A stretch of DNA of 64,000 bases from Sphingobacteriaceae bacterium (GTDB taxonomy: Bacteria > Bacteroidota > Bacteroidia > B-17B0 > Aurantibacillaceae), in assembly GCA_947453445.1 (NCBI GenBank), contig CANGGP010000011.1:1-64000 (forward strand). Reading direction: 5' to 3'. The notes beneath the pieces are model-generated. The model made no database searches and had not been told where the DNA came from. It was given only the letters and a program-made list of their open reading frames with translations. Shown here piece after piece: positions 1 through 64,000 of the stretch. Numbering within the stretch: the stretch's first letter is position 1; each line of letters starts with the position of its first letter. Position numbers and translations under genes: made by a program.

Positions 1-300
1 AAGGAGGACGAAAAAAGCCACTAATTGCACTAATTTTCACTAAAATCGGTTTAATCAATTGGTGTTAATTCGTGTAATTCGTGGCAAAAAAAGGAGGACG
101 AAAAAAGCCACTAATTGCACTAATTTTCACTAAAATCGGTTTAATCAATTGGTGTTAATTCGTGTAATTCGTGGCAAAAAAAGGAGGACGAAAAAAGCCA
201 CTAATTGCACTAATTTTCAAGAAATAAAGTTTATTCAATTGATGTAACCTACCCCCGCCGCTCAGGCTATGCAATGGCAGGCGGGTTCGTGGCAAAACAA
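1..300. repeat. 90-bp tandem dyad repeat (2 full copies plus a diverged third)
   Basis: Units start at 1, 91 and 181. The first two are identical over 90 bp. The third matches to about 218, then diverges, and regains the common end (GTTCGTGGCAAAA) near 285-297. Within each unit the left arm GCCACTAATTGCACTAATT (17-35 in unit 1) and the right arm ending at 85 (AATTCGTGTAATTCGTGGC) are imperfect inverted repeats, so each unit can fold into a long hairpin. The third copy is interrupted by a G+C-rich palindrome (CCCGCC 254-259 / GGCGGG 280-285) that resembles the palindromes near 20.75-20.9 kb. The array is cut by the window edge, so the copy number is unknown. No gene is visible here. Confidence 0.85.
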
Positions 301-339
301 ACTCTGCCCCCTCAATTTTTAATTCAAAATTTTTAATTT

Positions 340-1530
340 TTAATTCTTAACCACCCCCAACTCTCTCCCCACTTTCGCAAATGCCGCAATGGCCTTGTCC
401 AAATGCTCTTTTTCATGCGCCGCACTCAACTGCACACGTATGCGGGCCTTGTCTTTCGGCACCACCGGAAAAAAGAAACCGATCACATAAATGCCTTCCT
501 CCAATAACTTCGCGGCAAAGGTCTGCGCCAATTTTGCATCGTACAACATCACCGGCACAATGGCAGAGTCGCCATCCTTAATTTCTAAGCCCGATGCCTT
601 GATGCCTTTTTTAAAGTAATTTACATTCCACTCTAATTTATCACGCAAAGTTGTAGTTTCACTCAACAAATCAAACACCGCAATGCTGGCGCCCACAATG
701 CTTGGGGCCAAAGAGTTGCTGAATAAATACGGACGAGAACGTTGACGCAACATTTCGATAATTTCTTTTCTACCGCTGGTAAAGCCGCCCATAGCGCCAC
801 CCAAGGCTTTGCCCAAAGTGCCCGTGACAATGTCAACACGACCCATCACATTTTTTGCTTCAATGGTCCCACGACCGGTTTTGCCGATAAAGCCGCTGGC
901 GTGGCATTCATCCACCATTACCAAAGCATTATACTTATCAGCCAAATCACAAATTTTATCCAAAGGCGCCACAAAACCATCCATGCTAAACACCCCGTCG
1001 GTTACAATAATGCGGTTGCGTTGCGCTTGCGAAGCGATTAATTGCGCTTCCAAATCGGCCATGTCGCAATTTTTATAACGGTAACGTTGCGCCTTGCTTA
1101 AACGCACACCGTCAATAATACTGGCATGGTTTAATTCATCACTGATAATGGCATCGTTTTCATCAAACAAAGGCTCAAAAACGCCGCCGTTAGCATCAAA
1201 AGCCGCCGCATACAAAATGGTATCTTCAGTACCCAAAAAGGTCGAAATTTTTTGCTCCAAAGTTTTGTGAATGTCTTGCGTGCCACAAATAAAACGCACC
1301 GAGCTCATGCCAAAACCATGCGAATCCAATGCTGCTTTGGCACCGGCAATTACTTTTGGGTGTGATGATAAACCCAAATAATTATTGGCGCAAAAAATAA
1401 TCACGTCTTTGCCGCCTACTTTTACCACCGCATCCATGGGCGTGGTAATCACGCGTTCTTTTTTAAATAATCCGTTGCTTTCAATTTCTGAAAGTGTATT
1501 TTGAAGTTGTTGTTTTAAATTGCCGTACAT
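340..1530 (-). CDS. kbl: Glycine C-acetyltransferase (2-amino-3-ketobutyrate CoA ligase)
   Basis: This PLP-dependent alpha-oxoamine synthase cleaves 2-amino-3-ketobutyrate with CoA into glycine and acetyl-CoA, the second step of threonine catabolism in the cytoplasm. With the start used here the protein is 396 aa, close to the 398 aa of the E. coli enzyme, and it aligns end to end with it as I recall that sequence. Visible signatures are [25 protein letters not shown], the aspartate loop [11 protein letters not shown] and the PLP-lysine motif GTLGKALGG (Lys about 241). The ATG at 1530 fits the family N-terminus (MYGNLKQQL). An in-frame TTG at 1563 would add 11 non-conserved residues. No threonine dehydrogenase gene is adjacent, so the partner enzyme must lie elsewhere. 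Confidence 0.95.
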
Positions 1531-2054
1531 AAATTTTTTATTTGATGGCACCAAATTACGCAAAAGCCTTTTATTAATAAATGAGGGATGTTGGGAATTT
1601 GGATGTTTCTTTTTATTAGGGCGCCTTTTCGCGCTTTACGTTTCAAGCCTGTTTGCAAAATAAAATGCCTGTGCGCTGCGGTGGCTCATTTCAATCGCCT
1701 CCTCGCTGCTACGGCATTTTTTATTTTGCCGCACAGGGCTTTCCACTTCAATCGCGGGCGCAACATCTCGGCATTGAGGTTTTGTTGTATTACAAGCCTA
1801 ATTGAGTTTGTTGTGTGTTCGTGGCATTTGCTTTCATTCGTGCTAATTCGTGCAATTCGTGGCAAATTCATTCCGCGTTTCGCGTCACCTGTTTCGGGTT
1901 GGCTTAAAACACTGCATTTTTAAACGACTAGGTCCAATTTATTTCTTAGTGCATCATAGTGACCTCAGTGCCTTAGTGGTAAAACACATATAGTCAACCC
2001 CAGTGCCTTAGTGGTAAAATAAACCCAAAAAGCCCGTATATTTACCCGATTTTT
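1531..2054. other. Intergenic region with several small repeats
   Basis: No convincing gene lies here; a 111-codon open frame has no family resemblance and runs across repeats. An inverted repeat pairs GCAAAATAAAATGCC (1655-1669) with GGCATTTTTTATTTTGC (1713-1729). At 1835-1866 there is a partial copy of the right arm of the 90-bp repeat from the window start (ATTCGTGCAATTCGTGGCAAA). At 1966-1984 and 2001-2019 the 19-mer CAGTGCCTTAGTGGTAAAA occurs twice, 35 bp apart. A TATATTTA sequence about 10 nt before the VOC gene could be its -7 promoter box. Confidence 0.6.
1966..2019. repeat. Two direct copies of CAGTGCCTTAGTGGTAAAA
   Basis: The 19-mer is identical at 1966-1984 and 2001-2019, with a decayed third relative (CTTAGTGCATCATAGTGA) just to the left near 1945. 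It lies directly upstream of the VOC gene. Its function is unknown. Short TTAGTGG-type intergenic repeats are common in Bacteroidetes genomes; that statement is from general knowledge and was not searched here. Confidence 0.7.
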
Positions 2055-3116
2055 ATGAGCAATTACATCATCTCAGGCATACAACAAGTTGGCATAGGAG
2101 TAGCCAATGTGCACCAAGGTTTTAAGTGGTACAATAACAACTTCGGTATGGACATTCAAATTTTTGAAGAAGCTGCCGAAGCGAACTTAATGCTGCCATA
2201 CACCGGCGGCAAACCGCATCAACGTCACGCCATTTTAGCCATCAATATGAAGGGCGGCGGCGGATTCGAAATTTGGCAATACACCAGCCGCACACCGCAA
2301 GCAGCGACTTTTAAAATTCAAATGGGCGACATTGGTTTATTTTGCGCCAAAATGAAATGCGACAACATTGATGCTGCCTACGCCGATTTAAAAGCAAACA
2401 ATGCCAAATTGTTGGGCGGAATTTCAAAAAATCCCTTAGGCACTAAACACTTTTTTTTAGAAGATGCATTCGGTAATTTGTTTGAAGTGATTGAAGACAC
2501 CGTTTGGTTTGGCAAAGGATTAAAACACACCGGCGGTCCGGTTGGCATGATGATTGGCGTCACCAACCTTGAAAAATCAATTGCTTTTTACCAAAACATT
2601 TTGGGTTACGATCAAGTGCTTTACCAAGCAGAAAATACCTTCGATGATTTGTCGGTTTTACCAGGTGGTAAACATGCTTGCAAACGAGCCATCTTAACGC
2701 ATAGCAAGCCACGGCAAGGACCCTTCTCTAAATTATTCGGTAACTCTTCTATCGAATTAATTCAAACCACCAATTACCAAGCACGCAATATATTTGAAAA
2801 CCGTTTTTGGGGCGATTTGGGATTTATTCATTTGTGTTTCGACGTTAAAAACATGCCGGCTTTAAAGGCCCATTGCGAAAAAAATGGTCATCCTTTCACC
2901 ATCGATGGTGGCGCGGGTTTTGAAATGGGTGAAGCAGCAGGGCACTTTACGTATATAGAAGATCCGGATGGTACCTTGATTGAATTTGTGGAAACCAAAA
3001 AAATTCCCATCATGAAAAAATGGGGATGGTATTTAGATTTGCGTCAACGTGCCCCTGAAAAGCCGCTACCTACTTGGCTTTTAAAAGCCTTGAAATTTAA
3101 CCGCAAAAAAGTGTAA
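2055..3116 (+). CDS. Two-domain VOC (glyoxalase/dioxygenase fold) protein
   Basis: The protein is 353 aa with two vicinal-oxygen-chelate modules, roughly residues 5-150 and 160-315. The first begins GIQQVGIGVANVHQGFKWY and ends GNLFEVIED. The second begins GMMIGVTNLEKSIAFYQN and ends DPDGTLIEFVET. The E in FEVIED and LIEFVE is at the usual metal-ligand position of the fold, so a metalloenzyme is likely, but the substrate cannot be read from sequence. The family includes glyoxalase I, extradiol dioxygenases and 4-hydroxyphenylpyruvate dioxygenase; length and motifs do not match HPPD well. The basic C-terminal tail (about 40 residues) is outside the domains. It is probably co-transcribed with the exported protein that starts 2 nt after its stop. 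Confidence 0.75.
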   Translation: MSNYIISGIQQVGIGVANVHQGFKWYNNNFGMDIQIFEEAAEANLMLPYTGGKPHQRHAILAINMKGGGGFEIWQYTSRTPQAATFKIQMGDIGLFCAKMKCDNIDAAYADLKANNAKLLGGISKNPLGTKHFFLEDAFGNLFEVIEDTVWFGKGLKHTGGPVGMMIGVTNLEKSIAFYQNILGYDQVLYQAENTFDDLSVLPGGKHACKRAILTHSKPRQGPFSKLFGNSSIELIQTTNYQARNIFENRFWGDLGFIHLCFDVKNMPALKAHCEKNGHPFTIDGGAGFEMGEAAGHFTYIEDPDGTLIEFVETKKIPIMKKWGWYLDLRQRAPEKPLPTWLLKALKFNRKKV

Positions 3117-3118
3117 TC

Positions 3119-3724
3119 ATGAAAAACAAAGTATTGCTAACGGTTTTGGTATTGTTGCTTGTTAAGGTGCAGGCGCAAAACATTTTGTCATCCAATTCCT
3201 TTATCCAAACCTGTATCAATAACAGCCAGTGTTTTTCAATTAATAATTCGAGTTATTTATTTTACGACGAAAGTAAAAATGCCTTGTACCTTAAAATTGA
3301 TTTTGTCAAATTTAAAAGCGGACAAGATAGTTTGGATGAATGGCTCGACGATTTAAGCAGCACTTTTCTTTATTTTAAAGCGCCGGTTGACAAAGAAGTT
3401 TTTCAATCGGGTTTTGCCAATCACCACACCAAGGTGCTGAAGTTACACGGGCAAGCCTATCTCAATGGCATTTGGCGTAACCAAGATGTGGAATTGAGTT
3501 TATTTAGTTCCGAAAACTCGGTAATCAATACCAGCAACAACAACCAACAATACGATAATATTAAAGTGAATTTTGGCTTAACCATTTTGCCGAAAGATTA
3601 TAAAATTCACAAAAAGGCACACCATTTAAAAAAGAGCATTTTTATTGGCATCACCATGGGCCGCATTAATTTATTGCAAGCCGGCATGGAAAGCATTTTA
3701 AAAGAAGCTTACGACCACCAATAA
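3119..3724 (+). CDS. Exported hypothetical protein, possibly YceI-like
   Basis: This 201-aa protein has a clear signal peptide (MKNKVLLTVLVLLLVKVQAQ) and no membrane helix after it, so it is probably periplasmic. The rest is rich in beta-strand-like alternating patterns, and the arrangement of conserved hydrophobic blocks with an N-terminal strand pair and a C-terminal ITMGRINLLQAG segment is weakly reminiscent of YceI lipid-binding barrels. I do not recognise it with confidence. The start is 2 nt after the VOC gene stop, which implies translational coupling and a shared mRNA. Confidence 0.6.
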   Translation: MKNKVLLTVLVLLLVKVQAQNILSSNSFIQTCINNSQCFSINNSSYLFYDESKNALYLKIDFVKFKSGQDSLDEWLDDLSSTFLYFKAPVDKEVFQSGFANHHTKVLKLHGQAYLNGIWRNQDVELSLFSSENSVINTSNNNQQYDNIKVNFGLTILPKDYKIHKKAHHLKKSIFIGITMGRINLLQAGMESILKEAYDHQ

Positions 3725-4215
3725 TTCACATGCCAAACATCGGACACAAACTTATTTAATTACAGGTATCACAAATTGTAATACCTTATTTATGTCGTCT
3801 TTGCTACGCAAAAATTTAATTTATTTCCCGCTACCGATTCACTGCAATAGAAGTGTAAAAGAAGAAATAATTTTGTTTTTCGAAGCAAAACAAATTTAGC
3901 TGGGCGGGGTAAAATCATATTGCATTAAATTGTTAGTGAAGTTTTATACTTCAAATAATAATTCAAAATTATGCTTTTCACGGTACCTTTAAGGTTTGCT
4001 AAAAATCGGCCCACATATCGAACTTCCTGATTCTTATTTCACTGAGTTTTTTGTACCTAACAATGGAGAAATTAACCTTTAGGCTTGGGCTTTTGCAATG
4101 TAATAGGTTTCAAATCAGGGTATATTTATTTCGGGCCTCCGATGTGCCCCTTCAGGTCTTAGTACATTTGACAACATAAAAAATTAAAATCTCAACATAA
4201 AATTGATTATCCTTG
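3725..4215. other. Intergenic region, 491 bp
   Basis: No gene is supported. The region contains a small perfect hairpin TGAAGT-TTTAT-ACTTCA (3937-3953) and a duplicated fragment of the dusB start (3996-4030, listed separately). It separates the exported protein gene from the 3' end of the minus-strand T9SS gene. I see no strong terminator. Confidence 0.6.
3996..4030 (+). pseudogene. Duplicated fragment of the dusB 5' end
   Basis: Thirty-five bases starting TTGCTAAAAATCGGCCCA match the first 35 bases of dusB (5653-5687) with three mismatches. In the dusB frame the copy reads LKIGPHIELPD, compared with LKIGPNIELPE in the gene, and then diverges and hits a stop at 4080. It lacks everything needed for a synthase, so it is a relic. 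The two copies bracket the T9SS gene at 4216-5508. Confidence 0.8.
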
Positions 4216-5508
4216 TTATCTTTCAATAATAAGTTTCTTGCGTAACAAGATATCTTTACTTTGTATTTGAAGATAATAAATGCCTTGAGGTAGTTTGCTT
4301 ACATTTAACTTTGTATTGCCATTTTCAAATTTGATTTCATTTACTAAAACCACTTCACCCACTGCATTTATCACTTGACAGGTAAATTTTTCAGCTTTTA
4401 AACTTTCACTTGTTATTTGCAAAATTTCAGCTACGGGACTAGGATAAATTTTCAATTCTTCGTTCATAATTTTTAATTTGTCGATCCCCACAAAATCCTG
4501 ATGCACCAATACAGTATCCCACTTCACTCCACTGCACCACAACTGTTGCCGCACCACAAAGGTTTCGGTTTGACTGCTATTGGTATAGGTTGGTTTTACG
4601 TAAAGCCCCGCAATGGTTTGTATGGGCGCTGATAGAGTGCCATTGTTATTTAATTTATACCACACACAACTTTCATCTATCTCCACATCCGGCTCACGGC
4701 CCACAAAAACACTATCCCCCGCAATGCAACTTTTATCAGGCCCTGCGTAGGCTTCTAAATCAATGGGAATGCAAGAGACGTGGTCGATGCAGATGTCGGT
4801 GAATACATTTGGAAGTAATGTTGGGTTTATCAATAAAGTATCAATTAAATTGTTAGGGGTAAAATTACCAATCAACATATGTTTCTCAATTCCTTGAGCT
4901 GTAAATGTTCCTGTTAATACTGTCCAATTTAAAGTATCAGTTGCAAAATTACCTTTAGTGTTTTTGATCTGTGGGATAATATAGGTAAGCGGGTACCACG
5001 CATATTTTATTGTATCAATCCTGTCATCACCAAAGTATGCATGAATATCTGAAATACCATAGCTTGATGAGTTTGAAACGTTATAGAAAAACTTCACACA
5101 ATAAATTGTGTTTGTCTTAAGTTTATCTGACAATCTGTTTCTAAAATAACTCCTGCTATAATAGTAAGGGCAAGAAGAGGGGGGGCAATAAAACGTTGCT
5201 CCTCCGAAACCATTTCCTTTAAATGGATATTGAAATACTGAAGTGCCTGAGAGATACGGAACATTAGTATAACACTTATTGATTGCAACAACCCCAAGCA
5301 TTCCACTTGAATCAATAGTACGCCAACCCAGGGCATGTTCTAAATATGGCACGGAATTACTACAGTTGAGTATCTTTTCAAACCCACCATTTGTAACAAG
5401 ATTTGCTAACTTTTGAGTATAAGAGTATTTACTACCAAAAAGTAGTATGAATAAAACAATTCTCTTAAAATTATTTTTGAAGTATAATTCTAAAAATAGA
5501 AATCTCAT
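4216..5508 (-). CDS. T9SS-sorted secreted protein
   Basis: The 430-aa protein has an N-terminal hydrophobic export signal (residues about 14-32, after a basic stretch) and a C-terminal T9SS type A sorting domain of about 80 residues. That domain begins IYPSPVAEILQI, continues with NAVGEVV and LPQGIYYLQI, and ends with the basic LLRKKLIIER. The mature part starts NLVTNGGFEKI, a pattern seen at the start of carbohydrate-binding-like jelly-roll domains, and holds many Cys, Tyr and Asn. A second region (DLEAYAGPDKSC...) resembles the spacer modules of Bacteroidetes surface proteins. No catalytic motif is recognised. It stands alone on the minus strand, bracketed by a duplicated dusB fragment. Confidence 0.85.
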   Translation of the reverse strand: MRFLFLELYFKNNFKRIVLFILLFGSKYSYTQKLANLVTNGGFEKILNCSNSVPYLEHALGWRTIDSSGMLGVVAINKCYTNVPYLSGTSVFQYPFKGNGFGGATFYCPPSSCPYYYSRSYFRNRLSDKLKTNTIYCVKFFYNVSNSSSYGISDIHAYFGDDRIDTIKYAWYPLTYIIPQIKNTKGNFATDTLNWTVLTGTFTAQGIEKHMLIGNFTPNNLIDTLLINPTLLPNVFTDICIDHVSCIPIDLEAYAGPDKSCIAGDSVFVGREPDVEIDESCVWYKLNNNGTLSAPIQTIAGLYVKPTYTNSSQTETFVVRQQLWCSGVKWDTVLVHQDFVGIDKLKIMNEELKIYPSPVAEILQITSESLKAEKFTCQVINAVGEVVLVNEIKFENGNTKLNVSKLPQGIYYLQIQSKDILLRKKLIIER

Positions 5509-5618
5509 GGATGAATTTAATCAAGAAATTATTTAATGCATTCTCTAATGCCGAAACTAATTTATTAATCTTTTCAAAGCTAATAACTCCCAGCCAGTTT
5601 TAATAATTTCATCAAGCA

Positions 5619-5648
5619 TTGAAAATGCTTCATTTTACCCTATCTTTG
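5619..5648 (+). promoter_or_regulatory. Predicted dusB promoter
   Basis: TTG (5619-5621), a 19-nt spacer and TATCTTTG (5641-5648) match the Bacteroidetes sigma-factor consensus (TTTG, about 19 nt, TAnnTTTG). Only four bases separate the -7 box from the TTG start codon of dusB, so transcription should begin at or within the start codon. Confidence 0.65.
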
Positions 5649-5652
5649 TGCC

Positions 5653-6648
5653 TTGCTAAAAATCGGCCCAAATATCGAACTCCCCGAATTTCCCTTGCTC
5701 CTCGCACCCATGGAGGATGTTAGTGACCCGCCTTTTCGTTATGTGTGCAAACAATACGGTGCCGATTTAATGTACACCGAATTTATCAGCAGCGAAGGCC
5801 TTATTCGCGATGCCATCAAAAGCAGAAAAAAATTAGACATTTTTGACTACGAAAAACCCATTGGTATACAAATATTTGGTGGCGATGAAGAAGCCATGGC
5901 CATGTCTGCAAAAATTGTAGATGCCACCAATCCTGATTTAGTCGATATTAATTTTGGTTGTCCTGTAAAAAAAGTGGTGTGTAAAGGCGCCGGCGCCGGG
6001 GTGTTAAAGGATGTTGATTTAATGGTGCGTTTAACCAAAGCGGTGATAAACGGCACCAAATTGCCGGTAACTGTAAAAACCCGTTTGGGTTGGGATGAAA
6101 GCATGATCAATATTATGGAAGTGGCCGAACGTTTGCAGGACATTGGCATACAGGCCCTCACCATCCATGGCCGTACCCGCGCACAAATGTACAAAGGTGA
6201 AGCTAACTGGTCGCACATTGCCGCAGTAAAAAACAATCCCCGCATTAAAATACCCATTTTTGGTAACGGCGATATTGATAGTCCGCAAAAAGCCCTAGAA
6301 TACAAAAACCGTTATGGGGTCGATGGCATCATGATTGGTCGCGCGGCCATTGGTTACCCTTGGATATTTAATGAAATCAAACATTATTTTAAAACCTGTG
6401 AAAGCTTGCCAAAACCAAGCATTGCCAACCGTGTTGAGGTTTGCCGCACACATGTAACCAAATCGGTGGAATGGAAAGGGGAGAAGCTCGGCATTTTAGA
6501 AATGCGTAACCACTATGCCAACTATTTTAGGGGCATTCCTAATTTTAAAGATTCGCGGGTAAAATTGGTGAGTTTAAATACCTTGGCCGATATCTTGCAT
6601 GTGCTTTCTGAAATTGAGCTGCTTTATCATGATGCAGAAATGGCTTAA
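5653..6648 (+). CDS. dusB: tRNA-dihydrouridine synthase
   Basis: This FMN enzyme reduces uridine to dihydrouridine in tRNA D-loops. The 331-aa protein has the Dus signature set: LLLAPMEDVSDPPFR at the N-terminus, the catalytic cysteine in DINFGCPVKK (Cys 103), PVTVKTRLGW, LTIHGRTRAQMYKGEANW, and the FMN-phosphate loop GNGDI...GIMIGRAAIG. The start is a TTG at 5653. It is needed to cover the conserved N-terminal strand, and no ATG or GTG lies between it and the APMEDV motif. The predicted promoter ends four bases before it, so the message is probably leaderless. The assignment to the DusB subgroup is by overall resemblance only. Confidence 0.92.
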   Translation: MLKIGPNIELPEFPLLLAPMEDVSDPPFRYVCKQYGADLMYTEFISSEGLIRDAIKSRKKLDIFDYEKPIGIQIFGGDEEAMAMSAKIVDATNPDLVDINFGCPVKKVVCKGAGAGVLKDVDLMVRLTKAVINGTKLPVTVKTRLGWDESMINIMEVAERLQDIGIQALTIHGRTRAQMYKGEANWSHIAAVKNNPRIKIPIFGNGDIDSPQKALEYKNRYGVDGIMIGRAAIGYPWIFNEIKHYFKTCESLPKPSIANRVEVCRTHVTKSVEWKGEKLGILEMRNHYANYFRGIPNFKDSRVKLVSLNTLADILHVLSEIELLYHDAEMA

Positions 6649-6724
6649 TGCCTTAAAACATTCACCTAAAAAATGGGTGCTTGCTTTAAAAAATTTATAT
6701 CTTTATTCTTTAAACAATAATCCC

Positions 6725-7774
6725 ATGAAAAAAATCTACTTTTCTTTTTTAGTGTTATTGGCTATGAATGGTCAAAGCCAATCGAATTTAACCCTAACGC
6801 GCGCGGGGCAAGAGCCCGTGATTGGCGACGTGTTTTCAACACAAGATTTTGATTCGGTAGGTGTGGTGCCCAAATCTACAGGTGCCGGCCAATTTTGGAA
6901 TTTTTCTTCAACTGTTCAAAACACCAACACGGCCTTATCAAGTTATGTATCAACCGTTGCGGTGCCTGCCTCTTCAACATTTCCGGGCGCTACATTGGTT
7001 GAAGACCAAGGTCAAAACAATTATAATTTTTGGAAATCGGCCAGCACACCCACTACACAATGGGAATTGTTAGGTTCATTAAATACAGGTACTACACCGG
7101 CTCAAGGTGTGAAGTTTACCAATTCGGCCATAGCGGGTATTTGGCCCATGGCACCCGGTGACACGTATACTGATACCTTTTCGGGTACTGTTTTGGGTGT
7201 GCCATTATTTGGTACAGGTAATGTGTTAGGCTCAACCACTGTTACTTCGAGTGGCTCGGGCACCATTACTTTACCGAATGGTCAAACCTATTCAAACATT
7301 GTTCAAGTGAAAATGAAACAAACCTATACAGCAAATATTTCAGTATTGACTTTTTCAATTAAAACAATTGATACCACTACGCAGTATATGTATTATACTC
7401 CTTCACAAAAATTCCCACTTCTTCAGGTTTCTTATGGATCAACTTTTGATGGTACCACCACCACCAAATCGTTTCAAATGACGGCCAGCAAAAACATCAC
7501 CATTGGCATCAGAGACCGTGAATTTTCAAATTCATTTTCATTTTATCCGAATCCCGCAAATGACAACATTAGTTTCAATTTGAGTAATAGCAATGCCGAA
7601 ACGTGTGCCATTGAAATCATCAATTTAATGGGCCAAAGTGTAATGAAAAAAACCTTGGGAAGTGCTGTAAACATTAAGGAAGTGTTTGACATCAGTAGTC
7701 TTGAAAAAGGCACCTACATTCTTAAAACCACATTGGGCGATAAATCTGAAGCACGCAAATTATTAAAAGAGTAA
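6725..7774 (+). CDS. T9SS-sorted secreted protein
   Basis: With the ATG at 6725 the protein is 349 aa and begins with a signal peptide (MKKIYFSFLVLLAMNGQSQ). Earlier in-frame codons run back into dusB and give a non-signal sequence, so they are rejected. The mature part is Thr/Ser/Gly-rich and beta-like, without a recognised enzyme motif. The C-terminus is a T9SS sorting domain: FSFYPNPANDNISF, NLMGQSVMKK, SLEKGTYILK, ending SEARKLLKE. It follows dusB by 76 bp, and its stop overlaps the start of the downstream lipoprotein gene, so the two are probably one operon. Confidence 0.85.
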   Translation: MKKIYFSFLVLLAMNGQSQSNLTLTRAGQEPVIGDVFSTQDFDSVGVVPKSTGAGQFWNFSSTVQNTNTALSSYVSTVAVPASSTFPGATLVEDQGQNNYNFWKSASTPTTQWELLGSLNTGTTPAQGVKFTNSAIAGIWPMAPGDTYTDTFSGTVLGVPLFGTGNVLGSTTVTSSGSGTITLPNGQTYSNIVQVKMKQTYTANISVLTFSIKTIDTTTQYMYYTPSQKFPLLQVSYGSTFDGTTTTKSFQMTASKNITIGIRDREFSNSFSFYPNPANDNISFNLSNSNAETCAIEIINLMGQSVMKKTLGSAVNIKEVFDISSLEKGTYILKTTLGDKSEARKLLKE

Positions 7775-8379
7775 TGATGCGTAATAGATTTGTTTTGTTT
7801 GCATTGCCGCTATTTGTTTTTAGCGGCATGTTTTGGTCGTGTAAAAAAGGACCTGAAGATCCGGGCATAAGCCTCAGATCAAGAAAAGCAAGAATTTGTG
7901 GAGATTGGCATATTAAATCAGGAAACATAGGCATTACGCTGAATGATGAAAGTAAGAAAACCACATTAAGTGATGATTATGAAATCACCGCAAGTGGCTG
8001 CACCATTTATGAAACGCCCACATCCCAGCAACTCACGGTATATTTAATGGCTTATGCCTTGCAAGTAAAAATTTTGCCTGATGGCACTTTTAATTTGGAA
8101 GAGCAAGCAGGGGTAGATCATCTTTCGGCTTCAGGTAAATGGAATTTTACTTCAGGCATTGGCGAAGCTAAAAATAAAGACGGTGTTTATTTTAAAATCG
8201 ACCATGTAGGCATGGGTTCAACCGACAAACATTTGTTTAACAGGTTCAGAACAGAATTCGAATTCTATATCAATGAACTGCGCAACAAGGAAATGAAATT
8301 AAAAATTTCGGTGAAAACATTTCTTGACGTGAGCGGTTCGTACATTAGTCACAGCGGTGAATTAACTTTGATGCAATAA
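7774..8379 (+). CDS. Predicted lipoprotein, hypothetical
   Basis: The 201-aa protein has a hydrophobic signal and a cysteine at 23 followed by KK (FWSCKKGPED), the usual pattern for Bacteroidetes lipoproteins. The -1 to -3 residues are not a textbook lipobox. The rest looks like a lipocalin-like or beta-rich fold with a WHIKSG segment (residues about 46-52) and a WNFTSGIGEAKNKDG turn, but I cannot assign it. The ATG overlaps the stop of the preceding T9SS gene by one base; a second ATG follows immediately (7777). Confidence 0.7.
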   Translation: MMRNRFVLFALPLFVFSGMFWSCKKGPEDPGISLRSRKARICGDWHIKSGNIGITLNDESKKTTLSDDYEITASGCTIYETPTSQQLTVYLMAYALQVKILPDGTFNLEEQAGVDHLSASGKWNFTSGIGEAKNKDGVYFKIDHVGMGSTDKHLFNRFRTEFEFYINELRNKEMKLKISVKTFLDVSGSYISHSGELTLMQ

Positions 8380-8385
8380 ACTCTT

Positions 8386-8889
8386 TTATTTGATGATGGC
8401 CTTAATGGCTTCGGCTAATGATTCAGGATTTTGTGTGCCGATGAGCACCTTTTTGCCGTTTGTTTTTTTAATGAATAAACCTTTGTTGCCCCAAACGTTA
8501 TAAACGATACCGTATTTTAAAGATATGCGGTAACCATAACCCACAAAGCGGTATTTCACAACTTCACAGGAGGCAATGTCTTCTACTTTAATTTTATTTA
8601 ATCCGTTTGTCGGTATGTTCCAGCCATAACTGATTTTATCGCTGCTAATAACGGTTGTGAGCTTTACGTAAAACAAGGCAAGGTAAGCAAAACTGCCATA
8701 AAACAAAAGCAACAAAGTTAAATCGAAATTACCGGCAGGATGATCGCCAACATATTCGCCGGTGTACAATTGGTAAACCAATACACCGCAAAAATAAGTG
8801 AAGGGTGCCAACAACAACAATTGCCAAAACCAATGTTTTTTGAACTGTTGAATTTCAAAAAAAATGGATGTTGCTGTTTTGTGTGTCAT
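8386..8889 (-). CDS. Two-helix membrane protein with PH-like tail, hypothetical
   Basis: The 167-aa protein has two predicted transmembrane helices (about residues 20-42 and 56-75) followed by a soluble domain of about 90 residues. The soluble part (IASCEVVKYRFVGYGYRISLKYG..NKGLFIKKTNGKKVLIGTQNPESL) has the strand pattern of bacterial PH-like domains, where a helix after an xTxxPE-type motif closes the barrel. No function is known to me. It lies 5 bp after the stop of purL on the same strand and may be co-transcribed. It converges on the lipoprotein gene with a 6-bp gap. Confidence 0.6.
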   Translation of the reverse strand: MTHKTATSIFFEIQQFKKHWFWQLLLLAPFTYFCGVLVYQLYTGEYVGDHPAGNFDLTLLLLFYGSFAYLALFYVKLTTVISSDKISYGWNIPTNGLNKIKVEDIASCEVVKYRFVGYGYRISLKYGIVYNVWGNKGLFIKKTNGKKVLIGTQNPESLAEAIKAIIK

Positions 8890-8894
8890 AAAAA

Positions 8895-11126
8895 TTAACG
8901 CATGAATGATTCAATGCTGGTATCGTAACTGTGTTTAAAGTCGCTCAATTTGCCATAATCATGTCCGTCGATAAGCACCGCATCGCCTTTTACTTCACCC
9001 AATGAAGAATAAGTGATTTGTTGGTTTTTTAAGTAAGATTCAAATGCAGTTTGTTGCTCTTTTTTAACGCTAACAACCACGCGGCTTTGGGCTTCACCAA
9101 ACAAAAAGGCATCTTTTCTAATGCCGGCATTAGCATGAATATTAAAACCAAGATTTTTAACCATGGCACTTTCCAACAAAGTCATAAACAATCCACCATC
9201 GCTGATATCATGTGCCGATTGAACCAGTTTGTTTTTAATTAAACCGGTTACTGCTGCTTGCACTTTGAATTCGGTATCCAAATCAAAATAAGGGGCCGGT
9301 GTGTTTTTTACTTTGTGAAAACTGTACAAATATTCTGAAGAGGAAATATCGTTTTTACTTTCACCGATTAAATAAATTAGATCACCTGCTTGTTTAAAAT
9401 CCAAAGTGGTTTGATCAGCTTTGTCTTCAACAATACCAATCATCCCAATGGTGGGCGTTGGAAACACAGGTCCTTCGTAACTGGATTGGTTATAAAAACT
9501 AACATTACCACCTGTAACCGGGGTTTTAAATTTTTCGCAAGCTTTGCCCATGCCCTTAATAGAGCCCACAAATTGCCAATACACTTCGGGATTGTAAGGG
9601 TTACCAAAATTTAAACAATTGGTTACAGCGCTCGGTAAACCACCGCTGCATACAATGTTTCTGGCGGCTTCACTCACCGCAATGGCGCAACCTGTTTCAG
9701 GATCGGCGTTTACGTAACGTGCGTTGCAATCAACCGTCATGGCCAAAGCTTTTTTACTGCCTTTGATATTTACAATGGCTGCATCGCTTGGGGCATTGGT
9801 GCTCATATTAACAGTACCCACCATGCTGTCGTATTGATTGTACACCCAACGTTTGCTCGCCAAATTTGGATGCGATGCCAAATGTTTCATGGCCGGCAAT
9901 AAATCTTTTGGTTCTTGAACGATGTTGATGTTGAATTTTTTTGATTCGGCAAAATAAGCCGGTTCTTTGTAATCTCTTTTGTAAACAGGGGCTCCGCCGC
10001 CCAATACCAATACATCGGCAGGCACATCGGCCACCAATTCATCAAACATATAATATCTTAAACGGTTGCCCGCAGTTACTTCACCTATTTGTTCGCAATT
10101 TAAATCCCATTTATCAAACACTTTTTTCACCAGCTCTTCTTTGCCTTTTTCAACCACCACCAACATACGCTCTTGTGATTCGGATAATAAAATTTCGAAA
10201 GGGTGCATGCCTGCTTGGCGTGTAGGTACTTTGTGCAACCAAATGTTCATGCCGTGTTCGCCTTTGGCACTCATTTCAGAAGTAGAGCAGGTGATGCCCG
10301 CCGCGCCCATATCCTGCATGCCAATCACAGCGCCGGTTTTAATCACTTCCAATGTTGCTTCCAACAATAATTTTTCTTGAAACGGATCGCCCACTTGCAC
10401 CGAGGGTAAATCTTTGGCCGATTCTTCAGTAATGTCTTTACTGGCAAATGAAGCACCGGCAATACCATCTTTACCTGTTGATGAACCCACAATAAATACA
10501 GGGTTGCCAACACCATAAGAGGTGGCGCTTACTGTTTCACCATGTTTCACAATGCCCACACTCATGGCGTTTACCAAGGGGTTCACATTGTAACACTCAT
10601 CGAAAAATACTTCGCCGGCAACCGTTGGTATACCGAATGCATTGCCGTAGTCACCAATGCCTTTAACCACGCCTTTAAGGAGCCATTGTGTTTTTGGGGA
10701 AGATAAATCACCAAAACGCAAAGAGTTTAATTGGGCAATGGGACGCGCGCCCATGGTAAAAATATCGCGGTTAATACCGCCTACACCCGTGGCAGCACCT
10801 TGGTAAGGTTCTAATGCACTGGGGTGATTGTGTGATTCAATTTTAAAAGCGCAGCCTAAACCTTCGCCAATATCAACCAATCCGGCGTTTTCTTCACCGG
10901 CTTTGGCCAACATGTGCGGACCTTCCTTTGGTAAAGTTTTTAACCAGGTAATTGAATTTTTATAAGAGCAATGTTCGCTCCACATCACCGAAAAAATAGC
11001 CACTTCGGTAAAATTTGGTTGACGACCTAAAATGGTATTAATGCGATCGAATTCTTCGGGCAACAAACCCAATTTTTTTGCGGCCTCCAAATCAGCCAAC
11101 TGCTCTGAATATTTAACTGTGCTCAT
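8895..11126 (-). CDS. purL: Phosphoribosylformylglycinamidine synthase subunit PurL
   Basis: PurL converts FGAR, ATP and ammonia to FGAM in de novo purine synthesis. The 743-aa protein is of the small PurL type that works with separate PurS and PurQ subunits. Visible motifs are VMWSEHCSYKNS (catalytic His 52), KIESHNHPSALEPYQGAATGVGG, GAGITCSTSEMSAKG-type metal/ATP loops, TGGNVSFYNQS and AHDISDGGL near the C-terminus. The ATG at 11126 (MSTVKYSEQ) matches the family start; an earlier ATG at 11144 adds six residues. The other purine gene here, purM, lies 20 kb away, so the pathway is not clustered in this window. Confidence 0.96.
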   Translation of the reverse strand: MSTVKYSEQLADLEAAKKLGLLPEEFDRINTILGRQPNFTEVAIFSVMWSEHCSYKNSITWLKTLPKEGPHMLAKAGEENAGLVDIGEGLGCAFKIESHNHPSALEPYQGAATGVGGINRDIFTMGARPIAQLNSLRFGDLSSPKTQWLLKGVVKGIGDYGNAFGIPTVAGEVFFDECYNVNPLVNAMSVGIVKHGETVSATSYGVGNPVFIVGSSTGKDGIAGASFASKDITEESAKDLPSVQVGDPFQEKLLLEATLEVIKTGAVIGMQDMGAAGITCSTSEMSAKGEHGMNIWLHKVPTRQAGMHPFEILLSESQERMLVVVEKGKEELVKKVFDKWDLNCEQIGEVTAGNRLRYYMFDELVADVPADVLVLGGGAPVYKRDYKEPAYFAESKKFNINIVQEPKDLLPAMKHLASHPNLASKRWVYNQYDSMVGTVNMSTNAPSDAAIVNIKGSKKALAMTVDCNARYVNADPETGCAIAVSEAARNIVCSGGLPSAVTNCLNFGNPYNPEVYWQFVGSIKGMGKACEKFKTPVTGGNVSFYNQSSYEGPVFPTPTIGMIGIVEDKADQTTLDFKQAGDLIYLIGESKNDISSSEYLYSFHKVKNTPAPYFDLDTEFKVQAAVTGLIKNKLVQSAHDISDGGLFMTLLESAMVKNLGFNIHANAGIRKDAFLFGEAQSRVVVSVKKEQQTAFESYLKNQQITYSSLGEVKGDAVLIDGHDYGKLSDFKHSYDTSIESFMR

Positions 11127-11288
11127 AATAAAATTAAGGTTCAAATATATTGAAAATATGGGCGTTTTGCCCCGATAATAATCAACATCTTTTACAAAAA
11201 AGAAATTTTAAACACACAAGTCATTTTTACCAATCTTTATTACAATCACATCAAGTGTTTTTTTATATTTGAGTGCAGCATTGTATCC

Positions 11289-14200
11289 ATGAAAAACAGG
11301 TTTTACGCTATTTTCTTCTTTATCAGCCTATTTGTAAACATGGGCCATGCGCAAAAACTCACGCAATTTTCGACCGATACAGCCAAATTCACCAAAGATT
11401 TAAACATTTATTTTTCTGAAAACTCAGCCAACCGCGATCAGGCAGCCGATTACATCCGCAATTTTGAAAAATTATGGAAAGAAGGAGTAATTGTTGGGTA
11501 TTTTAAAGAAACCATCATGCAAACATCAAATGTGATGTTAAAAAGGCGCATGAAACCATACCCTTATTTTTATGGTTACCTCAATACGGTGATCAATGCC
11601 ATTGAATCGCAGCAGTTGGAGTCAACCTTCGAAAATTGGCAAAAATGTTTAGAGCGCATCCTTATTGGTAAATCGAACCGCGGGGTACAAGAGTTTTTCG
11701 AAATGAGTGAAAACATTTTCAAGAACCGCACTTTTTATAAAACGCCATCTTACGCCTATTACAGCTTGCAACCCAATTTTACATTTGAATATGATAGTAT
11801 CCCTTTGGTGAAATTCGACAATGTGACATTGGTAGGCGCCAATCCACGCGGCGATAGCATTGCCATTGAAGAAACCAGCGGCATTTATTATCCCACCAAC
11901 GGTAAGTTTAAAGGCTACGGGGGCATGGTAAGTTGGGAAGGCACAGGCCTTGATAATTCAACCTACGCCACCATTAAACGGTATGAGATTGATTGCAAAA
12001 CGGGCTCATACAGCAGCGATAGCGCCACTTTTAACGGTAAGCAGTTTTTTGACAAGCCACAACTGGGGCGTTTAAACGACCGCATCATCACCGAAAACAA
12101 GGAAAAATCTTACCCTCAATTTTTCTCATACAGCAAACGTCTTTTGGTACGCGACATTTATCCGGATGTGGATTTCGACGGTGGCTTTGGTATGCGCGGG
12201 GCCAAGTTTATCGGAACGGGTAGTCCGAGTAATCCCGCCAAAATTATTTTTAAGAAAGATGATGTAAAATTTTTGGAAGTGAGTGCCCGTGCCTTTGGGA
12301 TGAGCAAAGATAAAATTGTCGCCAATCCCGGTGCCATCAAAATTTTTCTGCAAAAAGACACCATTTACCATCCCGGCGTGAGCTTCACTTATCAAGTGGA
12401 TAAACGCTTGGTGACCATTTTAAGGGGCGACGATGGTTTACAAAAAACACCTTTCTTAAATTCATTCCATAAATACGACATGTATTTTGAACAGATATTG
12501 TGGAACCTCGATGAACCCAAAATGCTTTTTAATTTCTTGCCAAACAATTTTCAGGGCGAAGCCTATTTTGAGTCGATGGATTTTTATTCGCGCGACAAAG
12601 CCGATGCCATTAGTATTGGTGAAGAAATTTCACCCATTAACCGATTGGTGGATTTTTATAATAAAAACAAAAAACAAAACACTTTTTCGGTGGTTGATTT
12701 TGCCAAACACATCAAATACTTGGCTACTGATTTACGCCCCATTATTTTTAAGATGGCCATTTATGGCTTAATTTATTACAATCCCGAAAGCGACATGATT
12801 ACGGTGCGCCAGCGTTTGTTTGATTATGTTGACAATGCCAAACACAAACACGATTACGACATCATTACGCTGCACTCGGTGTTTCAGGGTAAAGACAATG
12901 CCGAGATGAATTTGTTGAACTACGATATAACGGTTCACGGTGTGAAGCAAGTGTTGTTAAGTGATACTCAAAAAGTATTTATGTTTCCGAAGTTTGGGGA
13001 AGTCACCCTCAAAAAAAATCGTCGCATTGATTTTAACGGCACGGTGGCATCGGGTAAGTTCGAATTTATTGGTACCGAATTTGTTTTTGATTACGAGCAA
13101 TTTAAAATCAATTTAAAAAACATTGATTCCATTAAAATTTATGTAGAGTCGTTTGAACCCGATGTAAATGGTGAGATTCCTTTTCGAAAAGTACAAACCT
13201 TGATTGAGAATGCCAGTGGTGAATTGCGCATTGATGCGCCCAAAAACAAAAGCGGTTGGGGCCGTTCATCTACCTTCCCAAGTTTTCAATCATTCAAAGA
13301 ATCTTATGCCTTTTACGACAAGCGCAAAATTTACAAAGGCGTGTATAACCGCGATAAATTTTATTTTAAGCTCGATCCATTTTTCATCGACAGTTTGGAT
13401 AACTTCCGAAATGCCAGTTTGAGCTTCAACGGTACCTTCGCCTCGGCGGGTATTTTTCCTGAGTTTAAAGAATTACTCACTTTACAAAAAGATTATTCTT
13501 TGGGATTCATCCGACAAACACCACCCGGGGGTTATAACATTTACGGCGGCAAAGGTGTATTTGATCAGGAAATTCGTCTGAGTAACCGAGGCTTGCGCGG
13601 CGGTGGTGATTTAAACTTTAGTTCAAGTAAATCAAAAGTCAGCGATTTGATTTTCTTCCCCGACAGTGCCAATGGTATTGCCAATAGCTTTGATGTCACC
13701 GAAAGCGGCAATCCCGAATTTCCTACAGCACACGGTGATACGGTGCGTTTACACTTTATGCCTTTTGATGATTTATTACAAGCCTACAATCAAAAATCAC
13801 CCTTTTATTCTTACAAAGAGAAAATTACATTTAAAGGACGATACGATTTAAGTTTTAAAGAATTGTTAGGGGATGGTTTGGTTGAATTTGAAAAAGCCGA
13901 TTTGTCTTCCAATAAAATATTGTTTGGGCGGCGAAAGTTTTTCAGCGATACGGCCAATTTCCACCTGAAGGCATTTGCTGAGGAAGGTTTAACTTTTAGT
14001 ACGGTAAACGTAAATGCAAAAATAGACCTGGATGCCAGGGTGGGTGAATTCTTAACCAACGGTGAGGGCTCTTACGTAAAATTCGACAAGTGCCAATACA
14101 TTGCTTACATGGATCGGTTTAAGTGGTTTATGGATGCCGAAGACATTGAATTGGGTGATACACAGAAAAAAGTAGATACCGAAACTGAATCGGGGATAGA

Positions 14201-15800
14201 TTTAGACGGGCCTAAATTTATTAGTATTCATCCTAAACAAGATTCATTGATGTTTTTCTCGCCGGGTGCAAAATACAATTTGCGTAAATACATCATCTCT
14301 TGTAAAAACGTACCTTATATTGATGTGGCCGATGCACAAGTTACACCAAACAATGGTGATGTAACCATCTTTAAAAATGCAGTGATGGATACCTTGCGCA
14401 AATCGCAAATTCTTGCCAATACAGTTACCAAATACCACACCATTCGTAACACCACCACCAATATTTTTAGCCGCCGAAATTATTTGGCTTCGGGTGATTA
14501 TCAGTACATCGATGAAAACGACAAACCCTATCTCATCCATTTTAAAACCATTAGGCCCGATACAGCAGGGCAAACCATTTCAGATGGTGAAATTCCTGAG
14601 TCGGACCATTTTAAATTCAACGATTATTTTAGTTTTGCCGGTAAGGTGAAACTCATGGCCAATGAACAGTTTTTAACCTTCGACGGTGGTACAAAAATTG
14701 AACACGCTTGTCCGAATGTCGGTAAGGCTTATTTGAAATTTACAGGTGAAATCAATCCAAAAGACATTTTAATTCCAATTCCTAAAAATGCGCTTGATAT
14801 GAAAGGCGCTACTGTTAGCAATGGTTTAACTTTTAGTCAAGATTCAAATACGGTGTTTTCTTCCTTCTTATCATTGATTGGTAACCGCAACGGTAAAAGC
14901 ATTATGCAAGCCGATGGTTTATTAACCTACGACAAAGAAACACAGCAATACGAAATTTCGAATAAAGAAAAATTAGATGAGATGAGTTTGCCGGGCAACT
15001 ATGTGAGTTTAAACACAAGCAATTGCCGCATTGCTACCGAAGGACGTTACGATATAAGCCACGACTTGGGTCAGGTGAAATTAAACTGTGTAGGGAATGC
15101 CAATTACAATACGCAGAACGACAGCTTGCTCATTAATTTAATGATGGTGATTGATTTTTACTTCGAGAATTCGGTGCTCAAAAAAATGTCGAAAGATTTT
15201 GAAGTATACCTCACCAGTTTAAATCCGGTGCCTTTTGAAGGCGATTTGTTTAACCATGGCATTATTGAATTATTGGGCAAAGAGCGTGGCGACCGTGCTT
15301 TGTCGGAATTAAACTTGTACGGCAACTATAAAAAATTTCCGGATGAATTGGAAAAAAGCTTGGTGTTGAGTGATGTGAAATTAAAATACAATCCACGTGC
15401 CAAAGCCTATGTTTCGGAGGGAATGATAGGTGTTGGGAATGTGCTTAAAACTGAAATATTCAGGTACATGGATGGCATTGTGCAAATTAAAAAACAACGT
15501 AGCGCCGATCAGCTCGATATTTATTTGGCACCCGATGCCAATACTTGGTATTATTTTTCATATAATCGCGGCACCATGCTAGCCGTTAGTAGTAATGATG
15601 AATTTAATAAGGCATTAGAAACACTCAAAAGCAAAAGTAAAAAACTCAATGTCGAAAAAGGCCCATCGTACCGCTTCGACATCGCTAAAAAAACCAAGAA
15701 AGAGCAATTCTTAGATAAGATGACCCAGCTGGGCGCCTTTGGTGACAAGGATAAAGAGAAAGAAAGCGAAGAAGAAGAACCGAAGAAGGAGGAGAATTAG
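11289..15800 (+). CDS. Very large exported protein, function unknown
   Basis: This 1503-aa protein has a signal peptide (about residues 1-21, ending GHAQ) and no further transmembrane helix. Residues about 25-450 include an alpha-rich start (NYIRNFEKLWKEGV-like helices) and then long runs of beta-strand patterns with recurring forms such as GGFGMRGAKFIGTG, GTVASGKFEFIGTEF and GDGLVEFEKADLSSN. These resemble the repetitive lipid-channel or beta-helix layers of AsmA/TamB/LptA-like proteins, but I could not assign a family. The last 25 residues are a charged Lys/Glu tail. A -7 box TATATTTG lies at 11264-11271. It is monocistronic and converges on the POT transporter. Confidence 0.8.
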   Translation: MKNRFYAIFFFISLFVNMGHAQKLTQFSTDTAKFTKDLNIYFSENSANRDQAADYIRNFEKLWKEGVIVGYFKETIMQTSNVMLKRRMKPYPYFYGYLNTVINAIESQQLESTFENWQKCLERILIGKSNRGVQEFFEMSENIFKNRTFYKTPSYAYYSLQPNFTFEYDSIPLVKFDNVTLVGANPRGDSIAIEETSGIYYPTNGKFKGYGGMVSWEGTGLDNSTYATIKRYEIDCKTGSYSSDSATFNGKQFFDKPQLGRLNDRIITENKEKSYPQFFSYSKRLLVRDIYPDVDFDGGFGMRGAKFIGTGSPSNPAKIIFKKDDVKFLEVSARAFGMSKDKIVANPGAIKIFLQKDTIYHPGVSFTYQVDKRLVTILRGDDGLQKTPFLNSFHKYDMYFEQILWNLDEPKMLFNFLPNNFQGEAYFESMDFYSRDKADAISIGEEISPINRLVDFYNKNKKQNTFSVVDFAKHIKYLATDLRPIIFKMAIYGLIYYNPESDMITVRQRLFDYVDNAKHKHDYDIITLHSVFQGKDNAEMNLLNYDITVHGVKQVLLSDTQKVFMFPKFGEVTLKKNRRIDFNGTVASGKFEFIGTEFVFDYEQFKINLKNIDSIKIYVESFEPDVNGEIPFRKVQTLIENASGELRIDAPKNKSGWGRSSTFPSFQSFKESYAFYDKRKIYKGVYNRDKFYFKLDPFFIDSLDNFRNASLSFNGTFASAGIFPEFKELLTLQKDYSLGFIRQTPPGGYNIYGGKGVFDQEIRLSNRGLRGGGDLNFSSSKSKVSDLIFFPDSANGIANSFDVTESGNPEFPTAHGDTVRLHFMPFDDLLQAYNQKSPFYSYKEKITFKGRYDLSFKELLGDGLVEFEKADLSSNKILFGRRKFFSDTANFHLKAFAEEGLTFSTVNVNAKIDLDARVGEFLTNGEGSYVKFDKCQYIAYMDRFKWFMDAEDIELGDTQKKVDTETESGIDLDGPKFISIHPKQDSLMFFSPGAKYNLRKYIISCKNVPYIDVADAQVTPNNGDVTIFKNAVMDTLRKSQILANTVTKYHTIRNTTTNIFSRRNYLASGDYQYIDENDKPYLIHFKTIRPDTAGQTISDGEIPESDHFKFNDYFSFAGKVKLMANEQFLTFDGGTKIEHACPNVGKAYLKFTGEINPKDILIPIPKNALDMKGATVSNGLTFSQDSNTVFSSFLSLIGNRNGKSIMQADGLLTYDKETQQYEISNKEKLDEMSLPGNYVSLNTSNCRIATEGRYDISHDLGQVKLNCVGNANYNTQNDSLLINLMMVIDFYFENSVLKKMSKDFEVYLTSLNPVPFEGDLFNHGIIELLGKERGDRALSELNLYGNYKKFPDELEKSLVLSDVKLKYNPRAKAYVSEGMIGVGNVLKTEIFRYMDGIVQIKKQRSADQLDIYLAPDANTWYYFSYNRGTMLAVSSNDEFNKALETLKSKSKKLNVEKGPSYRFDIAKKTKKEQFLDKMTQLGAFGDKDKEKESEEEEPKKEEN

Positions 15801-15801
15801 A

Positions 15802-15819
15802 AATTCAAAATTTTGAATT
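15802..15819. terminator. A+T palindrome between convergent genes
   Basis: AATTCAAAATTTTGAATT is an 18-bp perfect palindrome just after the stop of the 1503-aa protein, followed by a near repeat (AAAATTTTGAATGAAAATTC). The position between convergent genes suggests a bidirectional terminator, but the stem is weak and A+T only. A similar AATTCAAAATTTTTAATT stretch lies downstream of kbl (about 322-340). Confidence 0.35.
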
Positions 15820-15866
15820 AAAAATTTTGAATGAAAATTCAATAAAAAATAATTAATAAATAATAA

Positions 15867-17513
15867 TCAATACTTTCCTTCATTAAAAACGCGGTTGAGT
15901 CGTTTTAACAGCAGCATCATAATGATGAAGGCAAACATCAACAAAGCGAAATTGCACCAAAAATAATTGGCTTTGTTATCAAACTTGTCCCAGTTTTTTG
16001 CCAACACCCCGCTTAATTTATTACCGATGGAAGTGGCCAAACTCCAACCGCCAAACATCAAGGCCGTTAAACGCACAGGTGATAATTTTGATACCATTGA
16101 TAATCCCATTGGGCTTAACAACAACTCACCGATGGTGACCACACCATAACTACCAATGAGCCACCAAGCGCTCGATTTATGCATGCCGTTGCCCGAAGCA
16201 TAAACAGCAGCCACCATTACCAAAACCGACAAGGCGCTCACCAAAAGTCCGTATGCAATTTTGGTGGCGGTGCTTGGTTCTTTTTTACGGCTGCGCATAA
16301 ATGCAAAAAACGCAATCACCAAAGGGGTTAATATCACCACAAAGAAAGGATTCACCGATTGAAAAATTTCGGTGTTGAATAAATTTAATGATTGTCCTTT
16401 GGCCGGAAATTTATCGGCATCTAAATTTTTATAATAAGCCGGGTAATCCATGCATTTTACAGCTTCGCCTTTTTCATCCTTTATTTTTCTGAATTGTTCA
16501 TCCAGTTGAAAGGTTTCTGAATTTTCGGCTTTTACACTTTCTAAAAAGCCAAGGTCTTTGGCGGTTTGTTCAATTTGCGGCGGACTTTCGCGGTGCGTGT
16601 AGTATTTGGCATAAGTGGTGAGGGCCGTACCGTTTTGTTTAAAGATGGCCCAAAACAAAATCACAATGATAAAAATGGTGAACATGGTGCCCAATGGTTT
16701 TTTTTCTTCTGCATTGGCTTTGTAATAAATGCTGGCGAAAAAATAAATCACCGGAATGCAAAACATAAAAAAGGCATCGGTGCTATTGCTGCCCATGATG
16801 TTATCCGGAATAAACCAACCAATGGCCGCAAAACCAACACCCATCAATAAGATGCGTGCAAATTGCATTAAAAAAGGTTTGTCCTCAGGTTTTGGTTCGC
16901 GGCGCACATCCACATGTTTGTAATGTTTCATGCCAATCCAAAAGGTGATCACTCCAATGAACATACCAATGCCGGCACTTAAAAAAGCACCATGCCAGCC
17001 AATTTTATTCCGCATAATGGCAGCAATAAAATTGCAAACAAAAGCCCCCACATTAATGCCCATGTAAAAAATGTTGTAGCCTGTATCTTTTTTGTGGCGG
17101 TAACGTTCGTCATTAAACAAATTACCAAGTAGGGTTGAAATATTGGGTTTAAAAAACCCGTTACCAACAACCATTACCGTTAGTGCCGTGTAAAAGGCCC
17201 ATTTTTCGGGAATGGCCAACATACAATAACCAATGCCCATTAAAATACCGCCCAAGGTGATGCTGAATCGGTAGCCCAATTTTAAATCGGCCAAAAGTCC
17301 ACCCATAAAAGGGGTTAAATAAGCCACGGCAATAAAAGTGCCGTAAATATCTGCTGCATCGGCATTGCTCCAGCCAAAGCCACCTTCAGCCACTTCGGCC
17401 GTCATGTACAGCGTAAAAATTCCGATCATTAGATAATAACCGAACCTTTCCCAAAACTCAGTGAATACTAAAAAGAACAGTCCTTTTGGGTATTTTGATT
17501 CAGCCATGGCCAA
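15867..17513 (-). CDS. POT/PTR family proton-coupled oligopeptide transporter
   Basis: The 548-aa inner-membrane protein imports di- and tripeptides with protons. The N-terminal helix carries the family motif EFWERFGYYLM (ExxERFxYY, residues about 17-27). FFKPNISTLLGNLF is the second conserved POT signature (FINxG-like region). About 12-14 hydrophobic segments are visible. Between residues about 305 and 385 is a hydrophilic insertion rich in Lys and Glu (LGFLESVKAENSETF...), which is found in Bacteroidetes members of the family. The start is the first ATG (MAMAESKYPKG); the third codon is also ATG. The DUF-type membrane gene upstream (17562-18089) ends 48 bp before it. Confidence 0.93.
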   Translation of the reverse strand: MAMAESKYPKGLFFLVFTEFWERFGYYLMIGIFTLYMTAEVAEGGFGWSNADAADIYGTFIAVAYLTPFMGGLLADLKLGYRFSITLGGILMGIGYCMLAIPEKWAFYTALTVMVVGNGFFKPNISTLLGNLFNDERYRHKKDTGYNIFYMGINVGAFVCNFIAAIMRNKIGWHGAFLSAGIGMFIGVITFWIGMKHYKHVDVRREPKPEDKPFLMQFARILLMGVGFAAIGWFIPDNIMGSNSTDAFFMFCIPVIYFFASIYYKANAEEKKPLGTMFTIFIIVILFWAIFKQNGTALTTYAKYYTHRESPPQIEQTAKDLGFLESVKAENSETFQLDEQFRKIKDEKGEAVKCMDYPAYYKNLDADKFPAKGQSLNLFNTEIFQSVNPFFVVILTPLVIAFFAFMRSRKKEPSTATKIAYGLLVSALSVLVMVAAVYASGNGMHKSSAWWLIGSYGVVTIGELLLSPMGLSMVSKLSPVRLTALMFGGWSLATSIGNKLSGVLAKNWDKFDNKANYFWCNFALLMFAFIIMMLLLKRLNRVFNEGKY

Positions 17514-17561
17514 GAAAATTTTAAAGCATTAAAAAATAAGCGCGTAAAAAGCGAAAGTCAA

Positions 17562-18089
17562 TTATTTGGTCATGTGTTTTAAATTGGCAGCATACATGCC
17601 AATAAATACGCCGTCGAATACCAGCATCACCGTAATGGCAATGGCTGCAATGGCGCCTGCACTCATGCCGCTCATGGCACCCATGGCACCAAGACCTTCA
17701 GTACCGGTAAAAATAAATCCCAAATAAGGCACCAACTCGCCTGCTAAATAAAATTTAAAACCACCGCGTTTTAGGTTCCACATTTGCATGGTGCCAAAAA
17801 CGGTGAGGCCCAAGCCAATTAAACTCAAAGCTGTACTCATGCCTTTTGAAAGCGGTGTTTGGCTTTCGTATGCAGCTTCCATGCGGTCGGCAGCTTCAGG
17901 ACTGGCCTTGCGTATTTGTTCAATTTGTTCATACATTTCTTCCTGGCTAGGTTGAAAGAAAACACTCCATGCGGTTGAAAGAAACATTAAGCCTGCGCAA
18001 ATCCAGGTGAGTATACATAGTACCGATAAAAATTGTGGACGTTCCTCTGTAGGCACAAATTCGTTGTTGATTGGTTCACTTGTTTCCAT
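17562..18089 (-). CDS. Multi-pass membrane protein, hypothetical
   Basis: With the start at 18089 (METSEPINNEF) the protein is 175 aa. A hydrophilic N-terminus is followed by four hydrophobic stretches: LSVLCILTWICAGLMFL, MSTALSLIGLGLTVFG, FYLAGELVPYLGFIF and AIAAIAITVMLVFDGVF. A 50-residue acidic loop lies between helices 1 and 2 (QEEMYEQIEQIRKASPEAADRM). The layout matches small uncharacterised Bacteroidetes membrane proteins. It may be co-transcribed with the peptide transporter 48 bp downstream; a functional link is not evident. Confidence 0.6.
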   Translation of the reverse strand: METSEPINNEFVPTEERPQFLSVLCILTWICAGLMFLSTAWSVFFQPSQEEMYEQIEQIRKASPEAADRMEAAYESQTPLSKGMSTALSLIGLGLTVFGTMQMWNLKRGGFKFYLAGELVPYLGFIFTGTEGLGAMGAMSGMSAGAIAAIAITVMLVFDGVFIGMYAANLKHMTK

Positions 18090-18185
18090 TTGATAAATTT
18101 TGTTAGGTAAAAATGGCAATAATATCCATTAAAAGCTAATATGTAAAAAAGTAAGGATGAATGGTTAAAAACCGATTTATTGCAT

Positions 18186-18380
18186 CTATTTTTTTGTACT
18201 GTCGATCACGCTGTTCAGTTTATCCAAGGCACCGGCTTCATCAGCTTGCAAAACCGCAGTGTCTTTTAATTCAACCGGTACATTTAATGCGGCATCGTTT
18301 TTTTCGTTTTTACCTGAACCGCAGCGCAACATCAAAAAAGAAGATACTGCAACAAGGCTTAATAAGAATTTTGATTTCAT
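18186..18380 (-). CDS. Small predicted lipoprotein
   Basis: The 64-aa product has a signal peptide with cysteine at 20 (SSFLMLRCGSGK). The Arg before the Cys is unusual for a lipobox, so lipidation is not certain. The mature part is short and acidic with no recognised domain. The ATG used lies 7 nt after the stop of the M61 peptidase gene on the same strand, suggesting they share an mRNA; upstream in-frame ATGs overlap the peptidase gene and would bury the signal peptide. Confidence 0.55.
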   Translation of the reverse strand: MKSKFLLSLVAVSSFLMLRCGSGKNEKNDAALNVPVELKDTAVLQADEAGALDKLNSVIDSTKK

Positions 18381-18387
18381 CATTTTT

Positions 18388-20115
18388 TTAAGAATTTTTC
18401 CAAGCATTAAAATTAGCATTTTGTTCGGCATTGGCCTCTGCATTTATTTTTACCTGAGGATTAGAAAAGTAGGTTTGGTTTTTACTGTCCTTTTTAAGCT
18501 GAATGCGATGCAACAGTTCGGCTTTGTTTACAGTTAATTCAATGCTTTCAGCCTGTTGATAATAGTTTAACCAATGTTGTAAATTATTACGAATCATGTG
18601 GCCGTTAACAGCAATGATGTCGTCGCCTTGAAACAAACCAGCTTTCCATGCCGGTGAATAAGGTGCTACCAAAGAAATTTTAGCAACACCATTGGTATCG
18701 ATGATTTTAAAACCATAAAGATTTTCGTTGATGTGTGCGGAAGGATTTTTTATCAAGCTGAGGCCCAAATATTCAAACGCTTCGTGAAGCGGCACTTCAT
18801 AATCGGCTGCTGCATAAACATACTGTTTAAAAAAGTCATCCACATTTGTGCCCAGCACTTCGTTTACAATGGCCATGATGTCGTTTTCAGAATAACCCTT
18901 TGCTGTTTTACCATAACGTGTGTACAACAATTGGCAAACATCCTTCAAACTTTTTTTGTTTTGCGTGGCTTTCAAAATTTTGGCATCCAAAATCAAAGCA
19001 ATTAAATTGCCTTCGTCGTATATGTTGGTTTTACGGTAAGGCGCACCGGGCACATAACCATCCAACCAAGTATCCCAACTGCTGTGGGCCACACTTAAAT
19101 TATACCGTCCGTAATTATGAAAGTGTTTTTGTAAGCGTTCGTTGAGGGTTAAAAAATACTCTTGTTCATTAAACACAGTGCTGCTCAATAACAACTTGTC
19201 GCCGTAATAAGTGGTAAAGCCTTCGTACACATAACCTGTGCGGGCATAATTTTCTTTGGTGTAATTGTAGGGCATCATTTCAAGCGGACGAATGGTTTTG
19301 ATGTTCCACACGTGGAACAATTCATGGCAACTCACACCAAGCACCGATTCGTAGGTTTCGCCGTGGTTGAGCTGGTAACCCGGACCGATGGCAATCACTG
19401 TAGATTTTTTATGTTCCACGCCGTGGTAAAATTTTACAGGCAAAACCTGAAACAAAAAATGAAATTCATCGTAAGGAAAATCGCCCCAAAATTTTATCTG
19501 GTAAGTCGTAAAGGCAGAAAAATCGCGTTTAAATTTTTCCCAATCAGGTTGGCATTCGCCAATAAAATGCAAGTAAAATTTGATGTTATTCACTTCATAA
19601 AAATCGCTTTGTAATGAAGGCGAGGCCATAAAAGGTGAATCAACCAAGTCTTCAAAATTGTCGGCAAGCAACAATTGATTTTGTTGTTTTAATGAACTTG
19701 CAATTTTATAGTCACTCGGAATATTTAATTGAATTTGATGGCTTTCGTTTTCACGTCCAATAACACATAAGCAAGTGTGAACAGGATTCACATACATTTG
19801 GTGCTCATCAGCAAAACAGGCGCCGGCATTGAGTTCGGCGGCATAATAACTGTAGGTAATTTTAATGTTTTTGTGACCAAGGCATTGCACTTCCCATAAA
19901 TCTTTCGATAATTTTTGATAAGGTAAGGTTTCACCCTTTTCGTTCCACACATCCAAACGTTTGATGTTTTTGGCAAAATTACCCAACTCGTATCGGCCGG
20001 GACGCCAAGCAGGTAATTGCAATTGCACAATATCCTCTTGGAGATCATTTACCAGCATGTCGATATAGATGTAATGTGAAGCAGGATTTTTTTGGTAAAA
20101 AGTATAGTGTATCAT
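18388..20115 (-). CDS. M61 family metallopeptidase with PDZ domain
   Basis: The 575-aa protein matches the M61 glycyl-aminopeptidase family. After an N-terminal beta domain (residues about 1-180, with LPAWRPGRYELGNFAKNI typical of the family) comes the catalytic domain with HELFH (His 264, Glu 265, His 268) and the third zinc ligand in VYEGFTTYYGD (Glu 298). The PDZ domain follows at about 450-540 (GLFQGDDIIAVNGHMI). No signal peptide is visible from ATG 20115, so it may be cytoplasmic. The longer frame from 20160 adds 15 residues that do not resemble a signal or the family start. The substrate is unknown. Confidence 0.9.
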   Translation of the reverse strand: MIHYTFYQKNPASHYIYIDMLVNDLQEDIVQLQLPAWRPGRYELGNFAKNIKRLDVWNEKGETLPYQKLSKDLWEVQCLGHKNIKITYSYYAAELNAGACFADEHQMYVNPVHTCLCVIGRENESHQIQLNIPSDYKIASSLKQQNQLLLADNFEDLVDSPFMASPSLQSDFYEVNNIKFYLHFIGECQPDWEKFKRDFSAFTTYQIKFWGDFPYDEFHFLFQVLPVKFYHGVEHKKSTVIAIGPGYQLNHGETYESVLGVSCHELFHVWNIKTIRPLEMMPYNYTKENYARTGYVYEGFTTYYGDKLLLSSTVFNEQEYFLTLNERLQKHFHNYGRYNLSVAHSSWDTWLDGYVPGAPYRKTNIYDEGNLIALILDAKILKATQNKKSLKDVCQLLYTRYGKTAKGYSENDIMAIVNEVLGTNVDDFFKQYVYAAADYEVPLHEAFEYLGLSLIKNPSAHINENLYGFKIIDTNGVAKISLVAPYSPAWKAGLFQGDDIIAVNGHMIRNNLQHWLNYYQQAESIELTVNKAELLHRIQLKKDSKNQTYFSNPQVKINAEANAEQNANFNAWKNS

Positions 20116-20216
20116 TGTTTCGAAATATGCCTTAAAATTATACTTTTGACTAAAATACACATGCCGGGAAAAATATTTTTATCAATTATTTCTGCGCATG
20201 TTTAAATTTCTGCCTC

Positions 20217-20558
20217 ATGAGTAAAAAAGATAAAAACCGATTAAATGTGGTGTACTCAACCAATCCACAGTTTAAATACGAAGCCGAAGAAAAGTATGAG
20301 CACGATACTTTGGCGCCGGCACAACAAAATTTAAAAGTGTATTTAGATCGTTTGGGTGGGGGTAAGCTGCTCAGTAGGGTTACAGGTTTTATTGGCAAGG
20401 ACAGTGATTTAAACGATTTGGCCAAGGTGTTGAAACAAAAATGTGGCGTAGGCGGTAATGCCAAGGATGGTGATATATTGATACAAGGCGATAAACGCGA
20501 GGCCATCATTACAATATTAACTAAAGAAGGTTACAAGGTTAAAAAGGCCGGTGGATAA
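20217..20558 (+). CDS. yciH: eIF1/SUI1-domain translation factor (YciH-like)
   Basis: The 113-aa protein has a C-terminal SUI1 domain of about 80 residues: GGKLLSRVTGFIGKD, DLNDLAKVLKQKCGVGGNAKDG and GDKREAIITILTKEGY. Bacterial YciH proteins are homologues of eukaryotic initiation factor eIF1 and are implicated in start-site fidelity in E. coli. The N-terminal 40 residues are polar and probably flexible. The gene stands alone, divergent from the M61 peptidase. A TAAATTTC box (20203-20210) ends six bases before the ATG, so the message may have little or no leader. Confidence 0.9.
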   Translation: MSKKDKNRLNVVYSTNPQFKYEAEEKYEHDTLAPAQQNLKVYLDRLGGGKLLSRVTGFIGKDSDLNDLAKVLKQKCGVGGNAKDGDILIQGDKREAIITILTKEGYKVKKAGG

Positions 20559-20985
20559 ATGTTCGAAGCTCAAATAATCAGGAAGCCTCATGAAGATTGA
20601 TTAAAATTAAAATACAATCAATGCATTTATATCATATTCTATAAATTGAAAGGATTTCAGGCGAATTATTTAACCTAGAGATTTAAAATTTATTGAAAAA
20701 TGAAAATTTTAAAAATTCGTGATTTAGCGCCAGGGATGTGTAAGCCTGCCTGCCATCGCCTAGCCAGTTTGTCGGCAGGCAGGGTTTAGCTCTTTTTGAG
20801 GCGAGGCCTCTTTTGTCGCCTCAAAAAAGCCGAAGCGTCAGCGAAGCCTGAAACAGCCCGACCGCCTGCCCACCGCTGCTATAGCCATTGCAAAGGCAGG
20901 CAGGGGCGCCCAAGTAATAACACTAATTTTGAGGGACTAATTATTCAATTTAAAAAAAATTTTGAAAATAATAAACAACGAAGCA
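20559..20985. other. Intergenic region with palindrome cluster
   Basis: No gene is supported. The left half (20559-20740) is A+T-rich without visible signals; the right half holds three adjacent stem-loops listed separately. The region separates yciH from the 3' end of the serine hydrolase gene, so the hairpins could terminate either gene, but none is followed by a clean T tract on the + strand. Confidence 0.6.
20744..20905. repeat. Cluster of three palindromic elements
   Basis: Hairpin 1: CCTGCCTGCC (20745-20754) with GGCAGGCAGG (20774-20783). Hairpin 2: TTTTTGAGGCGA (20793-20804) with TCGCCTCAAAAA (20816-20827), perfect arms. Hairpin 3: GCCTGCC (20864-20870) with GGCAGGC (20895-20901). Hairpin 3 contains ATTGCAAAGGCAGGC, close to ATGCAATGGCAGGCGG inside the broken third unit of the left-edge repeat (271-285), so both belong to one dispersed family. 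The base composition is strongly G+C compared with the surroundings. Confidence 0.8.
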
Positions 20986-22782
20986 TTAAGGCATTTTCTT
21001 AAACTCAAAACCACTGTAGTGAATGTTTCCGTTTTTTAAGATGTGCACCGCTTCGCCATCACCACGGTTAATGCCGCCGCTCACTGCTAGAACCTCGGAT
21101 AAAATGTTTAAATAACTCACATTGTTTAAGTCGCTGCTTTTACCCTTGGTTTGCAACACCAAACAATTGTTTTTTATTTTTAATTGCATGCTTAAGCCAT
21201 TGCTGTTCATGTATGGACAATTGGTGCAATCGAATTGATCGCCGCTTAAAACATACTTGCCCAGGGCCTTTTGCCAAGTGTTTGGATTTACATTTGTTTT
21301 ATTTTTAATGCCAATGTATTCTTCTTCTTTGTTAAATACGTTATAGGATTTAATAAACACCTCGCCATCCTTTTTTACAAATTTGAGTTCAGGTCCTTGA
21401 AAATGAATGGGGATAAATCCGAATAATCTAATTTTTACCAAATAAGAAGCGCTGTCGCCTTTTTTGCGTGTGCAGAGCAATGTGGCCGGTCCTTGTTTAA
21501 ATTTAAACTGATTGGCATTTTTTACTTCAATTAAAAAGTGGTTTAAATTATAGGTGCCTAACTTTTCTTCATCCTTGCATTTGACATCATTTTTTTTACT
21601 TTCAGCAATGCTTAGGCTGTCAACATAATTGAGATTGAGTGTTTTTTGAAAGGCTTGTTTCATGTAAATTTTCAGAAGGCGCGAAGCCGTGTTCATGCGC
21701 ACCCCGTTATCGGTATTGGTTAAAATGACGGCGCCAACGTTTAACTCGGGGATATAGGCAAAATCGGCATGAAAGGCATAGGTATCGCCGCCATGACCAA
21801 TTAAGGTAACCGGCACACTGTCGTTGTTTTGTTTGCTGTATAATTTTTTGCTGTACAAGCCAAAACCCCATGATTCACCATTGCTTAAGGATACATCTGT
21901 CAATTGGTTTTTTTCCATTTCTAAAATGTGATCAGGTGTTAACAAGGTGCTGCCTTCAAATGTACCGCGGTTTAAAAACATCATCAAGTAATTCGACATG
22001 TCGAGCACATTGCTGTGTACCAATCCTGCTGCGGCATCGCGAATAAGCGGTTCTTTTATTTTTTTATTGTTCACATAAGCCTTTGAAAAATCATCCTCAT
22101 ATTTTGATTCATACTTCACAAAACTTGATTCCATTTTTAAAGGAAGAAACACATGTTGTTGCAAATAATCACCGTAGGAGCCGTAACTTTTTCTTGCAAT
22201 CACTTCACCCAATAAACCAAATGCCACATTCGAATAAGCATGCTTGTAACGTTTCGGTAAAATGGTGGTTTCTTTGTTCAGTGCTTGAATTTCCCAAGCA
22301 ATGTTGGGCGGTGAATCGCAAAAAAAGCCGTTGCTGATGTCGCATGGTAATCCCGATACATGGCAAAGCATGTCTTTTACCACAAGTTCGTTTTTATCTT
22401 CAAAATGGCTTGTGATACTGAGATCAGGCAAATATTCTTTCACTGAATGGTTGATGTCGAGCAAACCTTTTTCTTGCAATTGTAAGATAGACAAAGAGGT
22501 GAATGATTTGCTGCATGACCCGATGCGGTAAATGGTTTTGTTACCTGCCAATACTTTTTTCTCGCGGTCGGCATACCCATAACCGTTAGAATATACAATT
22601 TGTCCTTTATCTACAATGGCAATACTGGCGCCCACCACTTTGTATTTTTTAATCAAAGCAGTGTAAGTACTGTCAATCACTTGTTTGCAGCGCTCGCTGA
22701 TGTTGCCCGATGATTGGCTTCTGGCGGTGCTTGTGATGATAAAGAGCAATGCCAAACAGGCGCTCAAACGGCGATTAATCAT
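20986..22782 (-). CDS. Secreted serine beta-lactamase-like hydrolase
   Basis: From the ATG at 22782 the protein is 598 aa with a signal peptide (INRRLSACLALLFIITSTARSQ). The class C/DD-peptidase fold is shown by SxxK in IGSCSKSFT (Ser 89, Lys 92), YxN in HAYSNVAFG (Tyr 183) and the HGG box in LIGHGGDTYAFH. Residues beyond about 430 form an additional beta-rich domain of the kind seen in many esterase/peptidase members. It may be an esterase, D-aminopeptidase or carboxypeptidase; beta-lactam resistance cannot be concluded. The start overlaps the stop of the upstream gene (ATGATTAA), which implies coupled translation. The longer frame from 22929 has no signal at its N-terminus and is rejected. 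Confidence 0.85.
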   Translation of the reverse strand: MINRRLSACLALLFIITSTARSQSSGNISERCKQVIDSTYTALIKKYKVVGASIAIVDKGQIVYSNGYGYADREKKVLAGNKTIYRIGSCSKSFTSLSILQLQEKGLLDINHSVKEYLPDLSITSHFEDKNELVVKDMLCHVSGLPCDISNGFFCDSPPNIAWEIQALNKETTILPKRYKHAYSNVAFGLLGEVIARKSYGSYGDYLQQHVFLPLKMESSFVKYESKYEDDFSKAYVNNKKIKEPLIRDAAAGLVHSNVLDMSNYLMMFLNRGTFEGSTLLTPDHILEMEKNQLTDVSLSNGESWGFGLYSKKLYSKQNNDSVPVTLIGHGGDTYAFHADFAYIPELNVGAVILTNTDNGVRMNTASRLLKIYMKQAFQKTLNLNYVDSLSIAESKKNDVKCKDEEKLGTYNLNHFLIEVKNANQFKFKQGPATLLCTRKKGDSASYLVKIRLFGFIPIHFQGPELKFVKKDGEVFIKSYNVFNKEEEYIGIKNKTNVNPNTWQKALGKYVLSGDQFDCTNCPYMNSNGLSMQLKIKNNCLVLQTKGKSSDLNNVSYLNILSEVLAVSGGINRGDGEAVHILKNGNIHYSGFEFKKMP

Positions 22783-23353
22783 GTTGGTTTGTGTTTTCAA
22801 TTGGTTTAAAGGCCCTGCCATAATATTGTTCAACTTGCGCAATGATTTCTTCAGCATCCCAAGAGGCCATGTTTTTGCCAAAGCGGTGTTTGCCATCTTC
22901 GGTTTCAATTTCCAATGTGCCTTTGTCAATCACATACTGTAACTCTTTTTCAGAGGCTTCAAGGCCCGTGGTGTCAAAAACAGGATTGTGCATGGCGTTG
23001 TGGGTATAGGGCACCTGCCCGGCAAATCCAAATTGTTTAATGTTTTCTTTTTCAAAAAATGTTTCTTTTTGTTGTAAAAAAGTTTTGTAATGCAGGCTTA
23101 TGCCCTCAGGCTTTAATTCCAAGTATTCGTGGTAAAAAACCTGCTCTAAAAATTTCTTGGCCAAAATCACAAAAAGTATAAAGGCCGCAAAACATATCAA
23201 GGCCACCAAGAGTGATTCTTTTAAAAAAGTGATGCCTGTATGCAAAGCGCCCAAAGCAATTAAAAGCATCAAAAAACCGCGTAATGATAAAACCGCCTTG
23301 ATGATGGGTTTTATTTTTGGCTGAAGGTTGATGCGAAGCGGCTGCTTTTCCAT
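22775..23353 (-). CDS. Two-helix membrane protein, hypothetical (PH-like)
   Basis: The 192-aa protein begins MEKQPLRINLQ at ATG 23353. Two adjacent helices (about residues 22-42 and 46-66) are followed by a soluble region with alternating strands (YHEYLELKPEGISLHY...KETFFEKENIKQFGF), reminiscent of membrane-anchored PH-like modules. The C-terminus contains WDAEEIIAQVEQYYGRAF. Function is unknown. A strong promoter lies directly upstream, placing the transcription start at the ATG. It is co-transcribed with the serine hydrolase through an 8-bp overlap. Confidence 0.65.
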   Translation of the reverse strand: MEKQPLRINLQPKIKPIIKAVLSLRGFLMLLIALGALHTGITFLKESLLVALICFAAFILFVILAKKFLEQVFYHEYLELKPEGISLHYKTFLQQKETFFEKENIKQFGFAGQVPYTHNAMHNPVFDTTGLEASEKELQYVIDKGTLEIETEDGKHRFGKNMASWDAEEIIAQVEQYYGRAFKPIENTNQHD

Positions 23354-23357
23354 TAAA

Positions 23358-23387
23358 CAAATATAACTTTGTTTCGAAACAATCAAA
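23358..23387 (-). promoter_or_regulatory. Promoter of the 23353 gene
   Basis: On the minus strand TTTG (23387-23384), 18 nt and TATATTTG (23365-23358) match the Bacteroidetes consensus. Four bases separate the -7 box from the ATG, so the mRNA should be leaderless. The TTTG lies inside the T tract of the upstream ahpC terminator. Confidence 0.65.
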
Positions 23388-23413
23388 AAAAAAGGGGACC
23401 GAAGCCCCCTTTT
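23385..23413 (-). terminator. Rho-independent terminator of the peroxiredoxin gene
   Basis: On the minus strand the sequence reads AAAAGGGGGC, loop TTCG, GTCCCCTTTT and further T residues: a ten-pair stem with one G-T pair, a stable UUCG tetraloop and a nine-base T run. It starts 17 bp beyond the stop of the 2-Cys peroxiredoxin gene. Confidence 0.9.
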
Positions 23414-23430
23414 GTATTTCAATTCAAAAA

Positions 23431-24063
23431 TTAATGTTTGCTTAAATAGTCTGCTACACCTGCATGGGTGTCTTTCATGCCTTCGCTGCCTTTGGTCCAG
23501 TTGGCAGGACAAACCTCACCGTTTTCTTCAAAAAACTGTAAAGCATCAACCATGCGCAAAGTTTCATCAACATTACGTCCTAAAGGCAAATCGTTGATTA
23601 ATTGGTGACGTACCACACCGTTTTTATCGATCAAGTACAAACCTCTGAAAGCAATCATTGGTCCTGTGGCAATTAAATCGCCGTTTTCAGCCACATCGTA
23701 ATCGCCAAACAAAGTGCCATAAGCCAATGAAATGGTTTTGGTAGTATCGGCAACAATTGGGTAAGTAACACCTTTAATACCGCCGGCTTTTTTCTCCATT
23801 TGTAACCAACCCCAGTGACTTTCTTCTGTATCGGTGCTACAAGCTACCACTGCACAGTTGCGGCTTTCAAATTCTTTTAATTTTTCTTGAAAAGCGTGTA
23901 ATTCGGTAGGGCATACAAAGGTAAAATCCTTAGGATAGAAGAAGAATACCACGTATTTTTTGTTTAAATATTGATCCAAAGAGAAATTTTCGGCGATCTC
24001 TACACCGTTAACCACTGCATTTGCTTTAAATGAGGGTGCTTTTTTACCAACTAAACTTGACAT
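23431..24063 (-). CDS. 2-Cys peroxiredoxin (AhpC/Prx1 type)
   Basis: The 210-aa cytoplasmic enzyme reduces hydrogen peroxide and organic peroxides. The peroxidatic cysteine is Cys 51 in FYPKDFTFVCPTE and the resolving cysteine is Cys 185 in GEVCPANW. The GTLFGDYD and TGPMIAFRGLYLID blocks are typical of the typical-2-Cys class, and the C-terminal extension after the resolving Cys is present. No alkyl hydroperoxide reductase F gene is adjacent, so thioredoxin is a likely reductant (inference). A TATTTTTG box lies about 30 nt upstream of the ATG, and a terminator follows. Confidence 0.94.
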   Translation of the reverse strand: MSSLVGKKAPSFKANAVVNGVEIAENFSLDQYLNKKYVVFFFYPKDFTFVCPTELHAFQEKLKEFESRNCAVVACSTDTEESHWGWLQMEKKAGGIKGVTYPIVADTTKTISLAYGTLFGDYDVAENGDLIATGPMIAFRGLYLIDKNGVVRHQLINDLPLGRNVDETLRMVDALQFFEENGEVCPANWTKGSEGMKDTHAGVADYLSKH

Positions 24064-24163
24064 ATACTTTTTTTATTAAATGATTAAATTTTGAGCAAAA
24101 ATATGAATTACTTTGCGAAACATTTTATATGTGCGAATGAAACATTAATCTTTAATAAATTTT

Positions 24164-24637
24164 ATGATGAGTATGACAACAGGAACAAAAGCCCCAAATT
24201 TTAAATTGGTAAACACCAACAAACAAGAAGTTGAATTACAAGCCCAACAAGGTAAAAACGTGGTATTATTGTTTTTTCCATTGGCCTTTACGGGTACTTG
24301 CACCGCCGAATTGTGCAGCGTAAGAGATAACATGGCTGTGTATGAGCAATTAGATGCCACTGTTTACGGCATATCGGTGGATTCACTTTTTGCTTTGGGT
24401 AAATTTAAAGAAGAACAAAAATTTAATTTCGATTTGTTGAGTGACTTTAACCGCGAGGCATCAACGGCCTATGGATGTTTGTACAGCGAATTTGTGTTTG
24501 GCATGAAAGGCGTGAGCAAACGTTCGGCTTTTGTTGTCGACAAACAAGGCATTATTCAATACGCTGAGGTACTTGAAAAAGCATCTGATATTCCGAATTT
24601 CGACAGCATTAAAGCCTGTTTAGAGCAGCTTAAATAA
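24164..24637 (+). CDS. Peroxiredoxin, AhpE/Bcp-like redoxin
   Basis: The 157-aa thioredoxin-fold protein has the peroxidatic motif [17 protein letters not shown] with Cys 46 and a second Cys at 51, as in AhpE-like and some Bcp/PrxQ enzymes. [15 protein letters not shown] is the usual late strand. Three in-frame ATGs lie within the first four codons (24164, 24167, 24173), so the exact start is uncertain. It is divergent from the 2-Cys peroxiredoxin with 100 bp between, and 5 bp upstream of rnhB, so it heads a two-gene operon. Confidence 0.9.
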
Positions 24638-24642
24638 AAAAT

Positions 24643-25242
24643 GTGCTAAAAGCCTATTTTCATAAGCAAAAAACAGAGGCCGGTTGCGACGAAGCCGGAA
24701 GAGGCTGTTTGGCCGGTCCTGTTTATGCTGCGGCTGTTATTTTGCCAAGGAATTATAAAAATAAATGGCTCAACGACAGTAAAAAATTAAGCGATGCCGA
24801 CCGTTATTTGCTGCGGCCCGAAATTGAAGAAAAAGCCTTGGCTTGGGCTTGCGGCGTGGTGGATGAAAAGGAAATTGACGAGATCAACATTTTAAACGCT
24901 TCCTTTTTGGCCATGCACCGCGCCATTGATCAACTGCAGTTAAAGCCTGAGCATTTGCTCATTGATGGCAATCGTTTTAAAGCCTATCCCAATATTCCCC
25001 ATACATGCATTGTAAAAGGCGATGCCAAGTTTATGGCCATTGCCGCCGCGAGTATTTTGGCCAAAACTTACCGCGATGATTTTATGAAAGAAATGGCCAA
25101 AAAATATCCGGTTTATGCCTGGGAGCAAAACATGGGTTATCCAACCAAAAAACACCGTGAAGCCATCCGTCAACACGGCCCATGCGACTTACACCGCCTC
25201 AGTTACCAATTGTTGCCTGCCCAAATGCGCTTAGACCTGTAA
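24643..25242 (+). CDS. rnhB: Ribonuclease HII
   Basis: RNase HII removes ribonucleotides from DNA and RNA-DNA hybrids. The 199-aa protein has the complete set of acidic ligands: Asp 16 and Glu 17 in [15 protein letters not shown], Asp 108 in LLIDGNRF and Asp 127 in [18 protein letters not shown]. The start is GTG at 24643. An ATG two bases earlier is in another frame and stops after two codons. The length is typical. It follows the peroxiredoxin gene by 5 bp. Confidence 0.95.
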
Positions 25243-25316
25243 TGCACAGACCCAATGTGAATAACACGTGTTTTTTTTTGTGCCAACCTTCTACTTTTTT
25301 AATAGTTTAGCCAAAC

Positions 25317-27911
25317 GTGTCTAAACTCAAAAAAATAATTTTTGCCGTTTTTGTGTCCCTTTCGCTTATAGCGGCTATTTGGGCCTATTTCAGCATTAAA
25401 AAACTCAAAAGTCCTAAGGTGGAAGCCTTTACAGTGTTGCCCGACAGCTGCGCCATTTATTTAAATGCCAACGATTTTAATGAATTGAGCAACAAAATCA
25501 ACGGGCAAAGTTTGGTGATTGAAAAACTCAAATCACTCGAACAAATTCAAAAAGCCTGCGACTTGGTAAAACAATTCGATTCTATTTTTAACAGCAACGA
25601 GCTGCTGAAGGAAGAATTAAAGGATAAACTCATTCACTTTGCCATGTACCACAATTGCCACGATTGGCTCTTGAGTTTCAACACCAAACAAACCGGCACC
25701 GATAAAGCCGTGCGTGAGCAGCTCGACATTATTTTTAATACCCGTCAAGTCAAGGAAGAGATCATGGGCTACACCATACAAGAACAAAAATTGTATGTAT
25801 CGGTAGCCAACGACATTATTTGTATTTCGAACCAAACAAGCTTGCTTAAAAACGCCGCCAATGTGGCCTTTCCAAAGTTTTGCAAATCGCAAGCATACCT
25901 CAATTTTAAATCAGCTTTGCAGGAAAACAATTTGTGCAATGTATTTATCAGCAACAAAAACCTAAAACAAAAAGCCGATAACGACAAAGCTGTTTTTTTC
26001 GAAGGCATGGAAATGGCCGGCAGCTTGGTGTTTGAACCTTCAGAAATAAAACTAAACGGCAATTTAAAAGTTGATTCAAACCATGTGTTGGCAGCATTTG
26101 TAAATGAAGAAGCGCAAGCCTCAGAAGATTTTATTGATGTTTTACCCCAACAAATGCACCACATGGTGGCTTATGGTTTTGGATCGTACAGCAAGGTGAA
26201 AGAACGTTTGCAAAAACATTATCCCGATAAACTCAAAGACTTTTGGCGTGATAAAAAAGACAAAGCCTTGTACAACATTGAAAAAGATTTTTACGATAAT
26301 TTATCCGGGCAATTGGTCAGTTTTGAAAGCGACAATTACAAATCAAGTTTTTTGGCCTTGGGCATACGCGATGCCGACAAAGCCCCTGAACACCTGGGCA
26401 TATTATTCGACTCTTTGTTAACCTTTAAAAGCGGCAATGTGTATACTTTTCAGCAGGGTGAGGAAAAAGCTTTGTTCAGCCCACTGTTTCAAGAAAAAAT
26501 GGCTTGTGCCGCCATCCACGAAAAATACATTGTGTTCGCGCAAAACATCGATGACTTAAACCGTTTGCTGGAAGATTATGACAACAACCGCAAAATTGAA
26601 TCGAATGAAAATTTTGTGAATTATAAAAACGAAAACTTTTTAAGCAATTACAATTACTTGGTGTATTATAGTCCGCGTGTATACAGCAAAGACATTAACA
26701 ATTATTTAAATTTTAAGCATGTAAAAAACCACAGCGCTTACGATAATTTAAAACATTTTTCGTTTGCGGTGTTAAACGGTAAAAACAGTTTTGATTTTAG
26801 AATGCAATTGTTGAACCAAGCCGAAAACAAGGCCAATGAACAAAATGCACTGTGGACTTCAAATTTAGACACAACGGTTAGCAGTATGCCGGCAGCATTT
26901 GTAAACCACCACACCGGTGAAAACGAAATTGCGGTGCAGGATGACAAAGGCAATTTGTATTTACTCAATGCCAGAGGCGCCAAGTTGTGGCAACGCCCCA
27001 TTGGTGAAAAAATTATATCGCCCATTTACATGGTAGATGTTTTTCGCAACGACAAATTTCAATTGTTGTTTAATACCAAAAACCACATTTATTTGATTGA
27101 CCGCAATGGTAAGGATGTGAGCGGATTCCCGGCCAAGTTGCCGCATCCGGCCACCTCGGCCCTAAGTTTGTTGGATTATAACAAGGATAAAAAATACCGC
27201 ATGTTTGTGGCATGCAATAACAATGTGATTTACAATTTTAATGAGCAGGGCAAATTGCAAGAAGGCTTTGAACCTGTGAAAACCGAAAGCGAGGTAAAAT
27301 TACCCATACAATATTTTAAAGTAGGTGCCAATGAATATTTGGTAGCGCTTGATGTAGAAGGAAAAATTTACACCTTTGGTCGTAAGGGTCAAGCCAAGAT
27401 AGGCTTAAGAAACCGCACCATACGCGATTGCAAAGCCTTTCATTTAAACTCAACCGATGTATTGGCCACCAGCAGTTTAATTTATTACGATGATAAAAAC
27501 AGTTTAATCAACAAGGTAAATTTTAACGATAAAAAAGATGTGGTGAAACTCGATATTGAATCAATCACCGCCAATGCCACTTTTGATTTGGTGGATGATA
27601 ACCGCGAGTATGATATGATTGTGGCCCAAGAAAAGAAATTGTATGTGTACGATTTAAACGGGGATTTGTTGCATGAATTAAAATCGGAAGCAGATATTGA
27701 CGAGGCCAATTATTACAGTGATGAAACCAATACCATTTTTTCATTGTTTAATAAGGCCGACGCGGCATTGGAAGTACATGAACTTAAAAACCAAAATTTA
27801 AAAAACATCAAATCTTCGGGTTTGCCATTGATTTTAAATTTATTCAACGACAATAAAATTTATTTGATTTTGAGTTATGGCAATCAAATTTCTTGTGTGC
27901 CGGTGAATTGA
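25317..27911 (+). CDS. Large membrane-anchored protein with C-terminal propeller-like region
   Basis: The 864-aa protein has one N-terminal transmembrane helix (about residues 6-26) and a long extracytoplasmic part. Residues 35-500 resemble DUF3352-type proteins: FTVLPDSCAIYLNANDFNELS, and later FVNEEAQASEDFIDVLP and LAAFGFGSY-like segments. From about 510 to the end there are repeated strands with GNLYLLNARGAKLW, NHIYLIDRNGKDVSGFP, NNVIYNFNEQGK and GKIYTFGRKGQ, as in PQQ/WD40-like beta-propellers. The start is GTG at 25317, preceded by TTG (25278-25280) and a TAGTTTA box (25303-25309) seven bases away. Function is unknown. Its last 31 coding bases are duplicated twice downstream. Confidence 0.75.
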   Translation: MSKLKKIIFAVFVSLSLIAAIWAYFSIKKLKSPKVEAFTVLPDSCAIYLNANDFNELSNKINGQSLVIEKLKSLEQIQKACDLVKQFDSIFNSNELLKEELKDKLIHFAMYHNCHDWLLSFNTKQTGTDKAVREQLDIIFNTRQVKEEIMGYTIQEQKLYVSVANDIICISNQTSLLKNAANVAFPKFCKSQAYLNFKSALQENNLCNVFISNKNLKQKADNDKAVFFEGMEMAGSLVFEPSEIKLNGNLKVDSNHVLAAFVNEEAQASEDFIDVLPQQMHHMVAYGFGSYSKVKERLQKHYPDKLKDFWRDKKDKALYNIEKDFYDNLSGQLVSFESDNYKSSFLALGIRDADKAPEHLGILFDSLLTFKSGNVYTFQQGEEKALFSPLFQEKMACAAIHEKYIVFAQNIDDLNRLLEDYDNNRKIESNENFVNYKNENFLSNYNYLVYYSPRVYSKDINNYLNFKHVKNHSAYDNLKHFSFAVLNGKNSFDFRMQLLNQAENKANEQNALWTSNLDTTVSSMPAAFVNHHTGENEIAVQDDKGNLYLLNARGAKLWQRPIGEKIISPIYMVDVFRNDKFQLLFNTKNHIYLIDRNGKDVSGFPAKLPHPATSALSLLDYNKDKKYRMFVACNNNVIYNFNEQGKLQEGFEPVKTESEVKLPIQYFKVGANEYLVALDVEGKIYTFGRKGQAKIGLRNRTIRDCKAFHLNSTDVLATSSLIYYDDKNSLINKVNFNDKKDVVKLDIESITANATFDLVDDNREYDMIVAQEKKLYVYDLNGDLLHELKSEADIDEANYYSDETNTIFSLFNKADAALEVHELKNQNLKNIKSSGLPLILNLFNDNKIYLILSYGNQISCVPVN

Positions 27912-27924
27912 GAAGTGGCTTTTT
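27881..27924. repeat. Direct repeat copy 1 (3' end of the 864-aa gene)
   Basis: The 44 bases starting CAATCAAATTTCTTGTGTGC cover the last codons and stop of the 864-aa gene plus 13 bp. They recur exactly at 29625-29668 and, with one mismatch over about 31 bases, at 31390-31421. Similarity between copies 1 and 2 continues weakly for another 80 bp (CTAAGTAAATTGATGAATTG against CTAAGCAAAATGTTTAATGG). Confidence 0.9.
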
Positions 27925-28116
27925 GAAAAAATTCATTCCTATTTTTTTAAATTTCTAAGTAAATTGATGAATTGCTTTCAAAAATGCCATTGATGGAGGA
28001 GGGATTGAAAAAAGAACTAATTTTGTTTTATGCCAGTTCTCAAATGGATTGTATACAGTTCAAATAAAATTTAGCTCTACTATGGTGTTAAAAAAATTGA
28101 TAATCAATAATTCTAA

Positions 28117-29586
28117 ATGAAGTGCATAATGCTTGAATTGAAACACCGGAAGTTATTATTTCATATTTACTATGCACTCTTCATATGTTTAATCGTTTCT
28201 GATGGTAAAGCCCAATGGACGGCATTAAACAGCACACCTAATATTAATCAGCCTTTTCGTCAAATAGGTGGTGGCACTTCAGATAAGCAAGGGAATGTTT
28301 ATGCATTATTATCATCAACTGTTCAACAAAGCAAGAATTACCTTGCAAAATGGGATGGCATTGCCTGGAGTGAGGTTGCTAATAGCTGGACGAGTCAGAA
28401 ATACGAACAGTTCCTGTGTGTATTTCCTGATAATCAAGGTTCAATTTATACCACTTGTTTAATTGATAATTACACACCGAATTCCCGACTAGGATTAGTT
28501 AAGTGGGACGGTTTAAATTGGACTGAAATAATTTCGTTTAATTGGTCAACATATGGTTCTGATGGTTATCTTCCGCTTGTAGACATGCAACATTGTATAG
28601 ATAACAATGGTCACTTATATTTTGTTATCACAAAATTTAAAACACCTTATACACATAGTGTTACCGATACTTTAATTCAGACACTTTATAAATGGGATAA
28701 TTCAAATTTGACAATACTTTACCAATCGAAGAAACCATCCAATGTTAATTTTGAAATACTTGACATAAAGTGCGATTCACAGGGGAATCTTTATGCAGGT
28801 GGTTGTTTTAAAAACACACAGGGTTATACTTTGGTAAAATGGAATGGAAGTGTTTGGATGGAGCAGTTTGGTTCAAATCACTTAAGCACACAATATCCAA
28901 TTACGAATATCTGCATTGACAATAAAGATAACATATTTACAGTAGCAAAAGGATGCAGTGTATCCAATACTCAAGTGAATGGTTTTTATATTGCTCAATG
29001 GGATGGCTTCAAATGGAATGATTTAGACCCTAGTAATAAACTAGACATTAATCCCTGCATTGATGGTATTGCAGTAGATTCAACAGGCAATTTTTATATT
29101 TCTTCAGCTTCAATCGATAATCAGTATTATTACATCCATAAGTGGAATAAAAATGATTGGTTTAAAATAATTTTTCCTATTTGCAATTTTAATACTACCA
29201 AACCTTGTGGCAACGCTGACCTATTATGTTTTGATAAACATCAGGATTTAGTTGCTCAAGGCAATTACATCAATACCAATGGTGATTTTTACATTGCGAA
29301 ATATAAGAATACACAATATGTATCAATCAATGAAAATTCGATAAAGAAAAGTGCATTTTCAATTTACCCGAACCCTACCAATCACAAAATCAACTTCAAC
29401 TTAGGCGATGCCAATATTCAAAAATTCAATTTAATTGTCAGTAATACACTAGGGCAAGTATTAATTGAAAAATCTAACACGGATTTAGCTGAAGCCTTGG
29501 ATGTTTCGCATCTTACGCAAGGCATTTATTTCATACAAATTCAAAACAAAGATTTCAAACAAAGCTTTAAGGTGGTGAAGGAGTGA
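28117..29586 (+). CDS. T9SS-sorted secreted protein with propeller-type WDG repeats
   Basis: The 489-aa protein has a signal peptide (hydrophobic LLFHIYYALFICLIV, cleavage near GKAQ) and about six repeats of the form LAKWDGIAWSEV / LVKWDGLNWTEI / LVKWNGSVWMEQF / IAQWDGFKWNDL preceded by D.GNLYAGG-type turns, which suggests a beta-propeller. The C-terminal T9SS domain runs from FSIYPNPTNHKINF through NTLGQVLIEKS to LTQGIYFIQIQ and ends FKQSFKVVKE. An ATG at 28129 is an alternative start. It is a paralogue of the next gene; the sorting tails are nearly identical. Confidence 0.85.
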   Translation: MKCIMLELKHRKLLFHIYYALFICLIVSDGKAQWTALNSTPNINQPFRQIGGGTSDKQGNVYALLSSTVQQSKNYLAKWDGIAWSEVANSWTSQKYEQFLCVFPDNQGSIYTTCLIDNYTPNSRLGLVKWDGLNWTEIISFNWSTYGSDGYLPLVDMQHCIDNNGHLYFVITKFKTPYTHSVTDTLIQTLYKWDNSNLTILYQSKKPSNVNFEILDIKCDSQGNLYAGGCFKNTQGYTLVKWNGSVWMEQFGSNHLSTQYPITNICIDNKDNIFTVAKGCSVSNTQVNGFYIAQWDGFKWNDLDPSNKLDINPCIDGIAVDSTGNFYISSASIDNQYYYIHKWNKNDWFKIIFPICNFNTTKPCGNADLLCFDKHQDLVAQGNYINTNGDFYIAKYKNTQYVSINENSIKKSAFSIYPNPTNHKINFNLGDANIQKFNLIVSNTLGQVLIEKSNTDLAEALDVSHLTQGIYFIQIQNKDFKQSFKVVKE

Positions 29587-29624
29587 GTTGTCGCTTCGCT
29601 AAAATTGATAAGGGCTGATTAAAT

Positions 29625-29668
29625 CAATCAAATTTCTTGTGTGCCGGTGAATTGAGAAGTGGCTTTTT
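29625..29668. repeat. Direct repeat copy 2
   Basis: The sequence is identical over 44 bp to 27881-27924, the 3' end of the 864-aa gene. It begins abruptly at CAATCAAATTT after unrelated sequence (GGGCTGATTAAAT), which marks a duplication junction. Confidence 0.9.
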
Positions 29669-29778
29669 TTAAAAAATCTTTTCCTTTTATTTTTGATCAC
29701 TAAGCAAAATGTTTAATGGCTTTCGAAAATCCATTGAAGTGGATGTATCATCGATAGACAATACTGTGGCGTTTATAA

Positions 29779-29952
29779 GCTACTAACTCCAGTTTAATAA
29801 ACACGCTTGGCCACGTTATTAAGGAAATAAATCATCCTTCTAATTACAATTGCATTTTTGATTTAAGTAATTATGCCGATGGCGTATATGCCATTCGTTT
29901 AACTTTTAGTGACCATATTGAGACTAAAACTTTTTTAAAAAACAGCCAATGA
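29779..29952 (+). pseudogene. Relic of a T9SS C-terminal sorting domain
   Basis: One frame reads NTLGHVIKEI, then FDLSNYADGVYAIRL and TFSDHIETKTFLKNSQ followed by a TGA stop. This is the second half of a type A sorting domain. The usual YPNP segment and any cargo part are missing, a stop lies just upstream at 29776-29778, and there is no start. It differs clearly from the two flanking paralogues, so it is the tail of a third, lost cargo gene. Confidence 0.75.
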
Positions 29953-29989
29953 TAATTTTGTTTAATTTAGTTGTAATTAAATCACCTAT

Positions 29990-31351
29990 ATGAAAACCAG
30001 ATTCTTTTTTATAATTTCTTCCTTTAATATTTTGAGTTTAAATGCTCAGTGGTTTCCATTCGCGGCGCCTTCTTCAACAACACAATCTAATCCAGGTATA
30101 AATTCGATTTTTTGTGACCAACTAAATGATATTTATGCCGGAGGTGTCTATCCAAACAATACTGTTAAGTGGAACGGGAATAAATGGGTTGTTCTTGACC
30201 CTTATCCATTGTCTGTTGGAGATCAACACCTTTGTGGCGACATGAACGGTAATATATTTACCAACGCCAATATATTCGCCAACTCACAAATTAGTAGTTA
30301 TGTAACAAAATTTGATGGGGTAAGTTGGAACAAACTTGGGAATGATTTTATCGGAGGCGGTATATATACTCTTTTTGTTGATGCGACTGGAAAGTTATAT
30401 GCAGCCGGAAATATAACAAATACAGTTGGCAATAGTTATGTGGCTCAATGGGACGGAAACTCTTGGAGTGAACTAGGTGGGTTTAATAGTCTTAAAGCAA
30501 ATGCATTTATAAGTAGCATTTGCGGTGATAAACAAGGTAATATTTATGTAGGTGGCGCATTCACGAATACAAATGGATCGAAATATGTTGCCAAATGGGA
30601 TGGGAATTCCTGGGTTGAATTAGGAGGTGCCAACAGTTTAAAGGCAAATAATATTATTAATGCAATTGCATCAGACAATAAGGGTAATATTTATGTTGGT
30701 GGTGCCTTTACAAATATTAATGGTAACATATTTTTGGCCAAATACAATGGCCAAATTTGGAATGAAACAGCCCTCCTTGGCAGTCCTTCTGCCACACTTT
30801 CATTAAACACTATTAGTTGTGATAAAAATGGAAATACGTATATTTCAACAAGCAACACTTATAGGCAAGGTGTTTTTAATGTTTTTAAATTAATTGATAA
30901 TTCTTTAATTGAAATGTTTGGAAACAATCCTTGCCAATGGAGTTTTTCCCCAGGTAGTTCTATGTCCGGTTATCGAAATGTTAGTTCAATTAGCTTAGAC
31001 ACCGCAGGAAATATTTATGCGGTTGGCGGCATAGGTAATGCTAATTGTAATCCTGTTGTGATGAAATACAGCGCCCCTTGGTTAGTAGGTATAGACAAAC
31101 AAAACAAAGATGACCTTAAATTTTCAGTTTATCCAAATCCAATCAATAACAAAATCAACTTTAATATAAGCAATCCCACCAAACAAAAATTTAATTTATG
31201 CATCAGCGATGCCTTTGGACAAGTATTAATTGAAAAAGAAAATGCCGAATTAACTGAAGCCTTGGATGTTTCAAATCTAAGGCAAGGCATTTATTTCATA
31301 CAAATTCAAAACAAAGCTTTCAAACAAAGCTTTAAGGTGGTGAAGGAGTGA
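29990..31351 (+). CDS. T9SS-sorted secreted protein with WDG repeats
   Basis: The 453-aa protein has a signal peptide (FFFIISSFNILSLNAQ). Residues about 110-300 contain tandem repeats of about 55-60 residues, each with GNIYVGGAFTN, YVAKWDGNSWVELGG and NSLKAN, again fitting a propeller. The C-terminal T9SS domain (FSVYPNPINNKINF, FGQVLIEKEN, LRQGIYFIQIQ, FKQSFKVVKE) is almost the same as that of the preceding gene. The gene and the 40 bp after it form the second unit of a tandem duplication of about 1.76 kb. The target or substrate is unknown. Confidence 0.85.
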   Translation: MKTRFFFIISSFNILSLNAQWFPFAAPSSTTQSNPGINSIFCDQLNDIYAGGVYPNNTVKWNGNKWVVLDPYPLSVGDQHLCGDMNGNIFTNANIFANSQISSYVTKFDGVSWNKLGNDFIGGGIYTLFVDATGKLYAAGNITNTVGNSYVAQWDGNSWSELGGFNSLKANAFISSICGDKQGNIYVGGAFTNTNGSKYVAKWDGNSWVELGGANSLKANNIINAIASDNKGNIYVGGAFTNINGNIFLAKYNGQIWNETALLGSPSATLSLNTISCDKNGNTYISTSNTYRQGVFNVFKLIDNSLIEMFGNNPCQWSFSPGSSMSGYRNVSSISLDTAGNIYAVGGIGNANCNPVVMKYSAPWLVGIDKQNKDDLKFSVYPNPINNKINFNISNPTKQKFNLCISDAFGQVLIEKENAELTEALDVSNLRQGIYFIQIQNKAFKQSFKVVKE

Positions 31352-31389
31352 GTTGTCGCTTCACTAAAATTGTCAAGGGCTGATTACAT

Positions 31390-31421
31390 CAATCAAATTT
31401 TTTGTGTGCCGGTGAATTGAG
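31390..31421. repeat. Direct repeat copy 3
   Basis: It matches the 3' end of the 864-aa gene (27881-27911) with one mismatch (CAATCAAATTTTTTGTGTGC) and ends near GAATTGAGGAATA, where similarity to copies 1 and 2 is lost. The 38 bp before it repeat those before copy 2. Confidence 0.85.
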
Positions 31422-31467
31422 GAATAAAATTCATTTAATTTAAATTTTACAAGAAAATTAAAAGGGC

Positions 31468-31833
31468 TGTCAGGCCGATTGATGCAGTAGGGCTGGCGCG
31501 TGGCGCATTGTATCGACGTCTCGATACGCTCCCTTTGGTCGCTACTCGACGTGACTAAGATACGCTTCCTTCGGTCGCAACTCGACGTGACTGAGACACG
31601 CTTCCTTTGGTCGCTACTCGACGTGACAACATTTTATGTCAGGCCGAGTGATGCAGCAGAGCCTTGTGCGTGGCGCATTGTATCGAGGCCGTGCAAGTAG
31701 GAGTTTGGGGAATTACACGGTCTCGATTCGCTCCTAACGTCGCTACTCGACCTGACAATGCTACGCTCCCTTCGGTCGCTACTCGACCTGACAATGCTAC
31801 TCTCCCTTCAGTCGCTACTCGACGTGACAAGAT
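31468..31833. repeat. 36-bp tandem repeats in a duplicated block
   Basis: The region 31352-31933 has no gene. Units of 36 bp (consensus TACGCTCCCTTCGGTCGCTA then CTCGACGTGACAATGC) start at 31525, 31561 and 31597, and a second set starts at about 31727, 31762 and 31798. Each set is preceded by a roughly 50-bp element, TGTCAGGCCGA...GTGGCGCATTGTATCGA (31468-31516 and 31637-31686), so the whole block is duplicated with a 170-bp offset. The repeats are contiguous with no spacers. Open frames across them translate the repeat (RVATEGRVALSG-like) and are artefacts. Confidence 0.85.
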
Positions 31834-31933
31834 TTAGGCATGGGTGAATTGACCCCAATCATCATTGAAACTGAATGTAAGCGAGATTCAGAAAATACTC
31901 TGAATAATAAATTATTTATTTGCAGTTTGGTGT

Positions 31934-33139
31934 TTACGAGTAAACAAATTCCCCGTAAGGCGATCTAACGCTTACCTGTTTGCCGCTGCCTTTTTCAACG
32001 CGGCCAACAATTTTGGCATCCACGTTAAATGAGCGGCTAATATCGATGAGCGCTTGGGCGTGTTGTTCATTCACGTATATTTCCATGCGATGCCCCATGT
32101 TAAACACCTTGTACATTTCTTTAAAGTCGGTGCCGCTTTGTTCTTGTATGGTTTTAAATAATACCGGCAAATCAAATAAATTGTCTTTGATTACATGCAA
32201 ACCCTCATTCAAAAAATGCAATACCTTGGTTTGCGCACCACCACTGCAATGCACCAAGCCATGCAAATGCGCGCCGTATTGGTCAATCATTTTTTTCACA
32301 ATGGGTGCATAGGTGCGGGTAGGTGATAATACCAATTTACCGGCATCAATGTGTTCGTTTATTTGTTCCCCATTGGGGTGCTTATAACTCACTTTAATTT
32401 TATCAAGCAAATGCAATTGCCCGCTGTACACCACACTGTCTGGTAAATTGGTGTCATAACTTTCAGGAAAACGTCCGGCCAATGCTTTGTTAAACACATC
32501 GTGGCGGGCGCTGGTTAAGCCGTTGCTGCCCATGCCGCCATTGTATGCGTTTTCGTATGTGGCCATGCCGTCGGAAGCCAAACCAACAATCACATCACCT
32601 GCTTGAATGTGGTGGTTACTGATAATATTTTTACGGGGAAGTCGGCATACCACCGTGCTATCCACAATAATTGTGCGTACCAAATCGCCCACATCTGCTG
32701 TTTCGCCACCGCTCGAATAAATGCCAATGCCATTGTCGCGTAAATTTTGCAACACCTCTTCGGTGCCGTTGATAATGGCGGCAATTACTTCACCGGGAAT
32801 TAAATGTTTGTTTCTGCCAATGGTTGAGGAAAGAATAATGTTATCAGTGGCACCCACACAAATCAAATCGTCGAGGTTCATGATCACCGCATCTTGCGCT
32901 ATGCCTTTCCACACGCTTAAATCGCCGGTTTCTTTCCAATACATATAGGCCAAAGAAGATTTGGTGCCGGCGCCATCGGCATGCATAATCATACAATGTT
33001 CATCGCTGCCGCTTAACACATCGGGCACCACCTTACAAAAGGCTTGGGGAAACAAACCCTTGTCGATTTTTGAAATGGCTGCATGCACATCTTCTTTGCC
33101 GGCCGATACGCCTCTTAATTGGTATTTATTATCACTCAT
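31934..33139 (-). CDS. purM: Phosphoribosylformylglycinamidine cyclo-ligase (AIR synthase)
   Basis: PurM closes FGAM to AIR with ATP, the step after PurL. The 401-aa protein has the family blocks GVSAGKEDVHAAISKI, MHADGAGTKSSLAYMYW, DAVIMNLDDLICVGA, YSSGGETADVGDLV, GDVIVGLASDGMATYEN and CSGGAQTKVLHF. It is longer than E. coli PurM (345 aa), as is usual in Bacteroidetes. The ATG at 33139 (MSDNKYQLRG) is preferred; an in-frame TTG at 33151 lies inside the promoter. TATCTTTG ends nine bases before the ATG, so the leader would be at most a few bases. Confidence 0.93.
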   Translation of the reverse strand: MSDNKYQLRGVSAGKEDVHAAISKIDKGLFPQAFCKVVPDVLSGSDEHCMIMHADGAGTKSSLAYMYWKETGDLSVWKGIAQDAVIMNLDDLICVGATDNIILSSTIGRNKHLIPGEVIAAIINGTEEVLQNLRDNGIGIYSSGGETADVGDLVRTIIVDSTVVCRLPRKNIISNHHIQAGDVIVGLASDGMATYENAYNGGMGSNGLTSARHDVFNKALAGRFPESYDTNLPDSVVYSGQLHLLDKIKVSYKHPNGEQINEHIDAGKLVLSPTRTYAPIVKKMIDQYGAHLHGLVHCSGGAQTKVLHFLNEGLHVIKDNLFDLPVLFKTIQEQSGTDFKEMYKVFNMGHRMEIYVNEQHAQALIDISRSFNVDAKIVGRVEKGSGKQVSVRSPYGEFVYS

Positions 33140-33148
33140 AACAGAGTT

Positions 33149-33156
33149 CAAAGATA
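33149..33156 (-). promoter_or_regulatory. Predicted purM -7 box
   Basis: TATCTTTG on the minus strand is an exact TAnnTTTG match. The gap to the purM ATG is nine bases. No clear TTG is found at the usual -33 distance. It lies 23 bp from the mqnA -7 box, so the two divergent promoters overlap. Confidence 0.55.
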
Positions 33157-33159
33157 AGA

Positions 33160-33187
33160 TTTGGTTTTATAATTATGTTTATTTTTG
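33160..33187 (+). promoter_or_regulatory. Predicted mqnA promoter
   Basis: TTTG (33160-33163), a 16-nt spacer and TATTTTTG (33180-33187) precede the GTG start codon of mqnA by six bases. The spacer is shorter than the usual 19 nt. Transcription should begin at or next to the start codon. Confidence 0.55.
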
Positions 33188-33193
33188 CAGCCT

Positions 33194-33955
33194 GTGAACA
33201 ACAAAAAGATAAAAATATCCATCGTAAATTACACCAATACCCTGCCTTTTAAATGGGCACTCAAACGCAGTGATATCATGGCTTCCATCGATTTGCAGGA
33301 AGATATTCCCAGCATTTGCGCCCAAAAATTAAAATACAAACAAGTTGATTTGGCCTTGGTGCCGGTGGCATTATTGCCCGAACTCGACCGCTATTTTATT
33401 GTGAGTGATTATTGCATTGGGGCCAGAGGTAAAGTTGACAGTGTAAAACTATACAGCGAAGTGCCTTTAAATGAAATTGAGCGTGTGGTATTGGATTACC
33501 AATCAAAATCATCAATCACCCTCACCAAAGTATTGAAACAATTTTATTGGAAAAGCAATTTTCAATTTGTGGATGCCAAACCCGGTTTTGAAAATGAAAT
33601 TCAGGGCACACAAGCCGCAGTGGTAATTGGCGATAGAACATTTAAATTAAACGGCAGTTTTAAATACGAATACGATTTGGCCGAAGAATGGCAAAAATTT
33701 ACCGGCTTGCCTTTTGTATTTGCAGCCTGGGTGAGCACCGAAACACTTGATGAAACATTTGTGCGTGATTTTAATGCCGTGTTAAAACATGGTGTTGAAC
33801 ATTTAAGCGAAGCCATCGATGATGATTTAAATCCTGCATTGCTTGATAAAGCCGCTACAACTGTGTATTTGGCCAAACGCATCTCTTATCCTTTGGATGC
33901 AGACAAAATAAGCGCTTTGAAATTGTTTATTGACTACATCAAACAATTGGCATAA
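33194..33955 (+). CDS. mqnA: Chorismate dehydratase, futalosine menaquinone pathway
   Basis: MqnA removes water from chorismate to give 3-[(1-carboxyvinyl)oxy]benzoate, the first step of futalosine-dependent menaquinone synthesis. The 253-aa protein has the family N-terminus KIKISIVNYTNTLPFKWAL and the blocks DLALVPVALLPEL, DYCIGARGKVDSVKLYS, LDYQSKSSITL and LPFVFAAWVS. The start is GTG at 33194. A TTG at 33185 is within the -7 box and would not be transcribed. No other menaquinone gene is adjacent. The presence of mqnA means the organism probably lacks the classical MenF-MenD route (inference). Confidence 0.92.
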   Translation: MNNKKIKISIVNYTNTLPFKWALKRSDIMASIDLQEDIPSICAQKLKYKQVDLALVPVALLPELDRYFIVSDYCIGARGKVDSVKLYSEVPLNEIERVVLDYQSKSSITLTKVLKQFYWKSNFQFVDAKPGFENEIQGTQAAVVIGDRTFKLNGSFKYEYDLAEEWQKFTGLPFVFAAWVSTETLDETFVRDFNAVLKHGVEHLSEAIDDDLNPALLDKAATTVYLAKRISYPLDADKISALKLFIDYIKQLA

Positions 33956-34108
33956 TAATTAACGCAAGTATTCAAGAATGTTATTACAAGATTAACAAGT
34001 TAAGTTAGATCGACCTTGCGCATTTTTTCTTTAATGATTTCATTAAACACCTCTAACTTTCAGGCACCTCCTGCCTTCTAGCTTTGTATCCTAAATTTAA
34101 ACAAAGCT

Positions 34109-36580
34109 ATGAAAAACACAATTACAAAATTAATGCTTGCCGTGGGCGTGAGCGGCAGTTTATTTGCACAAACCTTGGTAACGGGACCAAGCACCACTGT
34201 GGCACCTTATGTATTGCCATTAACATCGGGTTATACCATTACCTCTATTAAAACGGCTCCTGAACTAATTGGTTCTTATACCATGAGTGGTATTCCTGAT
34301 GGATTAGGGGCTTATGATAATAACGACGGTACTTTTACATTATTGATGAACCACGAAATTGCCATACCGGGCGGCGTTGCAAGAGCACACGGTTCAAACG
34401 GCGCCTTTGTTTCGAAATGGGTGATTAATAAAAACACTTTGGCAGTTAGTAGTGTATCGGATTTAATTCAAAATGTAAAATTATGGACAGGTACAACCTA
34501 CACCACATACAATGCTACCACTCCATCAACCTTGGCAGCATTTAGTCGTTTTTGTTCAGCTGATTTGCCTGCAACTACAGCCCTTTATAATAAGTCAACT
34601 GGTAAAGGCACACAAGAGCGCATTTTTATGAATGGTGAAGAAAGTGGTAATGAAGGCCGCATTATGGCGCACATTGCTACAGGACCGAATGCCGGTACCT
34701 CTTACGAGTTGCCATTGTTTGGAAAATACTCATGTGAAAATGCCTGTGCCAATCCGCGCAGAAGCGATAAAACAATTGTGATTGGCATGGACGATAGTTC
34801 ACCATTGGGTCAGGTGTATATTTATGTTGGTAATAAAACAGCCTTTGGTACTGAAATCGACAAAGCGGGATTTACAAATGGTACATTGTATAGTATTGCG
34901 GTGAGCGGTATGGCCAATGAAACAAGCACTTTTGTGCCAAACGCCAACACCACTTTTTCGATGATCAACATCAGCAATGCATTGAATTTATTAACTGCAA
35001 CAGGCGCCAGTTTGAATACCGTTAGTAACAATTTGGGTGTGACCAATTTTTTACGTCCTGAAGACGGCTGTTGGGATCCTTCGAAGCCGAACGATTTTTA
35101 TTTTAACACCACCAATGCTTTTAATGCACCGAGCCGTGTTTGGAAATTACATTTTAATGACATCGACAACCCACAATTGGGCGGCACCATTACAGCAGTG
35201 TTAGATGGAACCGAAGGACAAATGATGTTGGATAACATGACCATTGATAATTCAGGACATATGTTGTTATGCGAAGATGTGGGCAATAATGCTTGGGTAG
35301 GAAGAGTATTATCGTATGATATTGCAAGTGATGTATTAACCCCAATTGCGCAACACGATGCCAATTTATTTTTAACCGGCGGAAGCGGTTTCTTAACCCA
35401 AGATGAAGAAACATCGGGTATTGTAGATGTACAGTCGATTTTGGGAGCAGGTAAATTTTTATTTGTATCACAAGCACATTATGCGATTTCTGGTGCTGCT
35501 TATGAAGGTGGACAATTGATGTTATTGAACAGTGTTATTTCAGCTACATCGAATCCTGAGATTAATGTTCAAGGCAATGCCGTAAATATTGTGATGGGTA
35601 ATACTGTAACTGCCACAAGTGATAACAGCGACATGGGTTCAGTGAATGTAAACGGTAACATCACAAAAACTTTTGTGATTCAAAATACAGGTACAGGTGC
35701 TTTGGTGATTTCGGGTATGGATTTTACAGGCACCAATGCCGGTGATTTTACTTTTGTAAATGCACCAACATTCCCTGCAAGCATCGCTGCCGGTGCATCA
35801 TTGACCATTACGGCTAAATTTTCGCCGGTATTATTGGGTGTAAAAAATGCCAGCTTAAACATTTACAACAGCGACTTAAATGAAAGTTTGTATGACTTCG
35901 CGGTGAAAGCGACAGCAGTTGCACCTGAAATTGATTTGAATGGTAACGGAAATTCTATCATTGCAGGCTCTACCCAAGCAAGCAGCGCAAACAATACTGA
36001 TTTTGGTTCTGTAATTTTTGGCAATACCATCACCAAAACATTTGTGATTCAAAACACAGGGAATGGTACTTTAACCATTAATAGTATTGCTATTAGCGGT
36101 GCCAATGCATCTGATTTTAGTTTCGTAAACGCACCAACAACTCCATTTAATTTAAACGGTGTGGCTTCTCAATCGATTGATGTAAAATTCACGGCACCAA
36201 CCATTGCAGGTACCAGTGTCGCAAAAATTACCATCAATTGTAATGATGCCGATGAGTCGCTTTACGATTTTGCCATTCAAGCCAAATCATTAAAAGATGT
36301 TGGTTTAAAAAATGCCAATGTTCAAAATTTAACGGTGAGCTTGTCACCAAATCCTACAAACAACGAAGCAGTATTAAATATTGCAGGTGCAGCCGGAAAA
36401 CAAGTTGCCGTGTTTGTTTATGATTTAAACGGTAAAATGATTAGCCGTGAAAACAAACAAATGGATGAATCAGCAACAAGCATGAGTATCAACACAAGTT
36501 CGCTTGCCAATGGTGTTTATTTTGTTAAAGTAACAAATGCCAATACAAGTCAAACTTTAAAAATGGTTGTAGCACATTAA
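34109..36580 (+). CDS. PhoX-like secreted protein with two ASH domains and T9SS tail
   Basis: The 823-aa protein has a signal peptide (to about residue 20). Residues about 50-490 resemble PhoX/DUF839 phosphatases: LLMNHEIAIPGG (NHE 81-83), FMNGEESGNEGR (175-178) and FLRPEDGCWDPSKPNDFYFNTT (RPED 316-319). In PhoX such acidic residues bind the Ca/Fe cofactor. Two choice-of-anchor/ASH-like Ig modules follow (about 500-610 and 620-725), each with KTFVIQNTG and ESLYDFA. A T9SS sorting domain ends the protein (SLSPNPTNNEAV, LANGVYFVKV, LKMVVAH). A TAGCTTTG box is at 34079-34086. Phosphatase activity is plausible but not proven. Confidence 0.82.
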   Translation: MKNTITKLMLAVGVSGSLFAQTLVTGPSTTVAPYVLPLTSGYTITSIKTAPELIGSYTMSGIPDGLGAYDNNDGTFTLLMNHEIAIPGGVARAHGSNGAFVSKWVINKNTLAVSSVSDLIQNVKLWTGTTYTTYNATTPSTLAAFSRFCSADLPATTALYNKSTGKGTQERIFMNGEESGNEGRIMAHIATGPNAGTSYELPLFGKYSCENACANPRRSDKTIVIGMDDSSPLGQVYIYVGNKTAFGTEIDKAGFTNGTLYSIAVSGMANETSTFVPNANTTFSMINISNALNLLTATGASLNTVSNNLGVTNFLRPEDGCWDPSKPNDFYFNTTNAFNAPSRVWKLHFNDIDNPQLGGTITAVLDGTEGQMMLDNMTIDNSGHMLLCEDVGNNAWVGRVLSYDIASDVLTPIAQHDANLFLTGGSGFLTQDEETSGIVDVQSILGAGKFLFVSQAHYAISGAAYEGGQLMLLNSVISATSNPEINVQGNAVNIVMGNTVTATSDNSDMGSVNVNGNITKTFVIQNTGTGALVISGMDFTGTNAGDFTFVNAPTFPASIAAGASLTITAKFSPVLLGVKNASLNIYNSDLNESLYDFAVKATAVAPEIDLNGNGNSIIAGSTQASSANNTDFGSVIFGNTITKTFVIQNTGNGTLTINSIAISGANASDFSFVNAPTTPFNLNGVASQSIDVKFTAPTIAGTSVAKITINCNDADESLYDFAIQAKSLKDVGLKNANVQNLTVSLSPNPTNNEAVLNIAGAAGKQVAVFVYDLNGKMISRENKQMDESATSMSINTSSLANGVYFVKVTNANTSQTLKMVVAH

Positions 36581-36597
36581 TAAAATGATTTAGAATT

Positions 36598-36632
36598 AAC
36601 CGGACGAATCAATGATTTGTCCGGTTTTTTTA
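36598..36632 (+). terminator. Rho-independent terminator after the PhoX-like gene
   Basis: AACCGGACGAAT (36598-36609) pairs with ATTTGTCCGGTT (36615-36626) with one G-T pair and a five-base loop, followed by a T run. It starts 18 bp after the stop codon. Confidence 0.85.
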
Positions 36633-36692
36633 TGCCTAATATTATTCAAAAAAATTTTTTATATTTGATTGAATCCATTAAAACAATTCAAC

Positions 36693-36983
36693 ATGAAAAA
36701 ACTAAGTTTATTTAGCCTGTTGGTTTTGGCTTTTGCATTAGGCTCATGCAAAAAAGACCGAACATGCGAGTGCACAAGTACGACCACGTATTCAAGCACC
36801 AGCACAAATGGGACAACCAACACAACAACCAGTCCGCCTTCGACAACCACAACAGAATTCAAAAAAGTCAAAAAGTCTTCGCTTGATTTTAGTTGCGGAA
36901 ATCGGAAATATACCAATACCAGCGCCAATTCCGACGGTTCGAGTTCGACCAATATTACTGATGTAAAATGTTCAATTAAATAA
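36693..36983 (+). CDS. Small Ser/Thr-rich lipoprotein, CKKxRTCxC type
   Basis: The 96-aa product has a signal peptide with lipobox ALGSC (Cys 19) followed by KKDRTCECTSTTT. The middle is a low-complexity Ser/Thr/Asn/Pro stretch of about 35 residues, and the C-terminus has KVKKSSLDFSCGNRKY and a last Cys in VKCSIK, so there are four non-lipidated Cys that could form two disulfides. TATATTTG (36660-36667) is the likely -7 box. The ATG at 36693 is preferred over one at 36669, which would hide the signal. It is paralogous to the next gene. Confidence 0.75.
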   Translation: MKKLSLFSLLVLAFALGSCKKDRTCECTSTTTYSSTSTNGTTNTTTSPPSTTTTEFKKVKKSSLDFSCGNRKYTNTSANSDGSSSTNITDVKCSIK

Positions 36984-36987
36984 AGCG

Positions 36988-37368
36988 ATGATGAAAAAAA
37001 TAATCTTATTTGGAGCCTTAATTAGCGCATTTGCATTTATGGCTTGTAAAAAAACAAGAACATGTTCATGTAAATCCACTGATACCAACACGCGCGTTAC
37101 TACGCCTAGAAGTTCCGCCAGTGCCACTACAGTTGTAAACACAAGCAGCGGTAATCAAGAGGAAACATATGATCACATTAAGAAGAGTGAAATGTATCGT
37201 ATGGTAGGTTGCACCAACAGAACAGAAACAAGCAGCAATTCGTACACCACTACAGTGTCGGTTCCAACTGTTTCAACTGTGTCGGGTTTTACATTTCAAA
37301 CTTTTACCACCTACACGGCTGACGTTGTAAGTACCGATGTTACGGCTTACGATTGTTCGTTAAAGTAA
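36988..37368 (+). CDS. Small Ser/Thr-rich lipoprotein, CKKxRTCxC type
   Basis: The 126-aa protein has lipobox FMAC (Cys 20) followed by KKTRTCSCKSTDTNT, a Thr/Ser/Val-rich body, the segment HIKKSEMYRMVGCTNRTE and a final Cys in YDCSLK. The order and spacing of cysteines match the gene 4 bp upstream, so they arose by tandem duplication. A second in-frame ATG is at 36991. The stop directly abuts that of the convergent lipid-kinase gene. I do not know the family's function. Confidence 0.75.
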   Translation: MMKKIILFGALISAFAFMACKKTRTCSCKSTDTNTRVTTPRSSASATTVVNTSSGNQEETYDHIKKSEMYRMVGCTNRTETSSNSYTTTVSVPTVSTVSGFTFQTFTTYTADVVSTDVTAYDCSLK

Positions 37369-38256
37369 TTAAGATTTAAAATTAGCGCCAACAATCACAT
37401 TTAATGCTTGATTTTGGTTGCTGTAATTTAACACCTCAGTTTCTGAGGCCGGCTCTCCATCGAAATGGATGCTATCAGGGTTCTCCCGAATCACTTGGAG
37501 TTCTTTGCTAACATAGGTTTCGATGGATTTGCTTTTTTGGGCCTTACCCATAATAATTTTTAGAAAAATTTCGAAGACTTTAAAAAAGTTAAATGGTTTG
37601 AGAATCACCACGTGAAACAATCCATCGTTGAGTTTTGCCTCAGGGGCAATGTAAAAATCATTGCCATATTGGCCCGCATTGGCCACGGTAATTAAAAAAG
37701 CCTTACGTTTAATTTCTTCGCCATTAATTTTAATGGTATAATTTTTAGCACGATAAGAAAACAATTCCTTTAAGGTAATTTTTACATAACTGCTTAATCC
37801 TCTTTTAACAGAAGTGGCAAACAAATGGCCTATTTGTGCATCAAAACCAATGCCGCTGGTGCAGAAAAAAGCGCGGCCGTTTACCATGCCGCAATCAATT
37901 TTTGTTTTTTTGCCAATTACAATTTGTTGAATTACTTCTTCGAGTTTCATCGATAAGCCCAAACTTCTGGCCAAACCATTGCCTGAGCCAATGGGTACGA
38001 TGCCCAAAGCGATATTGGTATTGAGCAGCGATTTTGCAACTTCGTTCACGGTGCCATCGCCGCCTACAGCCACTACATCGGTGTAATCACGGTTGATAAA
38101 AAGTTCGACGATGTCTTGAAAATGGTGTTTGTCTTTCCAAATCACAATTTGGTAATTGATGTGTTCAGGGAAATTTTTTTTGATGGCATCAATAATTTTA
38201 TCCGAAATTCTTTTTCCGGCATTTGGATTCACAATAAATAATATTTTCCGCGGCAT
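37369..38256 (-). CDS. Diacylglycerol kinase-family lipid kinase
   Basis: The 295-aa protein belongs to the DagK/YegS/sphingosine-kinase fold. It has KILFIVNPNAGK at the N-terminus, the nucleotide motif VAVGGDGTVNEVAKSL (residues about 62-77), PIGSGNGLARSLGL and DGEPASETEVL near the end. It probably phosphorylates diacylglycerol or a related lipid with ATP at the membrane. The ATG at 38256 follows the stop of the glycosyltransferase gene by a single base, so it is the third gene of a coupled operon with a PlcP-like phosphoesterase. The longer frame from 38448 is overlap with that gene. Confidence 0.88.
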   Translation of the reverse strand: MPRKILFIVNPNAGKRISDKIIDAIKKNFPEHINYQIVIWKDKHHFQDIVELFINRDYTDVVAVGGDGTVNEVAKSLLNTNIALGIVPIGSGNGLARSLGLSMKLEEVIQQIVIGKKTKIDCGMVNGRAFFCTSGIGFDAQIGHLFATSVKRGLSSYVKITLKELFSYRAKNYTIKINGEEIKRKAFLITVANAGQYGNDFYIAPEAKLNDGLFHVVILKPFNFFKVFEIFLKIIMGKAQKSKSIETYVSKELQVIRENPDSIHFDGEPASETEVLNYSNQNQALNVIVGANFKS

Positions 38257-38257
38257 G

Positions 38258-39346
38258 TTAGATGCTGATGATTTCATTGTAGATACGGTGTTTGGCATTG
38301 GCGACCCAGTTTTTAAACCATGAATTATTGCCGTCAAAAGTACTTGAAAAAATGCTAAGTTTCGACAAATCAAAATTATCTGAATAAATTCCTGCCCCTG
38401 CCTTGTAAGCATCGCGTGAATTGCAAAATTGTTCAAAATGTCCTTCAACCGGCACCATCATTACCGGTTTACCCAGGTACATGGCTTCACACACGCTTTC
38501 AAATCCTGCTGTGCTGGCCAAGCCTTTGGCTTTACTCATCATGTCTAAAAACAAAGTATCGTTGATGGCGTGAATGAATAATTTCTTTTTATCAAAGCTG
38601 TAATTGGCTATAAGTTCTTCAGCCTGATCCGTAAAACAATGCAATTCTACTTCAGGATTTAAAAAATGCCATTGCAATATATCCTCAAAATAACCGCTGT
38701 TCACCAAGTAAACGAGATAAAAGTTTTCTTTAATCGATTCTAAAGCAAATACTTCTTTTCTCAAAAGCGGAGGAACAATAATGACATCCTCGCTGGTGGT
38801 GTGTATTTTGTAAAACGACAAACCCAAGTTTTTCGATGAACCATAAGCGGTTAAATGGGTGTAAAAGCGAATGGCCATTTTATCCAAGGCCCTTCCGGCA
38901 GGAAATTCGAAGTCGGGATGAAAATAAATGTACTGATGCGCAATACAAATGAGTTTGGCTTGGGGTTTGTAAAATCGGTAATACAAGCCAATTAATAGAT
39001 CAAAAAAATTAATCACCACGTCGGGTTCATGTTCTTTAATGAGCGCATCAATTGATTTTAAACTTTCACGAAAAGATTTTAATCGACTAAAGTTGTATAA
39101 CAATGTTTTAGGGATGTTGATGCTTTTGTTTTTTTTGTCGGTGACAAAATTTGGACTTTTGAGTTGAATAACGGGCGCCTTAATTTTTTCCAAAAAAAAG
39201 GCCGGTGCTTTTCTGCGATCGCTTGCACCCAATATTACAGCACAAACAGTATGGCCTTGCTCAATCAACATGTCGTACATGCTAATGGCTTGGGTCATGT
39301 GGCCGCGGCCTTCACCTTGAACGGCTAAAATATATTTTTTCGACAT
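38258..39346 (-). CDS. Glycosyltransferase, GT-B fold (MurG/GT28-like)
   Basis: The 362-aa protein starts with the Rossmann-like glycine loop VQGEGRGHMTQAISMYDML (residues about 9-27), resembling MurG and MGDG-synthase-type enzymes that use UDP-sugars. The C-terminal half has the nucleotide-sugar motif LASTAGFESVCEAMYLGKPVMMVPVEGHFEQ (about residues 277-307), with Glu in position for sugar nucleotide binding. In the operon it lies 1 nt after the PlcP-like gene and 1 nt before the lipid kinase. A role in making a glycolipid from diacylglycerol is inferred from this context. The acceptor and sugar are unknown. Confidence 0.85.
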   Translation of the reverse strand: MSKKYILAVQGEGRGHMTQAISMYDMLIEQGHTVCAVILGASDRRKAPAFFLEKIKAPVIQLKSPNFVTDKKNKSINIPKTLLYNFSRLKSFRESLKSIDALIKEHEPDVVINFFDLLIGLYYRFYKPQAKLICIAHQYIYFHPDFEFPAGRALDKMAIRFYTHLTAYGSSKNLGLSFYKIHTTSEDVIIVPPLLRKEVFALESIKENFYLVYLVNSGYFEDILQWHFLNPEVELHCFTDQAEELIANYSFDKKKLFIHAINDTLFLDMMSKAKGLASTAGFESVCEAMYLGKPVMMVPVEGHFEQFCNSRDAYKAGAGIYSDNFDLSKLSIFSSTFDGNNSWFKNWVANAKHRIYNEIISI

Positions 39347-39347
39347 T

Positions 39348-40178
39348 TTAAGATAGATTTTTTTCTAAGGTGATGCCTTCAGGAATAATTTCGGCGAGTT
39401 TGCTGTTTTCCTTTTTAATTTTTTCGGCATCGTGTAATTTTAACCAATCCGTGTAATGTATAATCGACCATACCCCTGCTTGGTCTTCAACCAAAGCAGT
39501 TAAACTTTCAACCCAATCGCCTGAATTTAAATATTCAATACCGCCAATGTTTTTAATGGCCGGTTGATGGATGTGTCCACAAATCACACCATGACACTTA
39601 CGGGCTTTGGCAACTTTCACCAATTCGCTTTCATAATCAGAAATAAAGGACACGGCCGATTTAACTTTGGCTTTAACAACTTGCGACAATGAATAATAGG
39701 GCAATCCTCGTTTTTCGCGGTAGGTATTGTAATGACGATTAAGCCATAATAAAAAGGTGTATCCAACATCGCCCAATTTGGCAATCCATTTTAATTTGGT
39801 GGTAACGTTGTCAAAAATATCGCCATGCGTGACAAAATATTTTTTTTCCAAGCCATAGTGTATATAGTATTTGCGGATGGAGAAATTACCAATTTTAAAA
39901 GGCATGATTTCTTCTAAAAAATCATCGTGATTGCCCCGTATATAAACGATTTTGCATTTTTGTTTGGATGTTAAACCAATGATGAGTTTAAAAAAGTTGC
40001 TGTGTTGTTTTTTCCACTTCCCGTTTTTACGCAATTGCCATCCATCAATGATATCACCATTTAAAATGAGTGTTTCGCATTTGTGGTGTTTTAAAAAATG
40101 GGTAACTTCTTTGGCTTTGCTGGCTTTAATGCCAAGGTGAATGTCGGATAGAACAATGGTTTTGTAAAATGTCTTCAT
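39348..40178 (-). CDS. PlcP-like calcineurin-type metallophosphoesterase (COG2908)
   Basis: The 276-aa protein has the dinuclear metal ligands in LSDIHLG (Asp 12, His 14), NGDIIDGW (Asp 42), RGNHDD (Asn 83, His 84), VTHGDIFD (His 117) and CGHIHQP (His 201, His 203). The region LGDVGYTFLLWLN, YSLSQVVKAKVKSAVSFI and YLNSGDWVESLTALVE fits the group annotated as UDP-2,3-diacylglucosamine hydrolase-like, which includes PlcP, the phospholipase C of phosphate-starved Sinorhizobium and marine bacteria. PlcP releases diacylglycerol from phospholipids. LpxH activity in lipid A synthesis is the alternative. The first gene of the operon, it has a TAACAT direct repeat and a palindrome upstream. The ATG at 40178 is chosen over one at 40214. 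Confidence 0.82.
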   Translation of the reverse strand: MKTFYKTIVLSDIHLGIKASKAKEVTHFLKHHKCETLILNGDIIDGWQLRKNGKWKKQHSNFFKLIIGLTSKQKCKIVYIRGNHDDFLEEIMPFKIGNFSIRKYYIHYGLEKKYFVTHGDIFDNVTTKLKWIAKLGDVGYTFLLWLNRHYNTYREKRGLPYYSLSQVVKAKVKSAVSFISDYESELVKVAKARKCHGVICGHIHQPAIKNIGGIEYLNSGDWVESLTALVEDQAGVWSIIHYTDWLKLHDAEKIKKENSKLAEIIPEGITLEKNLS

Positions 40179-40192
40179 GTAAAACGTTTTAC
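40179..40192. promoter_or_regulatory. 14-bp perfect palindrome at the plcP-like start codon
   Basis: GTAAAACGTTTTAC directly abuts the ATG (minus strand, 40178). It resembles operator half-sites of LacI-type or TetR-type regulators (AAACGTTT core), or it could be a leader hairpin hiding the start codon. The rest of the 302-bp intergenic space to 40480 holds the TAACAT repeat and is otherwise A+T-rich. Confidence 0.5.
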
Positions 40193-40261
40193 AAATGTGC
40201 CGCAACAGCATCACCTATATGTAAAGTAGAAGTGATGAAACAATTAAAAAAAAGCAATCAA

Positions 40262-40278
40262 ATGTTAGTGAGATGTTA
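40262..40278 (-). promoter_or_regulatory. PHO-box-like direct repeat upstream of the plcP operon
   Basis: On the minus strand TAACAT occurs at 40278-40273 and again at 40267-40262, exactly 11 bp apart (TTAACATCTCACTAACAT). Two hexamers with a 5-bp gap are the form of PhoB/PhoP boxes (B. subtilis PhoP: TTAACA, N5). The repeat lies about 85 bp upstream of the start codon. Confidence 0.55.
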
Positions 40279-40480
40279 AGCAGTTGCCTGAAATAAAAAT
40301 ATTTTCAATGCAACAATCTGCAAAAGCCTTTAAAATCAATTGACAGAAAGAAATTATTAACTTAACTTTAAATAATCGATAAAGCTTACAAATAAAATTA
40401 GATTTGGATTTATGGTGATTTCATAAAATTTGTGGGTCGCTTTTATTATTTTCGCCGAATATTAATATGAACATTGCAGC

Positions 40481-41101
40481 ATGAACAGCAAACCGGAATT
40501 AAAAAAAGAATTTTCAAAACCATTGGCATTTTGGCATTGGAGTAATTTATTGGCCATTGCATTGATTTTATTAACTGTATTAATGGTGAAAACCATTTTT
40601 AACGGCCGTGCTAATGCACCGGCGGTAATAGCCGCCTTGGAAAAGAAAGGTGTACTGATTGATACTGAACAAGCGCGCGCTGTTACAAAAATTTATTCAA
40701 AACAATTATGGGATTGGCATGTGTATTTTGGATATGCTTTAACGGCCTTATTATTGTTTAGAATTGTATTGGAATTTTATCAGTCGGAAGATTCTAAATT
40801 ACTGAAACGTTTTAAGCAAGCTAAATCATATTTAAAAAATGCAGGCACTGAAATAAAAGAGGCGCAACACATTTTAGTGGTGAAACTGACTTATTTTGTT
40901 TTTTACGCAACACTGGTATTAATGATCAGTACAGGCTTGTTTATTAAATTTTCTTCCGATTATCCAAAATTAAAACCCATTAAAGAATTTTTAAAAGAAG
41001 TTCACAATGTTGGCATGTATGTGATATTGGCATTTATTGTGGCTCACTTAGCCGGATTGTGGCTTCATGAAAGGAAAAAAGAAAAGCTCGGTAAAGTTTA
41101 G
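40481..41101 (+). CDS. Cytochrome b561-type membrane protein
   Basis: The 206-aa protein has four predicted transmembrane helices and histidines in the places used to bind two haems: FWHWSN (His 19), WDWHVYFGY, KEVHNVGMY and VAHLAGLWLHERKK. It fits the cytochrome b561/b5-like (ferric-chelate or Ni-hydrogenase b-type) family of inner-membrane electron carriers. The partner is not in the window. An upstream ATG at 40467 stops after four codons, so 40481 is the start. It lies divergent from the plcP-like operon. Confidence 0.8.
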   Translation: MNSKPELKKEFSKPLAFWHWSNLLAIALILLTVLMVKTIFNGRANAPAVIAALEKKGVLIDTEQARAVTKIYSKQLWDWHVYFGYALTALLLFRIVLEFYQSEDSKLLKRFKQAKSYLKNAGTEIKEAQHILVVKLTYFVFYATLVLMISTGLFIKFSSDYPKLKPIKEFLKEVHNVGMYVILAFIVAHLAGLWLHERKKEKLGKV

Positions 41102-41134
41102 AGATACCTTTTCGGTAGAATATAATTAATTCGG

Positions 41135-41178
41135 TAACATCCAATTAAAATAAAAAGAACATTGCATTGATATGTTTG
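41135..41178 (+). promoter_or_regulatory. PHO-box-like repeat and promoter of the 41207 phosphatase
   Basis: TAACAT (41135-41140), TAAAAT (41146-41151) and GAACAT (41157-41162) recur at 11-bp steps and are followed eight bases later by a perfect -7 box TATGTTTG (41171-41178). The repeats occupy the -33 region, as expected of an activator that replaces the -33 contact. Confidence 0.6.
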
Positions 41179-41206
41179 CGCCTATATAATTAAGCGATTA
41201 ACAATC

Positions 41207-42184
41207 ATGAAAAAATGCAATTTGAAATTAAAGGTATTAAGCCTTGTTCTCTTCTTAACAACTTTATCACAGGTTTTACTTTCTCAAGACAAAAATGACC
41301 AAGCATTTAGCATCATTGCTTTTGGCGATATGCCTTATGTATTGCCGCAAGATTATGCCCGCTTTGAAAATGTGATTAAAACCATCAATGATCAAAAGCC
41401 GGCCTTTAGTGTAAATGTTGGCGATTTTAAGGCCAGCAGCACACCTTGCAGCGAAGAGGTATTTACAAAAATTCTAAACTATTATCAGCAATTTGATCAG
41501 CCCATGATTTATACACCGGGCGATAATGAATGGACGGATTGTACCAAAAAAGATGCAGGCGCTTATGACGCAGAAGAAAGATTGATGTTGCTTCGAAAAA
41601 TGTTTTTTAAGGATCAAAATAGTTTTGGTAAACAAAAATTGACGCTTAGTTCTCAATCAAAAAATCCCGATTTTGTGAATTACGTTGAAAACAATTATTG
41701 GTTTTATCATTCGGTGGCATTTGCTACCATGAATATTGTGGGAAGCAATAACAATTTTTTGCCCACTTCGAAAAATGGCAATAAAGAATTTTTTGAACGC
41801 GAAAAAGCCAATTTGGCATGGATGGAAGAGACCTTCAAAAAAGCCAAAGAAAACAATGCAAAGGCCGTGGTGTTTGTGATTCAGGCCGATATGTATTTGG
41901 GCAACAAAGATCTAAAAGAGGCCAGTGGATTTATTCAAATCAAAAAGAAATTGGCAGAACTCAGTGCCGATTTTAAAAAGCCTGTTTTATTAATCAATGG
42001 CGATTCGCATGATTTTATCATCGAAAAACCAATTGTTGAAGATCAAAAAACCAAAAAGTGTCTTGAAAATTTTACACGCCTACAAGTGCCGGGTGAAAGT
42101 AACATGCATGTAACAAAAATTTACATTAACCCAAATGCCCCGTCGGTATTCATGTTTGAGGAAATACATGTAACAGGTAATTAG
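41207..42184 (+). CDS. Exported calcineurin-like metallophosphatase
   Basis: The 325-aa protein has a signal peptide (hydrophobic LVLFLTTLSQVLLS) and metallophosphatase blocks: IIAFGDMPYVLP (Asp 44 region), FSVNVGDFKASS, YTPGDNEWTDC and LINGDSHDFIIEKP. The family cleaves phosphomonoesters or diesters in the periplasm or outside the cell. The exact substrate is unknown. It is monocistronic and has the clearest phosphate-type control region in the window. Confidence 0.82.
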   Translation: MKKCNLKLKVLSLVLFLTTLSQVLLSQDKNDQAFSIIAFGDMPYVLPQDYARFENVIKTINDQKPAFSVNVGDFKASSTPCSEEVFTKILNYYQQFDQPMIYTPGDNEWTDCTKKDAGAYDAEERLMLLRKMFFKDQNSFGKQKLTLSSQSKNPDFVNYVENNYWFYHSVAFATMNIVGSNNNFLPTSKNGNKEFFEREKANLAWMEETFKKAKENNAKAVVFVIQADMYLGNKDLKEASGFIQIKKKLAELSADFKKPVLLINGDSHDFIIEKPIVEDQKTKKCLENFTRLQVPGESNMHVTKIYINPNAPSVFMFEEIHVTGN

Positions 42185-42212
42185 CATAAACTTTACATTC
42201 AACAGAATTCTC

Positions 42213-42251
42213 TAACATCTCCCTAATTGATTCGTAACACAATTGCAACAT
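42213..42251 (+). promoter_or_regulatory. PHO-box-like repeats upstream of the TonB receptor operon
   Basis: TAACAT (42213), TAATTG (42224), TAACAC (42235) and CAACAT (42246) follow each other at exact 11-bp steps. A TTACAATTTTGC element 28 bp beyond (42279-42290) recurs, with one base changed, upstream of the phosphatase at 46869 (TTACAACTTTGC, 46834-46845) and may be the promoter. Confidence 0.6.
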
Positions 42252-42303
42252 AGCATTGTTATTTAACTAACATTCATATTACAATTTTGCCGAGTATAAA
42301 AAA

Positions 42304-45033
42304 ATGAAAAATCTACTCGTACTTATTCTCTTTGTTATAACACAAATCTCCATTGCTTCCAACATCAAGGGTTTTGTGCATGATTCATTAAATGGCGACC
42401 CTGTGGTTGGCGGTACAGTGCATTTAAAGAACACCAAATTTGTGAGTTACATTAATTTGGATGGAAGTTTTGAAATTAAAAATGTACCGGCCGGTTCATA
42501 TGTGATTGTGGTTTCTTTTATTGGGTATAACACATTAGAAAAGCAAGTGGAAGTTCAGGAAGACAAAAACCTTTCATTTAAATTTAAACTGGTGGAAGCA
42601 TTCAATCAACTCACCGAAATAACGGTTACAGGTAAAGCGGATGAAGGCTCAGAAGCACAAAGTAGAAAAATAGAACAAAATTCTGACAACGTCATCAGTT
42701 CCTTAAGTGCCAAAGCCATTCAAGTATCGCCGGATATTGCCGTTGGCAACGTGATGCAAAGGGTTTCAGGTGTATCCATTGTTCGTAATGGAAATGGCGA
42801 TGGTCAATACGCCGTGATTCGCGGCATGGAACAGCGCTATAATTATACCACCGTTAACGGCATTAAGATTCCTAGTCCGGATAATAAAAACCGATACATT
42901 CCCATGGATATTTTTCCGGCAGATTTATTAGAACGTTTGGAAGTTGTAAAAGCATTAACGCCCAATATGGAAGGCGATGCCATTGGCGGGGCGATGAACA
43001 TGGCCATGAAATCGGCACCCAATGCTTTTTTGTTAAACGCCAGTATGTCGGGCGGTTACAGCTCAGTCTTATCAAATCATCCTTTTAGTACCTTTAATAC
43101 CAAGAACTTAAATTTTAAAGCGCCATCTGAAATACATGGCAATAATTATGTTTCTCAAGTAAGTGATTATTCAATCAATTCTTTAAAGTATCACAATGTT
43201 ACATTACCCATCAGTAGCACTTATGCCTTAACCATCGGCAACCGTTTCTTTAAAAATAAACTGGGCGTATTGGTGGCCGCAAGTTACCAGCATATGTACC
43301 GTAGCCACAATGGATTGTTTTATCAAATTGCTGAGCAACCAAATCCGGGCAATGTTGTTTCTAACAATGGCATTGAAAATAGAAATTACTCTTCTTTACA
43401 AGGAAGGAGCGGTGTTCATATTAACCTGGATTATAATTTAAATGCAAGGACCAAATTTCATTTGTACAATATTTTTGCGCAATTGGATGAAACACAGCAC
43501 CGATACCGCGAGGAAGTAAGAACCACCAGCTATGGTGAATATTCAAACCACAACCGTTCGATGTTTCAACGACAACGCGTGAACAGTACCTCATTTAAAA
43601 TTGAACAAACCATTTTTAAGGGTCTTAAAGTAAACGCATTATTAAATTACGCAATAGCGTCGAATATTATTCCTGATCAATTGGAATTGAATGTAAAAAC
43701 AAAAATTGACAGGAATTCCATCACCGGTCAATTAACTGATCCGGGTGATTTTATCAATGATTTAACGCACAGATGGTATCACAACAGCGACAAAGACAAA
43801 GGGGTTTATTATAACTTGGTTTATCAAATTATTCCTGCCATTGAAATATCGGCAGGGGGATTGTACAAAACCAAAGACAAGGAAAATTTTTATACTGAAA
43901 ATAAATTAAGCGCTTTTGGTCCGAGTTCAGCCGGACAAGCATATTCGGGCATTGACAATGTGAATTTTATTTTCTTTCCCACTTACAATGCCATGGCAGA
44001 TTCAACGGATCCAAAAAACTACAAGGCAAAAGAAATAATCAAAGCCAATTACGCACAAGCTAAAATAGTGATACTAAAAAAATTACAAGTTGTGGGTGGT
44101 TTACGCATCGAACAAACAACACAATCCTACACCTCCGCTATTTCGCCCTTATTAGCAGGCAAATCGGGTTCTGTTACCTATCGTGATCTTTTACCTAGTG
44201 TGCATTTTAAATTTGCACTCAACAAATTAAGCAATATCCGTTTATCTTATTTTAAAGGAATTAGTCGTCCTGCCCTTTTTGAATTGGTGAATGCCCCAAA
44301 TATTGGAGATTATTACACTGAAAGCGGCAATCCTTATTTGAAGCATACAAAATCGACCAATTACGATTTGCGTTATGAGTTTTTTCCAAAAAATGATGAA
44401 CAGCTAATTGTAGGTGTATTTTATAAAAACATCATTAATCCGATTGAATATAGTTTTGCGCAGGTTGGCAATAATTTTTACGTGTATCAACCAAGTAATT
44501 TTGGTAATGCCGTTAATTATGGTTTTGAATTTGTAGGTGCGAAGTTTTACAAAAAGTTTGGACTTTCGGGCAATTATACTTTTACAGAATCTTCCATCAC
44601 CACGTCTAAGCGTATCGTAGAAGCCAATGGCACACCAAGTTCAAAAGATTATACCAGACCATTGCAAGGCCAATCAAAACACATTGCCAATTTATCTTTC
44701 ATTTATAAAAATTCAAAAATCGGAACAGATGCAAGAATTTCGTATGTGTACACAGGTGAGAGAATTAGTATTGTGTCGGCTTTTTATGGTTTAGATTATT
44801 GGCAAAGACCAACGAGTCAATTAGATTTTTCAGCCGAAAAAAGTATCGGTAAAAAATTTGTCATCTATACAAAAATTACCAATCTGTTAAACAACAAAAC
44901 CATAGTTGAAATCAGAACACTATTGCCTGACTATTTTGTAGGAAGTCCGGGTCAGTCAAGAAGCGATAGAGTACTCACTGTTTCTGATGCTTACGGCCAA
45001 ACCTATTTATTAGGCATGCGATATAAATTTTAA
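42304..45033 (+). CDS. TonB-dependent outer-membrane receptor
   Basis: The 909-aa protein has a signal peptide and a CarboxypepD_reg-like domain at about 20-105 (GFVHDSLNGDPVVGGTVHLK). The plug domain (about 115-230) reads SPDIAVGNVMQRVSGVSI, YAVIRGMEQRYNYTTVNG and EVVKALTPNMEGDAIGG. The barrel follows and ends with an aromatic C-terminus (LGMRYKF). It imports a ligand using TonB energy. The ligand is not known; the beta-helix lipoprotein gene 27 bp downstream and the phosphatases nearby make a phosphorylated compound plausible (inference). Confidence 0.92.
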   Translation: MKNLLVLILFVITQISIASNIKGFVHDSLNGDPVVGGTVHLKNTKFVSYINLDGSFEIKNVPAGSYVIVVSFIGYNTLEKQVEVQEDKNLSFKFKLVEAFNQLTEITVTGKADEGSEAQSRKIEQNSDNVISSLSAKAIQVSPDIAVGNVMQRVSGVSIVRNGNGDGQYAVIRGMEQRYNYTTVNGIKIPSPDNKNRYIPMDIFPADLLERLEVVKALTPNMEGDAIGGAMNMAMKSAPNAFLLNASMSGGYSSVLSNHPFSTFNTKNLNFKAPSEIHGNNYVSQVSDYSINSLKYHNVTLPISSTYALTIGNRFFKNKLGVLVAASYQHMYRSHNGLFYQIAEQPNPGNVVSNNGIENRNYSSLQGRSGVHINLDYNLNARTKFHLYNIFAQLDETQHRYREEVRTTSYGEYSNHNRSMFQRQRVNSTSFKIEQTIFKGLKVNALLNYAIASNIIPDQLELNVKTKIDRNSITGQLTDPGDFINDLTHRWYHNSDKDKGVYYNLVYQIIPAIEISAGGLYKTKDKENFYTENKLSAFGPSSAGQAYSGIDNVNFIFFPTYNAMADSTDPKNYKAKEIIKANYAQAKIVILKKLQVVGGLRIEQTTQSYTSAISPLLAGKSGSVTYRDLLPSVHFKFALNKLSNIRLSYFKGISRPALFELVNAPNIGDYYTESGNPYLKHTKSTNYDLRYEFFPKNDEQLIVGVFYKNIINPIEYSFAQVGNNFYVYQPSNFGNAVNYGFEFVGAKFYKKFGLSGNYTFTESSITTSKRIVEANGTPSSKDYTRPLQGQSKHIANLSFIYKNSKIGTDARISYVYTGERISIVSAFYGLDYWQRPTSQLDFSAEKSIGKKFVIYTKITNLLNNKTIVEIRTLLPDYFVGSPGQSRSDRVLTVSDAYGQTYLLGMRYKF

Positions 45034-45059
45034 TCATCTAAAAAATCAAAACAAAAAAA

Positions 45060-46559
45060 ATGAAAAATCAAACAAAAAAAATCAGCTATATAATAGGCGT
45101 AGGGGTCTTCGCCTTATTCATAGCAGCAATTTCATCTTGTAAAAAGTCGAGTGCTACAACCACAGATGATGAGCAAGTAACCGTTTCAGCACCGCTTTTC
45201 TCGGTAGGTCAACCGGTTGACAACTCTAAACCGCTTTGTAATGCCATTAAAGGAACCATGAAAGAAGGTTTGGAATACCACATTGGTTGCGACGTTACTG
45301 TGAACAAAGGCGATACATTATTGGTTCAACAAGGTGCTAAAATTTATTTCGATGGTAACTATAATATTATTGTTAGAGGTTCGATTGTGTGTTTGGGTAC
45401 AAAAGAAAAACCAATTTGGTTTACTGTAAAAGACTTGGCTAAAACGGATGTTGCCGGCGCAAGTATATTAACTGATCCTGCTTACGTTGGTAAATGGGGC
45501 GGCATTTTAGGTGATACCAGTACCAAAATGATGATCTTTAAATGGACACACGTTGAATTTGGTTGCGGACCATTGGCTACTTCACCGGTATACGGTATGT
45601 CGGGCGGTGGTAAACCTGCGTATATGTTAAACGTTGTGAATCCTGATGGTTTATTTGTATTGGAAGATTCATGGATTTATGGTGGTGTTGATGATCCTAT
45701 CCGTATTCAAGGTGGTCATATTCACGTGATGAGAAACACTTTTGAAAAAGGTGGTTTAACCGGTGGAGAATATTTAAACATTAAATCGGGTACTGTTGGA
45801 AACGTGGCTTACAATTTAATGATTGGGGCTGCTACAAATGGTGTAAAACCTTCAAACAACGGAAGCCGTGGTCAAGTTACCACAATTTACGCTTACAACA
45901 ATACCTTTGTTGAATCAGGTTATCGTCGTGCATCAGCTGGTCGTGGTGGTTCAATTAATTTTGAAGAAGGATCACGTGGTAAGGCATTTAATAATTTGAT
46001 TGTGAATTGTCGTTATGGTTTACGCATTGTTGGTTATGATGGTTCTTACAGCGGTAATGCTTTAAAGGCGGCTGATTTTGCTAACATTGATTATGGTTAC
46101 AACTATAACTATTGTGATTCATTAAAATTGGCAAATCAAATTTATCCTGTGCCATTTTCAACTGTACCTAAATCAACTGATATTCCTGCCATCGCAGGTT
46201 GGTTGCCGGCAAATTATTTAACTTGTTTAACTGCTTCAACAGCTGCTTGTGATATTTATGACGGTACTCCGGTTGTTGGTCAAAACGATCCTCAATTTGT
46301 TAACTTCCCTGTAAAACAAAACAGAAACTTAGGTACTGTGGCTTATGCTACAGGTTGGGATTTTCATTTGAAATCAACTTCACCGGCTTTAAACAAAGGT
46401 TTCACAGGATTTGTGCCTTTGGCTGATGGTGTTGTATTTGGAACACCTGCTGTATCTTATAAAATTAAAGTAGATGCTAAATTTGGTGCAACTGAAATTA
46501 CACCTCCGGGTGCTGATATTGGTGCTTACCAATCGAGCGGAAAAGGTAACCAGCATTAA
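45060..46559 (+). CDS. Lipoprotein with right-handed beta-helix region
   Basis: The 499-aa protein has lipobox ISSC (Cys 27) followed by KKSS. Residues about 60-420 have repeated short strands typical of parallel beta-helix folds: GDTLLVQQGAKIYFDGNYNIIVRG, SWIYGGVDDPIRIQGGHIHVMRNTF and GKAFNNLIVNCRYGLRIVG. No polysaccharide-lyase active site is obvious. It is 27 bp after the TonB receptor and probably forms a surface binding pair with it, in the place where SusD would be in Sus systems. It is followed by a strong terminator. Confidence 0.75.
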   Translation: MKNQTKKISYIIGVGVFALFIAAISSCKKSSATTTDDEQVTVSAPLFSVGQPVDNSKPLCNAIKGTMKEGLEYHIGCDVTVNKGDTLLVQQGAKIYFDGNYNIIVRGSIVCLGTKEKPIWFTVKDLAKTDVAGASILTDPAYVGKWGGILGDTSTKMMIFKWTHVEFGCGPLATSPVYGMSGGGKPAYMLNVVNPDGLFVLEDSWIYGGVDDPIRIQGGHIHVMRNTFEKGGLTGGEYLNIKSGTVGNVAYNLMIGAATNGVKPSNNGSRGQVTTIYAYNNTFVESGYRRASAGRGGSINFEEGSRGKAFNNLIVNCRYGLRIVGYDGSYSGNALKAADFANIDYGYNYNYCDSLKLANQIYPVPFSTVPKSTDIPAIAGWLPANYLTCLTASTAACDIYDGTPVVGQNDPQFVNFPVKQNRNLGTVAYATGWDFHLKSTSPALNKGFTGFVPLADGVVFGTPAVSYKIKVDAKFGATEITPPGADIGAYQSSGKGNQH

Positions 46560-46868
46560 GATTTTTCATTTTTTTCTAAAGCAGCGTTTTTATTCAATGA
46601 ATAAAGGCGCTGCTTTTTTATTTCATTTTTGATTAAATGAATTCGCGGTATTAAAATTCGAAAATGGATACAATTGAATTTTCATTCAAATTTTTAAAAA
46701 CAATCAAATTTGTTGTTCAATGTCCAAGACACTTATCAATTCTGATTTAAAACTGTATTAATGAATATACCATTACGACATTATTGTGTTTTAATTAAAT
46801 GCGATTCCCTACAAGTACAATTTCCTTTTAATGTTACAACTTTGCAAGCGAAAACATATTTATAAAAA
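46560..46868. other. Intergenic region, 309 bp
   Basis: It contains the terminator below and, at 46834-46845, TTACAACTTTGC, a likely promoter element shared with the TonB receptor gene at 42304. No 11-bp TAACAT repeat was found here. No gene is supported. Confidence 0.6.
46578..46619 (+). terminator. Rho-independent terminator after the beta-helix lipoprotein
   Basis: AAAGCAGCG (46578-46586) pairs with CGCTGCTTT (46608-46616), followed by a T run; an inner TTATTC/GAATAA pairing extends the stem. It ends the 42304-46559 operon. Confidence 0.85.
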
Positions 46869-48746
46869 ATGAAATCAAAAATCTTATCCTTTCTCTTAAT
46901 AAACGGTTTAACGCTTGCCTCTCAAAACCACAGCCACCTTGAAATTCCATCTGTACTAAAAGAATTTTCTTATTCTGACTGTCAGTTAACACTTTCAAAA
47001 AATGCTCAGTCGTTAAAAGAACTTGGCAAAAAAGACGTCTACAATTATTCTAATTTCTCAACATTAGCAAAAGGCGCTGACACAGGTCTCGAAATTGATT
47101 TAAAAAAACCAGGCTTAAATGGTTCTGTAGCTTACGGTCCTTATAATGCCGAAGCTGAATTTCCGACCGTATCATTTTTACCCAAAACTGTAAAATTAAG
47201 TGATGGCAAAGCCTTACTGGAATTAAAATCGGTTTTCACCAAAGCGAACGATTTTTTTAAATTGGCTGAAAAAGCGCAAGGCATCATCGGTTATCGAATA
47301 ATGGATAACGAAGGCCGAATTGTTTACGAAGGCAGATGTGCTTTTACCGGCAAAGGTCCTTACAAAGTATTACCCGCTATCAATGAAGGTCCATTCGTAA
47401 ATCTAATGAACGAAAACGGTTGTACAATATCATTTGAAACCCAAGCAGCACTTAAAACAAAAATTACAATTGGTACTCTAAGTTTTGAAGATGAACAAGC
47501 AAGCAAACACCATGAAATAAAAATAAGTGGATTACAAGCCTCAACACAATATACTTACCAAATCACCTATGGTGATCGCAAAGACAATTTTAAATTTACA
47601 ACTGCTGCAAGGGCAGGCAGTAGAACGCCATTTACTTTCGCTTTCGCAAGTGCAAATCGTGCCAATACCGGCGGTGGTGAAAAAGATTTTGGCGGCACCA
47701 ATTATCAAACTACACGGGCCATAATGGCGGCTGCCTTACAAAATAAGGCCGTATTTATGCAAAACATGGGCGACATCACAAATGGTGGCAATACGGGTCA
47801 AGATGGTCATCTTTTAGAATATGCAAATTTTAAAAGGGCTTTGGAACCTTTTTGGAGTAAGGTGCCTGTGTATTTAGGATTCGGTGATCATGAAGTAAAC
47901 TATTATGCTTTTGAGGTAGATACAGTTTTAAAAAAATCTGCTAAAATAGATCGATTTCCCTACGCAACAGAATCGGGTGAAGCAGGTTTTGCAAAGGCAT
48001 TTGTACATCCTCAGAATGGACCTGATAGCGAAGATGGCGCGGTTTATGACCCTAACAACAGTAGCATCGATTTTCCAACTTATAAAGAAAATGTGTATTC
48101 ATATACTTACGATAATGTTGCCATGATTGTGTTAAACACAGAATATTGGAAAGCACAAGATCCAAAAGTTAGCGGTTCACCCGAAGGTTATATCATGGAT
48201 GTGCAATTAAAATGGTTAAGTGAAACCATTCAGAAATTTGAAAATGATGGCAACATTGATCACATTTTTGTGAATGTACACAGTGCGGTATTTCCAAACG
48301 GTGATCATGCCAATGGCGCTATGTGGTATGATGGCAGTAACAACGAACGCGCCAAAGTTGCCGGTCAAAAAGTAGAAAAAGGCATATTAGAAAGACGTGA
48401 TGATATTTTGGATATCTGTGTGAACAAGAGCAAAAAATTTCTGGCTTTTATTTCAGGCGACGAACACAATTTTGCATTTCTACAGGTGAACCCAGATTTT
48501 ACGATGTATCCCAAAGATTACACGCTTCCTAAATTAAAACTTAGCAGAACTTTTTATCATATTAATAACGGTGGTGGTGGTTCAGCAGCTTATGCAATTC
48601 TTCCAACCCCATGGTCGGGCCTTTTTCAATTCTTTACTGAACCCCCGGTACTTGCTCTCATTCATGTAAAAGGAAAATCAGTGAGTTTAAGTGCAATCAA
48701 TGCAGAAACTTTTGGACCGGTATGCCAAGAAACTAAATTAAGATAA
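46869..48746 (+). CDS. Exported metallophosphatase of the purple acid/PhoD-like type
   Basis: The 625-aa protein has a signal peptide, an N-terminal beta region with a FnIII-like module (ISGLQASTQYTYQITYGDR, about residues 215-240) and a metallophosphatase domain. Visible metal-site blocks are FAFASANRANTGGG, MQNMGDITNGGN, LGFGDHEVNYY, HIFVNVHSAVFPNGDH and AFISGDEHNFAFL. It probably hydrolyses phosphate esters outside the cytoplasm. Start M1 is followed directly by the signal. Downstream, a second phosphatase follows within 25 bp, so the two are one operon. It lacks a T9SS tail. Confidence 0.82.
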   Translation: MKSKILSFLLINGLTLASQNHSHLEIPSVLKEFSYSDCQLTLSKNAQSLKELGKKDVYNYSNFSTLAKGADTGLEIDLKKPGLNGSVAYGPYNAEAEFPTVSFLPKTVKLSDGKALLELKSVFTKANDFFKLAEKAQGIIGYRIMDNEGRIVYEGRCAFTGKGPYKVLPAINEGPFVNLMNENGCTISFETQAALKTKITIGTLSFEDEQASKHHEIKISGLQASTQYTYQITYGDRKDNFKFTTAARAGSRTPFTFAFASANRANTGGGEKDFGGTNYQTTRAIMAAALQNKAVFMQNMGDITNGGNTGQDGHLLEYANFKRALEPFWSKVPVYLGFGDHEVNYYAFEVDTVLKKSAKIDRFPYATESGEAGFAKAFVHPQNGPDSEDGAVYDPNNSSIDFPTYKENVYSYTYDNVAMIVLNTEYWKAQDPKVSGSPEGYIMDVQLKWLSETIQKFENDGNIDHIFVNVHSAVFPNGDHANGAMWYDGSNNERAKVAGQKVEKGILERRDDILDICVNKSKKFLAFISGDEHNFAFLQVNPDFTMYPKDYTLPKLKLSRTFYHINNGGGGSAAYAILPTPWSGLFQFFTEPPVLALIHVKGKSVSLSAINAETFGPVCQETKLR

Positions 48747-48770
48747 TATAAAACAATTAAAAACAGCAAC

Positions 48771-50207
48771 ATGAAAATTAAAATAAGCCTACTTGCACTT
48801 ACATTAAGTTTAAGTAGTTTAAATGCACAGAACAAAAAAGCAAGTGATGATTTTGTTGTAAAACCTTATTTGCAAATTGGTGTCCATCCAAGTCCACAAA
48901 GTTTGCAATTACTTTGGCAAAGCATTGACACCACTGCATCTTGGCAATTGGAGCATAAGGTAGAGGAAAAGGGAACTTGGAAAAAAAAGGAAATAACGAC
49001 TTACTCAAAAGTACTTGCTAAAGGAATAAAAGCACGTCGTGTTTATCATGCGGCATTAACTGATTTGATTCCGGGTTCAGTTTTTAACTACAGGGTGATA
49101 AAGAACGGTAAGGTTGTTTTTACGGCGGAAGCCAAAGCACCTAAAAATGACAAACAGGCTTTTCGATTTGTGGCGTTCGGTGATATTGGGGCAGGCACGT
49201 TACAGCAAAAATTGCTTGCAAACAGGGCCGCTCAGTTAAAACCTGATTTGGTAATTGTGCCCGGTGATATTGTTTATGAAAGGGGATTAATTTCAGAATA
49301 TGATAAAAACTTCTGGCCAATTTATAATACTGATATTACAAGTGATTCAGGCGCAGCCATGTTGCGATCGGTTCCTTTTGTGTCGGCACCGGGAAATCAT
49401 GACACCGATACACGCGATCTTAATCAATATCCGGATGCATTGGCTTATTATTTATTTTGGGAACAGCCGCTTAACGGTCCGCTTTGTGCCGAAGGTGGTC
49501 CGTTTGTGCCTAAACTCATTGCCTCAGATGAAAACCGAAAACCATTTATTGAGGGCGCAGGCGATGCTTATCCGCGCATGACCAATTATTCTTTCGATTA
49601 TGGGAATGCCCATTGGACCATTATTGATTCTAATCCTTATGTTGATTTTACTGATACAACATTAAATAATTGGGTGGCAAGAGATTTGGCAACAGCGAAA
49701 AATGCAGCTTGGCGTTTTATTGTATTTCATCATCCGGGTTTTAATTCAGCACGCGAACACTATGAACAACAACAAATGCGTTTACTTACACCAATTTTTG
49801 AAGCAGGAAAAGTTGACGTTGTATTCAATGGTCACGTACACAATTATCAACGAACATTTCCAATGACATTTGTTCCGGATAAAAAAGGAACCTTGTTGGT
49901 TGGCGGTAAAGAAGGCAAAACACCCAGGGGACGCGTGGTAAATGGCAAATGGAAATTGGATAAAACTTTTGACGGTAAAACCGATACAACGCCTGAAGGC
50001 ATTGTTTATGTAATCACCGGGGCGGGAGGACAAAGCTTATATAATCCAGAACAAAACAATGATCCTGATTCGTGGCAAAAATTCACTGACAAATTTGTTT
50101 CCAATATTCACTCTTTAACCATTGCTGAAGTAGATGGAAATAAGTTGACCATCCGCCAAGTTACGGCTGAAGGCAAAGAAGTGGACGCATTTATCATCAC
50201 CAAATAA
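48771..50207 (+). CDS. Purple acid phosphatase-like metallophosphoesterase
   Basis: The 478-aa protein has a signal peptide, an N-terminal PAP-type FnIII domain (about residues 35-125) and the calcineurin-like domain. Metal ligands appear in FRFVAFGDIGAG (Asp), VIVPGDIVYERG, VSAPGNHDTD, FIVFHHPGFNS and VFNGHVHNYQRTFPM. The GHVHNYQR ending is the classic purple acid phosphatase motif. It likely frees phosphate from esters in the periplasm. It is 25 bp after the first phosphatase and 18 bp before the YncE-like gene. Confidence 0.88.
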   Translation: MKIKISLLALTLSLSSLNAQNKKASDDFVVKPYLQIGVHPSPQSLQLLWQSIDTTASWQLEHKVEEKGTWKKKEITTYSKVLAKGIKARRVYHAALTDLIPGSVFNYRVIKNGKVVFTAEAKAPKNDKQAFRFVAFGDIGAGTLQQKLLANRAAQLKPDLVIVPGDIVYERGLISEYDKNFWPIYNTDITSDSGAAMLRSVPFVSAPGNHDTDTRDLNQYPDALAYYLFWEQPLNGPLCAEGGPFVPKLIASDENRKPFIEGAGDAYPRMTNYSFDYGNAHWTIIDSNPYVDFTDTTLNNWVARDLATAKNAAWRFIVFHHPGFNSAREHYEQQQMRLLTPIFEAGKVDVVFNGHVHNYQRTFPMTFVPDKKGTLLVGGKEGKTPRGRVVNGKWKLDKTFDGKTDTTPEGIVYVITGAGGQSLYNPEQNNDPDSWQKFTDKFVSNIHSLTIAEVDGNKLTIRQVTAEGKEVDAFIITK

Positions 50208-50224
50208 TTCAAAATCAATTAAGC

Positions 50225-51226
50225 ATGAAAAAATTACTTTTAATCGGCAGCCTTTTGTTGGCGTGTATCAACAATCAAGCACAAGAAAAAATAGAATTCA
50301 AATTGTCAAAAAAGATTGCATTACCCGGCAACGGCAAATGGGATTATATGAGCGTAGATAATGACAGTAAACGCTTATATGTTTCTCACGCCGACCGAGT
50401 GCATGTAATTGATTTGAGCAATGACCAGCCAATTGCAGAATGGACAGGACTTGCCAATGTGCATGGTATTGCATTTAGCAAAAAGCAGAATAAAGTGTAT
50501 GTTGCAAATACCAACGATAACAATGTGGTAATTTTTGATGCAAAAAGTTTAACAAAAACGAAAACGATTGAACTTAAAGGCGCCATAAAGCCTGATTGCA
50601 TTTTTTTTGATGAGTTTTCGCAAAAGGCTTTTGTGTTTTGCGGCAAAAGCAATAATACTTATGTGTTGGATGCCAAAACGGATGAAGTACTTGCTGTTAT
50701 TGATATGGGAGGCAAGCCTGAATTTGCTTGCAGCGATGATAAAGGATTTGTTTACAACAACATTGAAGACAAAAATGAAGTGGTTGTGATAGATGCAAAA
50801 CAAAACAAAATCGTGAATCGTTTTTCCTTGCTTGAAAACAAAGCACCAACAGGTTTGGCAATCGATAAAAGCCATGAGCGATTAATGGTGGCTTGTGAAG
50901 AAAGTGAAAAAATGGTGGTCATGGATTTGAAAAGTGGGAAATTAATTGCTGTGATACCAATGGGTAAAAAAACCGATGGCCTAATTTATATGAAAGGAAA
51001 AAGTTTAATTGTCACATCTGATGGTGGCGGTTCAGCTACAATTATCAAGCAGGAAAGTGCAGACAAGTATACTGTACAACAAATCTTAATAACGCAACAG
51101 GGTCTTAAAACCATTTCGTACGAAGAAAAGAAAGCGCGTTTCTTTATTAGTGGTGCCAATTTTGAAGCCGATGGAAAAACCATTGTACCCAATTCATTCG
51201 GCGTTTTTGTGTATACCATGAATTAA
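50225..51226 (+). CDS. Exported YncE-like beta-propeller protein
   Basis: The 333-aa protein has a signal peptide (to about NNQAQ) and seven YVTN-type repeats such as GKWDYMSVDNDSKRLYVSH, AFSKKQNKVYVANTNDNNVV, FVFCGKSNNTYVLDAKTD and AIDKSHERLMVACEESEKM. YncE-like propellers bind ligands or DNA outside the cytoplasm, but their function is poorly known. As the last gene of the phosphatase operon it may be a ligand-binding or sensing component (inference). Confidence 0.82.
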   Translation: MKKLLLIGSLLLACINNQAQEKIEFKLSKKIALPGNGKWDYMSVDNDSKRLYVSHADRVHVIDLSNDQPIAEWTGLANVHGIAFSKKQNKVYVANTNDNNVVIFDAKSLTKTKTIELKGAIKPDCIFFDEFSQKAFVFCGKSNNTYVLDAKTDEVLAVIDMGGKPEFACSDDKGFVYNNIEDKNEVVVIDAKQNKIVNRFSLLENKAPTGLAIDKSHERLMVACEESEKMVVMDLKSGKLIAVIPMGKKTDGLIYMKGKSLIVTSDGGGSATIIKQESADKYTVQQILITQQGLKTISYEEKKARFFISGANFEADGKTIVPNSFGVFVYTMN

Positions 51227-51360
51227 TTGCCAACTACTTTTACTAACAAGAACATTAACGAACCAATACTATTGTTAAAAAGAAAGAAAAGTCAAATCTT
51301 GGCTTAAAAATCAGAAAATAATTAGAATTGCTTTATAGTTTTGTTAATTAAACTAAGGTC

Positions 51361-52038
51361 ATGAAGTTATTAATTGTAGAAGATGAAAGAGAATTATCGA
51401 GCAGTATTTGTGAATATTTGCAAGTAGAAAACTTTTATTGTGATGCGGCGTATGATTATGTTCAAGCCTTGGAAAAAATTGCAACCAATAAATATGATTG
51501 TATTGTACTTGATATTATGTTGCCAAGTGGAAGCGGATTAGACATTTTAAAAACGCTTAAACTTAACAGAAAAGAAGATTCAGTATTAATCATCTCTGCA
51601 AAAAATTCTTTGGAAGACAAGGTAAGCGGCTTAAACCTTGGGGCCGATGATTATTTAACCAAGCCATTTAACTTGGCTGAACTTGGCGCAAGGGTTCAAG
51701 CAGTGTTGCGTCGCAGATCTTTTGAAGGTAATAATCAAGTAATTGTTGGGCCATTAAAATTAGACATCCAAAACAACAGTTTAATGGGTCCAAACGGATT
51801 AATAGAGCTTACACGCAAACAATTTGATTTGCTTGTGTTTTTTATTGGCAACAAAAACCGAGTGATCACTAAAGAAACCATTGTTGAACACTTGTGGGGA
51901 GACAATTGTGATATGTTTGATAATTATGACTTCATTTATACGCACATTAAAAATCTCCGTAAAAAATTAATGGCAGAAGGTTGTCCAAACTATATTAAAG
52001 TGATTTACGGTGTAGGTTATAAATTCGAATTAAATTAA
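51361..52038 (+). CDS. OmpR/PhoB-family response regulator
   Basis: The 225-aa protein has a receiver domain with acidic pocket VEDERE, phospho-acceptor Asp 51 in CIVLDIMLPSG and Lys 101 in YLTKPFN, then a winged-helix DNA-binding domain with ELTRKQFDLLVFFIGN and DFIYTHIKNLRKKL. A TAGTTTTG box is at 51336-51343. Upstream, ACTAACAAGAACATTAACG has TAAC repeats 12 bp apart, a weak candidate autoregulatory site. It forms a pair with the histidine kinase 11 bp downstream. Confidence 0.93.
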   Translation: MKLLIVEDERELSSSICEYLQVENFYCDAAYDYVQALEKIATNKYDCIVLDIMLPSGSGLDILKTLKLNRKEDSVLIISAKNSLEDKVSGLNLGADDYLTKPFNLAELGARVQAVLRRRSFEGNNQVIVGPLKLDIQNNSLMGPNGLIELTRKQFDLLVFFIGNKNRVITKETIVEHLWGDNCDMFDNYDFIYTHIKNLRKKLMAEGCPNYIKVIYGVGYKFELN

Positions 52039-52048
52039 ACAACACAAT

Positions 52049-53344
52049 TTGAAACTCATTTCTAAATATAACCGCATCAATATTCTTTTGATTGTTGTGA
52101 TATTTGTGATGAGTAGTATGGCCTTAAATTTTTTCGTGAAGCGAACAATGATCTCTGAATTAGACGAGGCGCTGCAAGAAATAAAAGACCGCGCATCTAA
52201 TTATACACAAAAGGAGCAAAAAATACCGGTTAATTTTACCTTAGATGATTATCACATTGTTTATGCAATAACACCAAATTTGCGTCAAAATGACCTTTAT
52301 AAAACCATCGCACACACAAATCACGAAAAAAATAAAATTCAAAATTTTAGAGAACTATCTTATACCACAAACATTGGCCAATTCACTTATCTGGTGAAGA
52401 TTGAAAAACCAATTGAAGGCATGCGTCAAATGGCCGCCAATATTATTAATTTGAGTATTGTTACCCTTTTAATTGTTGTTTTATTTCTTGTTGTAGTTAA
52501 CCGTTATGTTTTAACACGCCTTTGGAGCCCATTTTATAAAAGTTTGGAAGTCATGGATCGGTTTCAATTGAACAAGCAAAACGACCTCGATTTTCCAATT
52601 ACAAGTACCGAAGAATTTAATTATATGAATGCAATTTTGAAACGCAGTACTTTAAAAGCGGGCGAAGATTATGTAGCATTAAAAGAATTTACTGAAAATG
52701 CTTCCCACGAACTGCAAACGCCTTTGGCAATCATTGGCTCCAAACTTGATTTATTAATACAAGATGAAAATTTGAGTGAAAAACAAGAAGAAAAAATAAG
52801 ATCTGCTTACACAGCGTTAAAGAGGATTTCACAATTAAATCAGTCGTTGTTATTGTCGGCAAAAATAGGGAATCAGCAATTTGCAGAAAAAAGCAGAATT
52901 TCATTTAAGCAAAAAATCAATGAAAAACTCAATCAGTTTCAAGAATTGTGGGAGGAACAAATTGTTGTAAACGCAAATATGGAAGAGTCGTTTGTGTTAA
53001 TGAATAAAGACCTTAACGACACGCTCATTAATAACTTATTGAGCAACGCCACCAAACACAATGTGCTAAACGGTAGCATTCGCATTCAATTAATTCCGGG
53101 CGAACTCAGCATTACCAACACAGGAACAAACCAAGCTTTGGATTCGAAAAAACTTTTTCAGCGTTTTTATAAAAGTGATCAAAATTCGAGAGGCAATGGA
53201 CTTGGTCTTAGTATTATTAAGCAAATTTGTGATACCTCAGGTATAACGATTAATTATTATTATATCGAAAATACCCACAAATTTGTTCTAAGTTGGAATT
53301 ATCAACATATGGAAAACAAAAACACATGGCCATTTAAGCCCTAA
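52049..53344 (+). CDS. Sensor histidine kinase
   Basis: The 431-aa protein starts at TTG 52049. Two transmembrane helices (about 8-30 and 134-152) flank a periplasmic sensor of about 100 residues without a recognised domain. The dimerisation domain has the phospho-acceptor His 220 in FTENASHELQTPLAIIG. The ATPase domain has an N box (NNLLSNATKHN) and a G2 box (GNGLGLSIIKQ). The partner is the response regulator 11 bp upstream. Given the phosphatases to its left and the TonB receptor to its right, control of nutrient uptake is plausible. Confidence 0.92.
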   Translation: MKLISKYNRINILLIVVIFVMSSMALNFFVKRTMISELDEALQEIKDRASNYTQKEQKIPVNFTLDDYHIVYAITPNLRQNDLYKTIAHTNHEKNKIQNFRELSYTTNIGQFTYLVKIEKPIEGMRQMAANIINLSIVTLLIVVLFLVVVNRYVLTRLWSPFYKSLEVMDRFQLNKQNDLDFPITSTEEFNYMNAILKRSTLKAGEDYVALKEFTENASHELQTPLAIIGSKLDLLIQDENLSEKQEEKIRSAYTALKRISQLNQSLLLSAKIGNQQFAEKSRISFKQKINEKLNQFQELWEEQIVVNANMEESFVLMNKDLNDTLINNLLSNATKHNVLNGSIRIQLIPGELSITNTGTNQALDSKKLFQRFYKSDQNSRGNGLGLSIIKQICDTSGITINYYYIENTHKFVLSWNYQHMENKNTWPFKP

Positions 53345-53388
53345 TAAAAATACAAACATCAGATTCACCGATAATCAAATAAACACAA

Positions 53389-55908
53389 ATGACCACCTCT
53401 CTTTACGCGCAATTTGCCAAAACATTTTTATTTTATATGATCTTTTTATTGTTTGTGCCGGTAGCATTTAATGCCCAACAAATTGATAATAAATTTTCAG
53501 GAAGCATCACCGGAAAACTATGCGATTCAATAAACGGTTTACCAATTGAATATGCTTCCATAAGTTTAGTAGAAGAAGTTACACGCAAAACTGTGAATGG
53601 CATTACAAGCGACGACAAAGGGGCATTTAAATTGAACAATATACCTGATGGTAAATACACTGTGTCGGTTTATTTTATTGGGTATAAAAACCTTAACATT
53701 TCGAATATCAACATCAACAAATCCAACCAGCATATCAATCTTGGTTTATTAAAACTAATCAATAATCAAACGGCATTAAATGAAGTGGTGGTTAACACCG
53801 AACAAACTTTAATCGAAAATAAAATTGATAAAATGGTGTACAATGCCGAAAAAGATTTGACCGCCCAAGGTGGCAGTGCATCTGATATATTAAAAAAGAT
53901 TCCACAAATTTCTGTTGATGTAAATGGAAATGTTGATTTACAAGGCAATTCAAATATTCGGTTTTTAATCAACGGCAAACCTTCAAGCATGTTTGGCAAC
54001 AATGTGGCCGATGTTTTGCGCTCAATTCCTGCCAACCAAATTCAAAGCATTGAAGTCATTACCAGTCCGGGTGCCAAATACGACGCTGAAGGGGGAGGCA
54101 TTATCAATATTATCCTTAAAAAATCGAATGCCAAAGGTTATAACGGCAATATGGCCATCACAGCAGGTACAAGATTAGAGAACGGCGCATTGAATTTAAG
54201 TGCCAGAAATAATAAAATTGGGGTGAATGCTTTTATGAGCGGCAGTGCGCAGTTATTAACCACTACTTACAATAGTTTAAACCGTCGATCAACAGATGCT
54301 TCCACACAAGAGAGTACGTTATTGCATCAAAATGGACAAAGTGATTTTACCCGTGATGCTTATCAAGGTGGTTTGAATGCGGATTGGGCTATTAATCCAA
54401 AAAACACTATCACAGCGGCCTTCAATTATAATTATTTACACAATCGCACCAACGGACTCATGATGCGTCAAATATCACTGTTCGATGCAGGTGGCGGGTT
54501 AAATACTTACGATAACTTGAATGTATTATCACGGAATGAGTCAACGGTTACTAGCATCGATTATAGTTTAAATTATAAAAAGACTTTTAAAACAGAAGGG
54601 CAGGAGTTTGAAGTTTTATTTACTGCTTCACAATCAGATTACAAGATTGCTTATTCACAATCGCAAAATTCAATCTTAACCAAATCAATACTATCAGCTT
54701 CAGAGGGAAATAATCCCGGTAAAGACAATCAAATGAATCTTGCACTCAATTATGTGCAGCCGATTAAAAAGTTAATGACCTTTGAAACAGGTTTAAAAAT
54801 GGTAACGAATACCATCACCAGCCAATCAAATGTGTTTTTATACAACAATGTATACAATGATTATTTATTGAATCTCCCGCAATCAAACAGCTTTATTTAC
54901 GACCGCAAAATATATGCCGCTTATCTTTCAGTAAGTTCTAAATTATTTAATTTTTTGGATGTTAAAGCAGGATGCCGCATAGAGAACACCCAAACAAATG
55001 CCAAATACAGTCAAGTTGATAACGTTGTCATCTCGCCATACAACACAGTGGTGCCATCATTAGCCATTTCCCGTACATTTAAGGAGCATCAAACCATCAA
55101 ATTAAATTATAGCCGACGCATTTCAAGGCCAAGTTATAGAGATGTAAATCCATTTGTAAATGCGGCAGATCCAAAAAATATTACGGCCGGAAATGTAAAT
55201 TTAAAGCCGGAGTATAGCGACAATATTGAATGCACTTATTCAAATATCTTTAAGAAAGGCAGTAGTTTAAATTTGATCGGCTTTTTTAGAGGCAATTACC
55301 AGGATATTCAGCCTTACAGTCGTTATTATGATAAATTGTTAATTGGTGATTCAATTTATCAACATGTAGCAGTAAGCAGCAGAGAAAACATTGGCACGGA
55401 GTATAACACCGGACTAACAATTGCTTCAAACATTGTGGTATCAAAGGTGTTCAGTATGCGCTCAAATATTTCAACATTTTACCGTGTCATTAAAAGTATC
55501 TATAGCGATGGCAGTATTAATGGTTGGATGTATAGAATCAATGTAACGGCTTCGTTTCAATTCAGCAAAACATTGGCAGCCGAATTGTTTGGTAATTTTA
55601 ATTCACCACGCATCAATGCACAAGGTGTACTACCAACTTTTACCACCTACAATTTAGCGATTCGGAAAATTTTATTTAATTCAAAAGGAAGTATTGCGCT
55701 AACAGCCACCAATCCATTCGACAAATATGTAAATCAAAAAACCACTCTAAATGGTTCGAATTTTTCTACTGTTAATTTATTGTTATTGCCATATCGCTCA
55801 TTCGGCATCAATTTTACTTACAAATTCGGCAGAATGGAATTTAAAAAACAGAAAGAACTCGAAGATGCCAATCTCACAAATCCTTCTGCTCCCGGAAACG
55901 GCAACTAA
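53389..55908 (+). CDS. TonB-dependent receptor family, outer-membrane beta-barrel
   Basis: The 839-aa protein has a signal peptide, a CarboxypepD_reg-like domain (about 35-120: GSITGKLCDSINGLPIEYASI) and a plug (about 125-225: TAQGGSASDILKKIPQISV, INGKPSSMFG, EVITSPGAKYDAEGGGIINII). The barrel is of the type named outer-membrane beta-barrel family (OMP_b-brl_3), ending LLLPYRSFGINFTYKFGRM plus a short polar tail. It lies 45 bp after the histidine kinase and is probably in its operon or its regulon. Confidence 0.9.
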   Translation: MTTSLYAQFAKTFLFYMIFLLFVPVAFNAQQIDNKFSGSITGKLCDSINGLPIEYASISLVEEVTRKTVNGITSDDKGAFKLNNIPDGKYTVSVYFIGYKNLNISNININKSNQHINLGLLKLINNQTALNEVVVNTEQTLIENKIDKMVYNAEKDLTAQGGSASDILKKIPQISVDVNGNVDLQGNSNIRFLINGKPSSMFGNNVADVLRSIPANQIQSIEVITSPGAKYDAEGGGIINIILKKSNAKGYNGNMAITAGTRLENGALNLSARNNKIGVNAFMSGSAQLLTTTYNSLNRRSTDASTQESTLLHQNGQSDFTRDAYQGGLNADWAINPKNTITAAFNYNYLHNRTNGLMMRQISLFDAGGGLNTYDNLNVLSRNESTVTSIDYSLNYKKTFKTEGQEFEVLFTASQSDYKIAYSQSQNSILTKSILSASEGNNPGKDNQMNLALNYVQPIKKLMTFETGLKMVTNTITSQSNVFLYNNVYNDYLLNLPQSNSFIYDRKIYAAYLSVSSKLFNFLDVKAGCRIENTQTNAKYSQVDNVVISPYNTVVPSLAISRTFKEHQTIKLNYSRRISRPSYRDVNPFVNAADPKNITAGNVNLKPEYSDNIECTYSNIFKKGSSLNLIGFFRGNYQDIQPYSRYYDKLLIGDSIYQHVAVSSRENIGTEYNTGLTIASNIVVSKVFSMRSNISTFYRVIKSIYSDGSINGWMYRINVTASFQFSKTLAAELFGNFNSPRINAQGVLPTFTTYNLAIRKILFNSKGSIALTATNPFDKYVNQKTTLNGSNFSTVNLLLLPYRSFGINFTYKFGRMEFKKQKELEDANLTNPSAPGNGN

Positions 55909-55982
55909 TTACAATTTGGTAAAGATTTGGTGACTTATAAAATACAACTGCCATCTAATTTAGTCGCACCAAAATTGAATAT

Positions 55983-57230
55983 GTGAATCGGTGTAGAAAA
56001 TTATTATCATTTAAGCCTTTTTTCATTCTAGGGTTCCTTTTTTTTAAATCTATTCCACTTATAAGTCAATCAGGTTGCACTGATCCACAGGCAATTAATT
56101 ACAGCAGCTCGGCAACAATAAATAACGGTTCATGCACTTACGATGTAACATTAATGCAAGCAACACCCAAAGGACCATTGTTTTCCTTTGCCGGTGAATC
56201 ATCAGGCTTATATTATGAAAATGGCATTGTTTGGACGCACAATGATAGTGGAAATGCTGCAGATTTTTTTAAAGTCGATACAGCTTCGGGTGCCCTCATT
56301 CAAAAGGTAAGCGTAACAAATTTTCCAAACATTGATTGGGAGGATATAACGGCAGACAGCAACTTTATTTATATTGCTGATTGCGGCAACAACAATGGCA
56401 CGCGCACCGATTTAAAAATTCTTAAAATCGACAGGGCACAATTGACAAATACAGCTGCGGTAATTGGTGTTACAGCGCAAGCCATTAATTTTGTGTACGC
56501 CGATCAAACCAGTTATGCTTCAAACAGCAGTAATAATTATGACTGCGAAGCAATACTGTCGATGAATGGCGCTATATATTTATTTACCAAGGATAGGGGC
56601 GATTTTCAAACACGTGTGTATCGATTGCCTAAAGTAGCCGGCAGTTATACTGTTTCACCATACACTTCATACAACGTAAACGGAAAAATTACAGGAGCCG
56701 ATTATCATCGTACAAAAAAAGAAGTGGTACTCATCGGTTATATGGCATCTAACAAAAATTCGTTTTTGTACTTTTTAAATGATTTTAGCGGTGATTTATT
56801 TTTTTCAGGCAATAAACGCAGGATTGAAATTGGGAATGCCGTGAATGATTGGCAAACTGAAGGCGTGACTTATGGTGTAAATGCGAATGAACTTTTTATT
56901 TCTTGTGAAACCTCTTATACAACGGCAACGTTGTATAATTCAAATAAAACAAATATGATAGTACTAGGGCAACCGGAAAACTATGATTATAATTATTTAG
57001 TGAACATTTATCCGATTCCGGCGGAAGATCAATTAATTATTGAAAGTAAAGAAGCCATTTTAGAAATGGAGTTAAAAAACAGTGGCGGACAAGTTATTCT
57101 GCATGAATTGATGAATACAGATAGATTACGCATTGATTTTGATGATCATCCTCAACTAAAAAGCGGTTTTTATTTTATTCAAATAAAAACACTATTTGGA
57201 ATTTGTGTGAGAAAGTTAATGATTCTTTGA
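55983..57230 (+). CDS. T9SS-sorted secreted protein
   Basis: The 415-aa protein starts at GTG 55983; an ATG three bases earlier is followed immediately by TGA. A signal peptide precedes GCTDPQAINYSSSATINNGSC, the short Cys-containing module often found in Bacteroidetes secreted proteins. The middle (IDWEDITADSNFIYIADCGNNNGTR...) is propeller-like, as in SdiA-regulated or NHL-type proteins. The T9SS tail is NIYPIPAEDQLIIE, SGGQVIL, LKSGFYFIQIK, ending VRKLMIL. It is followed after 35 bp by another T9SS gene. Confidence 0.85.
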   Translation: MNRCRKLLSFKPFFILGFLFFKSIPLISQSGCTDPQAINYSSSATINNGSCTYDVTLMQATPKGPLFSFAGESSGLYYENGIVWTHNDSGNAADFFKVDTASGALIQKVSVTNFPNIDWEDITADSNFIYIADCGNNNGTRTDLKILKIDRAQLTNTAAVIGVTAQAINFVYADQTSYASNSSNNYDCEAILSMNGAIYLFTKDRGDFQTRVYRLPKVAGSYTVSPYTSYNVNGKITGADYHRTKKEVVLIGYMASNKNSFLYFLNDFSGDLFFSGNKRRIEIGNAVNDWQTEGVTYGVNANELFISCETSYTTATLYNSNKTNMIVLGQPENYDYNYLVNIYPIPAEDQLIIESKEAILEMELKNSGGQVILHELMNTDRLRIDFDDHPQLKSGFYFIQIKTLFGICVRKLMIL

Positions 57231-57265
57231 ATCAACAATACCTATTATTTATTAAATTAAACATA

Positions 57266-58228
57266 ATGAAAACTGTAAATAAATTTTTTATTACCATTAC
57301 CCTTGTTTTCTCAATTATATTGTTGAACGGGCAAAACAGATTACTCCATTACTGGCATTTTAATAATACCTTGCCTGTATCCGGTGCCGGTGGCGTTCAT
57401 TTTGGCACTAGTCCAATGAACTCCGATTATACAAGGCCCGGAATAACCAGAGGGTATTTAAGATATGTAAAATTAAATACTTGCTTTAAAGATACCGGAT
57501 ATTGGGACAATGGTACTTTGGGCGACACAATCAATCAACGTATTGGTGTTGTAGGTTGTTGTCCGAGTTTTTCTGCAACAACAAATAATTCTTATGTGAG
57601 AATGAGAAATCCATCTGACAGCATGCAATTTTTGATGTATATCCCTACAAAAAATTTCAAAAACATCATTATCAAATACGGATCACAAGCATCAAGCACC
57701 GCTAGTGGGCAACACCGTCAAAACTTTGACTATAGTTTGGATAGCGGCAATACATTTATCACTACAGGTTTGCCAAAATTATTTGATTCTGCAGGTACCA
57801 GTTGGGGGAAAATTACTGTTGATTTAAAAAACCTTAGCACAATTAACAATTTAAATAAATTGATGTTAAGAATTCGATTTGGAGCACCGAATACCGGGAC
57901 AAGCGGTAATAACCGATTCGACAACCTTACGGTAGAAGGAGATTCGATTGTTACCGGTCAAGCAACAGGTATGTCTGAAAAGCTTTTAGAAAAAAGTATG
58001 TTCAATGTATTTCCAAATCCAACCCACAATAGTTTACAAATTACCGGCCCCTCGATTGATACAAAAGAGATAGTGATTACTTCCGTAACAGGTCAATTAA
58101 TGGTTTTTAACCGAAGAGACAACAATCATTTTATTGATGTTGACGATTTTGCCGCAGGATTATACTTTATCAGATTAACTGAAAAACAATCGGGCGAAAG
58201 TGTCATTTTAAAGTTTGTGAAGGAATAA
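57266..58228 (+). CDS. T9SS-sorted secreted protein, hypothetical
   Basis: From ATG 57266 the protein is 320 aa with a signal peptide (KFFITITLVFSIILLNGQ). The first in-frame codon, at 57203, overlaps the previous gene and is rejected. The mature part begins RLLHYWHFNNTLPVSG and has jelly-roll-like strands (FDYSLDSGNTFITTG, LMLRIRFGAPNTG). The sorting tail is FNVFPNPTHNSLQI, SVTGQLMVF, FAAGLYFIRL, ending VILKFVKE. It is probably co-transcribed with the preceding T9SS gene. Function is unknown. Confidence 0.82.
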   Translation: MKTVNKFFITITLVFSIILLNGQNRLLHYWHFNNTLPVSGAGGVHFGTSPMNSDYTRPGITRGYLRYVKLNTCFKDTGYWDNGTLGDTINQRIGVVGCCPSFSATTNNSYVRMRNPSDSMQFLMYIPTKNFKNIIIKYGSQASSTASGQHRQNFDYSLDSGNTFITTGLPKLFDSAGTSWGKITVDLKNLSTINNLNKLMLRIRFGAPNTGTSGNNRFDNLTVEGDSIVTGQATGMSEKLLEKSMFNVFPNPTHNSLQITGPSIDTKEIVITSVTGQLMVFNRRDNNHFIDVDDFAAGLYFIRLTEKQSGESVILKFVKE

Positions 58229-58383
58229 TCTTTCTCTTTTAAACCTTATCAATTACTTTGGTCTTATGCAGCCTTAGCTCTCAAGTTTAGTCGCTATTTC
58301 TTAGCACTTAATTAATGCATAGAATATCTTAAATAACCTTTACCGCAACCTATTCCATCTAATTTTGCCACTCAATTCGAAAT

Positions 58384-60186
58384 ATGATGAAGACCATAAA
58401 AGGAAAGTTGCTTGGTATTTTACTCTCATTTTTATTGATTACTTGTTTAACCTCAGTCGTCGCTTTTAAATATTTTGTCGGCCGTAGAGATGCATTAGCT
58501 GAGTTTGTTAATAAAACTGAAAGTATACATGTTTTGTTGTTGGAAGATGTAAACACCATGCATCAGTTTTTCGAAGTTGAGACAATTAATCCGACTTACT
58601 TCTATTCAAGAAATAGTGACTTGCTGACATCACACCAAATTATTTGCAAAAAAATTGGCGAGGCTTTTATTTCTTTGAATCATTTACAAAAGGAAAACGA
58701 TTTTTTATTGACCGATACAATTGTGAAGCTACAAACTAACTTTGCGAACTACACAAAAAATATTGATAGTATCATTGATAAAATCTTGATTCGCGGATTT
58801 AAGGATTTTGGAATTGAAGGCAATATGCGGCATTTTGCGCATCAGTTGGAATTGCATAATGTAGAAATAGGGCTCATCAATGTATTGCAATTAAGAAGAC
58901 ATGAAAAGGATTATATCATTCGCCAAGAAGAAGAATATGCCAATAAACACACCCAACTGCTCAGCGAAATTCAAAAAAAGATAAACGCCAGTAGCAGTAT
59001 TGGTTTAACAAAAAAAGAGGAGTTACTCAATTTATTAAATAACTATTCGAAGCAATTTGCCAATTTGGTTATTTATGAAAAGAATATTGGGTTAAGAAAA
59101 TATGGCGGACTTAAACTTAAAATAGACCAAATTTCCGTCAACATTGTTTATTCTCTTTCTGCATTGGTTTTGGATTCAAAAAGCAAAGTGGCCATTGCCA
59201 TTTTTAGAATGGAATTATTTTACCTATTGGTAGCCCTTGTTTTTGTTTTAATTGGGCTAATAGCGGCAGTATTTATTTCAAGAAAAGCATCTCAATCAGT
59301 TACTGATTTAAAAAATAAAATTGTACAGTTCGTTGAAAGTGATTTCACAAAAAGAACGGTTTTACCAATTAATAATTCGCAAGATGAAGTCGACACTTTA
59401 ATCACAAATGTGAGTGTGATGGAACAGCATATTGTAAATCAAATGGAGATGTTAAAGCAATCTAATAACGATTTAGAGATGTTATTTTATGCCACATCGC
59501 GCGACATTCGAATGCCGCTGATTAACGCAATGCAGGTAATTGATTTGGCCATTGTAAATGTATCAGATCCTCAAAGCCTTCAATATTTTAAAATAATTAA
59601 AGAAAAATGGCTTACTCTAATCCACATTGTGGATGATTTGGGTATTATAACAAGTATTAAAAGTGTAAATGCAAAATCTGACGAAATTAATTTTCAAGAC
59701 CTTATTAAATCAATTTATGGTGAATTTGAGTCTCACGAAAAATTTAATGAAGTGATTTTATCGGTTAAAATTAAAACACAAAATAAATTCTATTCATCCT
59801 TGGCTTTGCTTAGATCGGTTTTCAGAAATTTAATTGAAAATAGTCTTAAATATTCAAAAGGAGCTGGCCAATCTAGTTTTATTAAAATAGAAATAATTGA
59901 GATAAAAGATGGCAGTCTGCATATACAAATCATTGACAATGGAATTGGTATAAAAGAAGAACACCAAGAAAAAATATTCGATATGTTCTACAGAGGAACA
60001 GCGGAATCAGATGGCGTGGGACTAGGTTTGTATATTGTGAAAAGTGCAGTCGAAAAACTGGAGGGAACGATCATTTGCGATAGTATTGAAAATTTAGGTT
60101 CAACTTTTTCCATTTTATTACCAAATGCCGTACTTAAAACAAATCTCAAACAAAAAATCATACAAAAATTGGAGTTGGTTCAATAA
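58384..60186 (+). CDS. Sensor histidine kinase-like protein lacking the phospho-histidine
   Basis: The 600-aa protein has a transmembrane helix at about 9-28, a helical sensor region of about 240 residues, a second helix at about 276-298, a HAMP-like linker, and a kinase core. The ATPase part is intact (NLIENSLKYS, IDNGIGIKEEH, FDMFYRG, GVGLGLYIV). In the dimerisation helix, where the family has SHDLRSPL-like sequence, this protein reads TSRDIRMPL, so the phospho-acceptor His is Arg 373 (codon CGC, 59500-59502). Autophosphorylation at the usual site is therefore not expected. No response regulator is adjacent. An ATG at 58387 is an alternative start. Confidence 0.85.
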   Translation: MMKTIKGKLLGILLSFLLITCLTSVVAFKYFVGRRDALAEFVNKTESIHVLLLEDVNTMHQFFEVETINPTYFYSRNSDLLTSHQIICKKIGEAFISLNHLQKENDFLLTDTIVKLQTNFANYTKNIDSIIDKILIRGFKDFGIEGNMRHFAHQLELHNVEIGLINVLQLRRHEKDYIIRQEEEYANKHTQLLSEIQKKINASSSIGLTKKEELLNLLNNYSKQFANLVIYEKNIGLRKYGGLKLKIDQISVNIVYSLSALVLDSKSKVAIAIFRMELFYLLVALVFVLIGLIAAVFISRKASQSVTDLKNKIVQFVESDFTKRTVLPINNSQDEVDTLITNVSVMEQHIVNQMEMLKQSNNDLEMLFYATSRDIRMPLINAMQVIDLAIVNVSDPQSLQYFKIIKEKWLTLIHIVDDLGIITSIKSVNAKSDEINFQDLIKSIYGEFESHEKFNEVILSVKIKTQNKFYSSLALLRSVFRNLIENSLKYSKGAGQSSFIKIEIIEIKDGSLHIQIIDNGIGIKEEHQEKIFDMFYRGTAESDGVGLGLYIVKSAVEKLEGTIICDSIENLGSTFSILLPNAVLKTNLKQKIIQKLELVQ

Positions 60187-60439
60187 AATAAATTGTATCT
60201 GAACTTCTCGTTTTTTGGAGATAGTTTCACGCATTGACGGTCAATAAATCCTTTTTATGGTTATTTTAAATTATCAATTTTGTTATTGAATGCACATCGC
60301 AATGTTATCATATCTCTACCAAAAAAGGTATAATGTTAGTCTTTTCATTTTGGCGATTTTATAGTAACACAATTTTAAGACCTTGTTAAAGAAGAAATCT
60401 TTTAAGAGCAAGTACTTTGTCTTGAAAAAATTATTTAAA

Positions 60440-61321
60440 ATGAAAAAAATTACTTTAATGGCAGTTTTAATGATTGCCACATCAATTAGCAGCTTCAGTC
60501 AAACAACTGCAGCGGCAAAAGCACAAGGCGTTGGCGCTAATGTAACAGTTAGAGGAGTTGTAATTAACGGCTCTGAGCTTGGTATCATAAGGTATATACA
60601 AGATAATACAGGTGGTATTGCCGCATATGGTAGTCCATGCGCAACTTTAAATAAGGGAGATTCTGTTGTGATATCAGGGCCTTTAACCGAGTTTTATAAC
60701 TTGTTTGAAATTTCCCCACCGGTAGTTAATTTAATTTCAACCAATGCAAAATTATTCGCTCCTGAAGTTGTTACTCCTTCAACTTTTGGTGAAACACAAG
60801 AGGGTAAATTGATCAAAATTATGAACTGTACTTTTAATGCAACCGGTAATTTTTCTAGCACTGCAACAAATTACACTGTAACATCCAACAGTCAAACATT
60901 TGCAGTACGTAGTAATACTTTATTGTCCGGTACGCCGATTCCAACCGGTACTGTTCACATAATTGGTGTTGGTTCACAGTTTTGTGGTCCACAAAGTTCG
61001 TCTGGTTGTACAACTGGCTACCAATTGCTTCCAAGAACAACTGCAGATTTTGTTTTACCTTCTGTAACAGGTTTAAATGAATTTACACAAACCTTAGGCT
61101 TAAGTGTTTACCCAAATCCAAGTAATCATACGATTCATTTCAGCTTAAACAACGATGAGAAAGTTTCCTTCGTATATATTTCTGACATCTTAGGACATTG
61201 TGTATTTGCAAGTGAAGAAAACATTTCGACCATTGATGTTAGTGCAATGCCTAAAGGCATTTATCATATCAATTTGCGTTCAAAGAACAATCTTTATCAA
61301 GGTAAATTTATTAAGGAATAA
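60440..61321 (+). CDS. T9SS-sorted protein with OB-fold-like domain
   Basis: From ATG 60440 the protein is 293 aa with a signal peptide (MKKITLMAVLMIATSISSFSQ). Earlier in-frame codons add a basic stretch and are rejected. Residues about 22-205 resemble the OB-fold modules of DUF5689-type and YhcR-like proteins (AQGVGANVTVRGVVINGSE, IRYIQDNTGGIAAYGS, KGDSVVISGPLTEFYN). The sorting tail is SVYPNPSNHTIHF, DILGHCVFAS, MPKGIYHINL, ending YQGKFIKE. It lies just before the TonB receptor that leaves the window. Confidence 0.85.
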   Translation: MKKITLMAVLMIATSISSFSQTTAAAKAQGVGANVTVRGVVINGSELGIIRYIQDNTGGIAAYGSPCATLNKGDSVVISGPLTEFYNLFEISPPVVNLISTNAKLFAPEVVTPSTFGETQEGKLIKIMNCTFNATGNFSSTATNYTVTSNSQTFAVRSNTLLSGTPIPTGTVHIIGVGSQFCGPQSSSGCTTGYQLLPRTTADFVLPSVTGLNEFTQTLGLSVYPNPSNHTIHFSLNNDEKVSFVYISDILGHCVFASEENISTIDVSAMPKGIYHINLRSKNNLYQGKFIKE

Positions 61322-61425
61322 TAAATAAATTTTTATTTCTACTCTTTAACCTTACAAAACAAGTTGGCCTTAATTGTCAAAATTGATTTACCATCTAACA
61401 ACATCTTGTTGCTAAACTGAAATTC

Positions 61426-64000
61426 ATGAAAACCAAAATTTTTATCTTATTTATCGCTTGTATTTCTACATTCTTAGCTAAATCTCAAGCAGGTAGCGAA
61501 ACAATTAAGTACGAAATAAAAGGCAGTCTGATTGATCAAACTAATAACGAACCATTAATTGGGGCTTATATTAGTTATGATAAAGGCAAAGGAGTTGTTT
61601 CGGATCGTAATGGAAAATTTGGTTTAATGCTTGCGGATGGTGATTACACAATCACAGTGGGTTACTTGGGTTACGCTACTAATACACAAGTCATAAATGT
61701 AAATGGAAGTGCTAAAACAATAGAGCCCATTTTATTAAATGCCACAACCGATTTAAATGAAGTTGAAATTGTTGCTGATGTGGCAAAATTGAGAGAAACA
61801 CCCTTGGCGTATTCTGATGTTCTTGCCAAACAAATTAATAGAGAGTTGGGTTCAAACGATGTAACCATGTTAATGAATTCTACACCGGGTGCATATGCAA
61901 CTCAACAGGGCGGCGGAGCAGGTGATTCAAGGATAAATATTCGCGGTTTTGATCAACGTTATATTGGTGTTTTGGTAGACGGTGTGCCCGTCAATGACAT
62001 GGAAAATGGCCGTGTATTCTGGAGTAACTGGGCCGGTTTGGCTGAAGTGACACAAAAAATTCAAGTACAAAGAGGTTTAGGCGCGTCAAGATTAGCATTG
62101 CCTGCTGTGGGTGGAGTAATGAATATACTTACCAATTCTATTGATCAAAAAAAATCGCTTGTTGTACGAAATGATATGGGCACCGCCAATTATCAACGTA
62201 TTTCAATAGGCTATAATTCAGGATTAATTAAAAATAAATTTGGTTTCACCCTGGCAGGTTCTTACACAGGTGGTGATGGGTATATCGATCAAACTTGGCA
62301 AAAGACATGGTCTTATTTTGCAAAGGTTTCATATAAGATAAACAAAAATAATTTATTGATTCTGAGTGCTAACGGCGCACCACAATCTCATGGTCAAAGA
62401 TCTTTCGCCATTAACATGGCTTATCACGACAGAAAATTTGCCGAACAACAAGGCATTAATGTTGATTCGGTTTATGCTTCAAATAAATATACTTCTTCCA
62501 CAATTGGCGCTAGAGGCATCACTTATAGCCCTGATTGGGGTTATTTAAATGGCAAAGGTCAGCCCGTAAAAATCAATTACTTCCACAAGCCCTTGTTTAA
62601 CTTGTCTTATTTTTTAAATATAAATTCAAGGCTTTCCTTTAATAACGTGTTGTACCTTTCGCTTGGCAATGGCGGCGGTACCAGCCTTAATAGTTTTCCT
62701 GCTGATATTTATAATGCCACAGGAACAGGACAATTACAATTACAAACTTTATATGATGGGAACATAGCCACCAAGCCGGGAACCGTTGTGCCAGGTCAAA
62801 GTCCGGCCGGTTACTACATTTATTCAGCGGTGAATAAACATAAATGGGTTGGCACCTTATCTACATTAAAATACAAAATCACTTCTAACTTAAATTTTTT
62901 GGGTGGGTTTGATGCAAGATATTACGTAGGCACACATTATCAAACCCCCTATGACTTATTAGGTGGAAATTATGTGGAAGCCCCGGCAGGAAAAGATTTG
63001 AACTTGGCACCAAGAAACAAAGATCCATATTCTTATGTGAAAAATATTGGCGATAAAATAAATTATTACAATGACAGCAAGATTACTTGGTTGGGTTTAT
63101 TTGGTCAGGTTGAACATAAGTTTAATCGCTTAACAAGTTTTATTACCGTAACAGGTAACCAAAGTGGATTTCAATATATCAATTACTTTGGAAAAAAAGA
63201 TATTGAGATTAGTAAAAATAATATCATTCATAATGCAGTAGGATACGGTGATACATTATATTATGATGGAACGAACTTCGGTGTACCCCAATTTGGCACA
63301 CTTAAAAACAATGCAGACGGATCTCTATATTTTAAAGATAACCTTTCGAAAAGTTTTGTTACCGTTCAAAACGGTTATCAAAAGTACAGCAATTCATCCC
63401 CACAAGCCAAAACCAACACTTCTGTAATCAGCTATTTTAAAGGATATACCGGCAAAGGTGGATTAAATTATCAGTTAAATGATAATCACAATGTATACGT
63501 GAATGTGGGTTATATGAATCTTGTGCCTAAGTTCAATAATGTTTTTGATAACAATGGAAATAAATTAACCAACATTAGAAATCAAATTATTGTTTCGGAA
63601 GAAATTGGATATGGAATTAAATACAAATTCTTAGCTGCTAATTTAAACGGATATCTAACAAAATGGGGCAATAAACCGGCCGACTTTATTTCTTCGTTTA
63701 CAGATCCCTTAACAGGTCAAACCATTTATTACAATCCAACAGGAATTGATGCGCTATTAAAAGGCCTTGAATTTGACTTGGCCGTGGTGCCTATCAAATC
63801 AATTGAATTAAAAATGTTTGGCATGGTGGCTGATTGGAAATGGGATTCTAAAGGAACTACTTATGCTTATGCAGCCGATGGAACCCAATTGCAAACCATT
63901 GAATTCGACGCCAAAGGAATAGCCATAGGCAACGCACCGCAAAGACAGATTGGCGGCAGCATTAAATTTGAACCACAAAAAAACATCTATGTGAAGTTAC
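61426..64000 (+). CDS. TonB-dependent receptor, 3' end cut by the window
   Basis: The frame is open from ATG 61426 to the window edge (858 codons, no stop). After a signal peptide (FILFIACISTFLAKSQ) comes a CarboxypepD_reg-like domain (GSLIDQTNNEPLIGAYISYD) and a plug with MLMNSTPGAYATQQGG, RINIRGFDQRYIGVLVDGVP, EVTQKIQVQRGLGASRLALP and GVMNILTN. The barrel begins and is incomplete. The plug motif with DQRYIGVLVDGVPVND is frequent in receptors for oligosaccharides or siderophores, but the ligand is unknown. Confidence 0.9.
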   Translation, partial: MKTKIFILFIACISTFLAKSQAGSETIKYEIKGSLIDQTNNEPLIGAYISYDKGKGVVSDRNGKFGLMLADGDYTITVGYLGYATNTQVINVNGSAKTIEPILLNATTDLNEVEIVADVAKLRETPLAYSDVLAKQINRELGSNDVTMLMNSTPGAYATQQGGGAGDSRINIRGFDQRYIGVLVDGVPVNDMENGRVFWSNWAGLAEVTQKIQVQRGLGASRLALPAVGGVMNILTNSIDQKKSLVVRNDMGTANYQRISIGYNSGLIKNKFGFTLAGSYTGGDGYIDQTWQKTWSYFAKVSYKINKNNLLILSANGAPQSHGQRSFAINMAYHDRKFAEQQGINVDSVYASNKYTSSTIGARGITYSPDWGYLNGKGQPVKINYFHKPLFNLSYFLNINSRLSFNNVLYLSLGNGGGTSLNSFPADIYNATGTGQLQLQTLYDGNIATKPGTVVPGQSPAGYYIYSAVNKHKWVGTLSTLKYKITSNLNFLGGFDARYYVGTHYQTPYDLLGGNYVEAPAGKDLNLAPRNKDPYSYVKNIGDKINYYNDSKITWLGLFGQVEHKFNRLTSFITVTGNQSGFQYINYFGKKDIEISKNNIIHNAVGYGDTLYYDGTNFGVPQFGTLKNNADGSLYFKDNLSKSFVTVQNGYQKYSNSSPQAKTNTSVISYFKGYTGKGGLNYQLNDNHNVYVNVGYMNLVPKFNNVFDNNGNKLTNIRNQIIVSEEIGYGIKYKFLAANLNGYLTKWGNKPADFISSFTDPLTGQTIYYNPTGIDALLKGLEFDLAVVPIKSIELKMFGMVADWKWDSKGTTYAYAADGTQLQTIEFDAKGIAIGNAPQRQIGGSIKFEPQKNIYVKL

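Follow-up and report, generated by a model that had tools for sequence, protein, structure and literature searches.

Upstream of three transcription units in a 64,000 nt stretch of DNA from a Sphingobacteriaceae bacterium (contig CANGGP010000011.1; the window), TAACAT-type hexamers recur at steps of 11 bp, raising the question of whether they are PHO boxes and which regulator would read them. An earlier note had taken them for candidate boxes of this kind, with the OmpR-type regulator at 51361 as their possible reader. The present analysis keeps the core of that reading, as a box with an 11-bp step exists in this genome and in numerous others of its phylum and the phosphatase and TonB arrays lie in register with it, and gives up the regulator, the plcP hexamer pair and the consensus. 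The arrays at 41134–41162 and 42212–42251, together with weaker units at 40219–40236, are quite probably sites of a PhoB-type regulator that would switch on phosphate-starvation genes.

The hexamers stand where they had been described: TAACAT-N5-TAACAT at 40278/40267 on the minus strand, TAACAT-TAAAAT-GAACAT at 41135/41146/41157, and TAACAT-TAATTG-TAACAC-CAACAT at 42213/42224/42235/42246. Profile matches bear out the genes downstream, namely a plcP-like phosphoesterase, a second calcineurin-like phosphoesterase and a TonB-dependent receptor. The 11-bp step is also real, and multi-copy arrays at this step are far above chance in the window when both strands are compared with 40 first-order Markov resamples. 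In particular, 14 three-copy arrays (up to 4 mismatches) are found, against a resample mean of 2.9 and maximum of 7, and control steps of 7–10 and 12–16 yield 0–4 each; three four-copy arrays (up to 5 mismatches), all within 41135–42273, compare with 0.025 expected (maximum 1) and none at other steps. The array at 41135 is the best three-copy match of the whole 3.7-Mb genome (2 mismatches), where three-copy sites with up to 3 mismatches number 11, versus 8 in a reversed control. Shorter patterns carry less signal in the window: the exact TAACAT-N5-TAACAT occurs once, a count equalled in 1 of 40 resamples, and the loose two-copy pattern (up to 2 mismatches) is weakly enriched, at 25 versus 16.7 expected, a level that 4 of 100 shuffles reach.

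The box is better described by a sequence other than TAACAT-N5-TAACAT. In the pst, pit and porin promoters of relatives, and in 80 contigs fetched by PstS, it is TTAACA-N5-TTAACA: across 163,256 ORF-masked bases of these 80 loci, the exact pair occurs 45 times at a spacing of 5 and 0–3 times at any of the other spacings between 2 and 15. All training sites lie outside the window. Pairs of this form precede porin-type and PitA genes across the genus, 59–82 bp before the start. In the genome under study, whose PstS, PstC, PstA, PstB and PhoU pass their NCBIfam cut-offs, the pst operon carries TTAACAATTCCTTAACATT before its porin-like first gene, and weaker boxes precede a PitA-type gene, phoB and two genes near phoB. 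The unit letters vary by lineage, with TTAACA in most of the loci sampled and GTAAC(A/C) in Porphyromonas and several others.

The position of the box relative to the promoter is more constant than its letters. Among 112 promoter sites, drawn from 56 of 97 loci that are not independent (locus L102 equals a contig of G017 in length, L104 one of G003, and related species share sites), the TTTG of the −7 element lies 52 nt from the first unit 40 times, 41 nt 12 times, 63 nt 10 times and 30 nt 7 times, and a single residue modulo 11 accounts for 69 of the 93 offsets. At the 40 of 80 loci that have no TTAACA form, pairs of NTAAY units are in the same register (43 of 57 offsets, including 22 at 52 nt precisely); at some loci, such as the four from Porphyromonas, these units replace the TTAACA box. 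Counted over the ORF-masked parts of each whole locus, and so not in the pst promoter alone, step-11 pairs with a TTTG at exactly 52 nt are found in 56 of 80 loci, versus 5, 0, 0, 1, 0 and 1 loci at control steps of 8, 9, 10, 12, 13 and 14. Allowing whole 11-bp steps away from 52 raises the count to 65 loci, versus 7, 2, 4, 11, 3 and 6; an in-phase pair is absent from the remaining 15 of 80, including 5 of the 8 Parabacteroides loci. The box of the present genome has an 11-nt step (7 + 4 nt), a place upstream of pst and other phosphate genes, and a fixed position relative to the core promoter, which is shared by the promoters of the phosphatase, the TonB gene and plcP in the window.

Motif matches alone do not find such sites. 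A genome-wide motif search gave no enrichment: 315 sites matched the PHO consensus with up to 3 mismatches, versus 403 in the reversed control, and of 28 with up to 2 mismatches, 17 were intragenic and one lay at a gene recognised as phosphate-linked. The hexamer search was therefore rejected as a genome-wide predictor. Exact sites elsewhere in the genome, at C32:515, C72:13669 and C121:1400, were not linked to phosphate genes; the one looked at, C72, precedes a protein that is phasin-like by eye. A two-unit position weight matrix (PWM) placed the window sites at background (plcP pair 12.1, phosphatase 2.1, TonB below 0), where training sites score 19.3–31.7 and the maxima of resampled windows average 12.2; it was too weak alone and was dropped as a test. 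Its best site in the window, 42180–42201 (12.3), was set aside because it overlaps the end of the phosphatase gene and is out of register, its first unit lying 105 nt before the TTTG of the TonB −7 element. The window sites would accordingly be said to work like a PHO box without being members of its consensus, to which none is a strong individual match. What separates phosphate genes from the rest is register with the TTTG of the −7 element, not motif match.

This separation is seen when the promoters of about 0.5 Mb of the genome are scored in register (the window, the regions of pst and phoB, and another 20 stretches of 20 kb; L061 and L062 are chosen regions, not random ones). The unit matrix used for this ranking and for the comparisons with relatives excludes the genome itself, the register includes its own pst site or sites among the 112, and the unit matrix of the first register check in the window also includes them. 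By two units, the top seven of 417 promoters (418 with a different edge margin) belong to the pst porin-like gene, a gene near phoB, the phosphatase, plcP, phoB, a TonB gene beside phoB and the TonB gene of the window; the two genes near phoB were termed phosphate-linked after the ranking, their region having been fetched beforehand for phoB. The PitA site is outside the promoter list because its TTTG falls in the start codon. The three promoters singled out by the earlier note thus rank 3, 4 and 7, although they had been preselected for TAACAT arrays, so that the phase control is unbiased and the raw rank is not. In that control, seven promoters reach a score of 9.9 in phase and at most three at any of ten other phases, where the worst-ranked of the three window promoters never rises above rank 189. 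The phase signal in the window is weak when the promoter filter is left off, with three-unit scores above 9 occurring 6 times in phase, 5 times at +5 and 3 times at −3, and the highest (20.0) at −3. Over every TTTG read, the two-unit maxima are 20.7 in phase versus 18.1 at −3 and 15.4 at +5, at other places.

The phosphatase array (41134–41162, plus strand) consists of GTAACAT (41134), TTAAAAT (41145) and AGAACAT (41156), and its slots 41 and 30 nt before the TTTG score 7.8 and 5.5, for rank 3 of 417. The −7 element TATGTTTG (41171–41178, TTTG at 41175) fits TAnnTTTG, described as the sigma-A −7 box of flavobacteria (PMC9723704). The gene itself, at 41207–42184 on the plus strand, encodes a putative 325-aa calcineurin-like phosphoesterase (PF00149, 25.7 bits against a cut-off of 21.5) with relatives 66% identical in G016 and 69% identical in G409, and the in-register promoter scores are 13.3 in this genome, 9.2 in G016 and 14.8 in G409; the G308 promoter, checked alongside, has no box in register. 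The TonB array (42212–42251, plus strand) has four units, CTAACAT (42212), CTAATTG (42223), GTAACAC (42234) and GCAACAT (42245), scoring 6.3, −1.3, 7.3 and 2.7 at 74, 63, 52 and 41 nt before the TTTG (42286–42289), and takes rank 7 on the two-unit score and rank 2 on the three-unit score. It precedes a 909-aa TonB-dependent receptor with a CarboxypepD_reg domain (42304–45033, plus strand; PF00593, PF07715, PF13715). In G016, two non-adjacent units are kept, at 74 and 52, and the corresponding promoters of G409, G308 and G408 have no box, so footprinting across relatives was dropped beyond G016. Overall, conservation of the sites is patchy.

At plcP, the earlier claim of a PHO box would hold for units other than those it named. 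The in-phase units are ATCACT (40236) and TTTACAT (40225), spanning 40219–40236 on the minus strand, which score 2.2 and 9.2 at 41 and 30 nt before the TTTG and place the promoter at rank 4 of 417. The TTTG starts at 40195 within the −7 element CACATTTG (40192–40199, minus strand). The gene start was moved to the ATG at 40178 (MKTFYK; gene 39348–40178, minus strand; PF00149, 52.8 bits) because the conserved start motif of relatives falls there, and the TTTG precedes the ATG by 17 nt in 14 of the 16 genes listed and by 19 and 16 nt in two others. Downstream lie an MJ1255-like glycosyltransferase and a YegS/BmrU-type lipid kinase (37369–39346, minus strand). A calcineurin-like phosphoesterase beside a glycolipid glycosyltransferase is the arrangement that marks PlcP, here with a glycosyltransferase model match below the cut-off, and the three genes, with putative functions, may form a lipid-remodelling set. 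Across 17 genomes, the plcP promoter reaches an in-register score of at least 9.3 in four; G005, with no TTTG within 45 nt, has no row in this comparison.

The TAACAT pair itself (40262–40278, minus strand) has a doubtful role, as its TTAACA starts 84 nt before the TTTG, one base out of register. For this one of the three sites, the slightly favoured explanation is that it is no binding site and descends from the intrinsic terminator of a former upstream gene, now decayed. Besides the register, the position of the pair is consistent with such an origin: its TTAAC lies 101 nt before the ATG in the window and 99–101 nt before it in 10 relatives examined, in 8 of which a hairpin of −13 to −20 kcal/mol begins with it and is followed by T-rich sequence (of the upstream regions of 16 other plcP genes, 10 were folded). 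No hairpin is predicted by folding at the pair in the window. Against this origin, the 47-base stretch, aligned without gaps, matches the window at only 18–31 of 47 positions, most in G017 and G010; five relatives (G016, G009, G017, G010, G001) have a further TAACA one 11-bp step away; and the pair scores 12.1 by PWM, with letters resembling the TTAACC-N5-GTAACA of Bacteroidales pst promoters. The second TAACA and the Bacteroidales-like letters make binding, or a double role, conceivable. The presence of PhoU was tried as a marker for the pair and rejected, showing no clean relation.

A different regulator could also read all three arrays. The OmpR-type response regulator at 51361, followed by a PorY-family histidine kinase (51361–53344, plus strand), might bind them as sites that travel with the cluster and answer to a signal of its own instead of phosphate. 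Direct repeats are the usual targets of OmpR-family regulators, the regulator and kinase adjoin the phosphatase and TonB genes in G016 and G409, and the window arrays differ from the strongest PhoB boxes. The arrays nevertheless share the register and unit code of the pst, pit, porin and phoB promoters, and the same code is found in G017, G021 and G023, which yielded no close copy of the regulator (no match at 1e-90); close copies were matched in 2 of 395 drawn genomes of the class, its own genome included. The promoter of the regulator gene has an 11-bp repeat of another kind, CAGAAA/TAGAAT type, in this genome, G016 and G409, and lacks an in-register TAACAT array (scores of −1.4 and 3.1; G409 has no TTTG within 70 nt). 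The TAGAAT pattern shows no enrichment in the window (19 versus 19.0 expected, up to 3 mismatches). Altogether, this reading is unlikely. Nor is the protein at 51361 PhoB: it falls short of both curated models (TIGR02154, 161.5 of 296.2; NF053854, 149.2 of 270) and shares 31% identity with the pst-linked regulator of G029, and its kinase scores 398.8 on NF052314 (cut-off 350), the PorY family. The likely PhoB lies outside the window on another contig (G000:C5:32195-32851) and is 60.6% identical to the G029 regulator. It is called PhoB-type only, because it does not reach the curated cut-offs (TIGR02154, 232.3 of 296.2; NF053854, 211.4 of 270), the second of which was passed by none of 31 genomes searched. 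Its possible orthology to the G029 regulator is judged by pairwise identity; its own promoter has a box, but the kinase of this genome closest to the PhoR linked to that regulator (43%) is on a different contig, C62.

It is very improbable that the eye has merely selected arrays which arose by chance in A+T-rich promoter DNA: loose two-copy matches exceed shuffles weakly, loose genome-wide matches are not enriched and other phases also score high without the promoter filter, but none of the 40 resamples and no other step yields as many three- or four-copy arrays, and the three promoters enter the top seven of 417 only at the phase learned elsewhere.

We infer PhoB binding, activation, a response to phosphate and the gene functions along the following lines. 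Under phosphate shortage, PhoB in its phosphorylated form would occupy the 11-bp units head-to-tail, on a single face of the helix, at a set number of turns before the −7 TAnnTTTG, in and just above the −33 region, from where it would recruit sigma-A RNA polymerase. Switching on plcP, the glycosyltransferase and the lipid kinase would lead to replacement of phospholipids; switching on the phosphoesterase and the TonB receptor would lead to uptake of organic phosphate. The units, their 11-bp step and their TTTG register form a code common to pst, pit and porin promoters. This code likely reflects a widespread Bacteroidota PHO grammar, in which NTAAC(A/C) units at an 11-bp step have their first unit 52 nt upstream of the TTTG or whole turns away, with a number of units and letters that vary by lineage. 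Register would then mark functional sites better than consensus, and the weak window arrays would be genuine regulon members missed by motif search alone. In the accessible literature, gene lists for the phosphate response of Bacteroidota, which matters in soil, plant roots, water and the gut, come from expression studies. Phosphate-responsive genes may become predictable from sequence, and a rule joining operator and −7 element would make regulons readable from genomes, including those of uncultured species, and would allow helical phasing to be tested cleanly with a sigma factor that has a −7 box unlike the E. coli one.

The consensus of the Bacillus subtilis PhoP box comes close to TTAACA and is nearly the same as the present unit, in a promoter context that differs. 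It is also made of direct repeats, a build similar to the present one (PMC4415409). In Flavobacterium johnsoniae, phosphate depletion induces PlcP, phosphatases, TonB transporters and phoB, gene classes that match those described here, in a report whose main text does not use the terms Pho box, promoter or motif and so gives no binding site (PMC8115612). A defined PHO box for Bacteroidota was not found in the open-licence literature, outside which most subscription papers fall. In Bacteroides fragilis, of the same phylum, PhoB binds a 512-bp pst promoter fragment and is needed for pstC expression; the accessible text defines no box (PMC3547664), for which a candidate form is given here, and the single Bacteroides locus in the sample is in phase, but not at 52. 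The E. coli PHO box likewise consists of direct repeats in phosphate-starvation promoters, with two 11-nt units of 7 conserved and 4 less conserved bases (PMC4415409). Its unit is CTGTCAT (PMC4415409), whereas TTAACAT or GTAACA is found here, in register with the Bacteroidota −7 element TAnnTTTG and shifted by whole turns (30/41/52/63).

The TAACAT-like hexamer arrays of the window are, judging from sequence comparison, probably sites of a PhoB-type regulator that are phased to the TTTG of the -7 box and serve a phosphate response. The existence of a PHO box in this group was decided without using the window. A search with the genome's own PstS protein brought in 80 contigs (the best 80 of 536 confirmed relatives). 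With ORFs masked, these leave 163,256 bases, which contain 45 exact TTAACA-Nx-TTAACA pairs at x = 5 and 0–3 at every other x from 2 to 15. On contig C3 the genome has its own pst operon, whose PstS, PstC, PstA, PstB and PhoU all score above the respective NCBIfam cut-offs. The operon opens with a porin-like gene (37–40% identity to Porin_O_P-matching proteins of relatives G008 and G002, with no Pfam match of its own), which carries TTAACAATTCCTTAACATT in its promoter and is followed by two phosphate-transporter genes, the one tested matching PF01384. Pairs of this form also occur in G001, G003, G017, G021, G023 and G029, at promoters of pst, porin or pit genes, and exact pairs lie 59–82 bp upstream of porin-type or pitA-type genes (Pfam tested in part) in genus members G002, G006–G009, G011, G014 and G016, in which PhoU was not found.

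PMC9723704 gives the Bacteroidota -7 box as TAnnTTTG, spanning -12 to -5, with TTTG as its conserved part. Of 97 loci, 56 supplied 112 promoter sites; in these, the first unit precedes the start of TTTG by 52 nt in 40 cases, 41 nt in 12, 63 nt in 10 and 30 nt in 7, and 69 of 93 offsets share one residue modulo 11. We call units in register, or in phase, when they stand 52 nt, or whole 11-bp steps from 52, before TTTG. Counting back from these -7 coordinates would put the start of the first unit near -60 and that of the second near -49, immediately above the -33 region, with any third and fourth units falling at -38 and -27. Half of the loci brought in by PstS (40 of 80) lack the TTAACA form, and their NTAAY pairs (for example, GTAACC-N5-GTAACA) are in register at 43 of 57 offsets, 22 of them exactly 52 and spread over 19 loci. 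Pairs with an 11-bp step have TTTG exactly at 52 in 56 of all 80 loci, and 65 loci have it in register; for six other steps the corresponding numbers of loci are 0–5 and 2–11. All four Porphyromonas loci are at 52, the single Bacteroides locus is in register but not at 52, and the Parabacteroides loci are at 52 in 1 of 8 and in register in 3 of 8. A widespread Bacteroidota promoter grammar, in which 11-bp units keep register with the -7 TTTG while their letters vary by lineage, is probable; its odds are lowered by the 5 of 8 Parabacteroides loci with no in-phase pair.

The earlier note had proposed TAACAT-type hexamers every 11 bp as PHO boxes at three genes, and its hexamer positions are exact. 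The box and the 11-bp step exist, and two arrays are in register: those of the calcineurin-like phosphatase gene 41207 (units 41134 and 41145, TTTG 41175) and the TonB receptor gene 42304 (units 42212, 42234 and 42245, TTTG 42286). The pair named upstream of plcP, a phosphoesterase gene on the minus strand, begins 84 nt before TTTG and misses the register by a single base; the in-phase units there are ATCACT (40236) and TTTACAT (40225). We slightly favor reading the named pair as a decayed intrinsic terminator. It lies 101 nt upstream of the ATG, TTAAC lies 99–101 nt upstream in 10 relatives examined, and in 8 of these it opens a strong hairpin; however, sequence agreement with the hairpin-bearing relatives is poor there (18–31 of 47 places between relatives and window), which lowers the odds of a terminator.

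To score promoters, we used a unit matrix whose training left out both the window and the own genome. It was applied 74, 63, 52, 41 and 30 nt before each of 10,789 TTTG, drawn from the window, the regions of pst and phoB and 20 more own-genome stretches; 417 of these TTTG are intergenic and near a start codon. By two units, the top seven of the 417 promoters belong to the porin-like gene of the pst operon (20.7), a gene close to phoB (16.6), phosphatase 41207 (13.3), plcP (11.5), phoB itself (11.3), the TonB gene next to it (11.2) and TonB gene 42304 (10.0), followed by an eighth at 8.7. At ten other phases, 9.9 is reached by at most 3 promoters each, with single scores up to 18.1 (phase -3), 15.0 (+5) and 13.1 (-1); the window's three promoters there take two-unit ranks between 33 and 386, and three-unit scoring once gives a rank of 9 (phase +3). 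Because these promoters had been chosen for their TAACAT arrays, the weight rests on the phase control. With the promoter filter removed, little contrast remains: three-unit scores above 9 in the window number 6 in phase, 5 at +5 and 3 at -3, where the highest (20.0) lies. These high out-of-phase maxima lower the odds of PhoB-type sites and raise those of a local regulator or of chance. A plain two-unit matrix misses the phosphatase (2.1) and TonB (below zero) arrays, compared to 19.3–31.7 for training sites.

Among relatives, the phosphatase promoter retains register in G016 (9.2) and G409 (14.8) and lacks it in G308. Conservation of the other two sites is patchy: at the TonB promoter, G016 retains strong units 74 and 52 nt before TTTG, whereas G409, G308 and G408 have none, and plcP scores at least 9.3 in 4 of 17 genomes. 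Adjoining plcP, a cluster (40481–53344) encodes a TonB receptor, a lipoprotein-like protein, phosphoesterases, a beta-propeller protein, a regulator and a kinase. It is rare, with the TonB gene in 4 of 40 genus genomes at 1e-100, own counted (loci L221 and L235 are also concerned), and its internal order is altered in G016. In genome G030 (contig C23; L220 2529–2607), an exact TTAACATTTACTTAACA box lies 78 bp upstream of an open frame 28% identical to the window's TonB receptor, a distant relative, with a PhoB-like gene on the same contig. An identical exact 17-base palindrome-like box sequence at G000:C32:515 and G000:C121:1400, on two own-genome contigs, is perhaps a repeated element.

The best PhoB candidate is the own-genome gene G000:C5:32195-32851, whose product shares 60.6% identity with the regulator linked to pst in G029. 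Its naming depends on this similarity and on its promoter carrying a box, because neither the candidate nor any match in 31 genomes searched reaches curated PhoB cut-offs. A neighboring TonB receptor and the T9SS-sorted protein after it (L062 6970–11977, same contig) both have in-phase boxes and are predicted phosphate-regulon members. The own kinase closest to PhoR (G000:C62:11681, 43%) lies on a separate contig from phoB; loci from the genus, covering about 1.5 kb to the left and right of phoB, showed no phoR, in contrast to several other families of the class. The OmpR-type regulator at 51361, which the earlier note put forward for binding assays, scores 149 bits against the cut-off of 270 of a Bacteroides-type PhoB model, is 31.0% identical to the G029 regulator, and precedes a kinase of the PorY family (398.8, cut-off 350). 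Its promoter bears an 11-bp repeat of CAGAAA/TAGAAT type, TCAGAAAATAATTAGAAT (51311–51339, plus strand), similar in G016 and G409 and perhaps an autoregulatory site of this PorY-paired regulator; the pattern is not enriched in the window (19 versus 19.0). It is unlikely that the arrays are sites of this local regulator.

That the arrays are chance products is very improbable. In the window, three- and four-hexamer arrays with an 11-bp step greatly exceed chance: 14 three-copy arrays (up to 4 mismatches) stand against an average of 2.9 and a maximum of 7 over 40 first-order Markov resamples, and 3 four-copy arrays (up to 5 mismatches; all within 41135–42273) against 0.025. Control steps of 7–10 and 12–16 give 0–4 three-copy and no four-copy arrays. 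Looser two-copy matches are only weakly enriched (25 versus 16.7). Genome-wide, the consensus shows no enrichment at three mismatches (315 versus 403 reversed), and of 28 closer sites, 17 lie within genes.

PHO boxes are established as direct repeats of 11 nt (PMC4415409), and Pho boxes have been predicted at plcP in marine bacteria (PMC4796936). The pst promoter of B. fragilis is bound by its PhoB (PMC3547664), and in F. johnsoniae the genes induced on phosphate depletion include plcP, phosphatases and TonB transporters (PMC8115612). A defined PHO box for Bacteroidota was not found in the accessible parts of the openly licensed literature searched; the new element is the form of the box, together with its register to the -7 element.
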